From NCBI RefSeq assembly GCF_900105535.1, contig NZ_LT629779.1, positions 1-64,000 on the forward strand: DNA of 64,000 bases. The letters run 5' to 3'. The notes under the pieces were generated by a model. That model saw only the letters and a program-made list of their open reading frames with translations, had not been told where the DNA came from and did no database searches. The translations under genes were made by a program, and so were the position numbers. Shown here piece by piece: positions 1 through 64,000 of this stretch (positions are counted from its first letter, which is position 1; each line of letters starts with the position of its first letter). The stretch comes from Pseudarthrobacter equi. GTDB lineage: Bacteria > Actinomycetota > Actinomycetes > Actinomycetales > Micrococcaceae.

Positions 1-428
1 CCCGGCGAATTCGAAGAACACGTTGCCCAGGGCGATCAGGGTGACGCCAGCAGCAGGAATTCCGGCTGCGGGAAGACGAAGAAGCACAGCGCGGTGAGGA
101 CGGCGACGGCGGCCGTGTTGACTCCCAGCCACAGCTTCCGCCGGCCGCCGGCGTCGGAGCGCTGCCCGGTCACGGGGGCCAGCAGCGCGATGGCGAGGCC
201 CGCCACGGCGAGGGCGCCGCCGAGGACAGCCGAGGCTTCGTCCTTGCCGCCGAAAGCGTTGGACGTCAGGTAGACGGTGAACACGAAGGTGGTCATCACA
301 GCGTTGAAGGCCGCCGAACCCCAGTCCCAGGACGCCCAGGCCAGGATCCGGCCCTTACTGGAGACCTGGTTGCCGGATGCTAGTTCCGAGGACGGCTGCA
401 TGGCCCGGGGAGCGCTGGCGCTGTTCAT
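1..428 (-). pseudogene. Mirror copy of MFS (UMF1/Atg22-like) transporter, 5' part only
   Basis: Reading leftward from the ATG at 428, this encodes the first ~125 residues of the MFS protein that is present at 8805-10227 on the plus strand, beginning MNSASAPRAMQPSSELASGN. The reading frame slips near position 50, where one C of a CCC run is missing relative to 9181-9190. It ends at the window edge. It is part of the left palindrome arm and is probably not an independent gene. Confidence 0.8.
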
Positions 429-618
429 AGCTGCATCGTATCCGCCGAGGGCGAACAGGATGCGGACCGAAGCCCTGACTGGCGCGAATGACGCGCGGCG
501 GCCGGGAAACCGCGACGGGTCAGGCGCCCGGCTTGATAAACTGTGGATTCCCGAACCCGACATTTTGCCGCCTGCTCCAACTTTTGACAATCGAATTCCT
601 GACGTTGCGGAGATACCA

Positions 619-3600
619 GTGATCACAGTCCTTGCCGTGCACTTTTCGGTGGCTGTGCTGGCGCCGTTGTTCTTCAGGAAGTGGGGCCGCAACGCATTTC
701 TACGCTTTGGCAGCCGTACCCGCTGCTCGTTCGTCTGGCTCCTGTTCCAGTACGGCCCCGTCTATTCGCAACAGGGTGCGGTGGCCGAGGTCATCCCCTG
801 GATTCCCGGCCTCCACCTCGAGTTCGCCTTCCGCATGGACCCGCTGGCCTGGGTGATGTCACTGCTGGTGCTGGTGTTGGTGCCCTGGTGCTGCTTTTAC
901 TGCGCCCGGTACTTCAAACGGAAAGACCAGGACCTTCGGCGCGTTCGGCGCGCAACTCCTGGCCTTCGCGGGCGCCATGTTCGGCCTGGTGGTGGCCGAT
1001 GACCTGCTGCTGCTCTTCATTTCTGGGAACTCACCACCATCCTGTCCTACCTGCTGATCGGCTTTGCCCGGACAAGGCTGGCGGCCCGGCGCTCGGCGCT
1101 GCAGGCCCTGATGGTCACCACCGCCGGTGGCCTGGCCATGCTGGTGGGAGTCATCATGCTGGGCCAGACGGCCGGAACCTACCGCATCTCTGCCATCCTC
1201 GAACAGGCCCACGTGCTCGCGGAGGGCCCGTCCGGCGCCGTGGTGAGCGCCGCCGTCGTGCTCATCCTGGTGGGCGCCATCACCAAATCCGCGCTGGTTC
1301 CCTTCCACTTCTGGCTTCCCGGCGCCATGCCGCCCCCACCCCGGTCAGCGCGTACCTGCACGCCGCCGCCATGGTGAAGGCCGGCATCTACCTGGTGGCA
1401 ACGGCTGGCGCCCGGATTCGCGGAGACGGCCTACTGGCAACCCGTGGTGCTGGGCCTGGGCCTGGCCACCATGCTGGTGGGCGGCTACCGTGCGCTGCGC
1501 CAGACCGACATCAAACTCATCCTCGCCTACGGCACCGTGAGCCAGCTGGGCTTCCTCACCATGGTGGTGGGCCTCGGCACGCCGGACGCCGCGCTGGCCG
1601 GCCTGGCAATGCTGCTCGCCCACGGCCTCTTCAAGGCGACGCTCTTCCTGGTGGTCGGCATCATCGACCACCAGTCCGGAACGCGCGATGTCCGGAAGCT
1701 TTCGGCGTCTTCAGGTCCTCCCGCGCCCTGGGGATCGTGGCCGGTATCGGTGCCGCGTCCATGGCCGGCATTCCCTTCCTTGCCGGGTTCGTGGCCAAGG
1801 AATCCGTGCTGGAAGCGTTCGTCCACCACGCCGGGGACCCTGACGCCGGACCGTGGGGCATGGTGGTCCTGGTGGGCTGGTCGTGGGTTCAGTCCTCACC
1901 TTCGCGTACAGCGCGCGCTTCATGTGGGTGCCTTCGCCGTCAAACCCGGCGTGGAGCCCACCCAGTTCAAGGCGTCCGGCCTTCCTTCATCGCAGCACCG
2001 GCCATCCTGAGCGTCCTGACCATCGCCTACGGCCTGTGGCCGGCACCGGTTGACACCTGGATCCAGCCGTACGCCGCGCTGTTCGCGTCCACAGCGCCCG
2101 ACGCCGGAACACCGGCCGAGCAGGCCGGGCACCTCGCGCTGTGGCACGGGCTCACCCCCGCACTTGGCCTGACGACGCTCACCTTTGTCCTCGGCGCTGC
2201 GATGTACTTCGGCCGCAACGCCGTGGCCCGGGCGCAGGCGCTGGTGCCGGACTGGGTGGATGCCGACCGCGGCTACCAGCTGACCATCGGTGCGCTGGAC
2301 GACATCGCCGTATGGATCACCGGCCGGACCCAGCGCGGTTCGCTCTACTTCTACCTCGCCGTCATCCTCACAGTGGCGTTTGCCCTGCCCCTGACCGCGA
2401 TCCTCTTCGCCGGCAAGCCGCTTCCGGACAATATCTACCTGGTGGATCCGGGCTCTCCGCTGCAGATCGTCGCGGGAATCGGCATCGTGATCGGCGCCCT
2501 CGCGGCAGTCAAGGCGAACAAGCGCTTCCTCGCCGTCCTTATGGTGTCGGTTACCGGCTACGGCATCGCCCTGATGTTCGCCCTCCAGGGGGCCCCCGAC
2601 CTGGCACTGACGCAGATGCTGGTGGAAACCATCATCCTGGTGGCCTTCGTCCTCGGCATGCGCCGCCTCCCTCCCGAACTGCGGGACCGTACCGGCGGCA
2701 AATACCGTGTGGTCCGTGTCATCATCGGCGCAGCCTTCGGAGCCACCATGGTGTTCGCGGCCATCTACGCCATGGGCGCCCGCGTGGCCCAGCCCATCTC
2801 GCTGCAGTTCCCGCAACTGACCTACGAGGGCGGCGGCGGACTGAACATCGTCAACGTCACGCTGGTGGACATCAGGGCCTGGGACACCTTCGGTGAAATC
2901 ACGGTGCTGGCACTCGCCGCCACGGGTGTTGCGAGCCTCATCTTCGTCCGCGGCCGCGGTGACCGCCTGCGGGCCTCAAGCCTCGGTGGCGGAAGGAACC
3001 GTGGGCCGCTTCCATGGCGTGGACCCGGGTTCCCGGGATGGCGCCGCCCTGGCCATCAGCAGGAAGTTCGCCACGGCCACCCGGGACGCCTGGCTGGTGG
3101 CCGGCCGGACGCTGGCCCCGGAACGCCGCTCCATCATCTTCGAAGTGGTCACCCGGTTGGTCTTCCACTCGCTGGTGATCTTCTCGCTCTACCTTCTGTT
3201 CGCCGGCCACAACCTGCCCGGCGGCGGCTTCGCCGGCGGCCTGACGGCCGGCCTGGCCCTGACCATCCGCTACCTGGCCGGCGGGCGGTTCGAACTCAGC
3301 GAGGCCACTCCCGTCAGCGCCGGTGGCCTGCTGGGCATCGGCCTGGCCACGGCGGCGGCTCCGGTGTTGCCCCGCTGTTCCTGGGCGGCCAGGTGTTCCA
3401 GAGCGCCATCATCCAGTTCTGGCTGCCCGTCTTCGGGGACATCAAGTTCGTCACGTCGACCATTTTCGACATCGGCGTGTACATCGTGGTGGTGGCCTGG
3501 TGCTGGACGTGCTGCGCAGCCTCGGCGCTGAAGTGGATGAACACATCGAGGAGCGGGGCTCCGAACCCGCAGAGTACGAGGAACCCGAAGACATGCCAGC

Positions 3601-3628
3601 CGAAACCATCTCAGGAGGCAAGGCATGA
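619..3628 (+). pseudogene. mrpA: mrpA copy A, Na+/H+ antiporter subunit A, multiply frameshifted
   Basis: MrpA is the large membrane subunit of the Mrp multi-subunit Na+/H+ antiporter. The GTG at 619 starts ITVLAVHFSVAVLAPLFF; later pieces in different frames give typical proton-pumping motifs ([42 protein letters not shown]) and, at the C-terminal end, the fused MrpB-like domain with SLYLLFAGHNLPGGGFAGGL. Frame changes occur near 700, 875, 1020, 1330, 1395, 1700, 1880, 1970, 2980, 3360 and 3500. The stop overlaps the mrpC start (ATGA). It mirrors 5610-8612; the two copies have different errors, so the ancestral gene is intact. Confidence 0.85.
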
Positions 3629-4251
3629 GCATCAACCTCGCCCTGCTCCTGGTCATGGGTGCCCTGTATGCCTGCGGCATCTACCTGATCCTGGAACGCA
3701 GCCTCACCCGCGTCCTGCTGGGCTCATGCTCCTGGCCAATGCCACCAACCTGCTGATCCTGGCCACCGGCGGCTACTCCGGCCTGGCCCCGCTGTTCTCC
3801 AAGGAAACCGCTGCGGGGGACTACAACGATCCGCTGCCGCAGGCGCTGATCCTGACGTCCATCGTGATCTCGTTCGCGGTGACCGCCTTCATGCTCGGCA
3901 TCATCTACCGGACCTGGGTGCTGGCGCGCGAGGACGAAATCCAGGATGACGTGGAAGACCTCCGCGTCGCCGAAACCCCCAGCTTCGACGCCGAGGACGA
4001 CGCCGAGATCCCCGCCGAAACGTCCGAATTCCCGCTCACCATGCTGGGCGGCGACGGGCAGGACATCTCAGACCACCGAACGGGGTCAGGCGATGACACG
4101 TCCGGCGGACGTGAGGCCGGCGCCCGGGTGCACGGCGGTACCGCCACCGTGGTGGCGGGCGACCGCGAAATACCCACCGAGAACGCGGCCCAGGAAGAAA
4201 AAACCCGGCTCACCCAACGTCAAGCCCAGCCCGGAAGGAGGCGGACAGTGA
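3625..4251 (+). pseudogene. mrpC: mrpC copy A, Na+/H+ antiporter subunit C, frameshifted
   Basis: MrpC is a small membrane subunit of the Mrp antiporter, homologous to NuoK. The ATG at 3625 overlaps the mrpA stop and follows an AGGAGG-like site. It begins MSINLALLLVMGALYACGIY and continues LMLLANATNLLILATGGYSG and then SIVISFAVTAFMLGIIYRTW, followed by an acidic cytoplasmic tail. One G is missing near 3720, and further indels break the tail. The expected stop (TGA at 4249) overlaps the mrpD GTG, which suggests translational coupling. It mirrors 4987-5613. Confidence 0.83.
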
Positions 4252-4619
4252 ACATCGCCAGTCTGGCCCCGCTCGCCGTCGTACTTCCCATCCTGGGCGC
4301 CGCCCTGACCTTCCTGCTGATCCGGCACTCCCGCGCCCAGCGGGCCGTCAGCATCGGACTGCTGTCCCTGACCCTGCTGCTCGAATGCTTCCTGATGGCG
4401 GCGGTGTGGGACGGCGGCACCGTGGCCGTCAGCATCGGCGGATGGATTCCGCCATGGGGCATCGTGCTGGTGGTGGACCAGTTCTCGTCACTGATGCTGG
4501 CTGGTTTCCTCCCGCCGTCGAGCCTCTGGCGGTACCTCGTCCTACGCCACGGGCCAGGGCCACTGGCCGACCGGCCGCGATCACAAGGACACCCCCGGCC
4601 ACCAGGATCACGGTAGGTG
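4248..4619 (+). pseudogene. mrpD: mrpD copy A, N-terminal fragment
   Basis: The GTG at 4248 sits behind a GGAGG site at about 4236 and starts VNIASLAPLAVVLPILGAAL, the first membrane segment of MrpD, a NuoM/N-like antiporter subunit of about 500 residues. Only about 115 codons are present before the palindrome turns back on itself; the last part is garbled. The rest of mrpD is missing from the window. Confidence 0.8.
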
Positions 4620-4990
4620 GGGTTGGAAAGATGCGAATAACCCGGTGCGTCCTTGTCCGCCGTTCGGCCATGCCCTGGCCCGTGGCGTAGACGCAGGAAC
4701 CGGCGAGGCTCACGGCGGAGAGGAAACCACCAGCACTCAGTGACGAGAACCTGGTCCACCACCAGCACGATGCCCCCATGGCGGAATCCATCCGCCGATG
4801 CTCGACGGCCACGGTGCCGCCGTCCCACCACCGCCGCCCATCAGGAAGCATTCGAGCAGCAGGGTCCAGGGACAGCCAGTCCGATGCTGACGGCCCGCTG
4901 GGCGCGGGAGTGCCGGATCAGCAGGAAGGTCAGGGCGGCGCCCAGGATGGGAAGTACGACGGCGAGCGGGGCCAGACTGGCGATGTTCAC
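4620..4990 (-). pseudogene. mrpD: mrpD copy B, N-terminal fragment
   Basis: This is the mirror of the plus-strand fragment, starting at the GTG at 4990. It reads through SSLSAGGFLSAVSLAGSCVYATGQGMAE-like residues to a distorted version of the conserved HPTYLILVAG motif, where the palindrome centre lies. It confirms that the true gene continues beyond this point in the organism, although the continuation is not in this sequence. Confidence 0.8.
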
Positions 4991-5613
4991 TGTCCGCCCT
5001 CCTTCCGGGCTGGGCTTGACGTTGGGTGAGCCGGTTTTTCTTCCTGGGCCGCGTTCTCCGGTGGGTATTTCGCGGTCGCCCGCCACCACGGTGGCGGTAC
5101 CGCCGTGCACCCGGGCGCCGGCCTCACGTCCGCCGGACGTGTCATCGCCTGACCCGTTCGGTGGTCTGAGATGTCCTGCCCGTCGCCGCCCAGCATGGTG
5201 AGCGGGAATTCGGACGTTTCGGCGGGATCTCGGCGTCGTCCTCGGCGTCGAAGCTGGGGGTTTCGGCGACGCGGAGGTCTTCCACGTCATCCTGGATTTC
5301 GTCCTCGCGCGCCAGCACCCAGGTCCGGTAGATGATGCCGAGCATGAAGGCGGTCACCGCGAACGAGATCACGATGGACGTCAGGATCAGCGCCTGCGGC
5401 AGCGGATCGTTGTAGTCCCCCGCAGCGGTTTCCTTGGAGAACAGCGGGGCCAGGCCGGAGTAGCCGCCGGTGGCCAGGATCAGCAGGTTGGTGGCAATTG
5501 GCCAGGAGCATGAGCCCCAGCAGGACGCGGGTGAGGCTGCGTTCCAGGATCAGGTAGATGCCGCAGGCATACAGGGCACCCATGACCAGGAGCAGGGCGA
5601 GGTTGATGCTCAT
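4987..5613 (-). pseudogene. mrpC: mrpC copy B, frameshifted
   Basis: The start ATG at 5613 and the mrpA stop at 5610-5612 overlap, as in the mirror copy. It encodes MSINLALLLVMGALYACGIY and the rest of MrpC. Frames slip near 5500, where 'ccaattgcc' here replaces 'ccaatgcc' in copy A, and near 5220, where one C is missing. The two copies together allow one intact MrpC of about 208 residues to be reconstructed. Confidence 0.83.
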
Positions 5614-8612
5614 GCCTTGCCTCCTGAGATGGTTTCGGCTGGCATGTCTTCGGGTTCCTCGTACTCTGCGGGTTCGGAGCCCCGCTCCTCGATGTGTTCA
5701 TCCACTTCAGCGCCGAGGCTGCGCAGCACGTCCAGCACCAGGCCCACCACCACGATGTACACGCCGATGTCGAAAATGGTCGACGTGACGAACTTGATGT
5801 CCCCGAAGACGGGCAGCCAGAACTGGATGATGGCGCTCTGGAACACCTGGCCGCCCAGGAACAGCGGGGCAACACCGGAGCCCGCCGCCGTGGCCAGGCC
5901 GATGCCCAGCAGGCCACCGGCGCTGACGGGAGTGGCCTCGCTGAGTTCGAACCGCCCGCCGGCCAGGTAGCGGATGGTCAGGGCCAGGCCGGCCGTCAGG
6001 CCGCCGGCGAAGCCGCGCCGGGCAGGTTGTGGCCGGCGAACAGAAGGTAGAGCGAGAAGATCACCAGCGAGTGGAAGACCAACCGGGTGACCACTTCGAA
6101 GATGATGGAGCGGCGTTCCGGGGCCAGCGTCCGGCCGGCCACCAGCCAGGCGTCCCGGGTGGCCGTGGCGAACTTCCTGCTGATGGCCAGGGCGGCGCCA
6201 TCCCGGGAACCCGGGTCCACGCCATGGAAGCGGCCCACGGTTCCTTCCGCCACCGAGGCTGAGGCCCGCAGGCGGTCACCGCGGCCGCGGACGAAGATGA
6301 GGCTCGCAACACCCGTGGCGGCGAGTGCCAGCACCGTGATTTCACCGAAGGTGTCCCAGGCCCTGATGTCCACCAGCGTGACGTTGACGATGTTCAGTCC
6401 GCCGCCGCCCTCGTAGGTCAGTTGCGGGAACTGCAGCGAGATGGGCTGGGCCACGCGGGCGCCCATGGCGTAGATGGCCGCGAACACCATGGTGGCTCCG
6501 AAGGCTGCGCCGATGATGACACGGACCACACGGTATTTGCCGCCGGTACGGTCCCGCAGTTCGGGAGGGAGGCGGCGCATGCCGAGGACGAAGGCCACCA
6601 GGATGATGGTTTCCACCAGCATCTGCGTCAGTGCCAGGTCGGGGGCCCCCTGGAGGGCGAACATCAGGGCGATGCCGTAGCCGGTAACCGACACCATAAG
6701 GACGGCGAGGAAGCGCTTGTTCGCCTTGACTGCCGCGAGGGCGCCGATCACGATGCCGATTCCCGCGACGATCTGCAGCGGAGAGCCCGGATCCACCAGG
6801 TAGATATTGTCCGGAAGCGGCTTGCCGGCGAAGAGGATCGCGGTCAGGGGCAGGGCAAACGCCACTGTGAGGATGACGGCGAGGTAGAAGTAGAGCGAAC
6901 CGCGCTGGGTCCGGCCGGTGATCCATACGGCGATGTCGTCCAGCGCACGATGGTCAGCTGGTAGCGCGGTCGGCATCCACCCAGTCCGGCACCAGCGCCT
7001 GCGCCCGGGCCACGGCGTTGCGGCCGAAGTACATCGCAGCGCCGAGGACAAAGGTGAGCGTCGTCAGGCCAAGTGCGGGGGTGAGCCCGTGCCACAGCGC
7101 GAGTGCCCGGCCTGCTCGGCCGGTGTTCCGGCGTCGGGCGCTGTGGACGCGAACAGCGCGGCGTACGGCTGGATCCAGGTGTCAACCGGTGCCGGCCACA
7201 GGCCGTAGGCGATGGTCAGGACGCTCAGGATGGCCGGTGCTGCGATGAAGGAAGGCCGGACGGCCTTGAACTGGGTGGGCTCCACGCCGGGTTTGACGGC
7301 GAAGGCACCCCACATGAAGCGCGCGCTGTACGCGAAGGTGAGGACTGAACCCACGACCAGCCCCACCAGGACCACCATGCCCCACGGTCCGGCGTCAGGG
7401 TCCCCGGCGTGGTGGACGAACGCTTCCAGCACGGATTCCTTGGCCACGAACCCGGCAAGGAAGGGAATGCCGGCCATGGACGCGCACCGATACCGGCCAC
7501 GATCCCCAGGGCGCGGGAGGACCTGAAGACGCCCGAAAGCTTCCGGACATCGCGCGTTCCGGACTGGTGGTCGATGATGCCGACCACCAGGAAGAGCGTC
7601 GCCTTGAAGAGGCCGTGGGCGAGCAGCATTGCCAGGCCGGCCAGCGCGGCGTCCGGCGTGCCGAGGCCCACCACCATGGTGAGGAAGCCAGCTGGCTCAC
7701 GGTGCCGTAGGCGAGGATGAGTTTGATGTCGGTCTGGCGCAGCGCACGGTAGCCGCCCACCAGCATGGTGGCCAGGCCCAGCCAGCACCACGGGTTGCCA
7801 GTAGGCCGTCTCCGCGAATCCGGCGCCAGCCGTGCCACCAGGTAGATGCCGGCCTTCACCATGGCGGCGGCGTGCAGGTACGCGCTGACCGGGGTGGGGC
7901 GGCCATGGCGCCGGGAAGCCAGAAGTGGAAGGGAACCAGCGCGGATTTGGTGATGGCGCCCACCAGGATGAGCACGACGGCGGCGCTCACCACGGCGCCG
8001 GACGGGCCCTCCGCGAGCACGTGGCCTGTTCGAGGATGGCAGAGATGCGGTAGGTTCCGGCCGTCTGGCCCAGCATGATGACTCCCACCAGCATGGCCAG
8101 GCCACCGGCGGTGGTGACCATCAGGGCCTGCAGCGCCGAGCGCCGGGCCGCCAGCCTTGTCCGGGCAAAGCCGATCAGCAGGTAGGACAGGATGGTGGTG
8201 AGTTCCCAGAAAATGAAGAGCAGCAGCAGGTCATCGGCCACCACCAGGCCGAACATGGCGCCCGCGAAGGCCAGGAGTTGCGCGCCGAACGCGCCGAGGT
8301 CCTGGTCTTTCCGTTTGAAGTACCGGGCGCAGTAAAGCAGCACCAGGGCACCAACACCCAGCACCAGCAGTGACATCACCCAGGCCAGCGGGTCCATGCG
8401 GAAGGCGAACTCGAGGTGGAGGCCGGGAATCCAGGGATGACCTCGGCCACCGCACCCTGTTGCGAATAGACGGGGCCGTACTGGAACAGGAGCCAGACGA
8501 ACGAGGCAGCGGGTACGGCTGCCAAAGCGTAGAATGCGTTGCGGCCCCACTTCCTGAAGAACAACGGCGCCAGCACAGCCACCGAAAAGTGCACGGCAAG
8601 GACTGTGATCAC
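5610..8612 (-). pseudogene. mrpA: mrpA copy B, Na+/H+ antiporter subunit A, frameshifted
   Basis: This is the chromosomal-side copy of mrpA, starting at the GTG at 8612. Long correct stretches are readable: 8550-7990 gives LEFAFRMDPLAWVMSLLVLG through [20 protein letters not shown]; 7051-5996 gives the middle and the fused MrpB-like C-terminal domain. Frame breaks differ from those of the plus-strand copy (for example near 8505, 8430, 8010, 7890, 7790, 7690, 6955, 6020), which points to sequencing error rather than gene decay. MrpA with MrpB-G exchanges Na+ for H+ at the cell membrane for pH and salt tolerance. Confidence 0.86.
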
Positions 8613-8804
8613 TGGTATCTCCGCAACGTCAGGAATTCGATTGTCAAAAGTTGGAGCAGGCGGCAAAATGTCGGGTTCGGGAATCCACAGTTTATCAAGC
8701 CCGGGCGCCTGACCCGTCGCGGTTTCCCGGCCGCCGCGCGTCATTCCGCGCCAGTCAGGGCTTCGGTCCGCATCCTGTTCGCCCTCGGCGGATACGATGC
8801 AGCT

Positions 8805-10227
8805 ATGAACAGCGCCAGCGCTCCCCGGGCCATGCAGCCGTCCTCGGAACTAGCATCCGGCAACCAGGTCTCCAGTAAGGGCCGGATCCTGGCCTGGCGT
8901 CCTGGGACTGGGGTTCGGCGGCCTTCAACGCTGTGATGACCACCTTCGTGTTCACCGTCTACCTGACGTCCAACGCTTTCGGCGGCAAGGACGAAGCCTC
9001 GGCTGTCCTCGGCGGCGCCCTCGCCGTGGCGGGCCTCGCCATCGCGCTGCTGGCCCCGTGACCGGGCAGCGCTCCGACGCCGGCGGCCGGCGGAAGCTGT
9101 GGCTGGGAGTCAACACGGCCGCCGTCGCCGTCCTCACCGCGCTGTGCTTCTTCGTCTTCCCGCAGCCGGAATTCCTGCTGCTGGGCGTCACCCTGATCGC
9201 CCTGGGCAACGTGTTCTTCGAATTCGCCGGGGTCAACTACAACGCCATGCTGGCCCAGATTTCCACCCCCCGGAACATCGGAAAGGTCAGCGGCATCGGC
9301 TGGGGCGCCGGGTACCTGGGCGGCATCGTGGCACTGCTGATCGTGCTGCAGCTGTTCGTCCAGCCCAGCTTCGACTGGTTCGGCGCGTCCACCCAGGACA
9401 GCCTGAACATCCGGCTGGTGGCCGTGTTCTCGGCCCTGTGGTTCTTCATTTTTGCCCTGCCGGTCCTGTTCGCCGTCCCGGAACTGCCCGGGCCGGCCAG
9501 GCAGCCCGCCTCGGCATCGTGGCCAGCTACCGGCTGCTCTTCCGCCGGATCCGCGCCATCTATGCCACCAGCCCGCACACCATCTACTTCCTGCTGGCCA
9601 GCGCCGTGTTCCGTGACGGGCTGGCCGCAGTGTTCACCTTCGGCGGCATCATCGCCGCGGGCACCTTCGGGTTCGAGCTGTCACAGGTCATCTTCTTCGC
9701 CATCTTCGGCAATGTGGTGGCGGCAGTCGGAGCCATCCTCGGCGGATTCCTGGACGACAGGGTGGGCCCGAAGGCCGTCATCATCGGCTCACTCGCGGCC
9801 TGCTGGTGCAGGCACCGTGATCCTGGTACTGGGTAATGGCGACTATTCCTTCTTCGGCATGGAGTGGGCCGGAAGCACCACGTTCTGGGTGTTCGGCCTG
9901 TTCCTCTGCCTGTTCGTGGGCCGGCGCAGTCGTCATCGCGCGCGTACCTCGCCCGGCTCGCACCGCACGGGGAGTCCGGCGAACTGTTCGGTCTCTACGC
10001 CACCACCGGCCGGCCGTGAGCTTCCTGGCACCGGCCCTCTTCACGCTGTGCATCACGGTGGCAACCCTCTGGTAGCCGCCGGAGAGGCTCAGCGCTGGGC
10101 ATCCTGGGCATCAATGGTGGTCCTGCTCGCCGGGCTGCTGGTCCTGCTGCCGGTGAAGTCGCCGGACAAGGCTCCCATCGCCGTCGTCCCTCCGCCTGAC
10201 CCACCACGCAACGCTCCGGAAGACTAG
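8805..10227 (+). pseudogene. MFS transporter, UMF1/Atg22-like, frameshifted
   Basis: The protein starts at the ATG at 8805 and ends at the TAG at 10225. Segments such as WDWGSAAFNAVMTTFVFTVY, TGQRSDAGGRRKLWLGVNTA, FFEFAGVNYNAMLAQISTP and GKVSGIGWGAGYLGGIVALL are typical of the UMF1 branch of the major facilitator superfamily (Atg22-like, about 450 residues, 11-12 membrane helices). Compared with the mirror arm, one G is missing at about 8898 and one C at about 9057; further breaks lie near 9495, 9800, 9960 and 10075. The substrate cannot be told. It is divergent from mrpA with about 190 bp between. The gene is probably intact in the organism. Confidence 0.82.
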
Positions 10228-10235
10228 GCTTAACC

Positions 10236-10713
10236 ATGAACGTGGACGAAACGAATCTTCCCGGCCTCGGCCGCCGGAAGGACTTCATGACAGCTTCCGG
10301 ACGCCGGATCGGCGTGGTGGAGCTGAGGGAAGCCAGACGAGCTCATCGTCTCCACGTGGGACGATCCCGATACCTGCCAGGCTTCCATTCGCTGACCAGC
10401 GATGAAGCCGCCACCCTGGGCAACCTGCTGGGCGGCCAGCACCTCGCCATGAAGCTGACGGAGGAGCACAAGGACGTCCCGGGCATCGTCACCGGCAGTT
10501 CTCCATCGCCCCGGAGTCCCCGTTCCAGAACCAGCCCATGGGCAAGGCGTGCATCCGTACCCGGTGCGGCGTCTCCATCGTGGCCATCATGCGCGAAGGC
10601 GAGGTCCTGCCCTCGCCCGGACCCGACGTGATCCTGCATACCGGTGACCTGCTGGTTGCTGTCGGAACCCTGAAAGGCTCGATTCGGCGGCCGACATCCT
10701 GCGCCACGGCTGA
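10236..10713 (+). pseudogene. KhtT-like K+/H+ antiporter regulatory subunit, frameshifted
   Basis: Pieces in successive frames assemble into a ~160-residue protein: MNVDETNLPGLGRRKDFMTA, then LTSDEAATLGNLLGGQHLAM, then CIRTRCGVSIVAIMREGEVL and PSPGPDVILHTGDLLVAVGT. The last part is a TrkA-C (RCK-C) ligand-binding domain, as in KhtT, the cytoplasmic regulator of the KhtU antiporter. Frames slip near 10335, 10395 and 10500. The stop is 5 bp before the start of the next gene, the antiporter itself. It is likely intact in the organism, given the error pattern of the whole 0-14.4 kb region. Confidence 0.8.
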
Positions 10714-10718
10714 CCCCT

Positions 10719-11889
10719 ATGGACCCGCTGGCCTGACCCTCATCGAACTGGGGGCCGTTGTGTTCTGCCTTGGCCTGTTGGCCAGGCTGGCCGACGGATA
10801 GGAATGTCACCCATCCCGCTCTACCTGCTGGGCGGCTCGCTTTCGGCGCCGGTGGCGTGGTGAAGCTCGAAGGCATGCACGAGTTCGCACACCTTTTCCG
10901 GCGAGATCGGCGTCATTCTGCTCCTGCTCATGCTCGGACTGGAATATACGGCGGCGGAGCTGTTCACCGGCCTGCGGCGGTCGTGGCAGGCCGGCGTGCT
11001 GACCTCGTGCTCAACTTCCTTCCGGGAGCGGCACTGGCCCTGCTCCTCGGCTGGGGCGGTGTGGGGGCCATGGTGATGGGCGGCGTCACCTACATTTCCT
11101 CGTCCGGAATCGCCGCAAAGGTCATCACGGACCTGGGCCGGCTGGGCAACCGTGAAACACCGGTGGTGCTGTCCATCCTGGTGTTCGAAGACCTGGCCAT
11201 GGCCGTCTACCTGCCCATCCTTACTGCCACCCTCGCGGGCGTCAGTTTCCTGGGCGGGCTGACTACCGTGGCCATTGCGTTGGCCGTGGTCACTGCGGTG
11301 CTCATGGTGGCGCTGCGGCACGGCCACCATGTGTCCAAGGCCGTGCACAGCGAAAACTCGGAGGTGTTCCTGCTCAACGTGCTGGGCGCTGCGCTGCTGG
11401 TGGCCGGCCTGGCTTCTGCCATGCAGGTCTCCGCAGCGGTGGGCGCCTTCATGCTCGGCATCGCCATCTCCGGCGCCACCGCCCCAAACGCCACCCGCAT
11501 CCTCGAACCGCTGCGGGACCTGTTCGCCGCCATCTTCTTCGGGGGCTGAACACCGACCCCACATCCATTCCGCCGGTACTGGGCTGGGCCCTGGTGCTGG
11601 CGGTGCTCACTGCCGGAACCAAGATGGCTACCGGAATCTGGGCAGCCAAACGCGAAGGGATTGCCAGGCCAGGACGCTTCCGTGCCGGTGCAACACTCAT
11701 CGCCCGCGGCGAGTTCTCGATCGTGATCGCCGGGCTGGCCGTCGCCTCAGGCGCCGTACCGCCCAACCTCGCCGCCTGGCCACCGCCTACGTCCTGCTGA
11801 TGGCTGTCATCGGCCCGCTGGCCGCGCGCTTCGTGGAACCCCTGGTCAAGGCATCGACGCGGAGGCGGCAGGTCCCGGCGCAGGCGTAG
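10719..11889 (+). pseudogene. KhtU/KefB-like cation:proton antiporter (CPA2), frameshifted
   Basis: The ATG at 10719 starts MDPLALTLIELGAVVFCLGL once a one-base slip near 10735 is corrected. Later: LLLLMLGLEYTAAELFTGL, VTYISSSGIAAKVITDLGRL, VVLSILVFEDLAMAVYLPIL and RAGATLIARGEFSIVIAGLA, all typical of the 10-13-helix Na+/H+ exchanger domain of CPA2 proteins. Frames break near 10735, 10800, 10900, 11005, 11545 and 11775. No TrkA-N domain follows, so regulation is probably through the KhtT-like protein encoded just upstream. The predicted role is K+ (or Na+) efflux in exchange for protons. Confidence 0.82.
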
Positions 11890-11917
11890 GCGAAATCGGT
11901 ACGGAGTGCCGGTTGCG

Positions 11918-12493
11918 CTAGATGCGGGTGCGGTGGAAGTTCAGGTGGCTCCGGCTGGCGGTCGGGCCGCGCTGGCCCTGGTAACGGTTGCCGTACTCAC
12001 CCTGGCCGTAGGGGTACTCCGCCGCGGAGCTTAGGCGGAAGAAGCAGAGCTGGCCGATCTTCATACCGGGCCACAGCTTGATGGGCAGCGTGGCCATGTT
12101 GGACAGTTCCAGCGTGACGTGGCCTGAAAAGCCGGGGTCAATGAAGCCTGCGGTGGAGTGCGTCAGGAGCCCCAAGCGGCCCAGCGAGGACTTGCCTTCC
12201 AGCCGGGCGGCGATGTCATCCGGGAGGGTGACGGTCTCGTAGGTGGAGCCCAGGACGAACTCGCCCGGGTGCAGGATGAAGGCCTCGTCCTGCTCAACCT
12301 CCACCAGCCGCGTCAGCTCCGGCTGCTCCTGCGCAGGATCGATGTGGGCGTACTTGTGGTTGTCGAAAAGCCTGAAGAACTTATCGATCCGGACGTCCAC
12401 CGACGACGGCTGCACCATCGCGGGCTCGAACGGTTCCAGCACGATCCGCTGGGAGTCTATTTCGGCACGAATATCGCGGTCTGAGATCAGCAC
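11918..12493 (-). CDS. dcd: dCTP deaminase, dUMP-forming
   Basis: The 191-residue protein from the GTG at 12493 matches the actinobacterial bifunctional dCTP deaminase/dUTPase, which turns dCTP into dUMP for thymidylate synthesis. Visible motifs: KSSLGR at 101-106, [20 protein letters not shown] with the catalytic Glu129, and a C-terminal tail [19 protein letters not shown] that closes over the nucleotide. It is one of the few genes left of 14.4 kb without a frameshift. In other actinobacteria dcd lies next to a tRNA-Gly(CCC) gene; here that tRNA is at 29623, separated by an inserted 14.4-kb element. Confidence 0.95.
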
Positions 12494-12626
12494 CGTCCCA
12501 AATTACCGTATGGGATATCCACAGCCACATTCTTTCGTTGTTGCTGTTGTCCAGTGGGGCTAATGTTGCCTCAGATACACAGGCGCCGGATGGTCTCCCG
12601 GATGGCCCAACAGAGCTGGGGATGTT

Positions 12627-14408
12627 GTGAATAAATTAGTCGCGCCCTCTTTTATTGGCGTGCTCTGCGCGCTGGTGCTCGCCTCCTCGACGGCGGGGCC
12701 AGCCCGCTGCCATTGGATGCCGGCCAGCACGTGGCGGCCTCAGGACCGTCACGCGTGTCGCTGGGGGAGGCCACCGGGAACGGCGGCGGCTCCAGCACGG
12801 TGAACAGCACCACCGGCACCGCCCTCACCCCGGCTGTTGATCCGGACATCCGGGTGGCCTCGCCCACCGCGCCGCTGGACGTGGCACCGCCTACAGCTCC
12901 TGCGGCCGCCGCGGTGGGACCGGCGCTGGACATCAGGCCGGTCCAGGAACCGTCCCCGCGCCATCAGCCGATCCCACCGGCGCTTCGGGTCCCGCCACTG
13001 CGCTGCCCGCTGCCGGGGTCCCGTCCATACCCCCGCTGTGGGCACCTGACGCCGATCTGGCCTCCCCGCCGCCGGCAACATCCGGGCCCACTACTTCCGG
13101 GCCGGCAACGTCCGAATCACTGGCAGCGCCCCCGGCCACGGAGGCACTGGTCAAGGACAACAACTCCGCAGCGATCCTCACCGTCTTCACCAAGATCAAC
13201 GAGTACCGGGCGTCCAAGGGCTTGAATCCGGTGAAATACAACCCCACTGTGGCCGGCCTCTCCAGGAGTGGTCGGACAGCATTGCCTCCCGCGAGGTCAT
13301 TGAGCACCGCGCCAACTTCTGGACAGATCCGCGCGCCATGAACCCCAACAACGGCGCAGGCGAGGTCATCGCCATCCGGACAGACAGGGATGCCGCCCAG
13401 CTGGTGGAGTGGTGGAAGGGCTCCCCGGGGCACAACGCCATGCTCATTGACCCCCGGTTCAACGTCATGGGTGCAGGCATCTCGTACACCAACTCCACCT
13501 ACCAGATCTGGGTGTGGTGAACTTCTTCGGCTACACCACACTCCCGGCCGGCACCGTGGACTCACCCGGCGGGTCCGGCGGGTCCTCAGGGGGAGGCTCC
13601 GCTTTCCCAGCACCGGCACCCACCTTGTGCGATGCCACGGGGCGGCACATGCCTCCCACGCTGGACCTGCGTGCCGCGGCCATCACGGGGCCGGCGACCT
13701 TGTGTCCGTCAATTCTTCGGGCCAGCTGCTTAACAGGGCCTCAACAGGTGTCCGCACGTACGGCGCCGCCAAGGTCATCGGTTTCAGGCTTCACCGGGGC
13801 GAAGGAAGTCTTCGTCACCGATTGGGACCGGACGGCGCCTACGATCTCGTGACCCAGTGGACCAACGGGGACCTCACCCTGCACCGCGCATCGCCACCGG
13901 AGGGTTCCAGGCAGCAATCACCCTGGGGTCCGGCGGCTGGCAGTCCCTCACCCTTGCGGTGGGCGGCTGGTGCGCCAACAACAGGATGCCGCAGATCCTG
14001 GCCCTGGACAGCAGCGGGAACCTATTCCTGTACCCCAACAAGGGCACCACAGACCTCTCGGCAAGGGCATTGATCACAAGCGGCGTTAACGCGTCCCGCC
14101 TCGCGATGGTGGACTACGACGCAGACGGCTTCCAGGATGTCCTCGCCCTCCGCGCTGATGGCGCGGTACAGCTCTACCGGGGCTGGGGAACCACCACCCT
14201 CCGTGCCGAGGCGCGGCCTACGGTGGCCACCGGCTGGCAGGATGTCACAGGCATCAGGGCACTGAAGAACGTCACCGGCCTGAACTCCACCGGTATCGCG
14301 CTCCGCAGGGCTTCCGATGTTGTGCAGTACTGGGACCTCTCGGGCGGAAGCCTGGCGTCGCCGTCGAACATTGCAGGGCCCTGGACCGGCCAGCGGCTGG
14401 CGCAGTAA
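12627..14408 (+). pseudogene. Secreted CAP-domain protein with FG-GAP-like repeats, frameshifted
   Basis: The GTG at 12627 gives a signal peptide (VNKLVAPSFIGVLCALVLAS). After a Pro/Ala/Thr-rich linker comes a CAP/SCP domain (INEYRASKGLNPVKYNPTVA, HRANFW, GAGEVIAIRTD, GSPGHNAMLIDPRFNVMGAG), a Gly/Ser linker, and a C-terminal set of FG-GAP/VCBS-like beta-propeller repeats (VTDWDR..AYDLVTQWTNGD, MVDYDADGFQDVLALRADG). Frames change near 12705, 12955, 13265, 13515, 13640, 13700, 13790 and 13890. The corrected protein is about 590 residues and is exported. Such Micrococcaceae proteins have no assigned function. Confidence 0.8.
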
Positions 14409-14493
14409 GCACCAAACCGTAAGTACCAGGGCAGAAGGCGGAGAACCCTCACTGGGCCGGCGGCGGAAGCTGGTGGGCCGGGACGTCGCCTGG

Positions 14494-14955
14494 CTAGCTG
14501 ACGGTCTGCAGCTCCAGTACGTCCTTGAGCCGGTCCAGCTGGGATACCTCGGCGCGGACCCGTCGCTGGGCGATCTTATTCAGGAGGCCGAACCGGTCAA
14601 GGAAGGAGAACGAGCCTTCCGGCCGGGCTTCGAGCGCGTAGCGGAGCCGGGTGCCGTCGTTCTCGGTGCTGAGGTAGTAGCCGCCCGAACGGTTCGACGG
14701 GCCGGAGGTCACCCGGAACTGGATTTCGGCGCCGGGCCTGGCCTGGGTGATTTCCAGCTCGGCCGGAATGCTGAGCCCGGACCGCCCCGCCACCATCTTG
14801 CGGTACACGGCGCCTTTGGTGCCGGCAGAGCCCTGCACCAGCTTCACGCTCCGGACAGCTTCGCGCCACGTGGGCAAGTTGGTGGCGTCCAGCAGGTACA
14901 GGTACACGGCCATGGCGTCACGCCGGATGAGGACCTCGTGTTCTGCGGATGCCAT
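14494..14955 (-). CDS. SRPBCC-fold (polyketide cyclase/START-like) protein
   Basis: This 153-residue protein starts at the ATG at 14955 (MASAEHEVLIRRDAMAVYLY). The pattern of an early strand, two helices with NLPTWREAVRSVKLVQG, and a long C-terminal helix (FGLLNKIAQRRVRAEVSQLD) is that of the SRPBCC superfamily, which binds hydrophobic ligands in a deep cavity. No ligand can be inferred. It converges on the CAP-domain gene with 85 bp between stops. It is the first gene from the left, other than dcd, that reads without frame breaks. Confidence 0.8.
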   Translation of the reverse strand: MASAEHEVLIRRDAMAVYLYLLDATNLPTWREAVRSVKLVQGSAGTKGAVYRKMVAGRSGLSIPAELEITQARPGAEIQFRVTSGPSNRSGGYYLSTENDGTRLRYALEARPEGSFSFLDRFGLLNKIAQRRVRAEVSQLDRLKDVLELQTVS

Positions 14956-15192
14956 GGGGATCTTTCTGTGGTTGACGCCGGCATGCTGCCCGGACCGCCT
15001 CCCCCTGGCGCCACAGCATTCCGGTTCAGGTTAGCCAGCCCGCCGGGTGCCAACCTAGCCAGATGCGGCGACGTTATTGAAGAGTTACTGGATGACGTGC
15101 CGGACCTGGGACACGGCTGGAACTGCCGGCACCGTGGCCGGACCGCCGTTCCATCTGCGCTAAGCTAAGTTCTGCCCCGCAGATGCGGCGGC
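14956..15192. other. Intergenic: probable stranded 5' flank of the tRNA-Gly gene
   Basis: No gene is visible. Joining this sequence to 29629 and removing the element with one target copy recreates an upstream region running straight into the tRNA-Gly gene. The natural tRNA promoter therefore probably lies in this stretch, perhaps around CTAAGCTAAGTTC at 15159-15173, now 14.4 kb away from the gene it served. The promoter placement is an inference. Confidence 0.5.
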
Positions 15193-15201
15193 AACGCGGC
15201 T
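15193..15201. repeat. Left copy of 9-bp target-site duplication, AACGCGGCT
   Basis: The bases AACGCGGCT directly precede the left terminal repeat of the element, and the same nine bases directly follow the right one at 29620-29628. In the tRNA gene they cover three upstream bases and tRNA nucleotides 1-6. Confidence 0.85.
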
Positions 15202-15220
15202 GGGACTGGTCAATAATCCC
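15202..15220. repeat. Left terminal inverted repeat of the element
   Basis: The 19 bases read GGGACTG-GT-CAATAATCCC. The outer 7 and inner 10 bases are identical to the inverted right end, which has 14 bases rather than 2 between them. The first three and last three bases (GGG...CCC) also make each end weakly self-complementary. Confidence 0.8.
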
Positions 15221-15339
15221 CACAGACGCTAGAAGACGCAGTAGGCAAAATGCCCCAGAAACGCGTAATGCCCGTTTTGGGAACGCACTGCCAGACTCAC
15301 ACAGAAAATCATGTCGGTGTTAGGCGCTATCTTTGAAAC

Positions 15340-15720
15340 ATGGCTAAGAAACCGAACCCCGAGGTATGCGATATATACGTCGCTGACCCCACGGAGATCA
15401 ACGTTCGGGACGATCACAAAGAGAAGATCACCCGTCGATACGGAATTGCGGAAGCTTCAAAGAAGTCCTTTACCGTGCAAGCTATTGGACGCACCACGGA
15501 CGAACCACGGGCTGACGAGAAGATTGATCCCGTTCATTCCCCAAGAAATGATGACATTGGGTTGACTAAGGAAGGGTGGTGGATCGTTCGGTACCGCTGC
15601 ACGATCGGAAAGGCACTCTTCAAAGAGGATGTTCTGGACCACAGAGGTGAGCTTCTCGCTCCAGAGTCGGACGCATTCAATGACCTTTGGCACAAGAACT
15701 CTGTTCTCGGCTACTACTGA
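15340..15720 (+). CDS. Hypothetical protein, 126 residues
   Basis: The first gene of the island starts at the ATG at 15340 (MAKKPNPEVCDIYVADPTEI). It is hydrophilic and has no signal peptide, membrane segment or motif that I recognise. The C-terminal half contains WWIVRYRCTIGKALFKEDVL, a strand-rich stretch. It lies 42 bp upstream of the next plus-strand gene and may share its transcript. Function unknown. Confidence 0.55.
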   Translation: MAKKPNPEVCDIYVADPTEINVRDDHKEKITRRYGIAEASKKSFTVQAIGRTTDEPRADEKIDPVHSPRNDDIGLTKEGWWIVRYRCTIGKALFKEDVLDHRGELLAPESDAFNDLWHKNSVLGYY

Positions 15721-15762
15721 TACACTGATCTACTGCCCACTTCACAGATCGGCACGCCTGCA

Positions 15763-16653
15763 TTGAAACTCCTTGATCGCAGCCAGCTTCCCAGCGAGGC
15801 TGTCCGAATTATCGACGGCGGCACCCCCGCCGCACCAAAAGCTGGTGACGTGTGGGTGCTGGCAGATGAGATTCAAGACCTTGCTCTAGGTCTAATTACG
15901 CGTGTCCATGATTCCTTCGTGTCTATCCTTCCGATCACCTGCGATGCCGCCGAAGCTAGAGAGCCTGCTTCCATCGTTCGCGCCGCACAGTCGCCCATAA
16001 ATGCAGACATTGCAGTCTGGTCGCCTGCACCGACAGGGATCGGCATGCACCTTCTGGACCGTCGTATCGGGAACCTCTGCTCTGAAAGCGCAGCACTGAG
16101 ACTGGAACGATCAGCTTTCGACGACGACGTGGACAGCCCTTTTGAAATGGGCGCTGAAATGGAATCCGATGACACGACCCCATTCATCGACTTTTTGTTG
16201 AGCAGCTTTCGCAAGTTTTGCTTTGATTCGTGGCCGTCTGCCACGGCTGGAGAGGCGGTATTCAAGACAGAAGCTCTCATGGAAGCTGAAATGACCGCCA
16301 AGAAGATTCGTGAAAATTTGAACATTCCTGAACGCGGGGACGCTGCCGACCTCTTTCGCGGCGATGCGTTGCCGACTTCTGCACAGATATCCGTAATGCG
16401 CGAGATCACTGGTCTCACTGATTCCCAACTCCTTCGTCCGGTCAGCTCTGAAGTAGTAACCGAGTTGATGCAACCAACCCAGCGGGACAAAATCGTAAGC
16501 TTGGCAGAGCGCAGGGCGTTGAAGCAGCGTGATGCAAGAAACTTACTCATGCAGAATGCATTGATCGCAGCTCGCAGTTCCAAAGCTGGCGATGAACGAC
16601 AAGCGGCGCAAAACCGCATCGACGAAGCGTATTCGCGTCTGATGCAGGAGTAG
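15763..16653 (+). CDS. Unknown protein paired with an ImmA/IrrE-type protease gene
   Basis: The predicted 296-residue protein uses a TTG at 15763; a different start is possible because no clear ribosome site is seen. The N-terminal part (PKAGDVWVLADEIQDLALGL then SFVSILPIT) has the short-strand pattern of an SH3/PemK-like barrel; this is a weak structural guess. The middle is acidic and the C-terminus is a charged helical stretch (RALKQRDARNLLMQNALIAA). The stop is 6 bp before the ATG of the metalloprotease gene, so the two are almost certainly co-transcribed and probably act together. Confidence 0.65.
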   Translation: MKLLDRSQLPSEAVRIIDGGTPAAPKAGDVWVLADEIQDLALGLITRVHDSFVSILPITCDAAEAREPASIVRAAQSPINADIAVWSPAPTGIGMHLLDRRIGNLCSESAALRLERSAFDDDVDSPFEMGAEMESDDTTPFIDFLLSSFRKFCFDSWPSATAGEAVFKTEALMEAEMTAKKIRENLNIPERGDAADLFRGDALPTSAQISVMREITGLTDSQLLRPVSSEVVTELMQPTQRDKIVSLAERRALKQRDARNLLMQNALIAARSSKAGDERQAAQNRIDEAYSRLMQE

Positions 16654-16659
16654 CTGGCA

Positions 16660-17703
16660 ATGCTTACAACTCTTACTGATTACCGACTTTGGGCACTGCC
16701 CCGCAACTACGTGAAAATTGCCGACGCCATGATCCAAGAAATACTGGATTCCGGTGCGGTTTTTGAAGACATTGCGGACGCCCCTGTGGAGTATGTTGAA
16801 TCGCGTGGCGACCTTGACGTTATCTTCCATGAGCTGCGGGGAACCAAGGGATGCAATGTTCAGGCGTGCTATGACCCCTACATCGATCCTCCGGCAATCT
16901 TCGTCCACCTAAGCGGAAACACCGGGCGCGACAACTTCAGCGTGTTGCATGAACTTGCCCACCATCAACAACGAGTTGGCGACGCTTGGTCCGATATCAC
17001 TGAAGACATCACCGATCGAGCCTTCATAAAGGAACTTCGCGAGAAGGTCGCCAACAGTTTCGCGTCCAGACTTCTACTTCATGAGGATTTGATCGAGTCC
17101 GCGTTCGGTTCAGGACCTGTAACCGCCGCTGGGGTGAGATGGTTGTTCGATAACTCGGCAGCATCCATGCAGGCATGTCTCTATCGATCCCTTGAACTTG
17201 AAGGCAATAGGGTTGTCATGCAGACAGACTCTGACGGCAGGCTTTTCTTCAGCGCGGCAAATAGCGATGAACTATTCCCACCCCACAAGGATAAAACTCA
17301 GGAAGAGATTGCTCGCTCCTTCGAGCGTCTACAGGCTAGCGAGGACGGAAGCTTAGTTGTTCGTGGCGGGTACGGTATCCAGCACCTCAGCGGAAAGAGC
17401 TACACCAACGTTGTACTCGACATGGTTCTGTGCGACGGGTGCGTTCTCGTGATTGCCACCAAGGGACGCAGCGAGTACTTCGCCTTCAGTGACGACGGCG
17501 AGTACTACCAAGGCTCCGTCTGCCATGACAGCTTCCTGATTAAGGACTCTCCCGGTAGGTGTTCTACCTGTAACGAGCCGAAATGCTCGAAGTGTAAAGC
17601 CTGTGGATGCCCTGACAAGCAGCCTCCGCCATGCACCCGATGCTTCATGCTTTTGTCCGTTAATGACGTGCGTGCAGGGCGGACCGCACACGAAGATTGT
17701 TGA
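16660..17703 (+). CDS. ImmA/IrrE-family metallopeptidase with C-terminal Cys-rich tail
   Basis: The 347-residue protein has the zinc-protease motif HELAH at 97-101 in the context NFSVLHELAHHQQRVGD, followed by a downstream helix with E/D ligands, as in ImmA/IrrE (COG2856) proteases that cut repressors. Unusually, residues ~303-335 carry CSTC, CSKCKACGC and CTRC clusters, which look like one or two zinc ribbons. The usual fused or neighbouring HTH protein is not obvious; the partner is the 296-residue protein just upstream. In the island it may control or sense activation of the restriction or transposition genes. Role inferred. Confidence 0.75.
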   Translation: MLTTLTDYRLWALPRNYVKIADAMIQEILDSGAVFEDIADAPVEYVESRGDLDVIFHELRGTKGCNVQACYDPYIDPPAIFVHLSGNTGRDNFSVLHELAHHQQRVGDAWSDITEDITDRAFIKELREKVANSFASRLLLHEDLIESAFGSGPVTAAGVRWLFDNSAASMQACLYRSLELEGNRVVMQTDSDGRLFFSAANSDELFPPHKDKTQEEIARSFERLQASEDGSLVVRGGYGIQHLSGKSYTNVVLDMVLCDGCVLVIATKGRSEYFAFSDDGEYYQGSVCHDSFLIKDSPGRCSTCNEPKCSKCKACGCPDKQPPPCTRCFMLLSVNDVRAGRTAHEDC

Positions 17704-17788
17704 GGCAACGAAAATTGCCGCTGATACCGTGGTTCCCCAGCCAGACAATCGACAGAGACGCCATTGGTATTAAGACCACGGGAAACGC

Positions 17789-18334
17789 TTAGTAAAGCGC
17801 CGTATCCCATTTCAAAGCGCCCGCTGCGTGCCGTACCCCTCCTTCGCTCATGCTGCTGCCGCTGAAGTAGGACGTATTCCACTGCGGGACTTCTTCAGTT
17901 TCGGAAAACTCGCGATACCAGAGAGACAAGAACGTTCCCACGTTAGTGGCAGGAATGTTCAGCACGATTCTGCTGCCTCTACGGAAGATCGCCACGGGCG
18001 CACCTGCCGGGTTTTGAAACTCCACGGTGGAACCGCCGCAGTGAGGCGTAGCCTCCGCCATGACTACAACTGCCGGATCATAATGGTTACGCTCCAACAG
18101 CCAATAGTTCCCTTCCAGCTTCGTGAGGGACCAAGGCTCTTCACGCCCTACCTGTTTCCAGTCCTTGATCGCTACATCTAGAGCTTCAGTTGAGATTGCG
18201 TGGCTTGCCTCCGCTACCTTTTTGCTCTCTACTGCAACCTGTTTGCTTTCCTTCGAAACCTTGTAGGTGAGCCATGCGACGACGATCGTAAGAAGCGCGA
18301 TTACCGCCGTAGCGATCGTTATGACTTCAGTCAT
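17789..18334 (-). CDS. Membrane-anchored hypothetical protein downstream of the type I RM operon
   Basis: The 181-residue protein starts at 18334 (MTEVITIATAVIALLTIVVA), giving one N-terminal transmembrane helix followed by a charged coiled-coil-like segment (KVSKESKQVAVESKKVAEAS) and a ~110-residue beta-rich soluble domain. There is no signal cleavage site and no motif I recognise. It is the last gene of the minus-strand operon, 34 bp after the nuclease-like gene, and may be an accessory or immunity-type factor. Function unknown. Confidence 0.6.
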   Translation of the reverse strand: MTEVITIATAVIALLTIVVAWLTYKVSKESKQVAVESKKVAEASHAISTEALDVAIKDWKQVGREEPWSLTKLEGNYWLLERNHYDPAVVVMAEATPHCGGSTVEFQNPAGAPVAIFRRGSRIVLNIPATNVGTFLSLWYREFSETEEVPQWNTSYFSGSSMSEGGVRHAAGALKWDTALY

Positions 18335-18368
18335 ACACTGGTCCTGTTCTCATGTCATTGGATTCAAA

Positions 18369-19319
18369 CTATTTGATCGGAGATGAGAGGTCGAGATGAC
18401 CCAATTGAGCGCCAGCAGGGAAATCTTCTGACGACGTTACCGTTAGCACTTCTGGGCACTTTTCCACTCGCGCGGCGATTTCTTCCCCTAGAGCAAAAAA
18501 TCGTTCGTCTAGAAAAGAATCCAGATGTTTCGCCTGAACAACATCGATCCGCAATTGCAAATCCATCTTGTCCGTCTTGATGTGTCGCGTCACGTTCGAC
18601 CACGGCTTGCTGTGGGCTTCCAGTACATCAGCCTCTGTATCCACCTCGAATATGTCGTTTGAGGTAACGAGTATCGGAAGCGTCAAGCGGTTGAGCGAAA
18701 AGTTGGTATCTGGATTGAAGACGCCACGGGCTACCGTTCTTTTCGAGACGCTTTGCACTGCTTTAGCCATGGGCATGACGATTCCGTTGAACATATGGTC
18801 GTTATCAGCTATCCATTCCTTCTTTCGCTCCATGACTACGAGTTGATTGCCAATAAAGCTATCAGCGCTCGGACTGCCGGGAGCGGAAGCGAGGTCTAAA
18901 ACGCTCCAGACCGAGCGGCGGGTGGAGCCTCTACTCGCCGTGCTTGGAGGAACTGGCGGAATAGGTATGGAAATACCCTCGTGCGCATAAAACTTTGCAC
19001 CGAAAGGGACCCGCGCCTTTTCGGTGTCCTTTGCAGCCCTTCCGACTATCACGTACGGCGACTTCGGATTCTTGCACTCAATCAGTAATTGGATGCCGAA
19101 AACGATGCGTCGGCTCTCATGTGTATAGAACTGCTTATAACCCCACACATCGATCTCACGGGATTTACCTTCGTCGGGGTCCTCATACGCACGAGACACC
19201 TCACACTGAATGTCGCGCTTCTCTAGCACCTTTCGAACGTCTTGTTCAAGGATGAAACCAGTCTGACGAAGGGCAGCGATTACGTCTTCTGATGATGGTC
19301 CGGAGTTGAGTTGGTTCAT
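18369..19319 (-). CDS. PD-(D/E)XK nuclease-like protein of the type I RM operon
   Basis: The 316-residue protein begins MNQLNSGPSSEDVIAALRQT. The segment SREIDVWGYKQF (Asp57) followed by FGIQLLIECKNPKSP (Glu81-X-Lys83) is the core pattern of a restriction-endonuclease-fold (PD-(D/E)XK) active site. Its ATG overlaps the hsdR stop (ATGA), so it is translationally coupled to the type I enzyme. Standard type I loci have no such fourth gene. It could be a separate nuclease effector, a DNA-end sensor or a regulator of HsdR. Function inferred only from the fold motif and position. Confidence 0.7.
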   Translation of the reverse strand: MNQLNSGPSSEDVIAALRQTGFILEQDVRKVLEKRDIQCEVSRAYEDPDEGKSREIDVWGYKQFYTHESRRIVFGIQLLIECKNPKSPYVIVGRAAKDTEKARVPFGAKFYAHEGISIPIPPVPPSTASRGSTRRSVWSVLDLASAPGSPSADSFIGNQLVVMERKKEWIADNDHMFNGIVMPMAKAVQSVSKRTVARGVFNPDTNFSLNRLTLPILVTSNDIFEVDTEADVLEAHSKPWSNVTRHIKTDKMDLQLRIDVVQAKHLDSFLDERFFALGEEIAARVEKCPEVLTVTSSEDFPAGAQLGHLDLSSPIK

Positions 19320-22300
19320 GCCGCTTCCTCATCCCGAAGCTTCTCGAAAAGCCCCATCTTCTTGAGCAACTCCACCATCTCGCCCACCTTGTCGGAGGAC
19401 AGGACCCAGCCAATACCCTTGGCGTGCTGCTCCCCTGCCTCGATGACAGAATCCTCGACGGTAGTCAGAATCTTGGGTGACGAGTAGAAGTCCACCTTGC
19501 CGTTCGCCTGCGCCTGACCCCGCAGCGTTCGGTTCTCCAGTGCCTTGTTCAGCACGCTCTCTGCCACGGAGAGCTGGTCGGCATCGGTCAGTCCAGAACC
19601 CTCAAAGAAGGTGTTCATCTGGTCAATGATCTCCGCCCACTTTGCCTTCTTGACTTCGTGGGCTGAACCGGTTCCAGCAGCCGTCAGCGGGTCGAGAGGT
19701 ATGGACTCATCACCTGACAGCTTCAGGTCAGCCTTTTCCTGCTTCTTGAGCTTGTAGTGAGTCATCACTACCTCGGACAGGTCAACTGTCGTTCTGTCCT
19801 GATTCTCCGAGCTGATTACACGCGCGAGCAGCTTGTAGAAAATCGACCGCTTCTCCAGATCGGTGTCTTGATAGTCGATGATTTGCGACAGGAAGTCGTA
19901 AGCGCGGATGAAGCTGCCAAGGTCCTTACGGAACAGGTCCAGCGCGTCCTGTGCAGTCTTGTCGCCGTCTTCCCGCGCCTTCTGGTAGCGAACCCGGAAC
20001 CGTGACTGCGCAGGCGCTACAAAGCCCTTCAGCTTCTCATGAGTGGTCTTCCCAACCCACGCGGCAGCCGTCGCCTCGACCTCGCTGATCTCGTAGATAC
20101 CAGCGCTATCCAGCTTCGCTTGGAGGTCATGCACGATGTCCGGATCAGTGACCGCAGAAAGTTCGGCTTCCTTGTGGTACTGCTGGAACGCGGCAAGGAT
20201 TTCCGCCGGGTCATTCACAAAGTCGACGATGAACGTTTGGTCCTTGCCGGGAGTCACTCGGTTCAAGCGTGAGAGGGTCTGCACGGCAGTGATGCCAGAC
20301 AGTTTCTTGTCCACGTACATCGCAACAAGCAACGGCTGATCAAAGCCAGTCTGGAACTTATTGGCAACCAGCATGATCTGGTACTCATCGGTGTTGAATG
20401 CCTTCGGAAGCTCACGCCCCTTGAGACCGGGGTTCATCGTGTGCTCATTTAGCTTGCCGATGCCGGATTCGTCGTCGATTATGTCGCCCGAGAATGCGAC
20501 GAGCGTTGCCAAGTCCTTGTAGCCCTTGTCGGCAATGTACTTATCGATAGCCACCTTGTAGCGGACAGCTTCCTTCCGGGAGCCAGTAACAACCATGGAC
20601 TTCGCACGCCCTGCGAGGTGGTGACGCACATTGGAGCGAAAATGCTCCACGACGACGGCAACTTTTTGACTGATGTTATATGGGTGAAGTTTCACCCAGC
20701 GCATCAATTCCTTGACGGCTTCAGACTTCTCGATCGTCGTCTCGTCAGAGTCGTAGTCCACGCCGTTGTGCGCGAGCTTGAACGCCATCTTGTAAGGCGT
20801 GTAGTTCTTCAGCACATCGAGGATGAAGCCTTCCTCAATTGCCTGCTGCATCGAGTACAGGTGGAAGGGCGCGGGTAGTCCGGCTTCGTTGGGACGCCCG
20901 AACAGCTCCAGCGTCTTAGCCTTCGGCGTTGCGGTGAATGCGAAGAACGACAGGTTCTTGCTTTCCGCGCGCTTGTTCATTTCTTCTGCGAGCACGTCTT
21001 CTGTGGAAAGCTCAGCTTCCGGATCGACTTCAGCGTCGACGGCGGCTTCATTGCCGGAGGTCAGAACCTTCTTCAGGTTCTTCGCTGCGTCACCGGACTG
21101 TGAGCTATGCGCCTCGTCCGCGATGATGGCGTACGACTTGCCCTTCAGTCCCTTGTTTTTGGCGATCTCATCAAGAGCGAAGGGGAAGGTCTGGAGCGTC
21201 ACACCAATAATTTGGGTGCCACCAAGAAGTGCCTTGGAAAGTGCCTTCGACTTTGCGCCGCCAGTGGAGGTAATGGCTTCAAATACCCCATCCACCTTGT
21301 TGAGCTGCTTGACAGCATCCTGCAACTGCCCATCCAGTACCTTGCGGTCACTGATCACGATCACGGCATCGAACATCTTCTTGCCATCGGCATCGTGCAG
21401 GGAGTTGAGCCGGTGAGCAGTCCATGCGATGGAGTTTGTTTTGCCAGAACCAGCAGAGTGCTGGATCAAGTACCGGTGTCCCGGTCCTTCGGCGGCAGCA
21501 GTTTCCGCCAGCTTGTTTACCGCTTCCCACTGGTGGTAGCGCGGGAACAGCAATGATTCGTTCTTGGTCTTCTCGCCCGTGATCGGGTCCGTCTTCTCCT
21601 CAACGTGCAGGTGCATGAACTTACTGATGATGGTCAGCCAAGAATCGCGTTCAAGAACCCGCTCCCACATGTAACTCGTCTCCGAGCCGTTGGGGTTGAC
21701 CGGGTTGCCCTTGTGCCCGTCATTGCCCATGTTGAAGGGGAGGAAACGCGTCTTCGCGCCGCGCAGATGTGTGGTCATGAAACACTCGGCGTTAGACATG
21801 GCAAAGTGCACTAACGCTCTATGCCCGAACGAGAACAGCGGTTCACGCTGCCGCGTGACGGCATCCACGGGGAGACGGTTTGTCTTGTACTGGTCCATCG
21901 CGTCTTGCACCGTCTGGGTGAAGTCCGTCTTCAACTCCATAGTGGCGACAGGAATGCCGTTGACGAAGAAGACGAGATCGACGCTGTTCTGGTTGCTGGT
22001 GGAGTAGTAGACCTGCCGCATGACGCGCAGACGAATTTTCGCGTAGTCGGCGGTGGTCTTCGGGTTCTTGTCGTCGTTGGGCTTCAATTGCGACATGCGG
22101 AACGAAGCTGGCGTCGCCTTGAACCCATTTCGGAGAACAGCGAGGGTGCCGCCCCCTGATTCCAGTGGGGCATCGAGCACCTTGACGAGCCGGGTGAGCA
22201 GCCGTTTGAAAGACTTGTTCTGCACGTCCGGGGAGTCAGTTGGCTTGACGATCTTCTCAAGCTCTTCGGGCTGGGTGTCCGTCAACCATCCGCGCACGTC

Positions 22301-22420
22301 CTCGGGGAACAGGGCGAGTTCCTTGTCGTATCCTGTACCGTTCTCTGAGTACAGCCAGCCGTGGCCGTGCAGGTACTCCCCGATGCCCTTCTCGAATTCA
22401 ACCTCGTTGTATATCGCCAT
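19316..22420 (-). CDS. hsdR: Type I restriction enzyme, R (restriction/translocase) subunit
   Basis: The 1034-residue protein has an N-terminal nuclease domain with Asp148, Glu162-X-Lys164 (VDLVFFV...ATMELKTDF), a superfamily 2 helicase motor with Walker A HSAGSGKTNS (Lys327), DEAH at 435-438, TATPK, and motif VI-like region VANKFQTGFDQPLLVAMYVD, then a C-terminal helical domain that docks on the HsdM2S core. It pumps DNA with ATP and cuts it away from the recognition site when the target is unmethylated. It starts 2 bp after the hsdS stop. All key motifs look intact, so it is probably active. Confidence 0.93.
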   Translation of the reverse strand: MAIYNEVEFEKGIGEYLHGHGWLYSENGTGYDKELALFPEDVRGWLTDTQPEELEKIVKPTDSPDVQNKSFKRLLTRLVKVLDAPLESGGGTLAVLRNGFKATPASFRMSQLKPNDDKNPKTTADYAKIRLRVMRQVYYSTSNQNSVDLVFFVNGIPVATMELKTDFTQTVQDAMDQYKTNRLPVDAVTRQREPLFSFGHRALVHFAMSNAECFMTTHLRGAKTRFLPFNMGNDGHKGNPVNPNGSETSYMWERVLERDSWLTIISKFMHLHVEEKTDPITGEKTKNESLLFPRYHQWEAVNKLAETAAAEGPGHRYLIQHSAGSGKTNSIAWTAHRLNSLHDADGKKMFDAVIVISDRKVLDGQLQDAVKQLNKVDGVFEAITSTGGAKSKALSKALLGGTQIIGVTLQTFPFALDEIAKNKGLKGKSYAIIADEAHSSQSGDAAKNLKKVLTSGNEAAVDAEVDPEAELSTEDVLAEEMNKRAESKNLSFFAFTATPKAKTLELFGRPNEAGLPAPFHLYSMQQAIEEGFILDVLKNYTPYKMAFKLAHNGVDYDSDETTIEKSEAVKELMRWVKLHPYNISQKVAVVVEHFRSNVRHHLAGRAKSMVVTGSRKEAVRYKVAIDKYIADKGYKDLATLVAFSGDIIDDESGIGKLNEHTMNPGLKGRELPKAFNTDEYQIMLVANKFQTGFDQPLLVAMYVDKKLSGITAVQTLSRLNRVTPGKDQTFIVDFVNDPAEILAAFQQYHKEAELSAVTDPDIVHDLQAKLDSAGIYEISEVEATAAAWVGKTTHEKLKGFVAPAQSRFRVRYQKAREDGDKTAQDALDLFRKDLGSFIRAYDFLSQIIDYQDTDLEKRSIFYKLLARVISSENQDRTTVDLSEVVMTHYKLKKQEKADLKLSGDESIPLDPLTAAGTGSAHEVKKAKWAEIIDQMNTFFEGSGLTDADQLSVAESVLNKALENRTLRGQAQANGKVDFYSSPKILTTVEDSVIEAGEQHAKGIGWVLSSDKVGEMVELLKKMGLFEKLRDEEAA

Positions 22421-22422
22421 AC

Positions 22423-23751
22423 CTACGCAGCCCCCAGCTCAGCAGTAATGTGGTTTCGAACGTCAATCTTGCCCGTCACGGCAGCGGAAATGAGCGCAGC
22501 GCGCCGCTCCTTAGACAGCTCAATCGCTTCCTTTGCATCAGCTATTGCGGCGTCAATTTCGGCAGTCTCGTAGTCGAGATAGACAGTAATTTCCCTCTGC
22601 TCATCAACGGGAGGAACTGGAACTGGCAAAGTGGCATATTTGTCAGCACCGATGTTCTGAATCGTGGCGACCGTTTGCGACGCATTCTTCCAATCAAGAA
22701 ATGGCGTCGACTGGAAGAACCTGTATGCGAACTGCGGCAGGAGCAACTTCGGATCGCACTCAACCCTGATGAGATAGCCCGCGAAGCAACTGGGCGGACT
22801 GTCCTCCGGCACAATGAATGCTTTCCCTACAGTTGCTCCGCTTCGTGCCAGCAAGATGTCATGAGGTTTCACCATGTAGTCCGCTGCAACTTCCGGTGGC
22901 AAGGACCTGAAAGTCTCGTCCTTGAGTTTTCCATCGTAGCCGAAATCAGTGATCCTCAAATAACGCACCCAGTCGGGGTTATCAAATTCCGCCGCTTCGT
23001 TCGCCCCATACTTCAGTTTTGACGCCAGCAGATGCCTCAAGGAAGCGGTGCGCCAACCCTGAGGTACTTTTCCAAGCCACTCAACACCGCTGCCCTTCAT
23101 CTGGACAGTTAGGTCGAGACCCTTTGTCACCGCCTGTGTAATGGTGGCTGTTCGCCGCTCATTCAGTAGCTCGATAAGTTCCTCCTGATCCGCAATAAAG
23201 TCATCGATCTCGGCGGTCTCTCGGTCGAGGTAGGACACGATGGCGCGCTGTTCACCCAACGAGGGAACCGCGAGAGGTAACCACTTCATGTCGGAGAACT
23301 TCATTGACTGCCGAAGCCCGCCGCCCATGAAATAGAAAACCTTCCGAAGGTCGCAGTCCCGAAGTGCATACGCCACGAAACGGGGAAGAACACCCTCGCA
23401 TCGTACCGACAGATACGCAGAAGTTATTATCCCGCGTTCCGCCGCGATAGCGGATCTTAAGCTTCGTTTGTCATTCTGCAAGTCGGTCAGTCGCAAAACA
23501 ATGTCATCCGCCTCGATCACCTGATACGTTTCGAATGACTCGGGTAAGAGTCCCGCGTTCGAACTAATATCTTTACGAATGACCCTCCCATAACTGAGGG
23601 AAAGCAGATTATCCTCCACCATCCCCCGGTTCGAGCGCTTATTCTCCCTTACTAGCGAGAAGAATGGGCGGACGGTCCAAGATGCGGGGATAATTCCCAT
23701 CCACTCTACGTTGCTGTTTTTGTACTCTGGATAAGGCTTTACACCGCTCAT
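22423..23751 (-). CDS. hsdS: Type I restriction-modification specificity subunit S
   Basis: The 442-residue protein has the two-fold HsdS layout: target recognition domain 1 (about 15-165), conserved helix 1 with LDRETAEIDDFIADQEELIE and RRTATITQAVTKG, target recognition domain 2 (about 225-375), conserved helix 2 with LDYETAEIDAAIADAKEAIE and RRAALISAAVTGK. The matching repeats EWMGIIPASW and EWLGKVPQGW open each half. The two domains each read half of a bipartite DNA site. The ATG overlaps the hsdM stop. The recognition sequence cannot be read from the protein. Confidence 0.92.
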   Translation of the reverse strand: MSGVKPYPEYKNSNVEWMGIIPASWTVRPFFSLVRENKRSNRGMVEDNLLSLSYGRVIRKDISSNAGLLPESFETYQVIEADDIVLRLTDLQNDKRSLRSAIAAERGIITSAYLSVRCEGVLPRFVAYALRDCDLRKVFYFMGGGLRQSMKFSDMKWLPLAVPSLGEQRAIVSYLDRETAEIDDFIADQEELIELLNERRTATITQAVTKGLDLTVQMKGSGVEWLGKVPQGWRTASLRHLLASKLKYGANEAAEFDNPDWVRYLRITDFGYDGKLKDETFRSLPPEVAADYMVKPHDILLARSGATVGKAFIVPEDSPPSCFAGYLIRVECDPKLLLPQFAYRFFQSTPFLDWKNASQTVATIQNIGADKYATLPVPVPPVDEQREITVYLDYETAEIDAAIADAKEAIELSKERRAALISAAVTGKIDVRNHITAELGAA

Positions 23752-25715
23752 GCCTTTACCGCTTCCAAACGGGCACGGATACGCCCAAGAACCGCGTCAA
23801 GATCATCGTCAATAGATTCCAGCGATCGAGGTTCCTGATACTTGTAGAAGTGACGAGTGAAGGGGATGTCGTAGCCAATTCTGGTCTTCGACTCATCTAT
23901 CCAAGCATCCGGGGCAAACGGGATTACCTCACGCTCGAAGTATTCCTGAACGTCCTCAGTCAGCGGCACGTTCTCAGTGTCACGCAGGTCCGGATCGGCT
24001 TCCGGCATGCCCTTAGCGTTGGTACTGATCTCGCCAGCTTCGTCACGAGCAGAAAGTCCTGTGACGAGTGCTTTGATCTGTGGCGCGGTGAGGCTTACTC
24101 CTCCGTTCTTTAGCGCGGTCCTGATGTCAGTAGTGAAGCCATCGCGGTTTGTCCACACATACTCCGGGTTCAGTTCCGACAGCGCCTCACGCAGTGCAAC
24201 AGCTTCGTTGTCAGTCAGTTTCACCAATCCCTTGGACGCCAATGCGGCGGCTATCCGATCCTCGTTAACGGCAAAGTTGATTCGAAGGGGACGCTCAACA
24301 GTGATCGTTTGGTAACCGAAGTCAGCGATCTTGAGAACTTTGCTGTGCTCGGACTCAGCGTCAGCGTATGCACCGTAGAGCTTCACGATGCTCTCGATGT
24401 GCTTCTCGCCAAGTTCCTTTCGCTTGGAGCCAAGGCTCTTACGCATCGTTCGGAAGAATTGTTCACCGGAGGCGTCTATGAGTTGGACAGTCCCCTTGCG
24501 TTCCTCAGACTTCCTGTTGGTAAGGACCCACACGTACGTGGAAATGCCCGTGTTGTAGAACATGTCAGTGGGCAGCGCGATGAGCGCCTCCAACAGATCG
24601 TTCTCCAGAATGTATCGACGAATCTCCGATTCACCGGAACCAGCGCCACCCGTAAACAACGGTGAACCGTTCAGGACGATGGCAGCGCGTCCGCCGCCGT
24701 CCCGAACCGGGCGCATCTTCTTGATGAGATGCAGCAAAAAGAGCAGGGACCCATCGGAGACGCGGGGCAGTCCGGGACCGAAGCGACCCTCGTAGCCCTG
24801 TTCCTTGTGTTCCTTCTCGACGATCGGCAGGGACTTCTTCCAGTCGACGCCGAAGGGAGGGTTGGACAGGCAGTAGTTGAAGGTCTTGCCGATGTGTCCG
24901 TCGTCCGTCAGCGTGTTTCCAAGGACAATCGCGCCAATGTCCTGTCCCTTGATCACCATGTCTGCTTTGCAGATGGCGTAGGACTCTGGGTTCAGTTCCT
25001 GACCAGCGAGGGTCAACGTGGCATCCGGGTTCATCTTCCGGATGTGCTCATCCGCAACCGAAAGCATGCCACCAGTACCTGCGGTGGGGTCATAGATGGA
25101 TCGGACGATGTTCGCCTTGTCCAGATCGTTGTCGTCCGGGGCGAAGAGGATGTCCACCATTAGGTGAATGACCTCACGCGGAGTGAAGTGCTCACCGGCG
25201 GTCTCGTTGGACGACTCCGCGAACTTGCGGATCAGTTCCTCAAAGATCAGACCCATCTCAGTGTTGGTGACATTGCTTGGGTGAAGATCGACGGCAGCGA
25301 ACTGCTGCGCGATCAGGAACAGCAGGTCGTGCTCATGCAGTTCCTCGATGCGCTCTTCAAGCTTGTATTTCTCGAAGATGTCACGCACGTTGTCGGAGAA
25401 CCCGCGCACATAGTCGAGCAGGTTGTCACGAACGTTCTCGGCGTCACCTGTCAGTTTCTGGAAGTCGTACTTCGAGGTGTTATAGAACGCGTGCTTTGAC
25501 TTCCGGGGAAGAAGTACCGTGAGCGGGATACCGCCGTCCTTTGACTTCTCATACTCTGCCAGCACGTCTTCCTTGGTCTCCGCCAGCACAGCGTCCAAAC
25601 GGCGGAGGATCGTGAAGGGAAGGACGATGGAGCCGTACTGGTGAGGGCGGTATGAACCCCTCAGCAGATCGGCAATGCTCCAGATGAAGTTGGCGTAGTT
25701 GTTGTTGCTAGACAA
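23748..25715 (-). CDS. hsdM: Type I restriction-modification DNA methyltransferase subunit M
   Basis: The 655-residue N6-adenine methyltransferase has an N-terminal helical HsdM domain (SIADLLRGSYRPHQYGSIVL), SAM-binding motif I at 209-216 (YDPTAGTGGML), and the catalytic motif IV NPPF at 285-288. The chosen start is a TTG at 25715 behind a GGGGG stretch. It forms the methylase with HsdS and protects the host DNA, and with HsdR makes the restriction complex. Gene order hsdM-hsdS-hsdR with overlapping ends indicates one transcript. Confidence 0.93.
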   Translation of the reverse strand: MSSNNNYANFIWSIADLLRGSYRPHQYGSIVLPFTILRRLDAVLAETKEDVLAEYEKSKDGGIPLTVLLPRKSKHAFYNTSKYDFQKLTGDAENVRDNLLDYVRGFSDNVRDIFEKYKLEERIEELHEHDLLFLIAQQFAAVDLHPSNVTNTEMGLIFEELIRKFAESSNETAGEHFTPREVIHLMVDILFAPDDNDLDKANIVRSIYDPTAGTGGMLSVADEHIRKMNPDATLTLAGQELNPESYAICKADMVIKGQDIGAIVLGNTLTDDGHIGKTFNYCLSNPPFGVDWKKSLPIVEKEHKEQGYEGRFGPGLPRVSDGSLLFLLHLIKKMRPVRDGGGRAAIVLNGSPLFTGGAGSGESEIRRYILENDLLEALIALPTDMFYNTGISTYVWVLTNRKSEERKGTVQLIDASGEQFFRTMRKSLGSKRKELGEKHIESIVKLYGAYADAESEHSKVLKIADFGYQTITVERPLRINFAVNEDRIAAALASKGLVKLTDNEAVALREALSELNPEYVWTNRDGFTTDIRTALKNGGVSLTAPQIKALVTGLSARDEAGEISTNAKGMPEADPDLRDTENVPLTEDVQEYFEREVIPFAPDAWIDESKTRIGYDIPFTRHFYKYQEPRSLESIDDDLDAVLGRIRARLEAVKA

Positions 25716-25864
25716 GATTGCCCCCGGCGAGTCAGTACATGCGAGATATTGAAATTCATGCTATCCCGCGCTGAGCGCCAACTTTCTTGGGGCATATTTT
25801 GTTCGCCGTTGGCACCAGACCTTGCTTTCTGACGTGCAGGCAGGTCTGGTGCCAACCAATGCGA

Positions 25865-26101
25865 CTACCCCTTGATATTGCGAGGATCGTTACCCGGCTT
25901 CACAGTGTCGGCGGCACGAATCTGGCCGTCAGTACCATGGATGCTTACCTCTCCACCGCCCGCGTTGCCCACGATGGTCTTGGCACGACTGATCGCTTCC
26001 TTCTGCGTGTCGGTGACCGCGCTTGCGCGCTTCGCGTCCGGGGCAACAACAGCCCAGCCGTCATCTCTCTTTAATACGTGTCGGTTATTGGGATTGCTCA
26101 C
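25865..26101 (-). CDS. Small DUF2188-like protein
   Basis: A 78-residue protein starts at the GTG at 26101, which is preceded at a good distance by AGGAGG (26106-26111), so this start is preferred over longer readings. The pattern HVLKRDDGWAVVAPDAKRAS followed by TQKEAISRAKTIVGNAGGGE and VSIHGTDGQIR matches the small DUF2188 family, often seen near restriction and other defence genes. No biochemical role is known. It lies 149 bp upstream of hsdM on the same strand and could be the first gene of that operon. Confidence 0.8.
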   Translation of the reverse strand: MSNPNNRHVLKRDDGWAVVAPDAKRASAVTDTQKEAISRAKTIVGNAGGGEVSIHGTDGQIRAADTVKPGNDPRNIKG

Positions 26102-26621
26102 TGAGACCTCCTGAAGTTGGAACTGCTGACAATGGCATGGTCGCACCCCACGCCGACATTTACCGGCAGGGCATTCGAAGTCCCCAGCAGGGCGACAATT
26201 CGAAACGGCCACGGAAGAAATGCCTGTTCTCCAATAGCGAAAAGTGGACGGTCATCGCCGCGAAATTGCCGGATTCCCAAGGATTCGCACCACTGTCGCC
26301 ATAATTGACATTTCTACTTCGGGACTCATCGCCGCTGGCCGTAACGAGAGATCGGTGCTTCGATCGGGATTGACTAACCCGCGCCCAAACAAAGGATTCA
26401 CCGCGAAGATGTCCGCAACATTCAAGCGTCCCGTCGCTTAAAGAGGAATGACTCCAGCGCCAAACTGAGGTCATTCAGAATTCCTTGACTAACGCGAACC
26501 CACTCGCGCTAATCCACTCCTACAAGAGAGTAGTTCCATGGTACCGGCCGTTTCAGGCACAAAGCAATCAAGCCTGTCAGCGTTGGGCGAACAATTCCCT
26601 GATAGAGAACTTGGTGGTTCT
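26102..26621. other. 520-bp gap inside the island, no supported gene
   Basis: I find no reading frame with a convincing start, length or protein pattern in this stretch. It is A/T-richer than the host chromosome and lies between the DUF2188-like gene and the tail of the XRE regulator, both on the minus strand. The hsd-operon promoter may lie at its left end. Confidence 0.4.
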
Positions 26622-26918
26622 TCACGCAAGTCGAGGCGAGGGGAGCAATTCCCTACCGAGCGCTTTCTCCAGCAAGGCGATGGTACCGAGGTCGGGGACG
26701 GTATGCCCCTCGATGATGCTCAGGACAGTGGTGTGCGAAACACCGGCAAGTCGTCCCAGCTCACGGAGTCCGAGCCCCTGATCATCCATGGCGGCGACAA
26801 GAGCACTGGCAAACAGGCGAGCGTACTCAGCGGAGATGTTGCTGGACAGGTCAGCAGTAAGCCACTGGACGCCTTCTCCGGCGATCTCAGCGGGTCTGAC
26901 AGCCTTCCTCTGCGCCAT
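26622..26918 (-). CDS. XRE-family HTH regulator of the transposition module
   Basis: Using the ATG at 26918 the protein has 98 residues (MAQRKAVRPAEIAGEGVQWL). Residues ~35-90 form a Cro/C1-type helix-turn-helix: MDDQGLGLRELGRLAGVSHT then TVLSIIEGHTVPDLGTIALL. It is divergent from the recombinase/transposase pair. A palindrome TGGTC-N8-GACCA covers its start codon and a -10-like TACAGT (minus strand, 26925-26930), and a matching one lies at the facing promoter, so it probably represses itself and the transposition genes. The transcript may be leaderless. Confidence 0.83.
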   Translation of the reverse strand: MAQRKAVRPAEIAGEGVQWLTADLSSNISAEYARLFASALVAAMDDQGLGLRELGRLAGVSHTTVLSIIEGHTVPDLGTIALLEKALGRELLPSPRLA

Positions 26919-26936
26919 GGTCCAACTGTAGACCAC
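26917..26936. promoter_or_regulatory. Operator 1, TGGTC-N8-GACCA, over the XRE start
   Basis: The inverted repeat ATGGTC-caactgta-GACCAC includes the XRE start codon. It has the same arms and 8-bp spacer as the second site at 27046. Binding would block XRE transcription and translation start. Confidence 0.65.
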
Positions 26937-27013
26937 CCCGTCCGCAGCGCGGCAGTCCCTTGGTATCTCGTCGGCGCTCCCGCAGATTTTCTTCTGGCAA
27001 ACAGTCAAGGGTC

Positions 27014-27044
27014 TTGTCAAACACCCGACTCCCGTGTTTATAGT
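27014..27044 (+). promoter_or_regulatory. Probable promoter of the recombinase/transposase pair
   Basis: TTGTCA at 27014-27019 resembles a -35 box. TTTATA at 27037-27042 (17-bp spacing) or TATAGT at 27039-27044 (19-bp spacing) could be the -10. Either predicts initiation within the downstream palindrome at 27046-27065. No experimental support. Confidence 0.5.
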
Positions 27045-27045
27045 G

Positions 27046-27065
27046 GTGGTCTATATATCGACCAC
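27046..27065. promoter_or_regulatory. Operator 2, perfect GTGGTC-N8-GACCAC palindrome
   Basis: Arms GTGGTC and GACCAC are separated by TATATATC. The site lies at the expected transcription start of the recombinase gene and matches operator 1 in arm sequence and spacing, which is the arrangement expected for an XRE dimer. Confidence 0.7.
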
Positions 27066-27089
27066 TCGATAAACATGGAAGCAGATGCC

Positions 27090-28022
27090 ATGGCGAAAAC
27101 CAAGCCAGAGCAGGGCGTCCTCCTCATTGAAGCCGTGGACCTAGTGCTCAAGCACTGGAAAGACACGAACGCGCTGACGGAGGCGTCCCACGCCAAGTTC
27201 GATGACCTTCTCCACCGCTACGCCAAATTCGCCCAAGCACACAACGTCCCGGTCTTTGCCGATCAGACAGAAGCGCTGGCAGCAAAGTGGATCAAGGCTA
27301 AGGGCACGTCCCGGCACGGCGTCGTCTCTGAGCCTGCCACTGCTACCCAGAACACGCGGCGTTCGGCGCTCCGTAAGTTCTACCGTGATGCTGAGGAACT
27401 CCGCATACATGGCTCAGGACTTGTAGTCCGAACTCGCGTAGGTCCCCGTTCTCCCGGTCTCGCGCGTCCACTGACGGAAGAAGAAGCGCGAAATGTTTGG
27501 CTTTACGCCAAGGATGCTGGTCCTCGCACGCGCCGTCCCGTGATGTTCGCTTTGCTACTGTCTGGCGTCCACTCCTCGGAAGCTGGGATTATCACCACGA
27601 GTGACGTGGATATCGCCAATCAGCGCGTCTGGGCGCACGGTGACACTACGCGCATGGAAGCGCGGTGGGTGAAGATTCCCGACATCTACTTCTCAGCCAT
27701 TGTGGAGCGCGTCGAGTACCTGCGGGCATGGATGCCGCCACACCGCACCTTTGAGACTTTTCAGCTCACGCAGGGTACATCCCAGCAACCGATGGGTCAC
27801 GCGCAAAACCGGGCAGCATCAGCGTGTGTCGAGGTATTCAGGAGGGCGGGACTCGGGGATGACCCGCGCATCACCCCGTCGTCCGTGTCTCTTTATGCAG
27901 GCTCGCGCATGCTCATCGACGGCGAGCGCATCGAGGTCATCGCGCACGCACTCGGCTACAGGTCCATCGATTCTTGCGTCGCCGCTCTTGGCTACAACTG
28001 GCGGACGGGGGAGATCGGCTAA
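27090..28022 (+). CDS. Tyrosine-recombinase-fold protein lacking catalytic arginines
   Basis: The preferred start is ATG 27090, 7 bp after GGAAG; ATG 27075 is an alternative. The 310-residue protein has an N-terminal SAM-like core-binding region (LLIEAVDLVLKHWKDTNALT...) and a catalytic-domain-like part. At box I, where active enzymes have G-hydrophobic-R, it reads LLLSGVHSSEAGIITTSDVD, with His161 replacing Arg. At box II, the usual HxLRH is replaced by TPSSVSLYAGSRML, and LGH becomes LGYRS (Tyr290). A tyrosine (302) remains near the end. It is therefore likely inactive as a recombinase and may bind DNA for the DDE transposase, whose start follows 3 bp after its stop. Confidence 0.75.
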   Translation: MAKTKPEQGVLLIEAVDLVLKHWKDTNALTEASHAKFDDLLHRYAKFAQAHNVPVFADQTEALAAKWIKAKGTSRHGVVSEPATATQNTRRSALRKFYRDAEELRIHGSGLVVRTRVGPRSPGLARPLTEEEARNVWLYAKDAGPRTRRPVMFALLLSGVHSSEAGIITTSDVDIANQRVWAHGDTTRMEARWVKIPDIYFSAIVERVEYLRAWMPPHRTFETFQLTQGTSQQPMGHAQNRAASACVEVFRRAGLGDDPRITPSSVSLYAGSRMLIDGERIEVIAHALGYRSIDSCVAALGYNWRTGEIG

Positions 28023-28025
28023 CCC

Positions 28026-29405
28026 ATGGGGAAACTAGGGCATGGCTCTCCGGCAGACAAGGAATACGGTTGGACTCCCCACCGTAGGTCTCTTGCTGCC
28101 CTGCGCTCGCCCTACATCCCCGAAATGGCAGCTATCATCCCCAAGCGTGATGGGTCCAAAGCCGGTCGACCCAATCATCACCCGGATCACGTTTACCTTC
28201 TTGTTTTGGCAATCCTCGGTATCCACGGATCGCACCGCAGCGCGATTGCGTGGCTACGAGAAGACACGAACTGGTACAAGGTGCGATCGCACGCTCGCCG
28301 CTTCTGGGACATCGAGCTTGCCACCACGCCGCCGAAACGCAGTACGGTCACCTACAACCTTGACCGGCTATCCCCTTACGCTGATCTTCTGAGTGACAAG
28401 TTCACGTTGCTCGCCATCGAACAGGCGCAGAAGCAAGGGTGCCTGATTGAAGGTCCGGAAACGATGAGTAAGCCCAAGCGTGGCAACATTCTGGTTGCTG
28501 ACGGCACCGTGCCCAAGACTCGGATCACAGAGACCACTCGTAAGAGACTCATCGAAAAGGGCGTGAAGCTACCCGAGGTCGATGAGCACCGAGAGGGAGG
28601 CGAGGACAAGGGTGTCCGTGTGCTGGGGTTCAAGGAACTGTTGGTTGCAGTACGACCTGATGCTTTCCCGAATTCGCGCATCATCCTGAGCCGAACCCAC
28701 GTGCCAAAAGAGAAGGGCTATGGCGGCGAAGCGGGCATAGCGGTTCGGGAGATGGAGAAGCTGCGAAAACTGACTAAGGGATTCCTTGGTCTCCGCTATG
28801 ACGGCGCGATGACCGGCATGCACCTCGACGCCATGCTGAAACTAGGTGTCAGCGCCATTTCTCCGGTTCCAAAAGACAATATCCAGCGGATGCTCTATGA
28901 CATCGATTGCACCTGCGGTAACCAGCACACCCTGCACACAGAGGGTGGAGAATTCGTTGAGCTGGACGTGCTGGACACCGGAAAGACCTACTCGGTGCCG
29001 TGCAAGCGAGTAGAGCAGTATTCACGGAAGAATGCCGATGGCACACACCGCTGGTATGCAAAGCTGCTACTGATGTGCGGGGAGCACCGCACCGAGCGAC
29101 TCGACACCACCGCCGCAGACAAGAAGCTCGGCTTCAATCGCGCGCACCATGTCCGGCTGCACCCTCCGGAGAGTCAGTACTACAAGGACACCTACGGCTA
29201 CCGAGCAGACATCGAGAGCGTAAACAATAACTTGGATTCCACTCTCTACCGTCACCGCATGATCACGGACACCAAAGGACGGCAGGCGTTGGTCGTCCTC
29301 GGTTTTGCTATGGCACGGAACGCGATAAGCGCCGAGGTCTACGCCGCGCGACTAAAAGCTGGGCACTTCAGCGATCCGCCAAAGGAACTGGCATCAGCGG
29401 CATGA
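28026..29405 (+). CDS. DDE transposase, IS4-like (YREK-type)
   Basis: The 459-residue protein has candidate catalytic residues Asp159 (ILVADGTV), Asp259 (GLRYDGAM) and Glu397 in YGYRADIESVNNNLDSTLY. The spacing Tyr390-(2)-Arg393-(3)-Glu397-(6)-Asp404 follows the IS4-superfamily Y(2)R(3)E(6)K signature, with Asp in place of Lys. IS4-type enzymes often make 9-bp target duplications, as seen at the ends of this island. The insertion between Asp259 and Glu397 contains CTCGNQH and CGEH, a possible zinc site. It is coupled to the recombinase-fold gene and is the likely mover of the 14.4-kb element. Confidence 0.8.
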   Translation: MGKLGHGSPADKEYGWTPHRRSLAALRSPYIPEMAAIIPKRDGSKAGRPNHHPDHVYLLVLAILGIHGSHRSAIAWLREDTNWYKVRSHARRFWDIELATTPPKRSTVTYNLDRLSPYADLLSDKFTLLAIEQAQKQGCLIEGPETMSKPKRGNILVADGTVPKTRITETTRKRLIEKGVKLPEVDEHREGGEDKGVRVLGFKELLVAVRPDAFPNSRIILSRTHVPKEKGYGGEAGIAVREMEKLRKLTKGFLGLRYDGAMTGMHLDAMLKLGVSAISPVPKDNIQRMLYDIDCTCGNQHTLHTEGGEFVELDVLDTGKTYSVPCKRVEQYSRKNADGTHRWYAKLLLMCGEHRTERLDTTAADKKLGFNRAHHVRLHPPESQYYKDTYGYRADIESVNNNLDSTLYRHRMITDTKGRQALVVLGFAMARNAISAEVYAARLKAGHFSDPPKELASAA

Positions 29406-29438
29406 CACATCGGTAAGAGGACCAAGAAGCCTAAGATA

Positions 29439-29463
29439 AGCCTGTCTCCGGACGGGCTTTCTG
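29439..29463 (+). terminator. Hairpin terminator after the transposase gene
   Basis: AGCCTGTC and GACGGGCT pair over 8 bp (one G-T pair) with a 4-base loop, followed by TTTCT. It lies 34 bp after the transposase stop. Confidence 0.7.
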
Positions 29464-29588
29464 TGGTTTTAGGGAGGTTTCACCCCCGCCCTCAAGCCCT
29501 CGGGCAACCCAAAACGGGGGAATAACCAGCAGTGTCGCGGTTCCGAGGGAACTTCAGACTGAGGTAGTGTAAAGCTCGTTGTTTGACC

Positions 29589-29619
29589 GGGATTATTGTC
29601 CAATTTTTTGGACAGTCCC
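29589..29619. repeat. Right terminal inverted repeat of the element
   Basis: Read on the minus strand from 29619 it gives GGGACTG, 14 bases, CAATAATCCC. The 14-base insertion relative to the left end creates an inner palindrome, GTCCAA-TTTT-TTGGAC, at 29598-29613. This could be a transposase or recombinase binding site specific to the right end. Confidence 0.8.
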
Positions 29620-29628
29620 AACGCGGCT
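29620..29628. repeat. Right copy of the 9-bp target-site duplication
   Basis: AACGCGGCT follows the right terminal repeat directly. Bases 29623-29628 are nucleotides 1-6 of tRNA-Gly, so the insertion left the tRNA gene complete. Confidence 0.85.
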
Positions 29629-29696
29629 GTAGCTCAATGGTAGAGCGCTAGCTTCCCAAGCTTGATACGCGGGTTCGATTCCCGTCAGCCGCTCCA
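29623..29696 (+). tRNA. tRNA-Gly(CCC), with encoded CCA
   Basis: The acceptor stem GCGGCTG pairs with CAGCCGC, followed by discriminator T and an encoded CCA. The D arm GCTC/GAGC, anticodon loop TTCCCAA (anticodon CCC), a 4-base variable loop, and T arm GCGGG-TTCGATT-CCCGT are all present; the anticodon stem CTAGC/GCTTG has one T-T mismatch. Its natural upstream region has been replaced by the transposon's right end, so it must now be transcribed from a promoter in the element or by read-through. Confidence 0.93.
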
Positions 29697-30001
29697 GTTT
29701 TCCCCAGGCCAGGCCTGAGGAGTGATGTTTACGGTGGGCCACAACAATAACAACGACGCTGTGGACCACAGCCCGTCCAGCCTCCGGAACTTCTCCGGCA
29801 GGAGATCAGCCAAACCTTGCTGCCGTTTCTGCGCGGGTGATTGTTCGGCCCCGCTCCTCACGGGCTGTCGCCGGCAAGGCCATACTTTTACCCCGTCCGG
29901 CGACGGTTTTGCGGTCGGTGAACGCCCGGCCTTTGGCCCTCGCTTCGCCTGCCTCCGGGCGTAGGGTCGCAAAGCAAGCGAACCCGTAAGTAAGGACTGT
30001 C
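29697..30001. other. Intergenic between tRNA-Gly and the amidohydrolase
   Basis: No gene with a convincing start or protein pattern is seen in these 305 bases. A ribosome-binding-like AAGTAAGGA lies just before the amidohydrolase ATG at 30002. There is no clear terminator after the tRNA. Confidence 0.4.
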
Positions 30002-31252
30002 ATGACAAAGGTTTTGGACGACGTTGCCTGGGTGGCACAAGACCTCGCCGGAGTTTACGAGGATCTGCACCAGCATCCCGAGCTGTCCGGAGCCGAAGTC
30101 CGGACCGCCGGGATCGTGGCCGAACGGCTCTCCGGGCTGGGCTGGGAAGTGGGCACCGCAGTCGGCGGGACCGGCGTCGTGGGTGTCCTACGGAACGGGG
30201 ACGGACCCACAGTGATGCTCCGTGCGGACATGGACGGCCTTCCTGTCCTAGAAAAGTCGGGGCTTGGCTACGCCAGCACGGCACGGGGCACCAGTCCCGA
30301 CGGAGCTGACGTTCCCGTGATGCATGCGTGCGGCCACGACGTCCATGTCACCTGTCTCCTCGGTGCGGCCACGCTGTTCAGCGCCCACCTCCCGGCTTGG
30401 TCCGGGACCATCGTGGCGGTGTTCCAGCCGGCCGAGGAAACCGGCGCCGGCGCCCGCGACATGGTGGCGGACGGTCTCTTCGACCGTTTCCCCGTGCCGG
30501 ACGTTGTCATGGGACAGCACGTGGCCCCGTTCCCCGCCGGTGCACTGGGTGTGCACGCCGGACCGGCCTTCGCCGGGTCCGACAGCTTTGCCGTGACGCT
30601 GTTCGGCCGGAGCGGACACGGCTCCCGCCCGGAAACCACCGTGGATCCTGTGGTGATGGCCGCCGCCACCATCATGCGGCTGCAGGGGCTGATATCCCGC
30701 GAAATCGGCGGCAACGAGACGGCTGTCCTCACCGTAGGCCAACTCAACGCCGGCACCAAGGACAACATCATTCCCGAAGAGGCCAGGCTGGGCATCAGCA
30801 TACGCACCGCGGATCCGGCGGTCCGGGAGCGGATGATCAGCGGCATGACCCGCATCATCAACGGCGAGGCCGCAGCTTCCGGGGCTCCCCAACCGCCCTC
30901 GATCACTGCCGGGCAGCACTTTCCCGTAGTGGTCAACAACCACGACGCCACCGCCCGCGTACGCGAAGCGTTCTCCGCAAAGCTGGGCGGCGCCGTCGAT
31001 CCCGGCCCCGTCACCGGCAGCGAGGACGTGGGCACCCTCGCCACAGCCGCAGGAGCACCATTGGTGTACTGGCTGTTGGGCGGCACCGATCCCGAGGCGT
31101 ACGGCAGGGCGGTCCAGGACGGGACGGTGGCATCCACCATCCCGTCCAACCACTCACCGACTTTTGCCCCAGTCATCCGCCCTACCCTCGACGCCGGGAT
31201 CTCGGCGCTCGTGGTAGCCGCGTTCGCTTGGGTTGGAAAACCCGAAGGGTAG
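30002..31252 (+). CDS. M20-family amidohydrolase (hippurate/IAA-amino acid hydrolase type)
   Basis: The 416-residue protein has the HipO/IAA-amino-acid hydrolase pattern: DLHQHPELSG at 21-30, HACGHDVH with Cys110 and His112 as metal ligands, QPAEETGAGA with Glu145/Glu146, a GQHVAPFPAG motif, SGHGSRPE in the dimerisation lid, and HSPTFAP near the C-terminus. It removes the acyl group from N-acyl amino acids or related amides in the cytoplasm, using two metal ions. There is no signal peptide. It converges with the MFS gene, only 2 bp between stops. The exact substrate is unknown. Confidence 0.9.
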   Translation: MTKVLDDVAWVAQDLAGVYEDLHQHPELSGAEVRTAGIVAERLSGLGWEVGTAVGGTGVVGVLRNGDGPTVMLRADMDGLPVLEKSGLGYASTARGTSPDGADVPVMHACGHDVHVTCLLGAATLFSAHLPAWSGTIVAVFQPAEETGAGARDMVADGLFDRFPVPDVVMGQHVAPFPAGALGVHAGPAFAGSDSFAVTLFGRSGHGSRPETTVDPVVMAAATIMRLQGLISREIGGNETAVLTVGQLNAGTKDNIIPEEARLGISIRTADPAVRERMISGMTRIINGEAAASGAPQPPSITAGQHFPVVVNNHDATARVREAFSAKLGGAVDPGPVTGSEDVGTLATAAGAPLVYWLLGGTDPEAYGRAVQDGTVASTIPSNHSPTFAPVIRPTLDAGISALVVAAFAWVGKPEG

Positions 31253-31254
31253 GG

Positions 31255-32676
31255 CTAGGCAGGCGCCGTCCGGTCCACGATCCGGATCGGCCGGCGCCGG
31301 TCCCGCACGTCCACCTTCAGGTACAGTGAGCCCTTCCGTGCCAGGACAATGCCCACCACAACTGCCGCGAGCGCAGGCACCCCGCCGGATACCAGGAGGG
31401 CAACGTGCGGGTCAGCGTGTTCGGCGATCCACCCCAGCATCGGACCGCCAAGTGCCTGGCCGCCAATAAGCACCATGATGTACAGGCTCATGACGCGCCC
31501 GCGGATCCCCATGTTTGAGCTGATCTGCACCAGCTGGTTGGAGCCGGTGAGGAACATCAGGCACCAGAACCCGGAAAGCACCATCACAGCCCCGAACGTT
31601 GCCAGCGAGGGCGCCAGCGCAGCCAGGCACAGCATGGCCCCATACATTCCCGCACAGAACACCACCGAGCGCAGCCGCAGTTGGCGGCGCCGGGTCGAGG
31701 CTATGGCACCGGCCAGGGCACCGAGGGCCACCAGCGCGTTCAGGAGGCCATATCCGCCGGCTCCCACACGGAAGACATGGTCGGCAAAGGCCGCGAGGAT
31801 CACCGGCAGGCTCATGGCGAAGACCGAGATGAATCCGGCCATCAGCCAAGGCCAGTAGATGGTGGGCTTGCTCAGCGCATACCTGAGTCCCGCGCGCAGC
31901 ATGCCCTTGCTCTTGGGTGTGGGGGCGCTGACGTGCAACTGGTCCTTGCGGAGGATGAGCAGCATCGCCACGGTGGAGCAGCAGGCCACCGCGTTGGCCG
32001 CGAACGCCCAGCCCGCACCCACGGCGGTGAGGAGCAATCCGGCCAGCGCCGGCCCGATCAGCCCGCCCAGCTGGAACGTGGTGGAGTTGACGCTGATGGC
32101 GTTGCGCAGGTGGGTGGGACCCACCAGTTCGTTGACGAATACCTGGCGCGCGGGCTGGTCGAGCACTGTGACCAGTCCCAGGACCAGGGCGATCACGTAG
32201 ACGTGCCACACCGCAATGGCGCCGGTCAGGGCGAGCGTGGCGAGCAGGGCAGCCAGGACCGCAGCCATGCTCTGGCACAGGATCAGGATCTTCCGCTTGG
32301 CGAAGCGGTCGGCAATCATGCCGCCCCACGGGCCCAGCAGCAGCGACGGCAGGAACTGCAGCGCCACCGTGAACCCCACGGCGGTGACGGACCCGGACAG
32401 CTGGAGGACCAGCCAGTCCTGGGCGATGCGCTGCATCCAGATGGCGATGACGGCGATGAAGTGGCCCACCGCGAAGATGCGGAAGTTGGGCACGCTGAGG
32501 GAGATAAACGTGTGCTTCCACGGCAGGCGTTCCGCGACGACGGGCACGGGCTGGGTGAGCGCGTCCCGGTTCCGGACGTCGGGAGCTTGCGGGGTGGGCG
32601 GCAGGGCCGGTGCTGAACTCGCGGAATCGATGACGGGCTGGCTGACGGTTGCCGACGACGGCGGTGGGGGTGCCAC
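31255..32676 (-). CDS. MFS exporter (EntS/MFS_3-like)
   Basis: The 473-residue membrane protein starts at the GTG at 32676 and has a Pro-rich N-terminal tail of ~60 residues, then 10-12 helices. Motif A-like GPWGGMIADRFAKRKILILC and motif DQPARQVFVNELVGPTHLRN are typical of the MFS_3/EntS branch, which exports siderophores or drugs. It is divergent from a LysR-type gene, with a perfect palindrome between them, so expression probably depends on that regulator and a small-molecule inducer. Substrate unknown. Confidence 0.88.
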   Translation of the reverse strand: MAPPPPSSATVSQPVIDSASSAPALPPTPQAPDVRNRDALTQPVPVVAERLPWKHTFISLSVPNFRIFAVGHFIAVIAIWMQRIAQDWLVLQLSGSVTAVGFTVALQFLPSLLLGPWGGMIADRFAKRKILILCQSMAAVLAALLATLALTGAIAVWHVYVIALVLGLVTVLDQPARQVFVNELVGPTHLRNAISVNSTTFQLGGLIGPALAGLLLTAVGAGWAFAANAVACCSTVAMLLILRKDQLHVSAPTPKSKGMLRAGLRYALSKPTIYWPWLMAGFISVFAMSLPVILAAFADHVFRVGAGGYGLLNALVALGALAGAIASTRRRQLRLRSVVFCAGMYGAMLCLAALAPSLATFGAVMVLSGFWCLMFLTGSNQLVQISSNMGIRGRVMSLYIMVLIGGQALGGPMLGWIAEHADPHVALLVSGGVPALAAVVVGIVLARKGSLYLKVDVRDRRRPIRIVDRTAPA

Positions 32677-32766
32677 AGGATTGTCCTCAAAGTGGGTGCG
32701 GTCCGGGATGTCCTTAACGCTATGGTGGCGCTAACAGATTATGGAGACGTATTGTCCCTATAACTC

Positions 32767-32785
32767 GTATTGCAAACCGCAATAC
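32767..32785. promoter_or_regulatory. LysR-type operator, GTATTGC-N5-GCAATAC
   Basis: This perfect 7-bp inverted repeat with a 5-bp spacer (AAACC) contains the T-N11-A pattern of LysR sites. It lies between the divergent MFS and LysR genes, 13 bp before the LysR start and 91 bp before the MFS start, the typical place for control of both. Confidence 0.75.
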
Positions 32786-32797
32786 AACGCGCAGCCG

Positions 32798-33664
32798 ATG
32801 GAGTCCACCGTGTTCGAACCAGCCCAACTCCGCTCGTTCCTGGCTGTTGCCGAGACCCTGAGCTTCACCAAGGCCGCAGACCGGCTGGGGCTGGCCCAGC
32901 CCACCATCAGCCAGCACATCCGGAAGCTGGAAACCGCCGCCAAGCGTGTCCTCATCACCAGGGACACGCGGGACGTGCGGCTGACGGACAACGGGGACGC
33001 GATGGCGGGTTTCGCCAGGAACATCCTCTCGGCCCACGACGCCGCGGCCCGCTACTTTTCAGGCTCGGCGATGCGGGGCCGGCTGCGTTTCGGCACGGCT
33101 GACGATCTGGCCATCACCGGGCTGCCCCGGATCCTGCGCGAGTTCCGGCAGATCTACCCGCAGATCAACCTTGAACTGACTGTGGGCCAAAGCGACCAGC
33201 TCTACCGCAAGCTCAACGCCGGCCAACTGGACCTGGTGTTCGTCAAGTGGGTGGCCGGCGCCAAGGACGGCACTGTGGTCCAGCACGATTCCTTCTCCTG
33301 GGTGGGCCTGGAACAGACGTCCCTCGAACCGGGCGCGCCGGTGCCCCTGATCGCTTACCCCTCCCCCAGCCTCAGCCGGAAACTTGCCATCGACGCTCTC
33401 GAAGCGCACGGCCGGACCTGGCGGATCACCTGCACCACCCGCCAGATCAGCGGCGTCCTGGCCGCCGTCCGGGCCGGAATCGGCGTGGCCGTCATGCCGT
33501 CATCTCTGGTACCGGAGGACCTGAAGATCATCACCCGCCGGTTCGATCTGCCGGCGGTGGGCGATGTGGATTTCACCCTGATCCGGAATCCGCTGGCCAA
33601 CGCGGAAGTCATCGACGCGCTGACGCAGTCCATTGTGGGGCGGATCATCAACCGCCAGGGGTGA
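32798..33664 (+). CDS. LysR-type transcriptional regulator, divergent from MFS exporter
   Basis: ATG 32798 (MESTVFEPAQLRSFLAVAET) is preferred over the upstream ATG at 32741, because the longer reading would run through the palindromic operator. The 288-residue protein has the LysR winged HTH (SFTKAADRLGLAQPTISQHI) followed by a two-lobed effector domain from about residue 90. It likely senses a ligand of the neighbouring MFS exporter, binds the palindrome at 32767-32785, and controls both genes. No effector can be named. Confidence 0.9.
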   Translation: MESTVFEPAQLRSFLAVAETLSFTKAADRLGLAQPTISQHIRKLETAAKRVLITRDTRDVRLTDNGDAMAGFARNILSAHDAAARYFSGSAMRGRLRFGTADDLAITGLPRILREFRQIYPQINLELTVGQSDQLYRKLNAGQLDLVFVKWVAGAKDGTVVQHDSFSWVGLEQTSLEPGAPVPLIAYPSPSLSRKLAIDALEAHGRTWRITCTTRQISGVLAAVRAGIGVAVMPSSLVPEDLKIITRRFDLPAVGDVDFTLIRNPLANAEVIDALTQSIVGRIINRQG

Positions 33665-33811
33665 AGCGGCAAGGCAGAGACGGGAGAAATCTTTCATTGA
33701 TGTCAGATCGTTGCATAATCTATGCTGGTTTCTCCAGGGTCAAGCAGCAGGCCGGTTCTATACTACGGGCGCGCCTGCACACCATGGCACGCCGCCCGGG
33801 ACAGGCAGCCA

Positions 33812-34126
33812 ATGACGACAGCCAGGAACACCCATCTCAGCGCCGCACACGCCCGCCCGCACACCAGCACCCGGCCGGCAACGCGTCAGTCCAACCTCGG
33901 CACCGGCCTTGCCACCACCGATTCGGGCTACATCGGAAAGCCGACCTGCGAAAAGTGCCGGACGGACGAATTCATCTATCTTGAGTCCTATATTCCGCCC
34001 ACCTACCGGCACGACGGGTCAGTCGCGGCTCTGGGCGAGGTGGCATACAACTGCACGCGGTGCGAGGACTTCTCGGCCCACAGCGTGCCCGTGACGTGGT
34101 CTCCGCCAGGTTGGTACTTGGGCTGA
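33812..34126 (+). CDS. Small protein with paired CxxC motifs
   Basis: The 104-residue protein from ATG 33812 has a disordered N-terminus and a core with CEKC and CTRC about 40 residues apart (KPTCEKCRTDEFIYLESYIP ... VAYNCTRCEDFSAHSVPVTW), a likely four-cysteine zinc site. It ends before a strong hairpin. No domain name is certain; small zinc proteins of this kind are common in Micrococcaceae. It could act in redox or nucleic-acid binding, but nothing in the context decides. Confidence 0.65.
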   Translation: MTTARNTHLSAAHARPHTSTRPATRQSNLGTGLATTDSGYIGKPTCEKCRTDEFIYLESYIPPTYRHDGSVAALGEVAYNCTRCEDFSAHSVPVTWSPPGWYLG

Positions 34127-34179
34127 CATCCCACGGGCCGGGCGGGCCGTAACCCATGCTCCCGCAAGCCCAACCAACA

Positions 34180-34221
34180 ACGAGGCCGGGCGGCCACCCT
34201 GAGGGTGGCCGCCCGGCCTCG
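34180..34221. terminator. Strong bidirectional terminator hairpin
   Basis: ACGAGGCCGGGCGGCCACCC pairs perfectly with its complement over about 19-20 bp around a 3-base loop, followed by TTTGTT on the plus side and preceded by A-rich bases on the other. It can end both the small CxxC gene and, from the right, putA. Confidence 0.85.
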
Positions 34222-34235
34222 TTTGTTCCGGCCTG

Positions 34236-37200
34236 CTAGACCAGCGAATCCGAAAGGTGGTTCGGCGTGCCGAACCGGTGGGCGGTGATGCTGACAGCCT
34301 GCTCGTGCAGGAACGGCAGCAGCTCAACCCGGCCCGCTTCGGTCACGGCGTGGGAGTAAACAGCGACGTCGGGCCTGCCGCCGGTTGCTTCCGCCAAAGC
34401 CGAAGCGTCGCCGCCCAGCAGCCGGATACGGGCGCCGGAGAGCTTGCCCGCCGAGGCGAGCCGTCCCGCTGAAGCCAGCCAGCCGGCGTCGGACTCCACC
34501 GTCAGGTCCACATCGAGGCCGAGGAACACCGCCCGCAGCTGGGCGGGAAGTTCGACGGCGGTGGACACGGTGAGCGCCGACCCCGCCAGCACGCCGGCCG
34601 CCACGGTCCGCACGAGGTGGGCCAGCGGCTCACCTTCGGAGAGGCGGATGGTGACCGGAAGGTTCCTGTAGCGGAAGATGTTGCGCTCCGCGCTCAAACC
34701 TGAAACGTCCTTGGCGGTGCCGAACTCGCTGGCCCAGGCCTCGGCGTCGGACGCCAGGGCCCGCTGCACGGACTCAAGGTGGGCCGGCTCCAGGGCGGCG
34801 CCTGCGGCGTTGATGATCCGGCGGACGCCGGGGTGCGTGACGTCAGCCTTCCCGGATGCCTCGGCGGGGGTCCAGTCGCCCAGCCCGGCAAGGTAGTTCG
34901 GGCCGCCGGCCTTGGTGCCGGCGCCGACGGCCGACTTCTTCCAGCCGCCGAACGGCTGCCGCTGCACGATGGCGCCGGTGATGCCGCGGTTGACGTAGAG
35001 GTTGCCTGCCTGGATGCTGTCCAGCCAGATTCCCAGCTCCTCGGAGTTAAGCGAGTGCAGGCCTGCGGTGAGTCCGTACTCGATCTGGTTCTGGATGGCG
35101 ATGGCCTCTTCCAGGGTCCCGGCAGTCATCACGCCCAGGACCGGGCCGAAGAATTCGGTCAAGTGGAAGTAGGAACCGCGCTTGACCCCGTACCGTACGC
35201 CCGGGCTCCAGAGCCTGCCGGTCCCGTCCAGCTTCTTCGGTTCCACGGCCCAGTTTTCGCCCTCGCCGAGGGTGGTGAGGGCGTTGAGGAGCTTGCCGTT
35301 GGCGGGCTCGATGATGGGGCCCATCTGGCTGGTGGGGTCCTGCGGGTAGCCCACCTTCAGGGAGGTGACGGCGTCGATCAGCTGGTTGTGGAACCGCTTG
35401 GACTTTGCAACGGATCCCACCAGGATCACCAGGGACGCGGCTGAGCACTTCTGGCCGGCGTGGCCGAACGCGGAGTAGGCCACGTCCTTGGCTGCCAGGT
35501 CCAGGTCGGCGCTGGGGGTGACGATGATGGCGTTCTTGCCGCTGGTTTCGGCCAGGAGCGGCAGGTCCTTGCGGAAGGAACGGAACAGCTCTGCCGTTTC
35601 GTAGCCGCCGGTGAGGATGACGCGGTCAACGGCCGGGTGGGAGATGAGCTGCGTGCCGAGCTCCCGCTCGCCCAGCTGCACCATGGTGAGGACGTCCTTC
35701 GGGACGCCGGCTTCCCACAGGGCCTCGACCATCACGGCGCCGCTGCGTGCAGCCTGCTTGGCAGGCTTGATGACGACGGCGGAGCCGGCGGCGAGTGCTG
35801 CGAGGGTGGACCCTGCCGGAATGGCGACCGGGAAGTTCCACGGCGGCGTGACAACGGTGAGCTTCGCCGGGACGAACGTGGCGCCGTCGACCGCGTCCAG
35901 CTTGCGCGCGGACTCGGCGTAGTAGTGCGCGAAGTCCACAGCCTCGCTGACCTCGGGGTCGCCCTGGTCGATGGTCTTGCCGGTCTCGCTGGCCATGACC
36001 TCGAGGAGGTCTGCACGGCGGGCTTCCAGTGCGTCGCCGGCGCGGTGCAGGATCTCGGCGCGTTCGGCGCCGGAGAGGGCGCCCCAGGCTTTGCCCTTGT
36101 CCACGGCGGTTTCGATGGCCGTGTTGAGCGCCGCCTCGTCATTGATGAAGGCTGCCTTCACCGAGGCGTTGCCCAGCGTGGAGCCCGGAACGCGGTCCAG
36201 GATTGCGCGGCCCCAGGTGCGGTTGGCGGGCAGGGACGGGTCCGTGTCGGGGGTGTTGTCGAAACTGTGTTGTGCCTGACCGGCGCGAGGCACGGCTGCG
36301 GCGGGAAGGCTGCGGTCCTGCCGGCGGTTGGGGCGCGGCACGCCGTTGTCCAGGGCTTCCAGAGAGGACAGGAAACGCTGCTTTTCGCGTTCGAACAGGG
36401 TTTCGTTCTTGTCCAGCTCGAACACGGCGGACATGAAGTTGTCCTGGCTGGCGCCCTCTTCGAGGCGGCGGATCAGGTAGGCGATGGCGACATCGAACTC
36501 CGCTGGGTGCACCACGGGAGTGTAGAGAAGCAGGGAGCCGACGTCCTTCTTCACGGCTTCGGCCTGGCCCTGGGCCATGCCCAGCAGCATCTCGAACTCG
36601 ATGCCCGCTTCTACCCCGCGCTGCTTGGCCAGGAGCCAGGCAAACGCGATGTCGAACAGGTTGTGCCCGGCCACGCCGATGCGGATGTTTCTGATCCGCT
36701 CCGGGTGAAGCGCGTAGTTGATGACGCTCTTGTAGCTGGTGTCAGAGTCCTGCTTGGAACCCCAGGTGGCCACGGGCCAGTCGTGCAGCGAGGCTTCCAC
36801 CTGCTCCATCGGCAGGTTGGCGCCCTTGACCACGCGGACCTTGATGCCGGCGCCGCCGTTGGCGCGGCGCTCGGCGGCCCAGTCCTGCAGCCTGATCATG
36901 GCGGACAGCGCGTCCGGGAGGTAGGCCTGGAGCACGATGCCGGCCTCGAGGTCCTTGAACTCGGGCTTGTCCAGGATCCGGGTGAAGACCGCGATGGTCA
37001 TATCCAGGTCCTTGTACTCCTCCATGTCCAGGTTGATGAACTTGGCCTTGCCGCCGGTGCTGCTGCCGGGGGCGGCGAAGGAGGCCGCGCGCTGGAAGAG
37101 CGGGGTGAGCTTTTCGACGACGTGTTCCACGGCTTCGTCGAAGGCCCAGGCGGAGTGCGGGGCCACGGTGGAGGAAACTTTGATGGAGACGTAGTCGACG

Positions 37201-37769
37201 TCGGGACGCGCCAGCAGCGTGTGCGTTCCTTCAAGCCGGCGGGAGGCCTCGTGCTCGCCGAGGACTGCCTCGCCAAGGAGGTTGACGTTGAGCTTGATGC
37301 CGTCCTTTTTGATCTTGGCGATGGCTGGGCCCAGTTTGGCGTCGGTGGCGTCAACGATCAGGTGGCCCACCATTTCGCGGAGCACCTTGCGGGCTGCGGG
37401 GATGACCACCTGCGGCACTGCCGGGGCCATGGTCCCGCCAAGCGCCACGGCGCTGCGCATGTACCAGGGCAGGAAGGCCGGCACCTTGGGCGCCAGCGCA
37501 GCCAGGTTGCGGGCGGCCACGTTGAGGTCCTCGGGGCGGACCACGCCGTCCACGAAGCCCACCGTGAAGTCCAGGCCGTTGGGGTCCTTCAGGACTCCGG
37601 CCAGCTGTTCGGCGGAGGCATCCACCGGAACCCTCGCGGCCTCGGTGAGCCAGCGCCGGACCAAGGCGACCGCCTCAGTGGCGAGGGCCTTGGCCTGGGG
37701 GACGTCGACGTCGACCGTCTGCGGGGTGGCCGCGTGGGTGACTGCCGGTTCCATTGCAACGTGGGTCAT
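34236..37769 (-). CDS. putA: Bifunctional proline dehydrogenase / glutamate-semialdehyde dehydrogenase
   Basis: The ~1177-residue enzyme turns proline to glutamate in two steps. Residues ~90-500 form the FAD-dependent proline dehydrogenase barrel (FINLDMEEYKDLDMTIAVFT, GAGIKVRVVKGANLPMEQVE). Residues ~540-1030 form the NAD+ aldehyde dehydrogenase with ETSGKNAIIVTPSADLD and catalytic Cys in GHAGQKCSAASLVIL. A C-terminal ~130-residue tail follows. No N-terminal DNA-binding RHH domain is present, so it is not an autoregulator. Start ATG 37769 is used; an alternative ATG at 37811 has a better-spaced AGGAG. A 20-bp motif shared with the permease/LysR promoter lies upstream. Confidence 0.93.
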   Translation of the reverse strand: MTHVAMEPAVTHAATPQTVDVDVPQAKALATEAVALVRRWLTEAARVPVDASAEQLAGVLKDPNGLDFTVGFVDGVVRPEDLNVAARNLAALAPKVPAFLPWYMRSAVALGGTMAPAVPQVVIPAARKVLREMVGHLIVDATDAKLGPAIAKIKKDGIKLNVNLLGEAVLGEHEASRRLEGTHTLLARPDVDYVSIKVSSTVAPHSAWAFDEAVEHVVEKLTPLFQRAASFAAPGSSTGGKAKFINLDMEEYKDLDMTIAVFTRILDKPEFKDLEAGIVLQAYLPDALSAMIRLQDWAAERRANGGAGIKVRVVKGANLPMEQVEASLHDWPVATWGSKQDSDTSYKSVINYALHPERIRNIRIGVAGHNLFDIAFAWLLAKQRGVEAGIEFEMLLGMAQGQAEAVKKDVGSLLLYTPVVHPAEFDVAIAYLIRRLEEGASQDNFMSAVFELDKNETLFEREKQRFLSSLEALDNGVPRPNRRQDRSLPAAAVPRAGQAQHSFDNTPDTDPSLPANRTWGRAILDRVPGSTLGNASVKAAFINDEAALNTAIETAVDKGKAWGALSGAERAEILHRAGDALEARRADLLEVMASETGKTIDQGDPEVSEAVDFAHYYAESARKLDAVDGATFVPAKLTVVTPPWNFPVAIPAGSTLAALAAGSAVVIKPAKQAARSGAVMVEALWEAGVPKDVLTMVQLGERELGTQLISHPAVDRVILTGGYETAELFRSFRKDLPLLAETSGKNAIIVTPSADLDLAAKDVAYSAFGHAGQKCSAASLVILVGSVAKSKRFHNQLIDAVTSLKVGYPQDPTSQMGPIIEPANGKLLNALTTLGEGENWAVEPKKLDGTGRLWSPGVRYGVKRGSYFHLTEFFGPVLGVMTAGTLEEAIAIQNQIEYGLTAGLHSLNSEELGIWLDSIQAGNLYVNRGITGAIVQRQPFGGWKKSAVGAGTKAGGPNYLAGLGDWTPAEASGKADVTHPGVRRIINAAGAALEPAHLESVQRALASDAEAWASEFGTAKDVSGLSAERNIFRYRNLPVTIRLSEGEPLAHLVRTVAAGVLAGSALTVSTAVELPAQLRAVFLGLDVDLTVESDAGWLASAGRLASAGKLSGARIRLLGGDASALAEATGGRPDVAVYSHAVTEAGRVELLPFLHEQAVSITAHRFGTPNHLSDSLV

Positions 37770-37851
37770 GGTTTTCCCGATCTTTCCTTGGGTGGGAGGA
37801 GGTCTTTTCATCAGTATGCGCTCCTGCTCACATAAGATAAAGCGACCTTTT

Positions 37852-37871
37852 CCAATCAATACAGGTTAGAA
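37852..37871 (-). promoter_or_regulatory. Putative regulator site upstream of putA
   Basis: On the minus strand it reads TTCTAACCTGTATTGATTGG, matching 17 of 20 positions of the site at 39694-39713 between the permease and LysR gene. A second shared string, AGATAAAGCGAC (37835-37846), matches AGATAAAGTGAC at 39679-39690. Confidence 0.6.
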
Positions 37872-37898
37872 AAACCAATGGTTTTCTCTCCCCGAAAC

Positions 37899-38085
37899 GC
37901 CCGCTCACTTGTGGCGGTCAAAACGCGAACCCCCGCTCACTTGTGGCGGCCAAAACCCGAACCCCCGCTCACGTCCAGGGGCCCTTAAATGCGCCAGCCC
38001 TCCCACACATGATGTGCAGGAGGGCTGGCAAATGGAGCTGGAGTGAGCGCGCGTTCCCCGGGAAGCCGCCACAAGTGAGCGCGCG
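37899..38085. repeat. Cluster of direct and inverted ~30-bp repeats
   Basis: Two direct copies of CCGCTCACTTGTGGCGG-(t/c)-CAAAAC-(g/c)-CGAACCC lie at about 37910-37963, with a third partial copy at 37961-37977. Inverted forms, GCCGCCACAAGTGAGCGCGCG (38065-38085) and GGAGTGAGCGCGCG (38040-38053), follow. The block fills the space between putA and the permease stop. It resembles a mobile or REP-like intergenic repeat rather than CRISPR. Confidence 0.7.
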
Positions 38086-38115
38086 TCGCAGGGGCGGCGG
38101 GGATCAGGCAGGGGG

Positions 38116-39579
38116 TCAGGCGAGGGGGCGGTGCATTTCCTCAATTTCCTGGTGCCGCGGGCTGTTGGGGTTCATCAGCGAATTCTTGCGGCCGTAGGCG
38201 AAGTAGATCACCAGGCCGATGACCAGCCACACAACGAACCGCAGCCAGGTTTCCCAGTGCAGCTGCAGCATCAGGAAGGCCGAGGCAAGGACACCGAAGG
38301 CCGGCACCAGGGGCATCAGCGGCAGCCGGAAGGTGCGCGGCGCGTCCGGACGCTTGTAGCGGAAGATGATGACGGACAGGCAGACGACGACGAACGCGGC
38401 CAGGATGCCGATGTTGGTCAGGTCGGCGACCTCCTTGATGGGGAACACGCCGGCCAGGAAGGCCGAGGCGATGCCGGCGATCCAGGTGACGCGCTGAGGA
38501 GTGCCGTTGCGGTCAGTCTTGGCGAACCAGCCCGGGAGCAGCCCGTCGCGGCTCATCGAGAACCACACGCGGGTGACGCCCAGCAGGAACGTCAGCATCA
38601 CGGTGAGGATGGACAGCACCGCGAAGACAGAAATGATGGTGGCGATCACGGGCAAGCCCACCGAGCTGAAGGCGGACGCGAAGCCGGCCTTGGGGTCGAT
38701 GTCCTTGTAGTTCTGCATGCCGGTGAGTACCAGGGTGGCCGCCACGTAGAGCAGCATGGCGACGATGAGCGAGAGGATGATGGCCTTGGGCATGTGCTTC
38801 TTGCCGTCCTTGGCTTCCTCCGCCGCAGTGCTCATGGCGTCATAGCCGAAGACCGCGAAGAACACGGTGGCGCTGCCGGCCAGCACGGGCCCGAAGCCGG
38901 AGGGCATGAACGGGTTGTAGTTGTTGGTGTCGATATAGAAGACGCCCAGGCCGATGATGAAGAGGATGAGGATGACCTTGATGGCCACTGCCACGAGCTC
39001 GAAGCGGCCGAACGCCTTGGTGCCGCGGGACAGGATCCAGGTGACCAGGAGGCAGACCAAGATGGCGGGAATGTTGACGATGCCGCCCTTGCCCTCATCC
39101 GCCGTGGACGTCATCCAGGTGGGCAAATGGATGCCAATACCGGAAAGGAACGCGTCAAGGTAGCCGGAGATGCCGATGGCCACCACGGCCACAATGGCGA
39201 TGTACTCCAGCAGGAGGTCCCAGCCGATGAACCAGCCGATCACCTCGCCGAGTGCCACGTAGCCGTAGGTGTAGGCAGAACCGGCACGGGGAATCATGCC
39301 TGCGAATTCCGCGTAGGACAGGGCCGCCGCAGCGGAAGCCAGGCCCGCAATAAGGAAGGAGATCAGCACCGCGGGCCCCACTCCCGGGTTGCCTTCGCTT
39401 CCTGCGGCCACCAGCCCCGCGAGGGAGAAGATGCCGACGCCGATGATGCCGCCGACGCCGATGGCAGTGAGCTGCCACAGGCCCAGCGATTTAAAGAGGC
39501 CGCTGTGCTTGTTCTCCTCTTCAATGTCATCAATGGGCTTCCGCCGCATGATGGACTGGCTCATATCTCTAGTGCTCAT
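38116..39579 (-). CDS. APC-family amino acid permease (CAT/YfnA-like)
   Basis: The 487-residue protein starts at ATG 39579 (MSTRDMSQSIMRRKPIDDIE), 6 bp after AGGAG, rather than at an earlier codon. It has 12-14 membrane helices with the APC signature GVGGIIGVGIFSLAGLVAAG, SYAEFAGMIPRAGSAYTYGY and FFAVFGYDAMSTAAEEAKD, as in cationic amino acid transporters. It lies next to putA on the same strand but has its own promoter, and shares an upstream motif with putA, so it may import proline or a related amino acid. Substrate inferred. Confidence 0.9.
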   Translation of the reverse strand: MSTRDMSQSIMRRKPIDDIEEENKHSGLFKSLGLWQLTAIGVGGIIGVGIFSLAGLVAAGSEGNPGVGPAVLISFLIAGLASAAAALSYAEFAGMIPRAGSAYTYGYVALGEVIGWFIGWDLLLEYIAIVAVVAIGISGYLDAFLSGIGIHLPTWMTSTADEGKGGIVNIPAILVCLLVTWILSRGTKAFGRFELVAVAIKVILILFIIGLGVFYIDTNNYNPFMPSGFGPVLAGSATVFFAVFGYDAMSTAAEEAKDGKKHMPKAIILSLIVAMLLYVAATLVLTGMQNYKDIDPKAGFASAFSSVGLPVIATIISVFAVLSILTVMLTFLLGVTRVWFSMSRDGLLPGWFAKTDRNGTPQRVTWIAGIASAFLAGVFPIKEVADLTNIGILAAFVVVCLSVIIFRYKRPDAPRTFRLPLMPLVPAFGVLASAFLMLQLHWETWLRFVVWLVIGLVIYFAYGRKNSLMNPNSPRHQEIEEMHRPLA

Positions 39580-39693
39580 CAGGAACTCCTGCTGTGGGGT
39601 GCTGCCCCGCCGCGGCACGCCGGGAAAGGCTGTGACGGGGGTAACTCAGTCCCAACAGTATGCAAGCCCGTTTGCATTAGATAAAGTGACTAC

Positions 39694-39713
39694 TTCTAAC
39701 CTATATTCATTAG
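39694..39713 (+). promoter_or_regulatory. Putative LysR site between permease and LysR gene
   Basis: TTCTAACCTATATTCATTAG lies 19 bp before the LysR ATG at 39733 and 114 bp before the permease start. It matches the putA upstream site in 17 of 20 bases. The neighbouring LysR protein is the likely binder. Confidence 0.6.
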
Positions 39714-39732
39714 TTTCAGTTAGGAATTCCCT

Positions 39733-40644
39733 ATGCTTGACGTACGCCGGCTGCGCCTGTTGCGGGAACTGAGCATCCGGGGGACGCTGGCCGAGGTGGC
39801 GGAGGCGCTGCAGTACAGCCCGTCGTCGGTATCCCAGCAGCTGGCCCTCCTGGAGAAGGAGGTGGGCGTGGAGTTGCTGCGGAAGACCGGCCGCCGCGTG
39901 CAGCTCACCCCGCAGGCCGAGGTGCTGGTGGCCCACACTGCCCAGCTGCTCGAAACCATGGAACAGGCCGAGGCGGATCTGGCGGCCTCGCTGACCACCG
40001 TCACGGGCACCGTGCGGATTGCGGTTTTCCAGTCGGCGGCCCTGGCGCTGATGCCGGACACCCTCACCCGGATGGCCGCAACCTACCCGGAAGTCCGGAT
40101 CGAGATGATCCAGCGGGAACCGGAGACGGCACTCCACGAGACATGGGCCCGCGACTTCGACCTGGTCATCGCCGAGCAGTACCCAGGCCACGCGGCTCCC
40201 CGCTATCCGGAGCTGGACCGCGTCAAACTGACCACCGACGCCATCCGGCTTGCGGTTCCGGCGTCCGATGGCGGCACGGCCATCCGCGCGCTCGCGGACA
40301 CCGCGGAGCTCCCCTGGGTCATGGAACCGCGGGGTGCCGCGTCGCGCCACTGGGCGGAACAGGCGTGCAGGAGCGCGGGGTTCGAGCCGGATGTGCGCTT
40401 CGAGACGGCAGACCTGCAGGCCCAGGCCCGGCTGATTGAATCCGGCAACGCTGTGGCACTGATGCCGGATCTGGTGTGGACGGGGCGTGGCACCACCGCC
40501 CGGCTGCTGGAGCTCCCGGGCAAGCCGCACCGCACCATCTTCACGTCGGTCCGCCGGTCCAGCGCGCAGCGGCCCGCCATCCTGGCAGCAAGGGAAACCC
40601 TGGCCGCAGCTGCCGCCGCGGTGGCGGGGGACGACGCCAGGTAA
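39733..40644 (+). CDS. LysR-type transcriptional regulator, candidate regulator of putA and permease
   Basis: The 303-residue protein has its HTH at the N-terminus (LDVRRLRLLRELSIRGTLAE, VAEALQYSPSSVSQQLALLE), then a linker helix and a periplasmic-binding-like effector domain (VRIAVFQSAALALMPDTLTR). It is divergent from the amino acid permease and shares a 20-bp motif with both its own upstream region and putA, so it probably controls proline or amino acid uptake and breakdown. The effector is not known. Confidence 0.9.
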   Translation: MLDVRRLRLLRELSIRGTLAEVAEALQYSPSSVSQQLALLEKEVGVELLRKTGRRVQLTPQAEVLVAHTAQLLETMEQAEADLAASLTTVTGTVRIAVFQSAALALMPDTLTRMAATYPEVRIEMIQREPETALHETWARDFDLVIAEQYPGHAAPRYPELDRVKLTTDAIRLAVPASDGGTAIRALADTAELPWVMEPRGAASRHWAEQACRSAGFEPDVRFETADLQAQARLIESGNAVALMPDLVWTGRGTTARLLELPGKPHRTIFTSVRRSSAQRPAILAARETLAAAAAAVAGDDAR

Positions 40645-40729
40645 CCGCCCGCCGTCGTCCGTTGACGGAGCTGCGGGTGTTCCGTGCGTCACTGCGGCGG
40701 CCCGGCCCCGGCGCTAGACTGGAGCCGTT

Positions 40730-41155
40730 ATGAATCGAACCATGTTCAAGTCCAAAATCCACCGGGCCACCGTCACCCACGCAGACCTGCACTACGTAGG
40801 TTCCGTCACCGTTGACCTGGACCTGCTGGAGGCAGCTGACATCCTGCCGGGCGAGCTTGTCTCGATCGTCGACATCACCAACGGCGCCCGGCTGGAGACC
40901 TACACCATTGCCGGTGAGCGCGGCTCCGGCGTCATCGGCATCAACGGCGCCGCCGCACACCTGATGCACGAGAACGACCTCGTCATCCTCATTACGTATG
41001 CCCAGATGACCACCGAGGAAGCCAAGGCCTACGAGCCGAAGGTGGTCCACGTGGACCAGGACAACCGCATCATCCAGCTGGGGAACGATCCCGCCGAGGG
41101 CATTGCCCCCGGGATGATGCGTCCGCCGTTCGCACTCAACAACGCCGCCCTGTAG
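40730..41155 (+). CDS. panD: Aspartate 1-decarboxylase precursor
   Basis: The 141-residue pro-enzyme makes beta-alanine from aspartate for pantothenate and CoA synthesis. The self-cleavage site Gly24-Ser25 is present in [10 protein letters not shown], which creates the pyruvoyl group at Ser25. [20 protein letters not shown] is also typical. The length and all conserved parts fit. It stands alone, downstream of the LysR gene and upstream of an AEC transporter. Confidence 0.96.
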
Positions 41156-41206
41156 CCGGGGCGTGAGACCCGGCACCCTTTTCCGCCGCCCGCCGCGGGT
41201 TCCTCC

Positions 41207-42133
41207 GTGCTAGGGGTACTCGCCGGCTTCTTCGTTGTCTGGTGCATCATCCTGGTGGGCTGGTTCGTTGGCCGGCGGAAGATCCTCGGTGACAACGCCC
41301 GCCAGGTCCTCAGCTCCCTCACCTTCTTCGTGGCCAGCCCGGCCCTGCTGTTCGAGACCCTCAGCAAGGCCCGGCTGCAGGAAGTCTTCGCCGCTCCGCT
41401 GCTGGTGACCGCAGTGGCCGCCATCGCCACGGCTGCCATCTTCTTCACCATTGTGAAGTTCTGGCTGAAGCGCTCGCTGCCCGAGTCTTTGATGTCATCG
41501 ATGTCCGCCTCGCTCGCGAATTCGGCAAATTTAGGTATTCCCATTGCGGTATATGTCCTGGGTGATGCCAGCTATGTTGCGCCGCTGCTGATCTTCCAGC
41601 TGGCCTTCTTCACGCCGCTGTTCCTCATGATCCTGGACTCCAGCACCAGCTCGCACCGGACCACCCCGCTCGGCTTCGTGGTGATGATCCTGCGGAACCC
41701 GATGATCGTGGGTTCGGCGCTGGGCCTGATCGTTGCCGGCACCGGTTTCAAGGTACCCGAGCTGGTCATGGAGCCCATCCACCTGATTGGCGGCGCCGCG
41801 ATCCCGGCCATGCTGATCGCCTTCGGCATGAGCCTGAACGGGACCCGGCCGCTGCAGGCAGCCGCCGGACGGCGCGTGGACACCCTGCTGGCGAGCGCGT
41901 TCAAGCTGGCCGTCCAGCCTGCCCTGGCCTATGTGTTTGCCCGATTTGCCCTGGGAATGGACGGCCACGCCCTGTTCGCCGTAGTGGTGACGTCCGCCCT
42001 GCCCACGGCGCAGAATGTGTTCGTGGCGGCCAGCCGCTACAAGACCGGCCTCACCGTGGCCAAGGACACCGTGCTGATCACTACCGTGGTGGCTGTTCCG
42101 GCGATGATCGGCGTCGCGCTGTTGCTGGCGTGA
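41207..42133 (+). CDS. AEC-family transporter (auxin efflux carrier type)
   Basis: The 308-residue protein starts at the GTG at 41207. About 10 membrane helices form two halves; SSLTFFVASPALLFETLSKA, SLANSANLGIPIAVYVLGDA and VVTSALPTAQNVFVAASRY are characteristic of the AEC/BART family, whose bacterial members move carboxylates such as malonate or malate. Only 51 bp separate it from panD and 21 bp from the sarcosine-oxidase-like gene, so an operon is possible. Substrate unknown. Confidence 0.88.
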   Translation: MLGVLAGFFVVWCIILVGWFVGRRKILGDNARQVLSSLTFFVASPALLFETLSKARLQEVFAAPLLVTAVAAIATAAIFFTIVKFWLKRSLPESLMSSMSASLANSANLGIPIAVYVLGDASYVAPLLIFQLAFFTPLFLMILDSSTSSHRTTPLGFVVMILRNPMIVGSALGLIVAGTGFKVPELVMEPIHLIGGAAIPAMLIAFGMSLNGTRPLQAAAGRRVDTLLASAFKLAVQPALAYVFARFALGMDGHALFAVVVTSALPTAQNVFVAASRYKTGLTVAKDTVLITTVVAVPAMIGVALLLA

Positions 42134-42154
42134 CAACCTGGACGAGGAGGACCA

Positions 42155-43285
42155 GTGGCAATAACTCTTGACACCGTGGTGATCGGCGGCGGCGCCATGG
42201 GTTCCGCTGCCGCATGGGCGCTGTCCCGGCGGGGACGCCACGTGACCCTGGTGGAGCAGTTCGGGCCGGGGCATAGGATCGGCGCTTCCCACGGCACCAC
42301 CCGCAACTTCAATCCCGGCTACCACCGGCCGGAATATGTTGCCATGATCGCCGAGTCCCTGGACCTCTGGAACGAGCTGGAGCAGGACAGCGGCGAGACG
42401 CTCCTGGCACGGACCGGCATCGTCACGCACGGGCCCGAACCCATGCTGCCGGACGCTGCGGCAGCGCTGGCACAGGCCGGGCTTCGCGCCGAGTTCCTGC
42501 GTCCGGACGAGGCCGGTGAGCGCTGGCGCGGCATCCGCTTCGACCAGCAGGTCCTCTACATGCCCGACGGCGGCCAGCTCAACCCGGAGGCCGCACTGCC
42601 GGCTTTCCAGCGCCTTGCCGCGGCCCGGGGCGCCGACATCCGGCACCACACCAAGGTGGTGTCCTTCGAGATAACGGACGACGGCGTCCGGCTGGGGCTG
42701 GAAAGCAGCGCCGGTACCGAGGTGGTCACCGCCGCGCAGGTGGTGGTGACGGCCGGCGGCTGGACGGAGAAGCTGCTGGGCGCCGCCTCGGGCGGGCGAC
42801 TGCGGACGCCGAAGCTCAGGGTGACGCAGGAGCAGCCGGCCCACTTCCGGGTCACCGACCCGGACGCGGTATGGCCCGGGTTCAACCATTACCCCGGCGG
42901 CGGATCGCAGTACGCGGGATGGTACTCCCCGGTCTATGGCATGCAGACCCCCGGCGAGGGCATCAAGGCCGGCTGGCACGGGGTGGGTCCGGTGGTGGAC
43001 CCGGACAGGCGCACCTTCGAGCCGGAACCGCAGCAGCTCGCTGCCCTGCAGGCCTATGCGAGGACCTGGCTGCCCGGCGTGGACGCCGACGCCTTCGATG
43101 CCATCAGCTGCACCTACACCACCACCCCGGATGAGGACTTCGTCCTGGACCGGATTGGGCCAGTGGTGATCGGCGCCGGGTTCTCCGGCCACGGGTTCAA
43201 GTTCACTCCCGTGGTGGGCCGGATTCTTGCCGACCTCGCCACGGGCACCCGCCCCGCCCCAGCCATCTTCAGCGCCTCGCGCTAG
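42155..43285 (+). CDS. Monomeric sarcosine oxidase / N-methyl amino acid oxidase
   Basis: The 376-residue FAD enzyme starts at the GTG at 42155 behind GAGGAGG. It has the dinucleotide motif VVIGGGAMGSAAAWAL (8-23), EQFGPGH, and SCTYTTTPDEDFVLDR with Cys319 at the position that covalently binds FAD in monomeric sarcosine oxidases (SolA/MSOX). It oxidises N-methyl groups of sarcosine or similar amines to formaldehyde and H2O2. Together with the betaine genes at 53-63 kb it could finish the conversion of betaine to glycine, though it lies 10 kb away. Confidence 0.88.
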   Translation: MAITLDTVVIGGGAMGSAAAWALSRRGRHVTLVEQFGPGHRIGASHGTTRNFNPGYHRPEYVAMIAESLDLWNELEQDSGETLLARTGIVTHGPEPMLPDAAAALAQAGLRAEFLRPDEAGERWRGIRFDQQVLYMPDGGQLNPEAALPAFQRLAAARGADIRHHTKVVSFEITDDGVRLGLESSAGTEVVTAAQVVVTAGGWTEKLLGAASGGRLRTPKLRVTQEQPAHFRVTDPDAVWPGFNHYPGGGSQYAGWYSPVYGMQTPGEGIKAGWHGVGPVVDPDRRTFEPEPQQLAALQAYARTWLPGVDADAFDAISCTYTTTPDEDFVLDRIGPVVIGAGFSGHGFKFTPVVGRILADLATGTRPAPAIFSASR

Positions 43286-43300
43286 CTGCTCCCGGCCGGA

Positions 43301-44857
43301 TCAGCTGCCGCGGCGGCCTGAATCCTCCACTTCGGTGCGGCCCGGACCGGGGGCCTCCCCGCCGTCGTCGTCCCCGTTCGTTGCATCCTGGTTCGAGGCT
43401 GTGTCCTGTCCGGAAACCTGGTCCTGCCCGGCGGCGGCATCCCCGGCACCGGCGGCCTGCATCCCCGGCATGGCCAGCACCGCCAGGACCGTCAGGAGCC
43501 CGGCCACCAGGGCTGCCAGGAAGACGGCGCTGGATGCGGCCACCACGGCCTGGCCGTTTCCCTCACCGCCCGGGTTGCCGGAGTAGATGGCGTTGGCCAC
43601 GGCGCCGAACACCGCCACGCCCAGGGCGCTGCCGATGGAGCGGGCAAACATGTTGGTGCTGGTCACCACGCCGCGCTCGTTCCACCGCACGCTGGACTGC
43701 GCGGCGATCAGCGTGGGCGTTGCGAGCAGGCCGAGGCCCAGGCCCACGACGAAGCAGCTGGATGCTATCAGCGCCACGTTCGGCGTCCCTGCCGTCGACG
43801 CCAGGATGAGCAGCCCGGCCACGGTGATGGAAATGCCGATCAGGCCGGTGGCCTTGAACCCGATCCGCAGGTACAGGCGGCCGGCCTGGGACGCGCTGAG
43901 CGGCCAACCGAGGGTCAGCGCCGCCAGGGCCAGGCCCGCCACCAGCGGCGAAACGGACAGCGCACCCTCCAGGAAAGTGGGCACGTAGGAGGTCAGGCCA
44001 ATCATCACCGCACCCACGCCAAAGGATGCGAGCGCCGTGGTCACCAGCAGGCGCCGCTGCACCACCCAGGACGGCAGGATGGGTTCCGCAGCGCGCCGTT
44101 CCACCAGGATGAAGACCACCAGGAGCACCGCACCGACGCCGAAGACGGCAAAGCTGACCGGCGAATCCCACGCCCAGGCCTCGCCGCCCTGCAGAGCGCC
44201 GAGGATCAGCAGGCCCAAAGAGCCCGCCATCAGTGCCGCTCCGGCGTAATCCACCGTGTGCTTGGCGCGTTCCACCTTCTCGTGCAGCGTCCGCACCAGC
44301 ATCCAACCGGCCAGGATGCACAGCGGGATGTTGACCAGGAAGATTCCGCGCCAGATTCCCAGCGCCGAGAACACGCCGCCCAGGCTGGGCCCCACCACGG
44401 AGGACACCGCCCACACACTGGCCAGGTACCCCTGGACCTTGGCGCGCTCCTCCAGCGAGTAGATGTCGCCGGCGATGGTGATGCTGACCGGCAGCACAGC
44501 ACCGGCGCCCAACCCCTGCAACGCGCGGAAGGCGATCAGGGACGGCATGCTCCAGGCCACGCCGCAGAGGACGGAGCCCAGCAGGAACAGTCCGATGCCT
44601 GTCAGGATGATCGGCTTGCGGCCCACCATGTCTGACAGCTTGCCGTAGATGGGCACGGAGACGGCCTGGGCCAACAGATACGCCGAGAACAGCCACGGGA
44701 ACGAGGAGAACCCGCCAACGTCGCGGACGATGGACGGGACGGCGGTGGCCACGATGGTGGAGTCGATCGCCACCAGTCCGGTGGACAGCATCAAGGCGAT
44801 GAGGATGGGGCCACGCTCCGAGCGGAACCCCACCCCCTGGGCGCGGGCGGTCATCAT
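43301..44857 (-). CDS. MFS drug efflux transporter, DHA2 (EmrB/QacA) type
   Basis: The 518-residue protein has 14 predicted membrane helices and family motifs: LVAIDSTIVATAVPSIVRDV (motif D1), GKLSDMVGRKPIILTGIGLF (motif A), and SSVVGPSLGGVFSALGIWRG (motif C, typical of exporters). The last ~55 residues are a charged Asp/Gly/Gln-rich cytoplasmic tail (AGQDQVSGQDTASNQDATNG). It exports drugs or other small molecules using the proton gradient. No regulator lies next to it. Confidence 0.88.
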   Translation of the reverse strand: MMTARAQGVGFRSERGPILIALMLSTGLVAIDSTIVATAVPSIVRDVGGFSSFPWLFSAYLLAQAVSVPIYGKLSDMVGRKPIILTGIGLFLLGSVLCGVAWSMPSLIAFRALQGLGAGAVLPVSITIAGDIYSLEERAKVQGYLASVWAVSSVVGPSLGGVFSALGIWRGIFLVNIPLCILAGWMLVRTLHEKVERAKHTVDYAGAALMAGSLGLLILGALQGGEAWAWDSPVSFAVFGVGAVLLVVFILVERRAAEPILPSWVVQRRLLVTTALASFGVGAVMIGLTSYVPTFLEGALSVSPLVAGLALAALTLGWPLSASQAGRLYLRIGFKATGLIGISITVAGLLILASTAGTPNVALIASSCFVVGLGLGLLATPTLIAAQSSVRWNERGVVTSTNMFARSIGSALGVAVFGAVANAIYSGNPGGEGNGQAVVAASSAVFLAALVAGLLTVLAVLAMPGMQAAGAGDAAAGQDQVSGQDTASNQDATNGDDDGGEAPGPGRTEVEDSGRRGS

Positions 44858-44920
44858 GAGTCTCGATTCGGTTTCTGTATCCCTGATCCTTCCACTCTAG
44901 GTACCCCGGACAAGCGCTGC

Positions 44921-47551
44921 CTACCGTCCGGACTGGTGCGCATCCAGGAGGCGGGCGCAGCGGATGAAGCCCAGGTGGGAATATGCCTGCGGATGGTTGC
45001 CCAGGTGGGTCTCGGTGCCGGGATCGTATTCCTCCGGCAACAGCCCGGTGGGCCCGAAGAGGTTCACCAACTGGTCGAACAAATCCCAGGCTTCATCGAT
45101 GCGGCCCACGGCGACATAGGCCTCGATCAGCCAGGTGGTGCAGATGTGGAAGCCGCCCTCCAGGCCCGGCAGGCCGTCGTCGTACCGGTACCGGAAGACT
45201 GTGGGCCCCACCCTCAGTTCCCGTTCCACGGCGGTGACCGTGTCCAGGAAGCGCTGGTCGGTGACATCCAGCAGGCCGGAAAGTCCTATGTGCAGGACGG
45301 CGGCATCGAGGTCCGGGCTGTCGTAGGCCACCGTGTAGGACTTGGCCGATTCGTCCCAGCCCTCCCGCAGCACCTCGTCCCGGATGGTGGCGGCCATGGG
45401 AGCCCAGGCGGGGTCCGGCTCCCTGCCGTGCCGGTCAGCTGTCCGCAGTGCCCTGTCCAGGGTCACCCAGCACATCACCTTGGAGTAGACGTGGTGGCGT
45501 GCCGGGCGCCGGGCTTCCCAGATGCCGTGGTCCGGTTCATGCCAGCGGGCCAGGACTGCCGAGGCCATCTGGACCAGCAGCTCCCAGTGCTCGTCGGCGA
45601 GTGCGCCCTCCTTCGAACTCAGGGTATGGATCAGTTCGGCAACGGGGCCAAAGACGTCCAGCTGGACCTGGTGGTCCGCCGCGTTTCCGATCCGGACCGG
45701 GCGGGAACCGGCGTAGCCCGGGAGGCTGTCCACCACGGCTTCCGTGGACAGCGGCGCACCGGTGACGGAGTACAGCGGATGCAGCCACTCCGGGCCCGGG
45801 GCATGCTCAAGGATCCGCCCCAGCCACCCAAGGAACCCGGCAGCCTCCGCGGTGGAGCCGAGGTCCGCCAGGGCATTGACAGTCATGGACCCGTCCCGCA
45901 GCCAGCAGTACCGGTAGTCCCAGTTCCTTGTTCCGCCGATGCCCTCGGGCAGGGACGTGGTGGGGGCGGCGAGGACTGCGCCAGTGGGTTCGTGGACCAA
46001 GGCCCGGAGCACCAGCGCCGAGCGCCGTACCAGCGAGGGTTTCACGGACGGAAGGGCAAGTCTCTGCACCCACTGGCGGGCGTGGAGGGCCACCTCCGCC
46101 CGGCGTTCCGTCTCACCCTGCGGGTCTGCAGGCCGGGGTTCAGTGTCGCCGCAGCGCAGGTTGAGCACCACCGGCCCGGACTGGAGGTTCACCGATGCCG
46201 TGGCCGTGCCGTGCCTGCCGTCCGAGGTGATGCTGAAGGTCACGCCCGGCGCGAAGAGAATGATCGGTTCCGACGTGCCCACCACATGCAGCTCGTCGCC
46301 GCGGGCCTCCATGACGAACGGGGCGTTCGCGTAGTCAGGCCGCGGTGCGAAGGTGATCCGGGCAGCCCCGGTGCCGGTCAGCACCCGGACCAGGCTGGTG
46401 ATGCCTTCCGGGGCCGGTTCGAGGTAGTCGGTGACCGTGACGTCCGCCCACCGGGTTTCGACGATCATGGTGCTGTCCACGTAGCGCTGGCCCAGCACCT
46501 GCGATGCCTTTGCCGGTTCCACGGAGAAGTGGCCGGCCGCGTCACCGCCAAGGATGTGGGCGAACACCGAGCCGGAGTCCGGCAGCGGGTGGCTCATCCA
46601 GCAGACCTTGGCATCCGGTGTCAGCAGTGCGGTGGAGGAGCCGTTGCCGATCAAGGTGTGCCGTTCGAGGCCCACGGCGTCCTCGCCGAACAGCCAGGCC
46701 CGGCGCAGTTCGAAGAGCAGGGCAAGGACCCGGGCAAAGGACTCGGGGTCGCGGACCCGGTGTGCCGCTGCGGTTTCGCCCCCGCCGACCCGCAGGCCCA
46801 GGTCCGGGCCGCGGAGCGTGGCGATGGCCAGTTCGTCGCTGTCGGCGTCGCCCGCGAACATGGCTGCACTGGCGCCGAGCCGGGACCGGAGGGTTTCCAG
46901 TGCCTCGCCCTTGGACGGCTCCACCACGGACAGGTCCAGCACCGAGCCGTCCACGATGAAGAACAGCCCGTGGGCGCGCGCTATCTCCCGGGCAGTTTCG
47001 GTCACCGAGGCGACGACCTCTGCCGGGGCCGGACGGGTGTGGACCGAAACAGCCACCGGTTTGCGCTCAATCCAAACGCCGCTCTGGAACCCTACGGCCT
47101 CGTTGAGCGCAGCGTTGACCTTTTGCAGGACCGATTCGGTGGCAAGCGTCTGGGTGTGCGCGAAGCCCATGTCCGACTCCGCGCCGTGCGACCCGATGAG
47201 GTGGACCTCCACGGGGAGCCGGGACACCGCCGCCAGGTCCCTCAGGGAACGGCCTGAAATGATGGCGGCGTGCGTGCTGGGCAGGGCGGCAAGTGCCCGC
47301 AAGGCGATGGCGGCGCTGCCCAGCGGGAGGATCTCGGTGGAAATGCCTTCCGCGTCGCACAAGGTGCCGCCGTAGTTGCAGGCCACCAGCAGGGCGGGAA
47401 CACGTGCCAGAACCTTCAGTTCGTCCAGCAGCGCCGGGGTCAGCCCGCTGTCCGCCGCATCCGCCTGGACAAACGACCGGAGCACGTCCAGCGGAAGGGA
47501 ACGGGTGAGCAGGGCGGAATCCGCCACGCTCTGGTTCAAAGGCGTGGGCAT
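44921..47551 (-). CDS. GH15 (trehalase/glucoamylase-like) hydrolase fused to a degenerate trehalose-phosphatase domain
   Basis: The 876-residue protein has two parts. Residues ~45-290 resemble trehalose-6-phosphate phosphatase (OtsB, HAD fold): IISGRSLRDL, GSHGAESD and MFAGDADSDELAIATLRG. The catalytic motif I, normally DxDGT, reads CNYGGTL (59-64), so both Asp are lost and phosphatase activity is unlikely. Residues ~300-870 are a GH15 domain with RNWDYRYCWLRDGSMTVNAL and LLPEEYDPGTETHLGNHPQA carrying the catalytic Glu residues; actinobacterial GH15 proteins of this kind are often trehalases. The N-terminal part may sense trehalose-6-phosphate. Confidence 0.85.
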   Translation of the reverse strand: MPTPLNQSVADSALLTRSLPLDVLRSFVQADAADSGLTPALLDELKVLARVPALLVACNYGGTLCDAEGISTEILPLGSAAIALRALAALPSTHAAIISGRSLRDLAAVSRLPVEVHLIGSHGAESDMGFAHTQTLATESVLQKVNAALNEAVGFQSGVWIERKPVAVSVHTRPAPAEVVASVTETAREIARAHGLFFIVDGSVLDLSVVEPSKGEALETLRSRLGASAAMFAGDADSDELAIATLRGPDLGLRVGGGETAAAHRVRDPESFARVLALLFELRRAWLFGEDAVGLERHTLIGNGSSTALLTPDAKVCWMSHPLPDSGSVFAHILGGDAAGHFSVEPAKASQVLGQRYVDSTMIVETRWADVTVTDYLEPAPEGITSLVRVLTGTGAARITFAPRPDYANAPFVMEARGDELHVVGTSEPIILFAPGVTFSITSDGRHGTATASVNLQSGPVVLNLRCGDTEPRPADPQGETERRAEVALHARQWVQRLALPSVKPSLVRRSALVLRALVHEPTGAVLAAPTTSLPEGIGGTRNWDYRYCWLRDGSMTVNALADLGSTAEAAGFLGWLGRILEHAPGPEWLHPLYSVTGAPLSTEAVVDSLPGYAGSRPVRIGNAADHQVQLDVFGPVAELIHTLSSKEGALADEHWELLVQMASAVLARWHEPDHGIWEARRPARHHVYSKVMCWVTLDRALRTADRHGREPDPAWAPMAATIRDEVLREGWDESAKSYTVAYDSPDLDAAVLHIGLSGLLDVTDQRFLDTVTAVERELRVGPTVFRYRYDDGLPGLEGGFHICTTWLIEAYVAVGRIDEAWDLFDQLVNLFGPTGLLPEEYDPGTETHLGNHPQAYSHLGFIRCARLLDAHQSGR

Positions 47552-47739
47552 CAGGGAACCCCTTCGAGGCAGAACCAGGCCGGGACTGCAGCCGCTGGGT
47601 CACCTGCGGACTACCGGTTGGCGCCCCTCCCGAAGATCCTGGCGGATTCCCGGGGGAGCATTACCCATCGTCATCCCCGGCGGTTTCCCCTGAATATCCC
47701 CTTCATTGCGTATGTGTAAAAGCCCGGGCAGGCGGAAGC

Positions 47740-48732
47740 TCAGACGCGCGCCAGCCCGGCCACCTCGGCCAGCAGTTCCACCGAGCGCAGGCGGGCGTCC
47801 GTGCCGGTGCTCTGGTGCGCCACGATGAGTTCGTCGGCGTCGGCATGCCTGCCGAACCCGTCAAGGTAGTCCAGGACGACGTCGGGCGTTCCCACTGCGG
47901 AGTAGGTCATCATCTGCGAGACGTGCTGGCCCTGCGGGGAGTCGAGGATCATGTCCGCCTCGTCATCGGTGAATTCCCGGGTCCCGCCGCCGAAGAACAG
48001 GGACACGCGCGCGCGTTTGGTGGCCTGCATCATCTCCTGCGCCTCGGACGCGGAATCGGCCGCGATCACGTTGACGCCGGCGATCACGTGCGGGGCGTCC
48101 AGCTGCGCCGAAGGCTTGAACTCGCGGCGGTAGACGGCCACCGCATCCTTGAGCGCGTTGGGTGCAAAGTGCGAGGCGAAGGCGTACGGCAGGCCCAGCT
48201 GGGCAGCGAGCCGCGCGCCGAACAAGGACGATCCCAGGATGTAGAGCGGGACGTTGGTGCCCTTGCCGGGGGTTGCCTCCACGCCCTGGATCCGTGTGGG
48301 TCCGGTGAGGTAGCCCTGCAGTTCCAGGACGTCCTGCGGGAAGCTGTCGGCGGACATCGGGTCGCGCCGGAGGGCCCGCATGGTGTTCTGGTCGCTGCCG
48401 GGGGCACGGCCCAGGCCCAGGTCGATCCGGCCCGGGTGCAGGGTCTCCAGGGTGCCGAACTGCTCGGCGATGGTCAGCGGCGAGTGGTTGGGCAGCATGA
48501 CCCCGCCGGCGCCGAGCCGGATTCTTTCAGTGTTCGCGGCCACGTGTGCGATCAGCACACTGGTAGCGGACGACGCGATGGACGACATGTTGTGGTGCTC
48601 GGCGTACCAGACCCGCCGGTACCCCAGTTTCTCGGCGCTCTGCGCCATGGCCACGCTGCCCGCGAAGCTTTCCGCCGCCGTCTGGCCTTTGCCGATGGTT
48701 GCCAGGTCAAGGATGGAAAGCGGGAGGGTCAC
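47740..48732 (-). CDS. LLM-class flavin-dependent oxidoreductase (luciferase-like)
   Basis: The 330-residue protein starts at the GTG at 48732 ([20 protein letters not shown]). The features [40 protein letters not shown] and [20 protein letters not shown] define the bacterial-luciferase-like TIM barrel that binds FMN or F420. It is a single-gene unit divergent from the aldo/keto reductase. The substrate is unknown; members often oxidise small amines, ketones or xenobiotics. Confidence 0.9.
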
Positions 48733-48889
48733 GTCGGGTGCCGGCCTTTCGGAGCGTTGCGTACGGAATATCGTTGCGTCATGGCGCCCGCCGGAATCGC
48801 GGCAGGCACAGAGGGTATAACCACCGCGGCGGCCGGCTTATTTCTGTGATCTGCGGAATACCCAGCACACTGATGATGTTGCCGCCCCT

Positions 48890-49798
48890 ATGAGCCCAGA
48901 CACGAACAGCCCAGACACGAACAGCGCAGACACGAAGAGCACAGGGACAACGAACCAGTCCGCCACCATCGACCTCAAGGACCTCGGAACCGTGCAGCGG
49001 CTCGGCTTCGGTGCGATGCGCATCGTGGGCGACGGCGTCTGGGGCGAGCCCGCGGACCGGGCGGCCGCCGTGGCCGTGGTGCGCCGCGCCGTCGAACTCG
49101 GCGTCGATTTCATTGACACCGCGGATTCCTATGGCCCGAACATCAGCGAGGAAATCATCGCCGAAGCCCTGCACCCCTACAAGGACGGCCTGAGAATCGC
49201 CACGAAGGTGGGATTTACCCGCACCGGGCCCAACAAGTGGGTTCCCGTGGGCCGGCCCGAATACCTGCGCCAGCAGGCGGAACTGAGCCTCCGCAAGCTG
49301 AAGGTGGACACCATCGACCTGCTGCAGCTGCACCGTATCGATCCCAAGGTGGACGCCGAGGAACAGTTCGGTGTGCTGCGTGAACTCCAGGACGAGGGCA
49401 AGGTCCGGGCGCTGGGGCTGTCGCAGGTCAGCGTGGCCGAACTCGAAGCCGCCGGAAAGCACTTCACTGTTTCCACCGTCCAGAACCGCTACAACCTGAC
49501 GGACCGCAGCTCCGAGGACGTGCTGCGCTACTCCGAGGAGAAGGGCATCGGTTTCATCCCGTGGGCCCCGATTTCCGCGGGCGAGCTGGCACAGCCTGGC
49601 GGTCCGCTGGACGAGGCCGCCTCGCGTCTGGATGCCACCACCTCGCAGGTGGCCCTGGCGTGGCTCCTCCGCCGTTCCCCCGTCATGATGCCCATCCCCG
49701 GCACGGGATCCCTCAGCCACCTGGAGGAGAACATCGCAGCGGCGGGCATCACGCTCGACGACGACACGTACGCTGGGCTGGAGGCTGCCGGCAATTAG
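48890..49798 (+). CDS. Aldo/keto reductase with repetitive N-terminus
   Basis: The 302-residue (alpha/beta)8 NADPH-dependent reductase carries the catalytic set Asp/Tyr ([11 protein letters not shown]), Lys (ATKVGF) and His (LLQLHRIDP), and a C-terminal cofactor-binding part ([16 protein letters not shown]). The first ~25 residues are a low-complexity repeat, [DTNS/DTKS]-P/A-like, encoded by near-identical 15-bp tandem units at 48897-48945; a later in-frame start would remove it. The substrate is unknown. It is followed 50 bp later by a DJ-1-like gene, so co-transcription is likely. Confidence 0.9.
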
Positions 49799-49847
49799 CG
49801 GCGGCTTTCCACGCAGTGCCCAGCAACACAACAGGCAGGAGAACAGC

Positions 49848-50546
49848 ATGGCTAACGTTTTGATGGTTGTTTCAGCAGCCGATTCCCTCACCATGAAGGA
49901 CGGCAGCGAACACCCCACCGGCTTCTGGGCTGAAGAACTGGTGGTCTCGCACCAGACCCTGGTGGACGCCGGACACACTGTCCACATCGCCACACCGGGC
50001 GGCGCGAAGCCCACCGTGGACCAGGTCAGCCTGGCCGCAGATTCCGCCGGCGGTGAGGAACGCGCCGAGGGCTTCCGGGACTACCTGGCCAAGATCGGCA
50101 CCGAACTGTCGCAGCCCCTGGTGCTCGCCGACGTCGACATCGCTTCCTACGACGCCGTGGTGATGCCCGGCGGGCACGGCCCGATGGCCGACCTCTACAA
50201 GGACGCCGATCTGGGCCGCCTGCTGGTGGCCGCGGACAAGGACGGCAAGGTCATCGCGCCGTTCTGCCACGGCCCAGCGGGCCTGCTCAGCGCAACGGAC
50301 GACGCCGGGACGTTCATTTTCGCGGGACGGCGCCTGACGGTCTTCAGCAACGAAGAGGAACTGAACGGCGGCACCGGCGAGAACACGCCCTGGCTTGTGG
50401 AGGACGCGCTGAAGGAGAAGGGCGCGATCGTCAACAACGCCGCTGCCTGGTCTTCCCACGTGGTCCGCGACGGGAACCTGATCACCGGCCAGAACCCGCA
50501 GTCCAGCGAGGACGTGGCCAAGGAAGTCATCAAGGCCCTGGGCTGA
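49848..50546 (+). CDS. DJ-1/PfpI-family protein (Hsp31-like)
   Basis: The 232-residue protein has the type 1 glutamine-amidotransferase fold with the nucleophile Cys in VIAPFCHGPAGLLSA and the preceding YDAVVMPGGHGPMADLYKDA. Members act as glyoxalase III/deglycases or chaperones (Hsp31). The ATG at 49848 follows AGGAG by 7 bp. Its place behind an aldo/keto reductase suggests a joint role against reactive aldehydes. A strong hairpin follows 45 bp after the stop. Confidence 0.9.
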   Translation: MANVLMVVSAADSLTMKDGSEHPTGFWAEELVVSHQTLVDAGHTVHIATPGGAKPTVDQVSLAADSAGGEERAEGFRDYLAKIGTELSQPLVLADVDIASYDAVVMPGGHGPMADLYKDADLGRLLVAADKDGKVIAPFCHGPAGLLSATDDAGTFIFAGRRLTVFSNEEELNGGTGENTPWLVEDALKEKGAIVNNAAAWSSHVVRDGNLITGQNPQSSEDVAKEVIKALG

Positions 50547-50591
50547 CAGGCTTAGCGCTTTCCGGCCGGATGGCCTGAAGCCCACGCATTG

Positions 50592-50629
50592 ACGGAGGGG
50601 ACCAGCTCTTGGGAGCTGGTCCCCTCCGT
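50592..50629 (+). terminator. Hairpin terminator after the DJ-1-like gene
   Basis: ACGGAGGGGACCAGCTC pairs perfectly over 17 bp with GAGCTGGTCCCCTCCGT around a TTGG loop. There is no U-run, which is common for actinobacterial terminators. Confidence 0.8.
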
Positions 50630-50790
50630 CGGTGTACGCGGATTGTGACCGCGGCGGTCCCCGCATTAACTGCGGTTACTCCCCGTATCGCCCGGTTTCG
50701 GGGCCTTTGATTCTGCCGGTGGCACTCCCGGATAGTTGCTGCAACGCGCATCATCCGTCGCATCAACTTCGTACCTCCAAGGAGGAAACC

Positions 50791-51771
50791 ATGGCCATCC
50801 CCACGCCGAAACCGGCCCTTATCGCGGCCCTGGCAGTGTCCCTGCTGGGCCTGGCCGCATGCGCCGATCCGGGCGCGACGGCGGCGACAGGACCGACGTC
50901 GGAGACGACCGCCACCGCAGCCGGCAAGACCTTCAACCTGTCCCCCGAGCAGGACCGCTTCAAGGTGGACGTGGACCAGGCAGCGGCCGTGCAGGTTCCC
51001 GACGCCATCAAGGCCGATGGCAAGCTGACAGTGGTGACCACCGGCGGCACGGCCCCGCTGAGCACGTTCGCCTCCGACAACAAGACCCTGATTGGCAGCG
51101 AGGTGGACATCGCCTACGCCGTGGGCGAGACGCTCGGCCTGCAGGTTGAGGTCCTCCCCGTCGCGTGGGCCGACTGGCCGTTGGGCATCGAGTCGGCCAA
51201 ATACGAAGCCGTCCTTTCCAACGTGACCGTCACCGAGGCGCGCAAGGAGAAGTTCGACTTCGCCACGTACCGCAACGACCTGCTCGGTTTCTACGCCAAG
51301 AGCGACTCGGACATCACCGAGGTGAAGGAAGCCAAGGACGTGGCGGGCAAGCGGGTCATCGTGGGCTCCGGCACCAACCAGGAAGCAATCCTGGTGCGCT
51401 GGGACGAGGAGAACAAGAAGAACGGCCTCAAGCCGGTGGAGTTCCAGTATTACGACGACGACTCCGCCTCCGGACTGGCCCTCCAGTCGGGCCGGGCGGA
51501 CCTGACCTTCGGGCCCAACGCCGGGGCTGCCTACAAGGCGGCGAAGGACGGGAAGACCAAGCAGGTGGGCACCCTGGAGGGCGGCTGGCCGCTGAAGGCC
51601 GAGATCGCGTTCACCACCAAGAAGGGCAACGGCCTGGCCGTCGCAGCCCAGGCCGCCCTGAACCACCTGATTGACGACGGCACCTACGCCAAGATCCTGG
51701 ACCGCTGGGGCCTGTCCTCCGAGGCAATCCCGAAGTCCGAACTGAACCCGGCGGGCCTGCCCAAGAAGTAG
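50791..51771 (+). CDS. Amino-acid ABC transporter substrate-binding lipoprotein (orphan)
   Basis: The start ATG 50791 follows AGGAGG. The 326-residue protein has a lipoprotein signal (LLGLAAC, lipidated Cys at ~27), a Thr/Ala-rich spacer, and a type II periplasmic-binding fold of the SBP_bac_3 family (GSEVDIAYAVGETLGLQVEV, SNVTVTEARKEKFDFATYRN, ALQSGRADLTFGPNAGAAYK), which usually binds polar amino acids or related compounds. No permease or ATPase gene lies near it, so it must share a transporter encoded elsewhere. Confidence 0.9.
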   Translation: MAIPTPKPALIAALAVSLLGLAACADPGATAATGPTSETTATAAGKTFNLSPEQDRFKVDVDQAAAVQVPDAIKADGKLTVVTTGGTAPLSTFASDNKTLIGSEVDIAYAVGETLGLQVEVLPVAWADWPLGIESAKYEAVLSNVTVTEARKEKFDFATYRNDLLGFYAKSDSDITEVKEAKDVAGKRVIVGSGTNQEAILVRWDEENKKNGLKPVEFQYYDDDSASGLALQSGRADLTFGPNAGAAYKAAKDGKTKQVGTLEGGWPLKAEIAFTTKKGNGLAVAAQAALNHLIDDGTYAKILDRWGLSSEAIPKSELNPAGLPKK

Positions 51772-51850
51772 GCGGCCAGCGGCGGCGCCGTCCCTAGTCT
51801 TAGGACTATGGGGCCGCGAGGCCGATTGCGTGGTGGCACTAGGAGTTCCG

Positions 51851-52447
51851 GTGGAAGTACTTCTCCCTGAGTATCTGACCTTCGATTACCGCTGCCAGTT
51901 CCGTGGCAGGCCCGGCGTGCACCACGATCCGGACGACTATCCCCTCGTGTGGAACGTCAGCGTCAACGGCCGCACCTGGGACGGCGCGGACGACGGCGGC
52001 GACGGCAAGGAAGTCCGCGTCGGCGAAGCGGAACTGTATGTTGTTCCGGACGCCGGGATCATCGATCTGTTCCTGACCCTGGATGCCGTGAACCCGGACG
52101 TCGCCGCGGTGGGTGAAATGCTGACGATCAACCGCCCGGACCTGGTCAAGGAGCTGGCCCTGGGCGGGGATCTGCTGATCCTTTCCAAGCTGCACGTGGC
52201 TAAGGAATTCCGCACGAACAAGCTCGGCCACGAGATCCTGAAAGCCGTCCTGAGCAGCGTGGGCCGGTCAGCGTCCAAGGTCATCCTCGAAGCAGTCCCG
52301 GCGCCCACGGACAACGCCCCCGCCGAAGGAACGGACGGGTACGAGGCCGCGAAGGCATCGTTGCGCCGGTACTGGGAAAGCTTCGGCTTCCAGGCCGCCC
52401 ACGGTGACTACCTGGTGTTCGATGACATGAACGGCGTCGTCGACTGA
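51851..52447 (+). CDS. GNAT-like hypothetical protein
   Basis: GTG 51851 (MEVLLPEYLTFDYRCQFRGR if read as Met) is preferred over GTG 51830, because AGGAG ends 5 bp before it. The C-terminal half, LHVAKEFRTNKLGHEILKAV ... KVILEAVPAP ... LRRYWESFGFQAAHGDYLVF, follows the strand-helix order and the late YWESFGF motif of GNAT acetyltransferases, though the acetyl-CoA loop is not canonical. The N-terminal ~100 residues are acidic and unassigned. It sits alone between the binding protein and the TetR gene. Confidence 0.6.
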   Translation: MEVLLPEYLTFDYRCQFRGRPGVHHDPDDYPLVWNVSVNGRTWDGADDGGDGKEVRVGEAELYVVPDAGIIDLFLTLDAVNPDVAAVGEMLTINRPDLVKELALGGDLLILSKLHVAKEFRTNKLGHEILKAVLSSVGRSASKVILEAVPAPTDNAPAEGTDGYEAAKASLRRYWESFGFQAAHGDYLVFDDMNGVVD

Positions 52448-52522
52448 CCACTCAGCCGCAACATCACTGCTGCGGAACGGGGGAAAGTGCACTGCCGGCG
52501 AGTTTGGCAATAGTCTGGCCAG

Positions 52523-53122
52523 ATGGGGACTAATACCGTGAACTCCGGCGAGCAGCTCGACAGGCAGTCCCGCATCCTCGAAGCGGCCCTGGACCTGCTC
52601 TCCCGGCACGGGATCTCCGGCGTGAGCATGCGCTCCGTGGCCCGGGAGGCCGGCGTCGCCCTGGGCCTGGTGAACTATTACTACGACGACAAGACGAGCC
52701 TGATCCGGGCAGCCCTCCACCGTGTCGACGAGCACGACCTCCTGCTGGTCACACCGGATCCGGACTCGACTCCCGACGAACAGCTGCGCACGGCCCTGCG
52801 CCGGGTGGCGGGCGCGGATCTGCTGACCACCAAATACCTGTCGCTGCGTCTCCACCTCTGGGCCCTCGCCCAGGCCGATGAGGGCTACGCCGAAATCAAC
52901 GCCGCCGCCTTTGACCGGTACATCGACGGCCTCGCCGCACTCGTGGCCAATGCCCGGCCCGGGCTCACCTGGGCGGAGTGCCGGGAACGCGCATCAGATG
53001 TGGTGGTCATCCAGAACGGCATGTGGCTGACCTCCCTCCTGGGCGTGGACAAGGCCTCCATCCAGCGCAGCATCCAGCGCACCGAGGACATTGCCTTCGC
53101 CCCTGCACCGGACGCCGTTTAG
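52523..53122 (+). CDS. TetR-family regulator, BetI-like
   Basis: The 199-residue protein has an N-terminal TetR HTH (ILEAALDLLSRHGISGVSMR, SVAREAGVALGLVNYYYDDK) and a BetI-type helical ligand domain (RLHLWALAQADEGYAEINAA). It lies upstream of betB-betA and a perfect double operator at 53159-53197. BetI-like repressors release DNA when choline or betaine aldehyde builds up. It reads in the same direction as the bet genes but is separated by the operator and 337 bp, so the operator may mainly act on betB. Confidence 0.9.
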   Translation: MGTNTVNSGEQLDRQSRILEAALDLLSRHGISGVSMRSVAREAGVALGLVNYYYDDKTSLIRAALHRVDEHDLLLVTPDPDSTPDEQLRTALRRVAGADLLTTKYLSLRLHLWALAQADEGYAEINAAAFDRYIDGLAALVANARPGLTWAECRERASDVVVIQNGMWLTSLLGVDKASIQRSIQRTEDIAFAPAPDAV

Positions 53123-53158
53123 GCAGAAGCGCCACAAACCCTGACCCTCGAGTCACAT

Positions 53159-53197
53159 TTGAACGAGTGTTCAACCTGCTATTGAACACTCGTTCAA
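53159..53197. promoter_or_regulatory. Double TetR/BetI operator
   Basis: TTGAACGAGTGTTCAA (53159-53174) and its exact inverse TTGAACACTCGTTCAA (53182-53197) are separated by 7 bp. Each arm is itself a TTGAAC-N4-GTTCAA palindrome, so two repressor dimers could bind. The right arm contains a TTGAAC that could be a -35 box with TTACTG (53204-53209) as a weak -10. Confidence 0.85.
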
Positions 53198-53216
53198 CAT
53201 GCATTACTGTCCTTCT

Positions 53217-53291
53217 ATGACGTACGCCACACCCGCCCGGGTTTTCGCTGACAGGGGCCGGCACTTCACCCTCCGCTCCGCGCCGCACTAA
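53217..53291 (+). CDS. Possible 24-residue leader peptide upstream of betB
   Basis: The ATG at 53217 opens MTYATPARVFADRGRHFTLR and four more residues to a TAA. If the weak promoter overlapping the operator is used, transcription would start at or beside this ATG, giving a leaderless small coding sequence, which is common in actinobacteria. There is no Shine-Dalgarno site. It may be chance. Confidence 0.3.
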   Translation: MTYATPARVFADRGRHFTLRSAPH

Positions 53292-53459
53292 GCCCCGCCG
53301 GCCCGAAGCCCGGCGCGATGTTCGCACCACGGACACCGCGCACCGCAAAAGTCACCTCCGCAGCACAGCCGCCGCACCACCCGGCGCTGCTCTGCCGCGC
53401 CCGCAGCGCGGCCGTTGCACCAGCCGGCGCGGCCCGTGACCTACCACTTAGGGAGACAC

Positions 53460-54956
53460 ATGACAGATACAGCAACCACCCTGTTCATCAACGGATCGTG
53501 GGAGGCCGCCGCGTCCGGCGCCGTCCGTGAAATCCGCAACCCGGCCGACGGCGAACTGGTCGCCACGGTGTCCGAGGCCGGCCAAGCAGACGCGGAGCGT
53601 GCCATCACAGCCGCCCGCGCCGCCTTCGATTCAGGCGTCTGGTCCGGCGTCCCGGCACCCGATCGCGGCGCATTCCTCCTCAAGGTCGCCGCCGGCCTGC
53701 GGGAACACCGCGAGAAGTTCGCCCGTGCCGAGTCGCTGGACACCGGCAAGCGGATGGTGGAAAGCCGCATCGACATGGATGACATCGCCGCCTGCTTCGA
53801 ATACTTCGGCAGGCTCGCCGGGCAGCAGGCGGGGCGGATTGTCGACGCCGGGAACGCCGACGTCGTGAGCCGGATCGTCTACGAACCCGTGGGCGTCTGC
53901 GGCCTGATCACGCCCTGGAATTACCCGCTCCTCCAGGCCGCCTGGAAGATCGCCCCGGCCTTGGCCGCCGGCTGCACCTTCGTCCTCAAGCCCTCCGAGC
54001 TGACCCCCTCCACCAGCATCCTGGCCATGCAGCTGCTGCACGACCTGGGCCTGCCCGACGGCGTGGCCAATCTCGTCACCGGGACCGGTCCCGAGGCGGG
54101 CGCGCCCCTTTCGGAACACCCCGCCGTCGACCTCGTCTCCTTTACCGGCGGCCTGGAAACCGGCAAGCGCATCGCCGCGGCCGCTGCCGGCACCGTCAAG
54201 AAGGTGGCGCTGGAACTCGGCGGCAAGAACCCCAACGTGGTGTTCGCGGACGCTGACTTCGACGCCGCCGTTGACAACGCCCTCAACGGCGCGTTCGTCC
54301 ACTCCGGCCAGGTCTGCTCCGCCGGCGCCCGGCTGGTGGTGGAGGAATCCATCGCCGAACGTTTCGTGGACGAACTGGTTCGCCGTGCCCAGGGCATCCG
54401 GCTGGGCGGCCCCTTCGACGAGGACGCCGAATCCGGGCCGCTGATCTCCGTCGCCCACCGGGACAAGGTCAACGCGTACGTCCAGCGCGGCATCGAGGAA
54501 GGCGCGCGGCTCCGGACCGGCGGCGCGGCACCCGAAGGCGAAAAATACGACGCCGGGTTCTACTACCAGCCCACCATTTTGGACCAGGTGCAGCGCGGCA
54601 TGTCCGTGGTCACCGACGAGGCGTTCGGCCCGGTGGTCACCGTGGAAACCTTCCGCACCGAGGACGAAGCCGTGGCCACCGCCAACGACACCGTCTACGG
54701 CCTGGCCGGCGCCGTCTGGACCCAGGACGCCGGCAAGGCGCAGCGGGTGGCGGGCAGGCTCCGGCACGGCACCATCTGGATCAACGACTACCACCCCTAC
54801 CTCCCCCAGGCCGAGTGGGGCGGCTTCGGCCAGTCCGGCGTCGGCCGCGAGCTGGGCCCCACCGGCCTTGCCGAGTACCAGGAAGCCAAGCACATCTACC
54901 AGAACACCAGCCCGCAGGTCACCGGCTGGTTCGCTGACCACAGCAAGGAGAACTAG
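53460..54956 (+). CDS. betB: Betaine aldehyde dehydrogenase
   Basis: The 498-residue NAD(P)+ aldehyde dehydrogenase starts at ATG 53460 after AGGGAGA. Catalytic residues: Asn154 (TPWNYPL), Lys177 (KPSE), Glu252 (ALELGGKNP) and nucleophile Cys286 (SGQVCSAG). [19 protein letters not shown] near the C-terminus is the pattern of betaine aldehyde dehydrogenases. It turns betaine aldehyde into glycine betaine. The stop codon touches the betA start, and control is likely by the BetI-like repressor. Confidence 0.94.
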
Positions 54957-56606
54957 ATGCACTTCGACAACATCGACGACGCCATGCAACGGGAATTCGA
55001 TTACGTCGTCATCGGCGGCGGGTCCGCCGGTGCCGCCGTGGCCGCGCGACTGAGCGAGGATCCGGACGTTACCGTGGCCCTCGTTGAGGCGGGCCCGGAC
55101 GACCGCAACCTGCCCGAAATCCTGCAGCTGGACCGCTGGATGGAACTGCTTGAATCCGGCTACGACTGGGACTACCCCGTCGAGCCGCAGGAGAACGGCA
55201 ACTCGTTCATGCGGCACGCCCGCGCCAGGGTGATGGGTGGCTGCTCCAGCCACAACTCCTGCATCGCGTTCTGGGCCCCGCGCGAGGACATCGACGAGTG
55301 GGAGTCCAAGTACGGCGCCACCGGCTGGAACGCGAACACCGCCTGGCCGCTGTACAAGCGCCTCGAAACCAACCAGGACGCCGGCCCGGACGCACCCCAC
55401 CACGGGGACTCGGGCCCCGTGCACCTGATGAACGTGCCCCCGGCCGATCCTGCCGGCGTCGCGCTCCTGGACGCCTGCGAACAGACGGGCATTCCCCGCG
55501 CCAGGTTCAACACCGGCACCACCGTGGTCAACGGCGCCAACTTCTTCCAGATCAACCGCCGGGCGGACGGCACCAGGTCCTCCAGTTCGGTGTCCTACAT
55601 CCACCCCATCATCGAGCGGGACAACTTCACCCTGCTGACAGGCCTCCGCGCCCGCCAGCTGGTGTTCGATGCGGACAAGCGCTGCACCGGCGTGGACGTG
55701 GTGGACGGAGCGTTCGGACGCACCCACCGGCTCTCCGCGCGGCAGGAAGTCATCCTGTCCACCGGCGCCATCGATTCGCCCAAGCTGCTCATGCTCTCCG
55801 GCATCGGCCCGGCCCAACACCTCGCCGCCCACGGTATTGAGGTCCTGGTGGACTCCCCCGGCGTGGGTGAGAACCTGCAGGACCACCCCGAAGGCGTGGT
55901 GCAGTTCGAGGCCAGGCAGCCCATGGTGCAGACCTCAACGCAGTGGTGGGAGATCGGCATCTTCACCCCCACCGAGGACGGCCTGGACCGCCCGGACCTG
56001 ATGATGCACTACGGCTCCGTCCCGTTCGACATGAACACCCTGCGGCACGGCTACCCCACCACGGAGAACGGCTTCAGCCTTACCCCCAACGTCACCCACG
56101 CCCGCTCCCGCGGGACAGTGCGGCTGCGCAGCCGCGACTTCCGGGACAAGCCGATGGTGGATCCGCGCTACTTCACGGACCCGGACGGCCACGACATGCG
56201 CGTCATGGTGGCCGGCATCCGCAAGGCCAGGGAGATCGCCGCCCAGCCCGCCATGGCGGAATGGACGGGCCGCGAGCTTTCGCCCGGCATTGAGGCGCAG
56301 ACGGACGAGGAACTGCAGGACTACATCCGCAAGACCCACAACACCGTCTACCACCCGGTGGGCACCGTCCGGATGGGAGCGGACGACGACGGGATGTCAC
56401 CTTTGGACGCCCGGTTGCGGGTCAAGGGGGTCACCGGGCTCCGGGTCGCCGATGCGTCCGTCATGCCTGAGCACGTCACGGTCAACCCCAACATCACGGT
56501 GATGATGATCGGCGAGCGCTGCGCCGATCTGGTCAAGGCGGATTACGCCGGCGCCGGCAGCTCCGCGGCAACGGCAGAGGAGGAATTCGCCCCTTCCTTC
56601 GCCTGA
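54957..56606 (+). CDS. betA: Choline dehydrogenase (GMC oxidoreductase)
   Basis: The 549-residue FAD enzyme begins directly after the betB stop. DYVVIGGGSAGAAVAARLSE is the FAD-binding motif; the region ARVMGGCSSHNSCIAFWAPR, STGAIDSPKLLMLSGIGPAQ, and the catalytic pair in NTVYHPVGTVRMG and VTVNPNITVMMIGERCADLV complete the GMC family pattern. It oxidises choline to betaine aldehyde, and often on to betaine. The first ~12 residues and the acidic tail (~20) extend beyond typical family ends. Confidence 0.93.
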   Translation: MHFDNIDDAMQREFDYVVIGGGSAGAAVAARLSEDPDVTVALVEAGPDDRNLPEILQLDRWMELLESGYDWDYPVEPQENGNSFMRHARARVMGGCSSHNSCIAFWAPREDIDEWESKYGATGWNANTAWPLYKRLETNQDAGPDAPHHGDSGPVHLMNVPPADPAGVALLDACEQTGIPRARFNTGTTVVNGANFFQINRRADGTRSSSSVSYIHPIIERDNFTLLTGLRARQLVFDADKRCTGVDVVDGAFGRTHRLSARQEVILSTGAIDSPKLLMLSGIGPAQHLAAHGIEVLVDSPGVGENLQDHPEGVVQFEARQPMVQTSTQWWEIGIFTPTEDGLDRPDLMMHYGSVPFDMNTLRHGYPTTENGFSLTPNVTHARSRGTVRLRSRDFRDKPMVDPRYFTDPDGHDMRVMVAGIRKAREIAAQPAMAEWTGRELSPGIEAQTDEELQDYIRKTHNTVYHPVGTVRMGADDDGMSPLDARLRVKGVTGLRVADASVMPEHVTVNPNITVMMIGERCADLVKADYAGAGSSAATAEEEFAPSFA

Positions 56607-56726
56607 CGGGCACGGCACTGCGGCAGCGGGCTTAATATGGCCACGCCGCGTGCACGCCGCCCCTCCGACTCAGCCGCGCCCCAGGGCGGCCGATCCCATC
56701 GTGCTTTTCTGATTTAGGAGTCCACA

Positions 56727-58358
56727 GTGGAACCCAGCAAGAGTATTGATTCAAGCGGCATGGACGAATTTGGCTACACCCAGACCCTGGACCGCAGCAT
56801 CGGCAAGTTCGCCAGCTTCGCTGCAGGCGTCAGCTACATTTCCATCCTCACCGGCGTTTTCCAGCTGTTCTATTTCGGCTTCTCCATGGCCGGCCCCGCG
56901 TACGCGTGGTCCTGGCCCATCGTGTTCGTGGGCCAGCTGATGGTGGCCCTCTGTTTTGCCGAGCTCGCCGGCCGCTACCCGGTGGCCGGTTCGGTCTACA
57001 ACTGGGCCAAGCGGCTGGCGTCCGGGACGTCGTCCTGGCTGGCCGGCTGGCTGCTGCTGCTGTCGTCCATCATGGCGCTGGGCTCGGTGGCGCTGGCACT
57101 GCAGATCACGCTGCCGCAACTCTGGTCCGGCTTCCAGTTCGTCGGCGACGGTACCGGCCCGTTCGATTTCGCCATGAACGGCGTGGTGCTGGCCACCATC
57201 ATGATCACCATCTCCACCCTGATCAACGCCTTCGGCGTGAAGCTGATGACGCGGATCAACAGCATCGGCGTCTTCGTGGAGCTGGTGGCGGCGGTGCTGC
57301 TGATCCTCGCCCTGGGCTGGCATGTGGTGCGCGGGCCGGAGGTCTTCTTCGATACGGCGGGCTTCGGCGAGGGGCACGACCTCGGTTTCTTCGGCGTCTT
57401 CCTGATCGGGGCCATGGCCTCCGGCTACGTCATGTACGGCTTCGACACCGCCAGCTCGCTGGGTGAGGAGACCAAGGACCCCAAGAAGACGGCGCCCAAG
57501 GCCATCCTCCGCGCCGTCACCGCGTCGTTCCTGCTGGGCGGGCTCATCCTGCTGTTCGGGATCCTTGCCGCACCGGACCTCACCGATCCGAAGGTGGGAT
57601 CGGCCGACGGCGGCTTGCAGTACATCGTGCTCAGTGTCCTGGGCGGCCCGTTCGGCAAGGCGTTCCTGGCCTGCATCGTGGTGGCTGTGGTGGTGTGCAC
57701 CCTGGCCGTCCACGCTGCTGCGATCCGGATGATGTTCGCCATGGCCCGGGACAACAACCTGCCGTTCAGCCGGCAGCTCAGCAAGGTGGACCCGGTCCGC
57801 CGCACCCCCACCGTGGCTGCCATTGTCGTCGGCATCCTGGCGGTCCTGCCGCTGCTGATCAACGTGATGCAGCCGGCCATCTTCACCATCCTGTCCAGCA
57901 TCAGCATCGTGCTGATCTATATGTCCTACCTGCTGGTGACGGTTCCACTGCTGCGCAAGCGGCTTCTGAAGAAGTGGCCGCTGGCCGATGCCGACGGTGC
58001 CGAGCCAGGGTTCTGCATGGGCAAGTGGGGGCTGCCGGTGAACATCCTCGCGGTCCTGTGGGGCGGTGCCATGACGGTGAACCTGATCTGGCCGCGGCCG
58101 GAGATCTACAACTCGGTGCCGCCCTTCGAGTGGTACCTGCAGTGGGGCGGCGTTCTGTTCGTGGCTGCCGTGACCGGCGGCGGGGCCCTGCTGTACCGGC
58201 TGAAGATCAGGCACCAGACAGGCGTGCTGGCCGAGCACGCCGCCGCAGTGGCAGCCCACCCGTCCGCAGGCCCGGCCCCGGACGCTGCTCCGGCTGAATC
58301 TCTTCCAGCCGACCCTGTTCCGGCCGAGGAGGGGGCCGTCGCGGTCAAGGTGCCCTAG
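56727..58358 (+). CDS. APC-family permease of the choline/betaine locus
   Basis: The 543-residue protein starts at the GTG at 56727, 7-8 bp after TTAGGAG. It has 12 membrane helices with APC-family features: FAAGVSYISILTGVFQLFYF, CFAELAGRYPVAGSVYNWAK, VMYGFDTASSLGEETKDPKK and AIRMMFAMARDNNLPFSRQL. A Pro/Ala-rich cytoplasmic tail of ~50 residues follows. Being between betA and gbcA, it probably imports choline or a related amine, unlike the BCCT carriers common in other bacteria. A strong hairpin ends this transcript. Confidence 0.88.
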   Translation: MEPSKSIDSSGMDEFGYTQTLDRSIGKFASFAAGVSYISILTGVFQLFYFGFSMAGPAYAWSWPIVFVGQLMVALCFAELAGRYPVAGSVYNWAKRLASGTSSWLAGWLLLLSSIMALGSVALALQITLPQLWSGFQFVGDGTGPFDFAMNGVVLATIMITISTLINAFGVKLMTRINSIGVFVELVAAVLLILALGWHVVRGPEVFFDTAGFGEGHDLGFFGVFLIGAMASGYVMYGFDTASSLGEETKDPKKTAPKAILRAVTASFLLGGLILLFGILAAPDLTDPKVGSADGGLQYIVLSVLGGPFGKAFLACIVVAVVVCTLAVHAAAIRMMFAMARDNNLPFSRQLSKVDPVRRTPTVAAIVVGILAVLPLLINVMQPAIFTILSSISIVLIYMSYLLVTVPLLRKRLLKKWPLADADGAEPGFCMGKWGLPVNILAVLWGGAMTVNLIWPRPEIYNSVPPFEWYLQWGGVLFVAAVTGGGALLYRLKIRHQTGVLAEHAAAVAAHPSAGPAPDAAPAESLPADPVPAEEGAVAVKVP

Positions 58359-58389
58359 GCGGCGCCACCGCCTCCTGTACAACGCACAG

Positions 58390-58434
58390 GGAAGGGCCGA
58401 CGACGGCACGCGCCAGGCCGTCGTCGGCCCTTCC
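58390..58434 (+). terminator. Terminator after the bet operon
   Basis: GGAAGGGCCGACGACGGC (58390-58407) pairs perfectly over 18 bp with its complement at 58417-58434 around a 9-base loop. It separates the bet genes from gbcA. The rest of 58359-58822 holds no gene; TTGACA at 58582-58587 may be the gbcA -35 box. Confidence 0.85.
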
Positions 58435-58822
58435 GTGCTGCCCGCCTGCAGGAGGGAATCCGTTGCTTTTTGACGGGGCCGCACCGGCGCCCGACGGGCC
58501 ACTCAGCCGCCATGCCGCGGCGCCCTGCCGTACTCCGATGTCAAGACATTTCTGTGGCCGCGGCCACGTGTTTGTAACTACTTGACAGTCGGCGTGGCAT
58601 ACGTCACGCTGTTGCACATCATGATTGTTGTTGCGTAAGACGCATGCGGAAGGACCCCAAGATGGAGAGGCTTGCCAAAAGCTCAATCCGGACACCCGGT
58701 CTTCTTCCGCGTCGATCCTCCCCCACCTCGTAACGGCGACATTCCGACACCGTGAGTTGCCTCCACCAACTCCGAAGTCTCCCCACCAACCGCATACTTA
58801 CCCAGCCTCCCGGGAGGAAAAA

Positions 58823-60127
58823 ATGACTGCTCCAGTGAACGTGCCCCTCAACTCACGCGGAAAACTCGCTGCGACTTTGCCTGCAGAGCAGCAGGCAGAG
58901 ATCGCAGCGCTGTTCGAGTTCCGGCGCACGGGCTACTCCCTCGACGCCCCCTTCTACACCGACCCCACGATCTTCAAGATCGACATGGAGGCCATCTTCG
59001 GCCAGCACTGGATCTTTGCCGGCAGCGTTGCCGAGCTGCCCGAGCCAGGCGACTACATCACTGTCGATTACGGCCCCTATTCCCTGATCGTGCTCCGCAA
59101 CGATGACGGCGGCGTCAACGTCCTGCACAACGTCTGCCGCCACCGCGGTGCCCGCGTCCTGACCGAGAATGCCGGTTCCACCGGTAACCTCGTCTGCGGC
59201 TACCACTCCTGGACCTACTCCCCCGAGGGCAACCTGATCCACGCCTCCGCTCCCGGCGAAGCCAAGTTCGACAAGAACTGCTTCGCCCTCAAGCGGGCCC
59301 ACAGCCGCGAGGTGGCCGGCCTCATCTTCGTCTGCATCGCCAACGAGCCGCCCACGGACTTCGATGAGACCTCGAAGATCTTCGAGCCGTACCTGGCACC
59401 GCATGACCTGTCCAAGACGAAGATTGCCTACCAGCAGAACATCATCGAAGAGGGCAACTGGAAGCTCGTCATGGAGAACAACCGTGAGTGCTACCACTGC
59501 GACGGGCACCCGGAACTCGCCTGCTCCCTCTTCCCCACCTGGGGCCTGACGGAAGGCCTGATTCCCACCCACCTCGAGGAGGTGTGGGACCGCAACAAGG
59601 AAGCACAGTCCTCGCTCGAGGAGCGGTGCCGCCGCTACGGCCTCCCCTACGAGGTGGTCGAGGAACTGGACACCCGCATCGCAGGCATCCGCATCTCCCG
59701 GGAATCCCTTGACGGAGAAGGCGAATCCTTCTCCGCCGACGGCCGCCGGCTCTCCAAGAAGCTGCTCGGTGACCTGCGGGACTTCCGCCTGGGCCGCTGC
59801 TCAATGCACCTGCAGCCGAACAGCTGGTTCCACTTCCAGAGCGACCACGTCATCACCTTCGGCGTCTTCCCCATCAACGAACACCAGACCCTGGTCCGCA
59901 CCACCTGGCTGGTGGCCGACGACGCCGTGGAAGGCGTCGACTACGACCGTGAGAAGCTGACCTACACCTGGGAGCAGACCAACATCCAGGACAAGGCGTT
60001 CGTTGAGCTGTGCCAGCAGGGCGCAGCAAGCCCGGCGTACGAGCCCGGCCCGTACATGAAGAGCGAATACCAGGTGGAGGCCTTCATCAACTGGTACGTG
60101 CAGCGGGTGCAGGAGCACTTGGCATGA
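58823..60127 (+). CDS. gbcA: Glycine betaine demethylase, Rieske oxygenase subunit
   Basis: ATG 58823 follows GGGAGGA closely. The 434-residue protein is a Rieske-type ring-hydroxylating-like oxygenase: [2Fe-2S] ligands Cys105/His107 and Cys125/His128 (VCRHRGA, CGYHSWTYSPEG), and the mononuclear iron site in KLVMENNRECYHCDGHPELA. In the context of betB-betA, a linked reductase and fdhA, it is most likely GbcA, which removes one methyl group of glycine betaine, giving dimethylglycine and formaldehyde. The stop overlaps the start of the reductase gene (ATGA). Confidence 0.9.
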   Translation: MTAPVNVPLNSRGKLAATLPAEQQAEIAALFEFRRTGYSLDAPFYTDPTIFKIDMEAIFGQHWIFAGSVAELPEPGDYITVDYGPYSLIVLRNDDGGVNVLHNVCRHRGARVLTENAGSTGNLVCGYHSWTYSPEGNLIHASAPGEAKFDKNCFALKRAHSREVAGLIFVCIANEPPTDFDETSKIFEPYLAPHDLSKTKIAYQQNIIEEGNWKLVMENNRECYHCDGHPELACSLFPTWGLTEGLIPTHLEEVWDRNKEAQSSLEERCRRYGLPYEVVEELDTRIAGIRISRESLDGEGESFSADGRRLSKKLLGDLRDFRLGRCSMHLQPNSWFHFQSDHVITFGVFPINEHQTLVRTTWLVADDAVEGVDYDREKLTYTWEQTNIQDKAFVELCQQGAASPAYEPGPYMKSEYQVEAFINWYVQRVQEHLA

Positions 60128-61530
60128 TTGAGCTCCTCTCTGAAACGGCGGCTGTCCAGGAGCCGCAGCGTATCCGCGGCCTGGAGATGCCGTGGAACAG
60201 GGTGATGGGCACCACCGAGGGACCCGCAGGCGCCGCGCGCGCCCTGGGGCCCTGGCACCCGCAGGAGTTCATGGCTGAATGCGTTGAGACCGTCCCCGAA
60301 GCGGGCGGCATGATGACGTTCGTGTTCCGCCGCTGCGACGGGGCTCCCCTGGCGTTCCGTGCGGGCCAATACGTGAACATTGCCTTCCCGGTGAACGGCG
60401 AAGACCAGGAGCCGGTGGACCGCAGCTACTCGCTGTCCAGCTCGCCCACGGAACCCTGGACCTTCAGCGTCACCGTCAAGCGCGACGCCGGCGGACTGGT
60501 TTCACCGTGGGTGCACGACAACGTGCGGCCGGGCACCGTCCTGGACATGCTGGGACCTGTGGGTGCATTCCACCTGCCCGATGCGGACCGGCGCGCACGG
60601 TACCTTTTCCTGGCGGCCGGCGCCGGCATCACGCCTATCATGTCGATGCTGCGGACCATCCACGACCTGCCCGGAACAGCCGACGTGGTGGTCCTCTACC
60701 ACGGCGCCGAAGCCGGCGGCTTCGCCTTCCACCGGGAGCTTGCCTACATCGCTTCCGTGGACTCGCGCGTCAAGGTCTTCTACGCCCTGGGCGACCGCGG
60801 CAGGCCCGACGAATGGGAAGGCTTCAAGGGACGGTTGTCCGCCGCGATGATCGACGAGGTGGCCCCCGACGCCAACGGCCGGCAGGTGTACGCCTGCGGC
60901 CCGGAGGGTTACCTGAACACCGCTACTGAGCTGCTGAAAAAGGTGGGCGTCGACGACACCTCCATCTACATGGAGTTCTTCTCGGGCGACCGGCAGACCC
61001 TCCTCGAATACCAGGCGGAGCTCGCGCTTGCAGCCGACATTGCCGAAGAAATCGCCGAGGAAATCGCCGATTCAGCCGAGGACTACTACGAGGGCCAGCC
61101 CGCCGCGTTCGGCATGTACGAGCCCGGCTACGACGAGGACGGAACCCTGCAGGCTTCCGGCATGCCGCTGGAAGCGGTGGACCCGGACGCTCCGGCCGCA
61201 GAGACCACCGGCACCGCGCCCGAAACAAGCGCTCCCGATGCCTCCAGCTTCGAGACCGTGGGAACCGGCAGCCTCACGCTGTCCTTCATGCGCACCGGCA
61301 TCAATGTGCGGATCGACCCGGAGCTGCCCATCCTCGAGGTGGCACAGCGTGCGGGTGTCCGGATCGGCGCCAACTGCAAGGAGGGCATGTGCGGTTCCTG
61401 CAAGGTGGTCAAGCTGTCCGGTGAGGTGGACATGAACCACCAGGGTGGAATTCGCAAGCGGGAAATCGACGCCGGCAAGTTCCTGCCCTGCTGTTCCACC
61501 GCGCGCACCGACATGGTGATCGACGCCTAG
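60124..61530 (+). CDS. gbcB: Glycine betaine demethylase, reductase subunit with long acidic linker
   Basis: The 468-residue reductase starts inside the gbcA stop (ATGA). Domains: FAD domain with DRSYSLSSSP, NAD(P)H domain with AAGAGITPIMSML and YACGPEGYLN, and a C-terminal plant-type [2Fe-2S] ferredoxin domain, CKEGMCGSCKVV with a final CCSTA. Between residues ~295 and ~375 lies an unusually long acidic Ala/Glu/Asp/Pro-rich linker (AADIAEEIAEEIADSAEDYY...), not seen in short family members. It passes electrons from NAD(P)H to the GbcA Rieske centre. Confidence 0.9.
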   Translation: MIELLSETAAVQEPQRIRGLEMPWNRVMGTTEGPAGAARALGPWHPQEFMAECVETVPEAGGMMTFVFRRCDGAPLAFRAGQYVNIAFPVNGEDQEPVDRSYSLSSSPTEPWTFSVTVKRDAGGLVSPWVHDNVRPGTVLDMLGPVGAFHLPDADRRARYLFLAAGAGITPIMSMLRTIHDLPGTADVVVLYHGAEAGGFAFHRELAYIASVDSRVKVFYALGDRGRPDEWEGFKGRLSAAMIDEVAPDANGRQVYACGPEGYLNTATELLKKVGVDDTSIYMEFFSGDRQTLLEYQAELALAADIAEEIAEEIADSAEDYYEGQPAAFGMYEPGYDEDGTLQASGMPLEAVDPDAPAAETTGTAPETSAPDASSFETVGTGSLTLSFMRTGINVRIDPELPILEVAQRAGVRIGANCKEGMCGSCKVVKLSGEVDMNHQGGIRKREIDAGKFLPCCSTARTDMVIDA

Positions 61531-61593
61531 CCGCCCCCTCAAACTGCGGGCGCCGCCCGCCCCATGATTCACCGCAAGTGAAAAGTAAAACAA

Positions 61594-61632
61594 CACGGAA
61601 GGTCTGATGCACCAAGCGTCGGGCCTTCCGTG
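61594..61632 (+). terminator. Hairpin between gbcB and fdhA
   Basis: CACGGAAGG (61594-61602) pairs with CCTTCCGTG (61624-61632) around a ~21-base loop. It is a weak terminator or attenuator; fdhA starts 33 bp later, so read-through is likely. Confidence 0.5.
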
Positions 61633-61664
61633 GCAATCAAATGCCAACCATAGGAGCCATGCCC

Positions 61665-62876
61665 ATGTCAGGTAACAAAGCCGTTGCGTACAAGGAGCCC
61701 GGGGTCGTCGAAATCATCGATACCCCCTACCCCACCTTCGAACTGCAGGCCGGCCCCGGCGTCAATCCCATCAATGTTGGCCGGAAGGTTCCGCACGGGG
61801 TCATCCTGCGCACCGTAAGCACCAACATCTGCGGTTCGGACCAGCACATGGTCCGCGGCCGCACCACCGCCCCGGCTGGACTCGTCCTGGGGCACGAAAT
61901 CACCGGTGAAGTCATTGAGGCCGGGCCGGACGTCGAGTTCATCAAGGTGGGGGACATCGTCTCGGTCCCCTTCAACATCTCCTGTGGCCGCTGCCGGAAC
62001 TGCAAGGAGCGCAAGACCGGAATCTGCCTGAACGTCAACCCGGACCGTCCAGGGTCCGCCTACGGTTACGTGGATATGGGTGGGTGGGTTGGCGGCCAGG
62101 CCGAATACGTCCTGGTCCCCTACGCCGACTGGAACCTCCTGCGCTTCCCGGACCGCGACCAGGCCCTTGAGAAGATCATGGACCTGACCATGCTCTCCGA
62201 CATCCTGCCCACCGGTTTCCATGGCGCCGTCACAGCGGGTGTCGGCGTCGGCTCCACCGTCTACGTTGCCGGAGCGGGACCCGTGGGCCTTGCCGCGGCC
62301 GCAAGCGCGCAGCTGCTGGGTGCAGCGGTGGTCATCGTCGGAGACCTCAATGAGGACCGCCTGGCCCAGGCCCGGTCCTTCGGCTGCGAAACCGTCAACG
62401 TGGCCAACGGCGACCCCGCCGACCAGATCGAGCAGATCCTCGGCGTCCGGGAAGTGGATTCCGGAATCGACGCCGTCGGCTTCGAAGCCCGCGGACACGG
62501 CCACGGCGCCCAGGAGGCACCGGCCACGGTGCTCAATTCGCTGATGGACATCACCACCGCCGGCGGGTCCGTCGGCATTCCCGGCCTCTACGTCACCGGA
62601 GATCCGGGCGCCGCGGATGAGGCAGCCCAGAAGGGCAGCCTGTCCCTGTCGCTGGGCACGGGCTGGGCCAAGTCCCTTTCCTTCGCCACCGGCCAGTGCC
62701 CGGTGATGAAGTACAACCGGCAGCTGATGATGGCGATCCTGCATGACAGGATCCACATCGCCAAGGCCGTCAACGCCACGGCCATCTCGCTCGAAGACGC
62801 CCCCCGCGGTTACGCGGAATTCGATGCCGGAGCGGCCACGAAGTACGTCCTGAACCCGAACGGCTACCTCAACTAA
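61665..62876 (+). CDS. fdhA: Glutathione-independent formaldehyde dehydrogenase (zinc ADH family)
   Basis: ATG 61665 (MSGNKAVAYKEPGVVEIIDT) is chosen because AGGAG lies 8 bp before it; ATG 61641 is an alternative with no such site. The 403-residue protein has catalytic zinc ligands in NICGSDQHMVRG and GHEITGEV, structural zinc cysteines CGRCRNCKERKTGIC, and the NAD-binding AGAGPVGLAAAASA. PNGYLN ends the chain, as in Pseudomonas putida-type formaldehyde dehydrogenase. It oxidises formaldehyde released by GbcAB to formate. Confidence 0.92.
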   Translation: MSGNKAVAYKEPGVVEIIDTPYPTFELQAGPGVNPINVGRKVPHGVILRTVSTNICGSDQHMVRGRTTAPAGLVLGHEITGEVIEAGPDVEFIKVGDIVSVPFNISCGRCRNCKERKTGICLNVNPDRPGSAYGYVDMGGWVGGQAEYVLVPYADWNLLRFPDRDQALEKIMDLTMLSDILPTGFHGAVTAGVGVGSTVYVAGAGPVGLAAAASAQLLGAAVVIVGDLNEDRLAQARSFGCETVNVANGDPADQIEQILGVREVDSGIDAVGFEARGHGHGAQEAPATVLNSLMDITTAGGSVGIPGLYVTGDPGAADEAAQKGSLSLSLGTGWAKSLSFATGQCPVMKYNRQLMMAILHDRIHIAKAVNATAISLEDAPRGYAEFDAGAATKYVLNPNGYLN

Positions 62877-62914
62877 GCCGCGGGCCACGCGGGGTCTCCC
62901 CCAGGCAGATTCGA

Positions 62915-62961
62915 GCGGGCCGCTGCACCACCCAGGCCATACGGGTGGTGCGGCGGCCCGC
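62915..62961. terminator. Terminator after fdhA
   Basis: GCGGGCCGCTGCACCACCC pairs with GGGTGGTGCGGCGGCCCGC over about 19 bp (one mismatch) around a 9-base loop. Confidence 0.8.
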
Positions 62962-63040
62962 GTCAGTTAAGGAAGGGCCTACAGCCACTGCTCCCACACG
63001 GTCAGCTGCAGCCTGCAGGTTTCCTCCGAAGCAGCCCCCA

Positions 63041-63090
63041 GGGAAGGGCCTGCGACGGCGCTCTCCTCGCCGCCGTCGTCGTCCCTTCCC
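63041..63090. terminator. Terminator facing the flavin monooxygenase gene
   Basis: GGGAAGGGCCTGCGACGGCG pairs with CGCCG...GTCGTCGTCCCTTCCC around a ~10-base loop. It lies 20 bp beyond the minus-strand stop at 63110 and can end that transcript. Its stem resembles the hairpin at 58390. Confidence 0.75.
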
Positions 63091-63109
63091 CGCCAGGTTG
63101 CAGTACGCA

Positions 63110-64000
63110 TCAGGCGCGGACCGCCCCGGACGGCGCGTCGGCCGTGCGCACAGGCGTTTCCAGGCCGAGATTCTCGCGCAGCGTGCTGCCGCGGTACTCC
63201 GTGGGGTACACGCCGCGCTCCTGCAGCTCCGGCACCAGGTGGTTGACGATGTCATCCAGGCCGGTGGGAACCAGCCACGGCGAGATGTTGAACCCGTCCA
63301 CCGCGCCCGTCCGGGCGTATTCGGCCAGGTGGTCCGCCACGGCCGTGTAGGACCCGGTGAACGTGGCGTCGATCCGCGCCGTCTTGGAGGTCACGAACTG
63401 GCGGATGGACAGGCCCTTGTCCTTGGCCTCGGCACGCCACTGGTCCGCCAGCTGGCGGGCCTTCGCGCCGTGGAAGCCGCTGCCGCGGGTCTCGGAGGTC
63501 TCCTCCACCACGGGATCGATCTCGGGCAGCGGGCCGTCGGGATCGTAGGCGGACAGTTCGCGGCCCCAGAACTGCTCCAGGTAGGCGACAGCCTGCTGCG
63601 GGCCGATCTGCAGGCTCCGCACCCATTCCTTCTTTTCCGCGGCCTCTTCTGCGGTGGCCGCGAGGATGAATTCGCTGGCCGGCATGATCTGCACGGCGTT
63701 GGCGCCGCGGCCCGCCGCCACCGATCGCTCCACGAGGTCCTTGCGGAACTCCAGGGCGTCGTCGAACTTCGGGTGGGCGGAGAAGATCACGTCGGCCTGG
63801 CGGGCAGCGAAGTTCCGGCCCTCGGGCGAGTCGCCGGCCTGGAACAGGACCGGCCGGTACTGGGCGCTGCGCGGCAGCCGCGGTGTGACGTCCACCGTAT
63901 AGTGCTGGCCTTCGTGGAGCACACGGCGGGCGGGGCCGGCGGGGGTCTCCCAGGAGTCCCAGATCCGCTTGGCCGTCTCCACGAATGCCTCGGCGTGCTT
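63110..64000 (-). CDS. NtaA/SnaA/DszA-type flavin monooxygenase (3' part, truncated by window end)
   Basis: The C-terminal ~295 residues of a luciferase-like monooxygenase are visible; the gene enters from beyond position 64000 (KHAEAFVETAKRIWDSWE). VLFQAGDSPEGRNFAARQAD, FVTSKTARIDATFTGSYTAV and GAVDGFNISPWLVPTGLDDI are typical of the NtaA/SnaA/SoxA-DszA family, which uses FMNH2 to oxidise amines, thioethers or heterocycles. The end (LRENLGLETPVRT...) also fits. The stop is TGA at 63110-63112. Substrate unknown. Confidence 0.88.
   Translation of the reverse strand, partial: KHAEAFVETAKRIWDSWETPAGPARRVLHEGQHYTVDVTPRLPRSAQYRPVLFQAGDSPEGRNFAARQADVIFSAHPKFDDALEFRKDLVERSVAAGRGANAVQIMPASEFILAATAEEAAEKKEWVRSLQIGPQQAVAYLEQFWGRELSAYDPDGPLPEIDPVVEETSETRGSGFHGAKARQLADQWRAEAKDKGLSIRQFVTSKTARIDATFTGSYTAVADHLAEYARTGAVDGFNISPWLVPTGLDDIVNHLVPELQERGVYPTEYRGSTLRENLGLETPVRTADAPSGAVRA

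Follow-up and report, generated by a model that had tools for sequence, protein, structure and literature searches.

A Tn5-like transposon at the 5' end of a tRNA-Gly gene in Pseudarthrobacter equi and an inactivated tyrosine-recombinase-like protein as its likely guide

Transfer RNA genes are the classic landing sites of islands carried by tyrosine integrases. In the stretch of Pseudarthrobacter equi DNA analysed here (contig NZ_LT629779.1, positions 1 to 64,000; hereafter the window), a segment of 14.4 kb adjoins a tRNA-Gly gene and bears the ends of a DDE transposon. This raises the question of which enzyme moved the segment and what brought it to the tRNA gene. The answer in which we have reasonable confidence is that the segment is a cut-and-paste transposon homing to tRNA genes, with a dead recombinase as its guide.

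The 9-mer AACGCGGCT is present twice in the window, at 15193–15201 and 29620–29628, and both copies abut inverted ends of the form GGGACTG...CAATAATCCC. The left end, GGGACTGGTCAATAATCCC (15202–15220, plus strand), is identical in the related element of genome G186 and nearly identical in that of G472; the right end, located by sequence and by a pattern search of the genome, reads inward as GGGACTGTCCAAAAAATTGGACAATAATCCC (29619–29589, minus strand). The right copy of the 9-mer spans positions −3 to +6 of the target gene, tRNA-Gly(CCC) (29623–29696, plus strand, ARAGORN), overlapping its first six bases and leaving the gene intact. The two ends are asymmetric, the inner motif lying 12 bp further from the terminal GGGAC on the right, and the same offset is seen in a mycobacterial element (GGGACCTGAC vs GGGACGTCTTTGGATACCTGAC) and in L055. 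The coordinates that the first-pass annotation gave for the repeats and the asymmetric ends proved exact on re-reading. The pattern GGGACTG-N(1-20)-AATAATCCC matches the window's two ends and one further left end at 4452678 in the same genome, which holds one copy of the transposase; the reversed control pattern has no match there.

Two features of the contig concern its assembly. The contig end (L102, G000:C1:4439200-4459078) repeats window positions 4587–21604 at 99.5% with 2 mismatches and 82 gaps, and this repeat, which holds the third left end, is probably untrimmed circular redundancy. Positions 1–9231 of the window align with the reverse complement of themselves (98.2%, 30 mismatches, 123 gaps), and look like a foldback artefact at the contig start.

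If the segment arrived by a single insertion, genomes without it should carry one copy of the 9-mer. A query of the joined flanks was matched over positions 1–163 by G038 (99%), G054 (97%) and G468 (94%). In G038 and G054, which belong to the same genus, the flanks are joined as ...GGCGGC AACGCGGCT GTAGCTC... with a single copy, as such an insertion requires; in G038 the flanking matches extend over about 7.4 kb (92.9%) and 4.5 kb (94.1%). The equivalent 9-mer at the empty site of G468 is AATGCGGCT. Across the best 30 tRNA-Gly loci retrieved, with the P. equi genome itself counted in, 12 versions of the 9-mer occur, and its variation is confined to the first three bases, the strain-variable bases preceding the tRNA. 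The three Gly-type elements with both ends placed nonetheless have matching copies across the element: AACGCGGCT in the window, ACTGCGGCT in G186 and ATTGCGGGC in G472. Since the 9-mer varies by strain yet is equal on both sides, it is not explained by sequence that the element carries; matching strain-specific copies would be expected if host DNA was duplicated, and not if the element brought its own att core.

The strongest single case for one mobile unit is provided by Mycobacterium kansasii plasmid pMK12478. Its 44-kb element, running from 139483 through the origin to about 38666, is flanked on both sides by 9-bp copies CGTCCCACC at a site that is not a tRNA gene. With G186 and G472, copies with other 9-bp repeats, which had been proposed as a check on the window element, are known from three places. 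In G777 the DNA of the plasmid element adjoins tRNA-Arg(CCT), matching over 38.7 kb (99.99%) and 2.9 kb (100%) up to the contig end. The occurrence of the same DNA at a tRNA and at a non-tRNA site marks it as one mobile element with two kinds of site.

The enzyme at the right end is a DDE transposase of 459 aa (28026–29405, plus strand) with the triad D159/D259/E397. Tn5/IS4 is the best structural match of its model, and the predicted structure combines the triad with a Tn5-like fold; Foldseek alone gave no transposase match at E <= 0.001, and the Pfam family DDE_Tnp_1 was matched by 4 of 17 members, none over the cut-off (best E 0.092). YREK is the signature of IS4/Tn5 transposases, and its columns hold Y in 12/13, R in 13/13 and E in 13/13 proteins, with K replaced by D in 12/13. 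A 9-bp target duplication, typical of Tn5, is found in the window, G186, G472 and pMK12478; in L055 and L135 duplications of 9 and 10 bp are indistinguishable. The ends, the duplication, the empty site, the other copies and the Tn5-like model thus agree with the earlier reading of the segment as a single non-composite DDE transposon of the IS4 type. That reading stands as far as the identity of the transposon goes; it missed the more unusual features, which are a paired inactivated tyrosine-recombinase-like gene and the precise targeting of tRNA genes.

The paired gene lies directly upstream of the transposase (27090–28022, plus strand). It belongs to a 494-aa open reading frame from 26538 that overruns a helix-turn-helix gene on the opposite strand, and the protein was taken as about 310 aa. 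It resembles XerD by sequence (hmmsearch E 1.4e-12), and its model resembles XerA (5hxy; Foldseek E 3.5e-9, probability 1.00, TM about 0.5). The XerD catalytic residues are lost: in 19 aligned proteins Arg-I, His, His/Trp and Tyr are each retained in 0/19 and Arg-II in 4/19, so the R-K-H-R-H/W-Y set of an active tyrosine integrase is missing in the five columns scored (all but the Lys column). In three recombinases added last, two retain Arg at the Arg-I place, as judged by eye. Judged from these columns, the protein is catalytically dead, and it combines a tyrosine-recombinase fold with an inactivated catalytic site, as the TnsF family does. The opposite-strand gene encodes an XRE/HTH_3 regulator (26622–27020, minus strand, HTH_3 E 9.8e-7), which tblastn also finds in many, not all, relatives.

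Precise targeting emerges from the relatives of the transposase. In the first sets (genus, family, class and named contigs), 16 loci have a tRNA on the same strand with its 5' end towards the transposase (Gly-CCC 4, Arg-CCT 9, Arg-TCT 1, Lys-TTT 2). A phylum sample, searched only after the pattern had been noticed, shows such adjacency in 10 of 16 judged loci (Arg-CCT 3, Lys-TTT 1, Phe-GAA 2, Thr-GGT 3, Ala-TGC 1), and three further loci of that sample end at a copy of a tRNA start. Together, 26 of 40 judged non-plasmid loci adjoin a tRNA of one of seven kinds, all 26 in one orientation, with 116–275 nt between transposase and tRNA in 25 loci and 1489 nt in L057. As background, a random site is expected, by our own rough estimate, beside such a tRNA in about 0.2% of cases; at five loci of other DDE_Tnp_1 transposases in the genus, no tRNA lies within the 1.5-kb flanks. 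The count of 40 covers loci with the transposase 3' end and flank present; L004, L061, L140, L160, L165, a partial second G807 copy and the upstream L135/L138 fragments stand outside it, as the 3' end or flank is missing or the copy is an inner tandem remnant. Of these 26 loci, 15 have a detected recombinase-like partner gene, which is truncated in L010 and partial in L057; no partner was detected in the other 11, which are remnants of the transposase or copies at a contig edge.

Both copies of the duplication could be placed at tRNA genes for the window, G186, G472, L055 and L135, left copies being placed for only a few elements. At the remaining tRNA loci end-like sequence reaches within a few bases of the tRNA, which suggests, rather than fixes, the exact insertion base. 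In L139, L172, L179 and L180 a tRNA-start copy directly follows the element end and is followed by other DNA, as in tandem insertion. The copies in L172 and L179 correspond to the own genome's tRNA, that in L180 to the tRNA of another genome of the same genus, and that in L139 to an Arg-type start known from other genomes; in L143 the contig stops inside the tRNA start. Several elements, as remnants or in tandem, are present in L135, L139, L172 and L179, where the junction holds a tRNA-start copy. Nine non-plasmid loci have no adjoining tRNA (L005, L060, L136, L137, L141, L144, L171 and two places in L170), L136 and L144 among them being unclear or rearranged remnants. L170 (G985:C1:380000-398000) holds two transposases about 2.2 kb apart with no tRNA nearby, one with a partner and one without; the full-length transposase at 10260–11894 has no recombinase-like partner even at E 0.5. 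Four distinct plasmid copies (L049/L064, L050, L051, L065/L066) also lack a tRNA, and three of them have an intact recombinase-like gene. The tRNA-Arg genes of L053, L055 and L057 have one or two G-U pairs from the 5' strand of the acceptor stem, and these pairs fall within the bases that the duplication would cover.

Which of the two proteins picks the tRNA was addressed by regressing recombinase-like identity on transposase identity with a pairwise label permutation, for the 13 of 26 elements with a known target and both proteins usable. Same-target pairs have recombinase-like identities 5.3 points higher (p 0.0005), or 3.2 points (p 0.04) when two of the three Gly elements are left out; a first run on 10 elements gave 5.8 points (permutation p 0.007). 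In the pairs with switched targets, Arg/Lys and Arg/Phe, the transposases are 62% and 59% alike and the recombinases 44% and 41%, while the three Gly/Gly pairs have transposases 44–59% and recombinases 65–67% alike. Two same-target pairs run against the trend, L059-L063 (Lys, residual −12) and L053-L054 (Arg, −8). The elements are related and their pairs not independent, so the test gives support, not proof, for the dead recombinase as the carrier of the address. We infer that the dead recombinase selects the tRNA target.

Alternatively, the Tn5-like transposase might find tRNA 5' ends alone, with the dead recombinase serving as a transcription regulator or an end-binding helper. Other domesticated recombinases act in both of these roles; the SPbeta prophage master regulator MrpR (8a0a) appears in the Foldseek list of our protein, and the plasmid insertions lie off tRNA genes despite an intact recombinase-like gene. 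We regard this reading as unlikely, because recombinase-like identity follows the target better than transposase identity does, and a recombinase-derived selector is described for Tn6022 (PMC10293859). Insertion at random, with survival only of copies at tRNA genes, appears very improbable: it would account for the copies away from tRNA genes, and it conflicts with the single orientation at 26/26 loci and seven tRNA kinds, with placeable ends that lie within a few bases of the tRNA 5' end, and with tandem copies that have the same insertion point. A conventional island moved by a tyrosine integrase through a short att core, with the DDE gene as passenger, is barely tenable, for all that the site is a tRNA, an integrase-like gene lies near one end and sources call it an integrase. 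Against it, Tyr, His, His/Trp and Arg-I are absent in 19/19 aligned proteins, and the element is bounded by inverted repeats. The 9-mers, moreover, vary with the host while being equal across the element in different strains, and the element that adjoins a tRNA in G777 is flanked by a 9-bp duplication on the plasmid, where its site is not a tRNA gene.

For a transposon guided to tRNA genes by a dead recombinase, the chemistry would be as follows. The Tn5-like transposase would bind the asymmetric ends, excise the element by cut-and-paste and join it across a 9-bp stagger at the 5' end of the tRNA gene, a joint that leaves the tRNA intact. The dead recombinase would recognise the chosen tRNA gene and guide the transposase to it. 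The space between the left end and the recombinase/transposase module would take up cargo, here the type I restriction-modification system. An outward promoter at the right end may stand in for the tRNA promoter left on the far side. Strains that lack the element have a conserved TAAGCTAAGTT block 24–35 nt ahead of the tRNA, and insertion displaces this native block by 14.4 kb. The last ~60 bases are conserved in four Gly-type right ends, with TAGTGT, TAATGT or TAGTCT about 58 nt before the tRNA; in the window, this block (29559–29619, plus strand, four-right-end alignment) has a −10-like TAGTGT at 29565–29570 facing the tRNA. TANNNT is found within 150 nt in 12 of 13 right ends, against a shuffle mean of 7.6, a level reached in 4 of 500 shuffles. 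An outward replacement tRNA promoter is plausible.

The cargo lies between the left end and the module. It opens with two open reading frames on the plus strand, of 126 aa (15340–15720; no Pfam match, but resembled by one near the left end in G186) and 296 aa (15763–16653; no family match), and an M78/IrrE-like peptidase domain protein, weakly CapP-like (16660–17703, plus strand; PF06114 E 1.6e-5, PADLOC capP E 2e-14). All following cargo genes are on the minus strand: a 181-aa open reading frame without a match above cut-off (17789–18334), a 316-aa one without a family match that adjoins hsdR (18369–19319), hsdR (19316–22420; TIGR00348 E 2.4e-56, under the curated cut-off, HSDR_N over its cut-off), hsdS (22423–23751; PF01420 E 2.2e-11, PADLOC E 6e-104), hsdM (23748–25715; PADLOC MTase_I E 4e-279, N6_Mtase E 4.7e-60) and a 115-aa DUF2188 protein (25865–26212; PF09954 E 3.5e-19). 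The three subunits found between the ends bear out the proposal that a whole type I system is carried as cargo. The G472 element carries a different type I system, and open reading frames of the G186 element match the window cargo in order, size and N-termini. Each of the three Gly-type elements for which both ends were placed has a gene of ~312–328 aa next to hsdR (window 18369-19319; L015:463-1401; L013:6609-7595); the N-termini of these proteins are alike by eye, and profile scans of the window and G472 copies gave no family match. The cargo of the pMK12478 element (NC_022654.1; L067, L071) comprises mce-like, sigma-factor and redox genes.

Taken more broadly, the loci would make up a phylum-wide, two-protein homing family without an ATPase, in which an inactivated recombinase steers a Tn5-like transposase to the exact tRNA 5' end, divergence of the selector has gone along with changes of target among at least seven tRNA species, and the end supplies a replacement promoter; we lean towards this view. 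A cut-and-paste transposon reaching tRNA genes with a dead integrase as likely guide would follow a Tn7-independent route. If the guide role is true, the pairing of a simple Tn5-like enzyme and a targeting protein separable from it would offer a compact model of target selection, and possibly a site-specific insertion tool without an AAA+ ATPase. The family also suggests how a load of genes, restriction systems included and ~44 kb in one relative, can be moved in one piece.

Among known systems, Tn5/IS4 elements share with the window element the best structural match, the second DDE spacing of 138 residues, the Y-R-E of YREK and the 9-bp duplication. They differ in the first spacing, 91 residues in Tn5 and 100 here, and in the K of YREK, here D; the window family further has a second gene for a dead recombinase, inserts at tRNA genes and gives no Pfam match over cut-off. 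In the literature searched, the nearest published idea was TnsF/Tsy (PMC10293859). TnsF aims the Tn7-like Tn6022 at comM through an inactivated tyrosine-recombinase domain; it is 498 aa long and has zinc fingers at its N-terminus, and Tn6022 works through Tn7 components, TniQ included. Both elements are cargo-bearing, with DDE transposition aimed, or here probably aimed, by an inactivated recombinase, at a fixed chromosomal site in Tn6022. The window element has one Tn5-like transposase and tRNA 5' ends as its target, and its protein is set apart from TnsF by length (~310 vs 498 aa) and target (tRNA vs comM); no TnsC (AAA+) or TniQ was recognised among the element reading frames scanned with general Pfam/NCBIfam profiles. 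Tsy likewise has a recombinase-type, TnsF-like selector outside Tn7; unlike the window element, it is moved by active tyrosine recombinases, is described without inverted repeats and targets comM (PMC10293859). CyCAST also homes near a tRNA gene, tRNA-Leu, but through TnsD and with insertion 30–33 nt downstream (PMC10293859). In fish, the DNA transposons called Dada are reported to insert into genes for tRNA or snRNA (PMC8869645); they are eukaryotic, and the likeness noted here is one of target. By analogy, the family would resemble TnsF targeting in outline, with a build that would be neither that of TnsF nor Tn7-like, and there is a fair chance that, as a variant among targeted DDE transposons, it deserves a class of its own.
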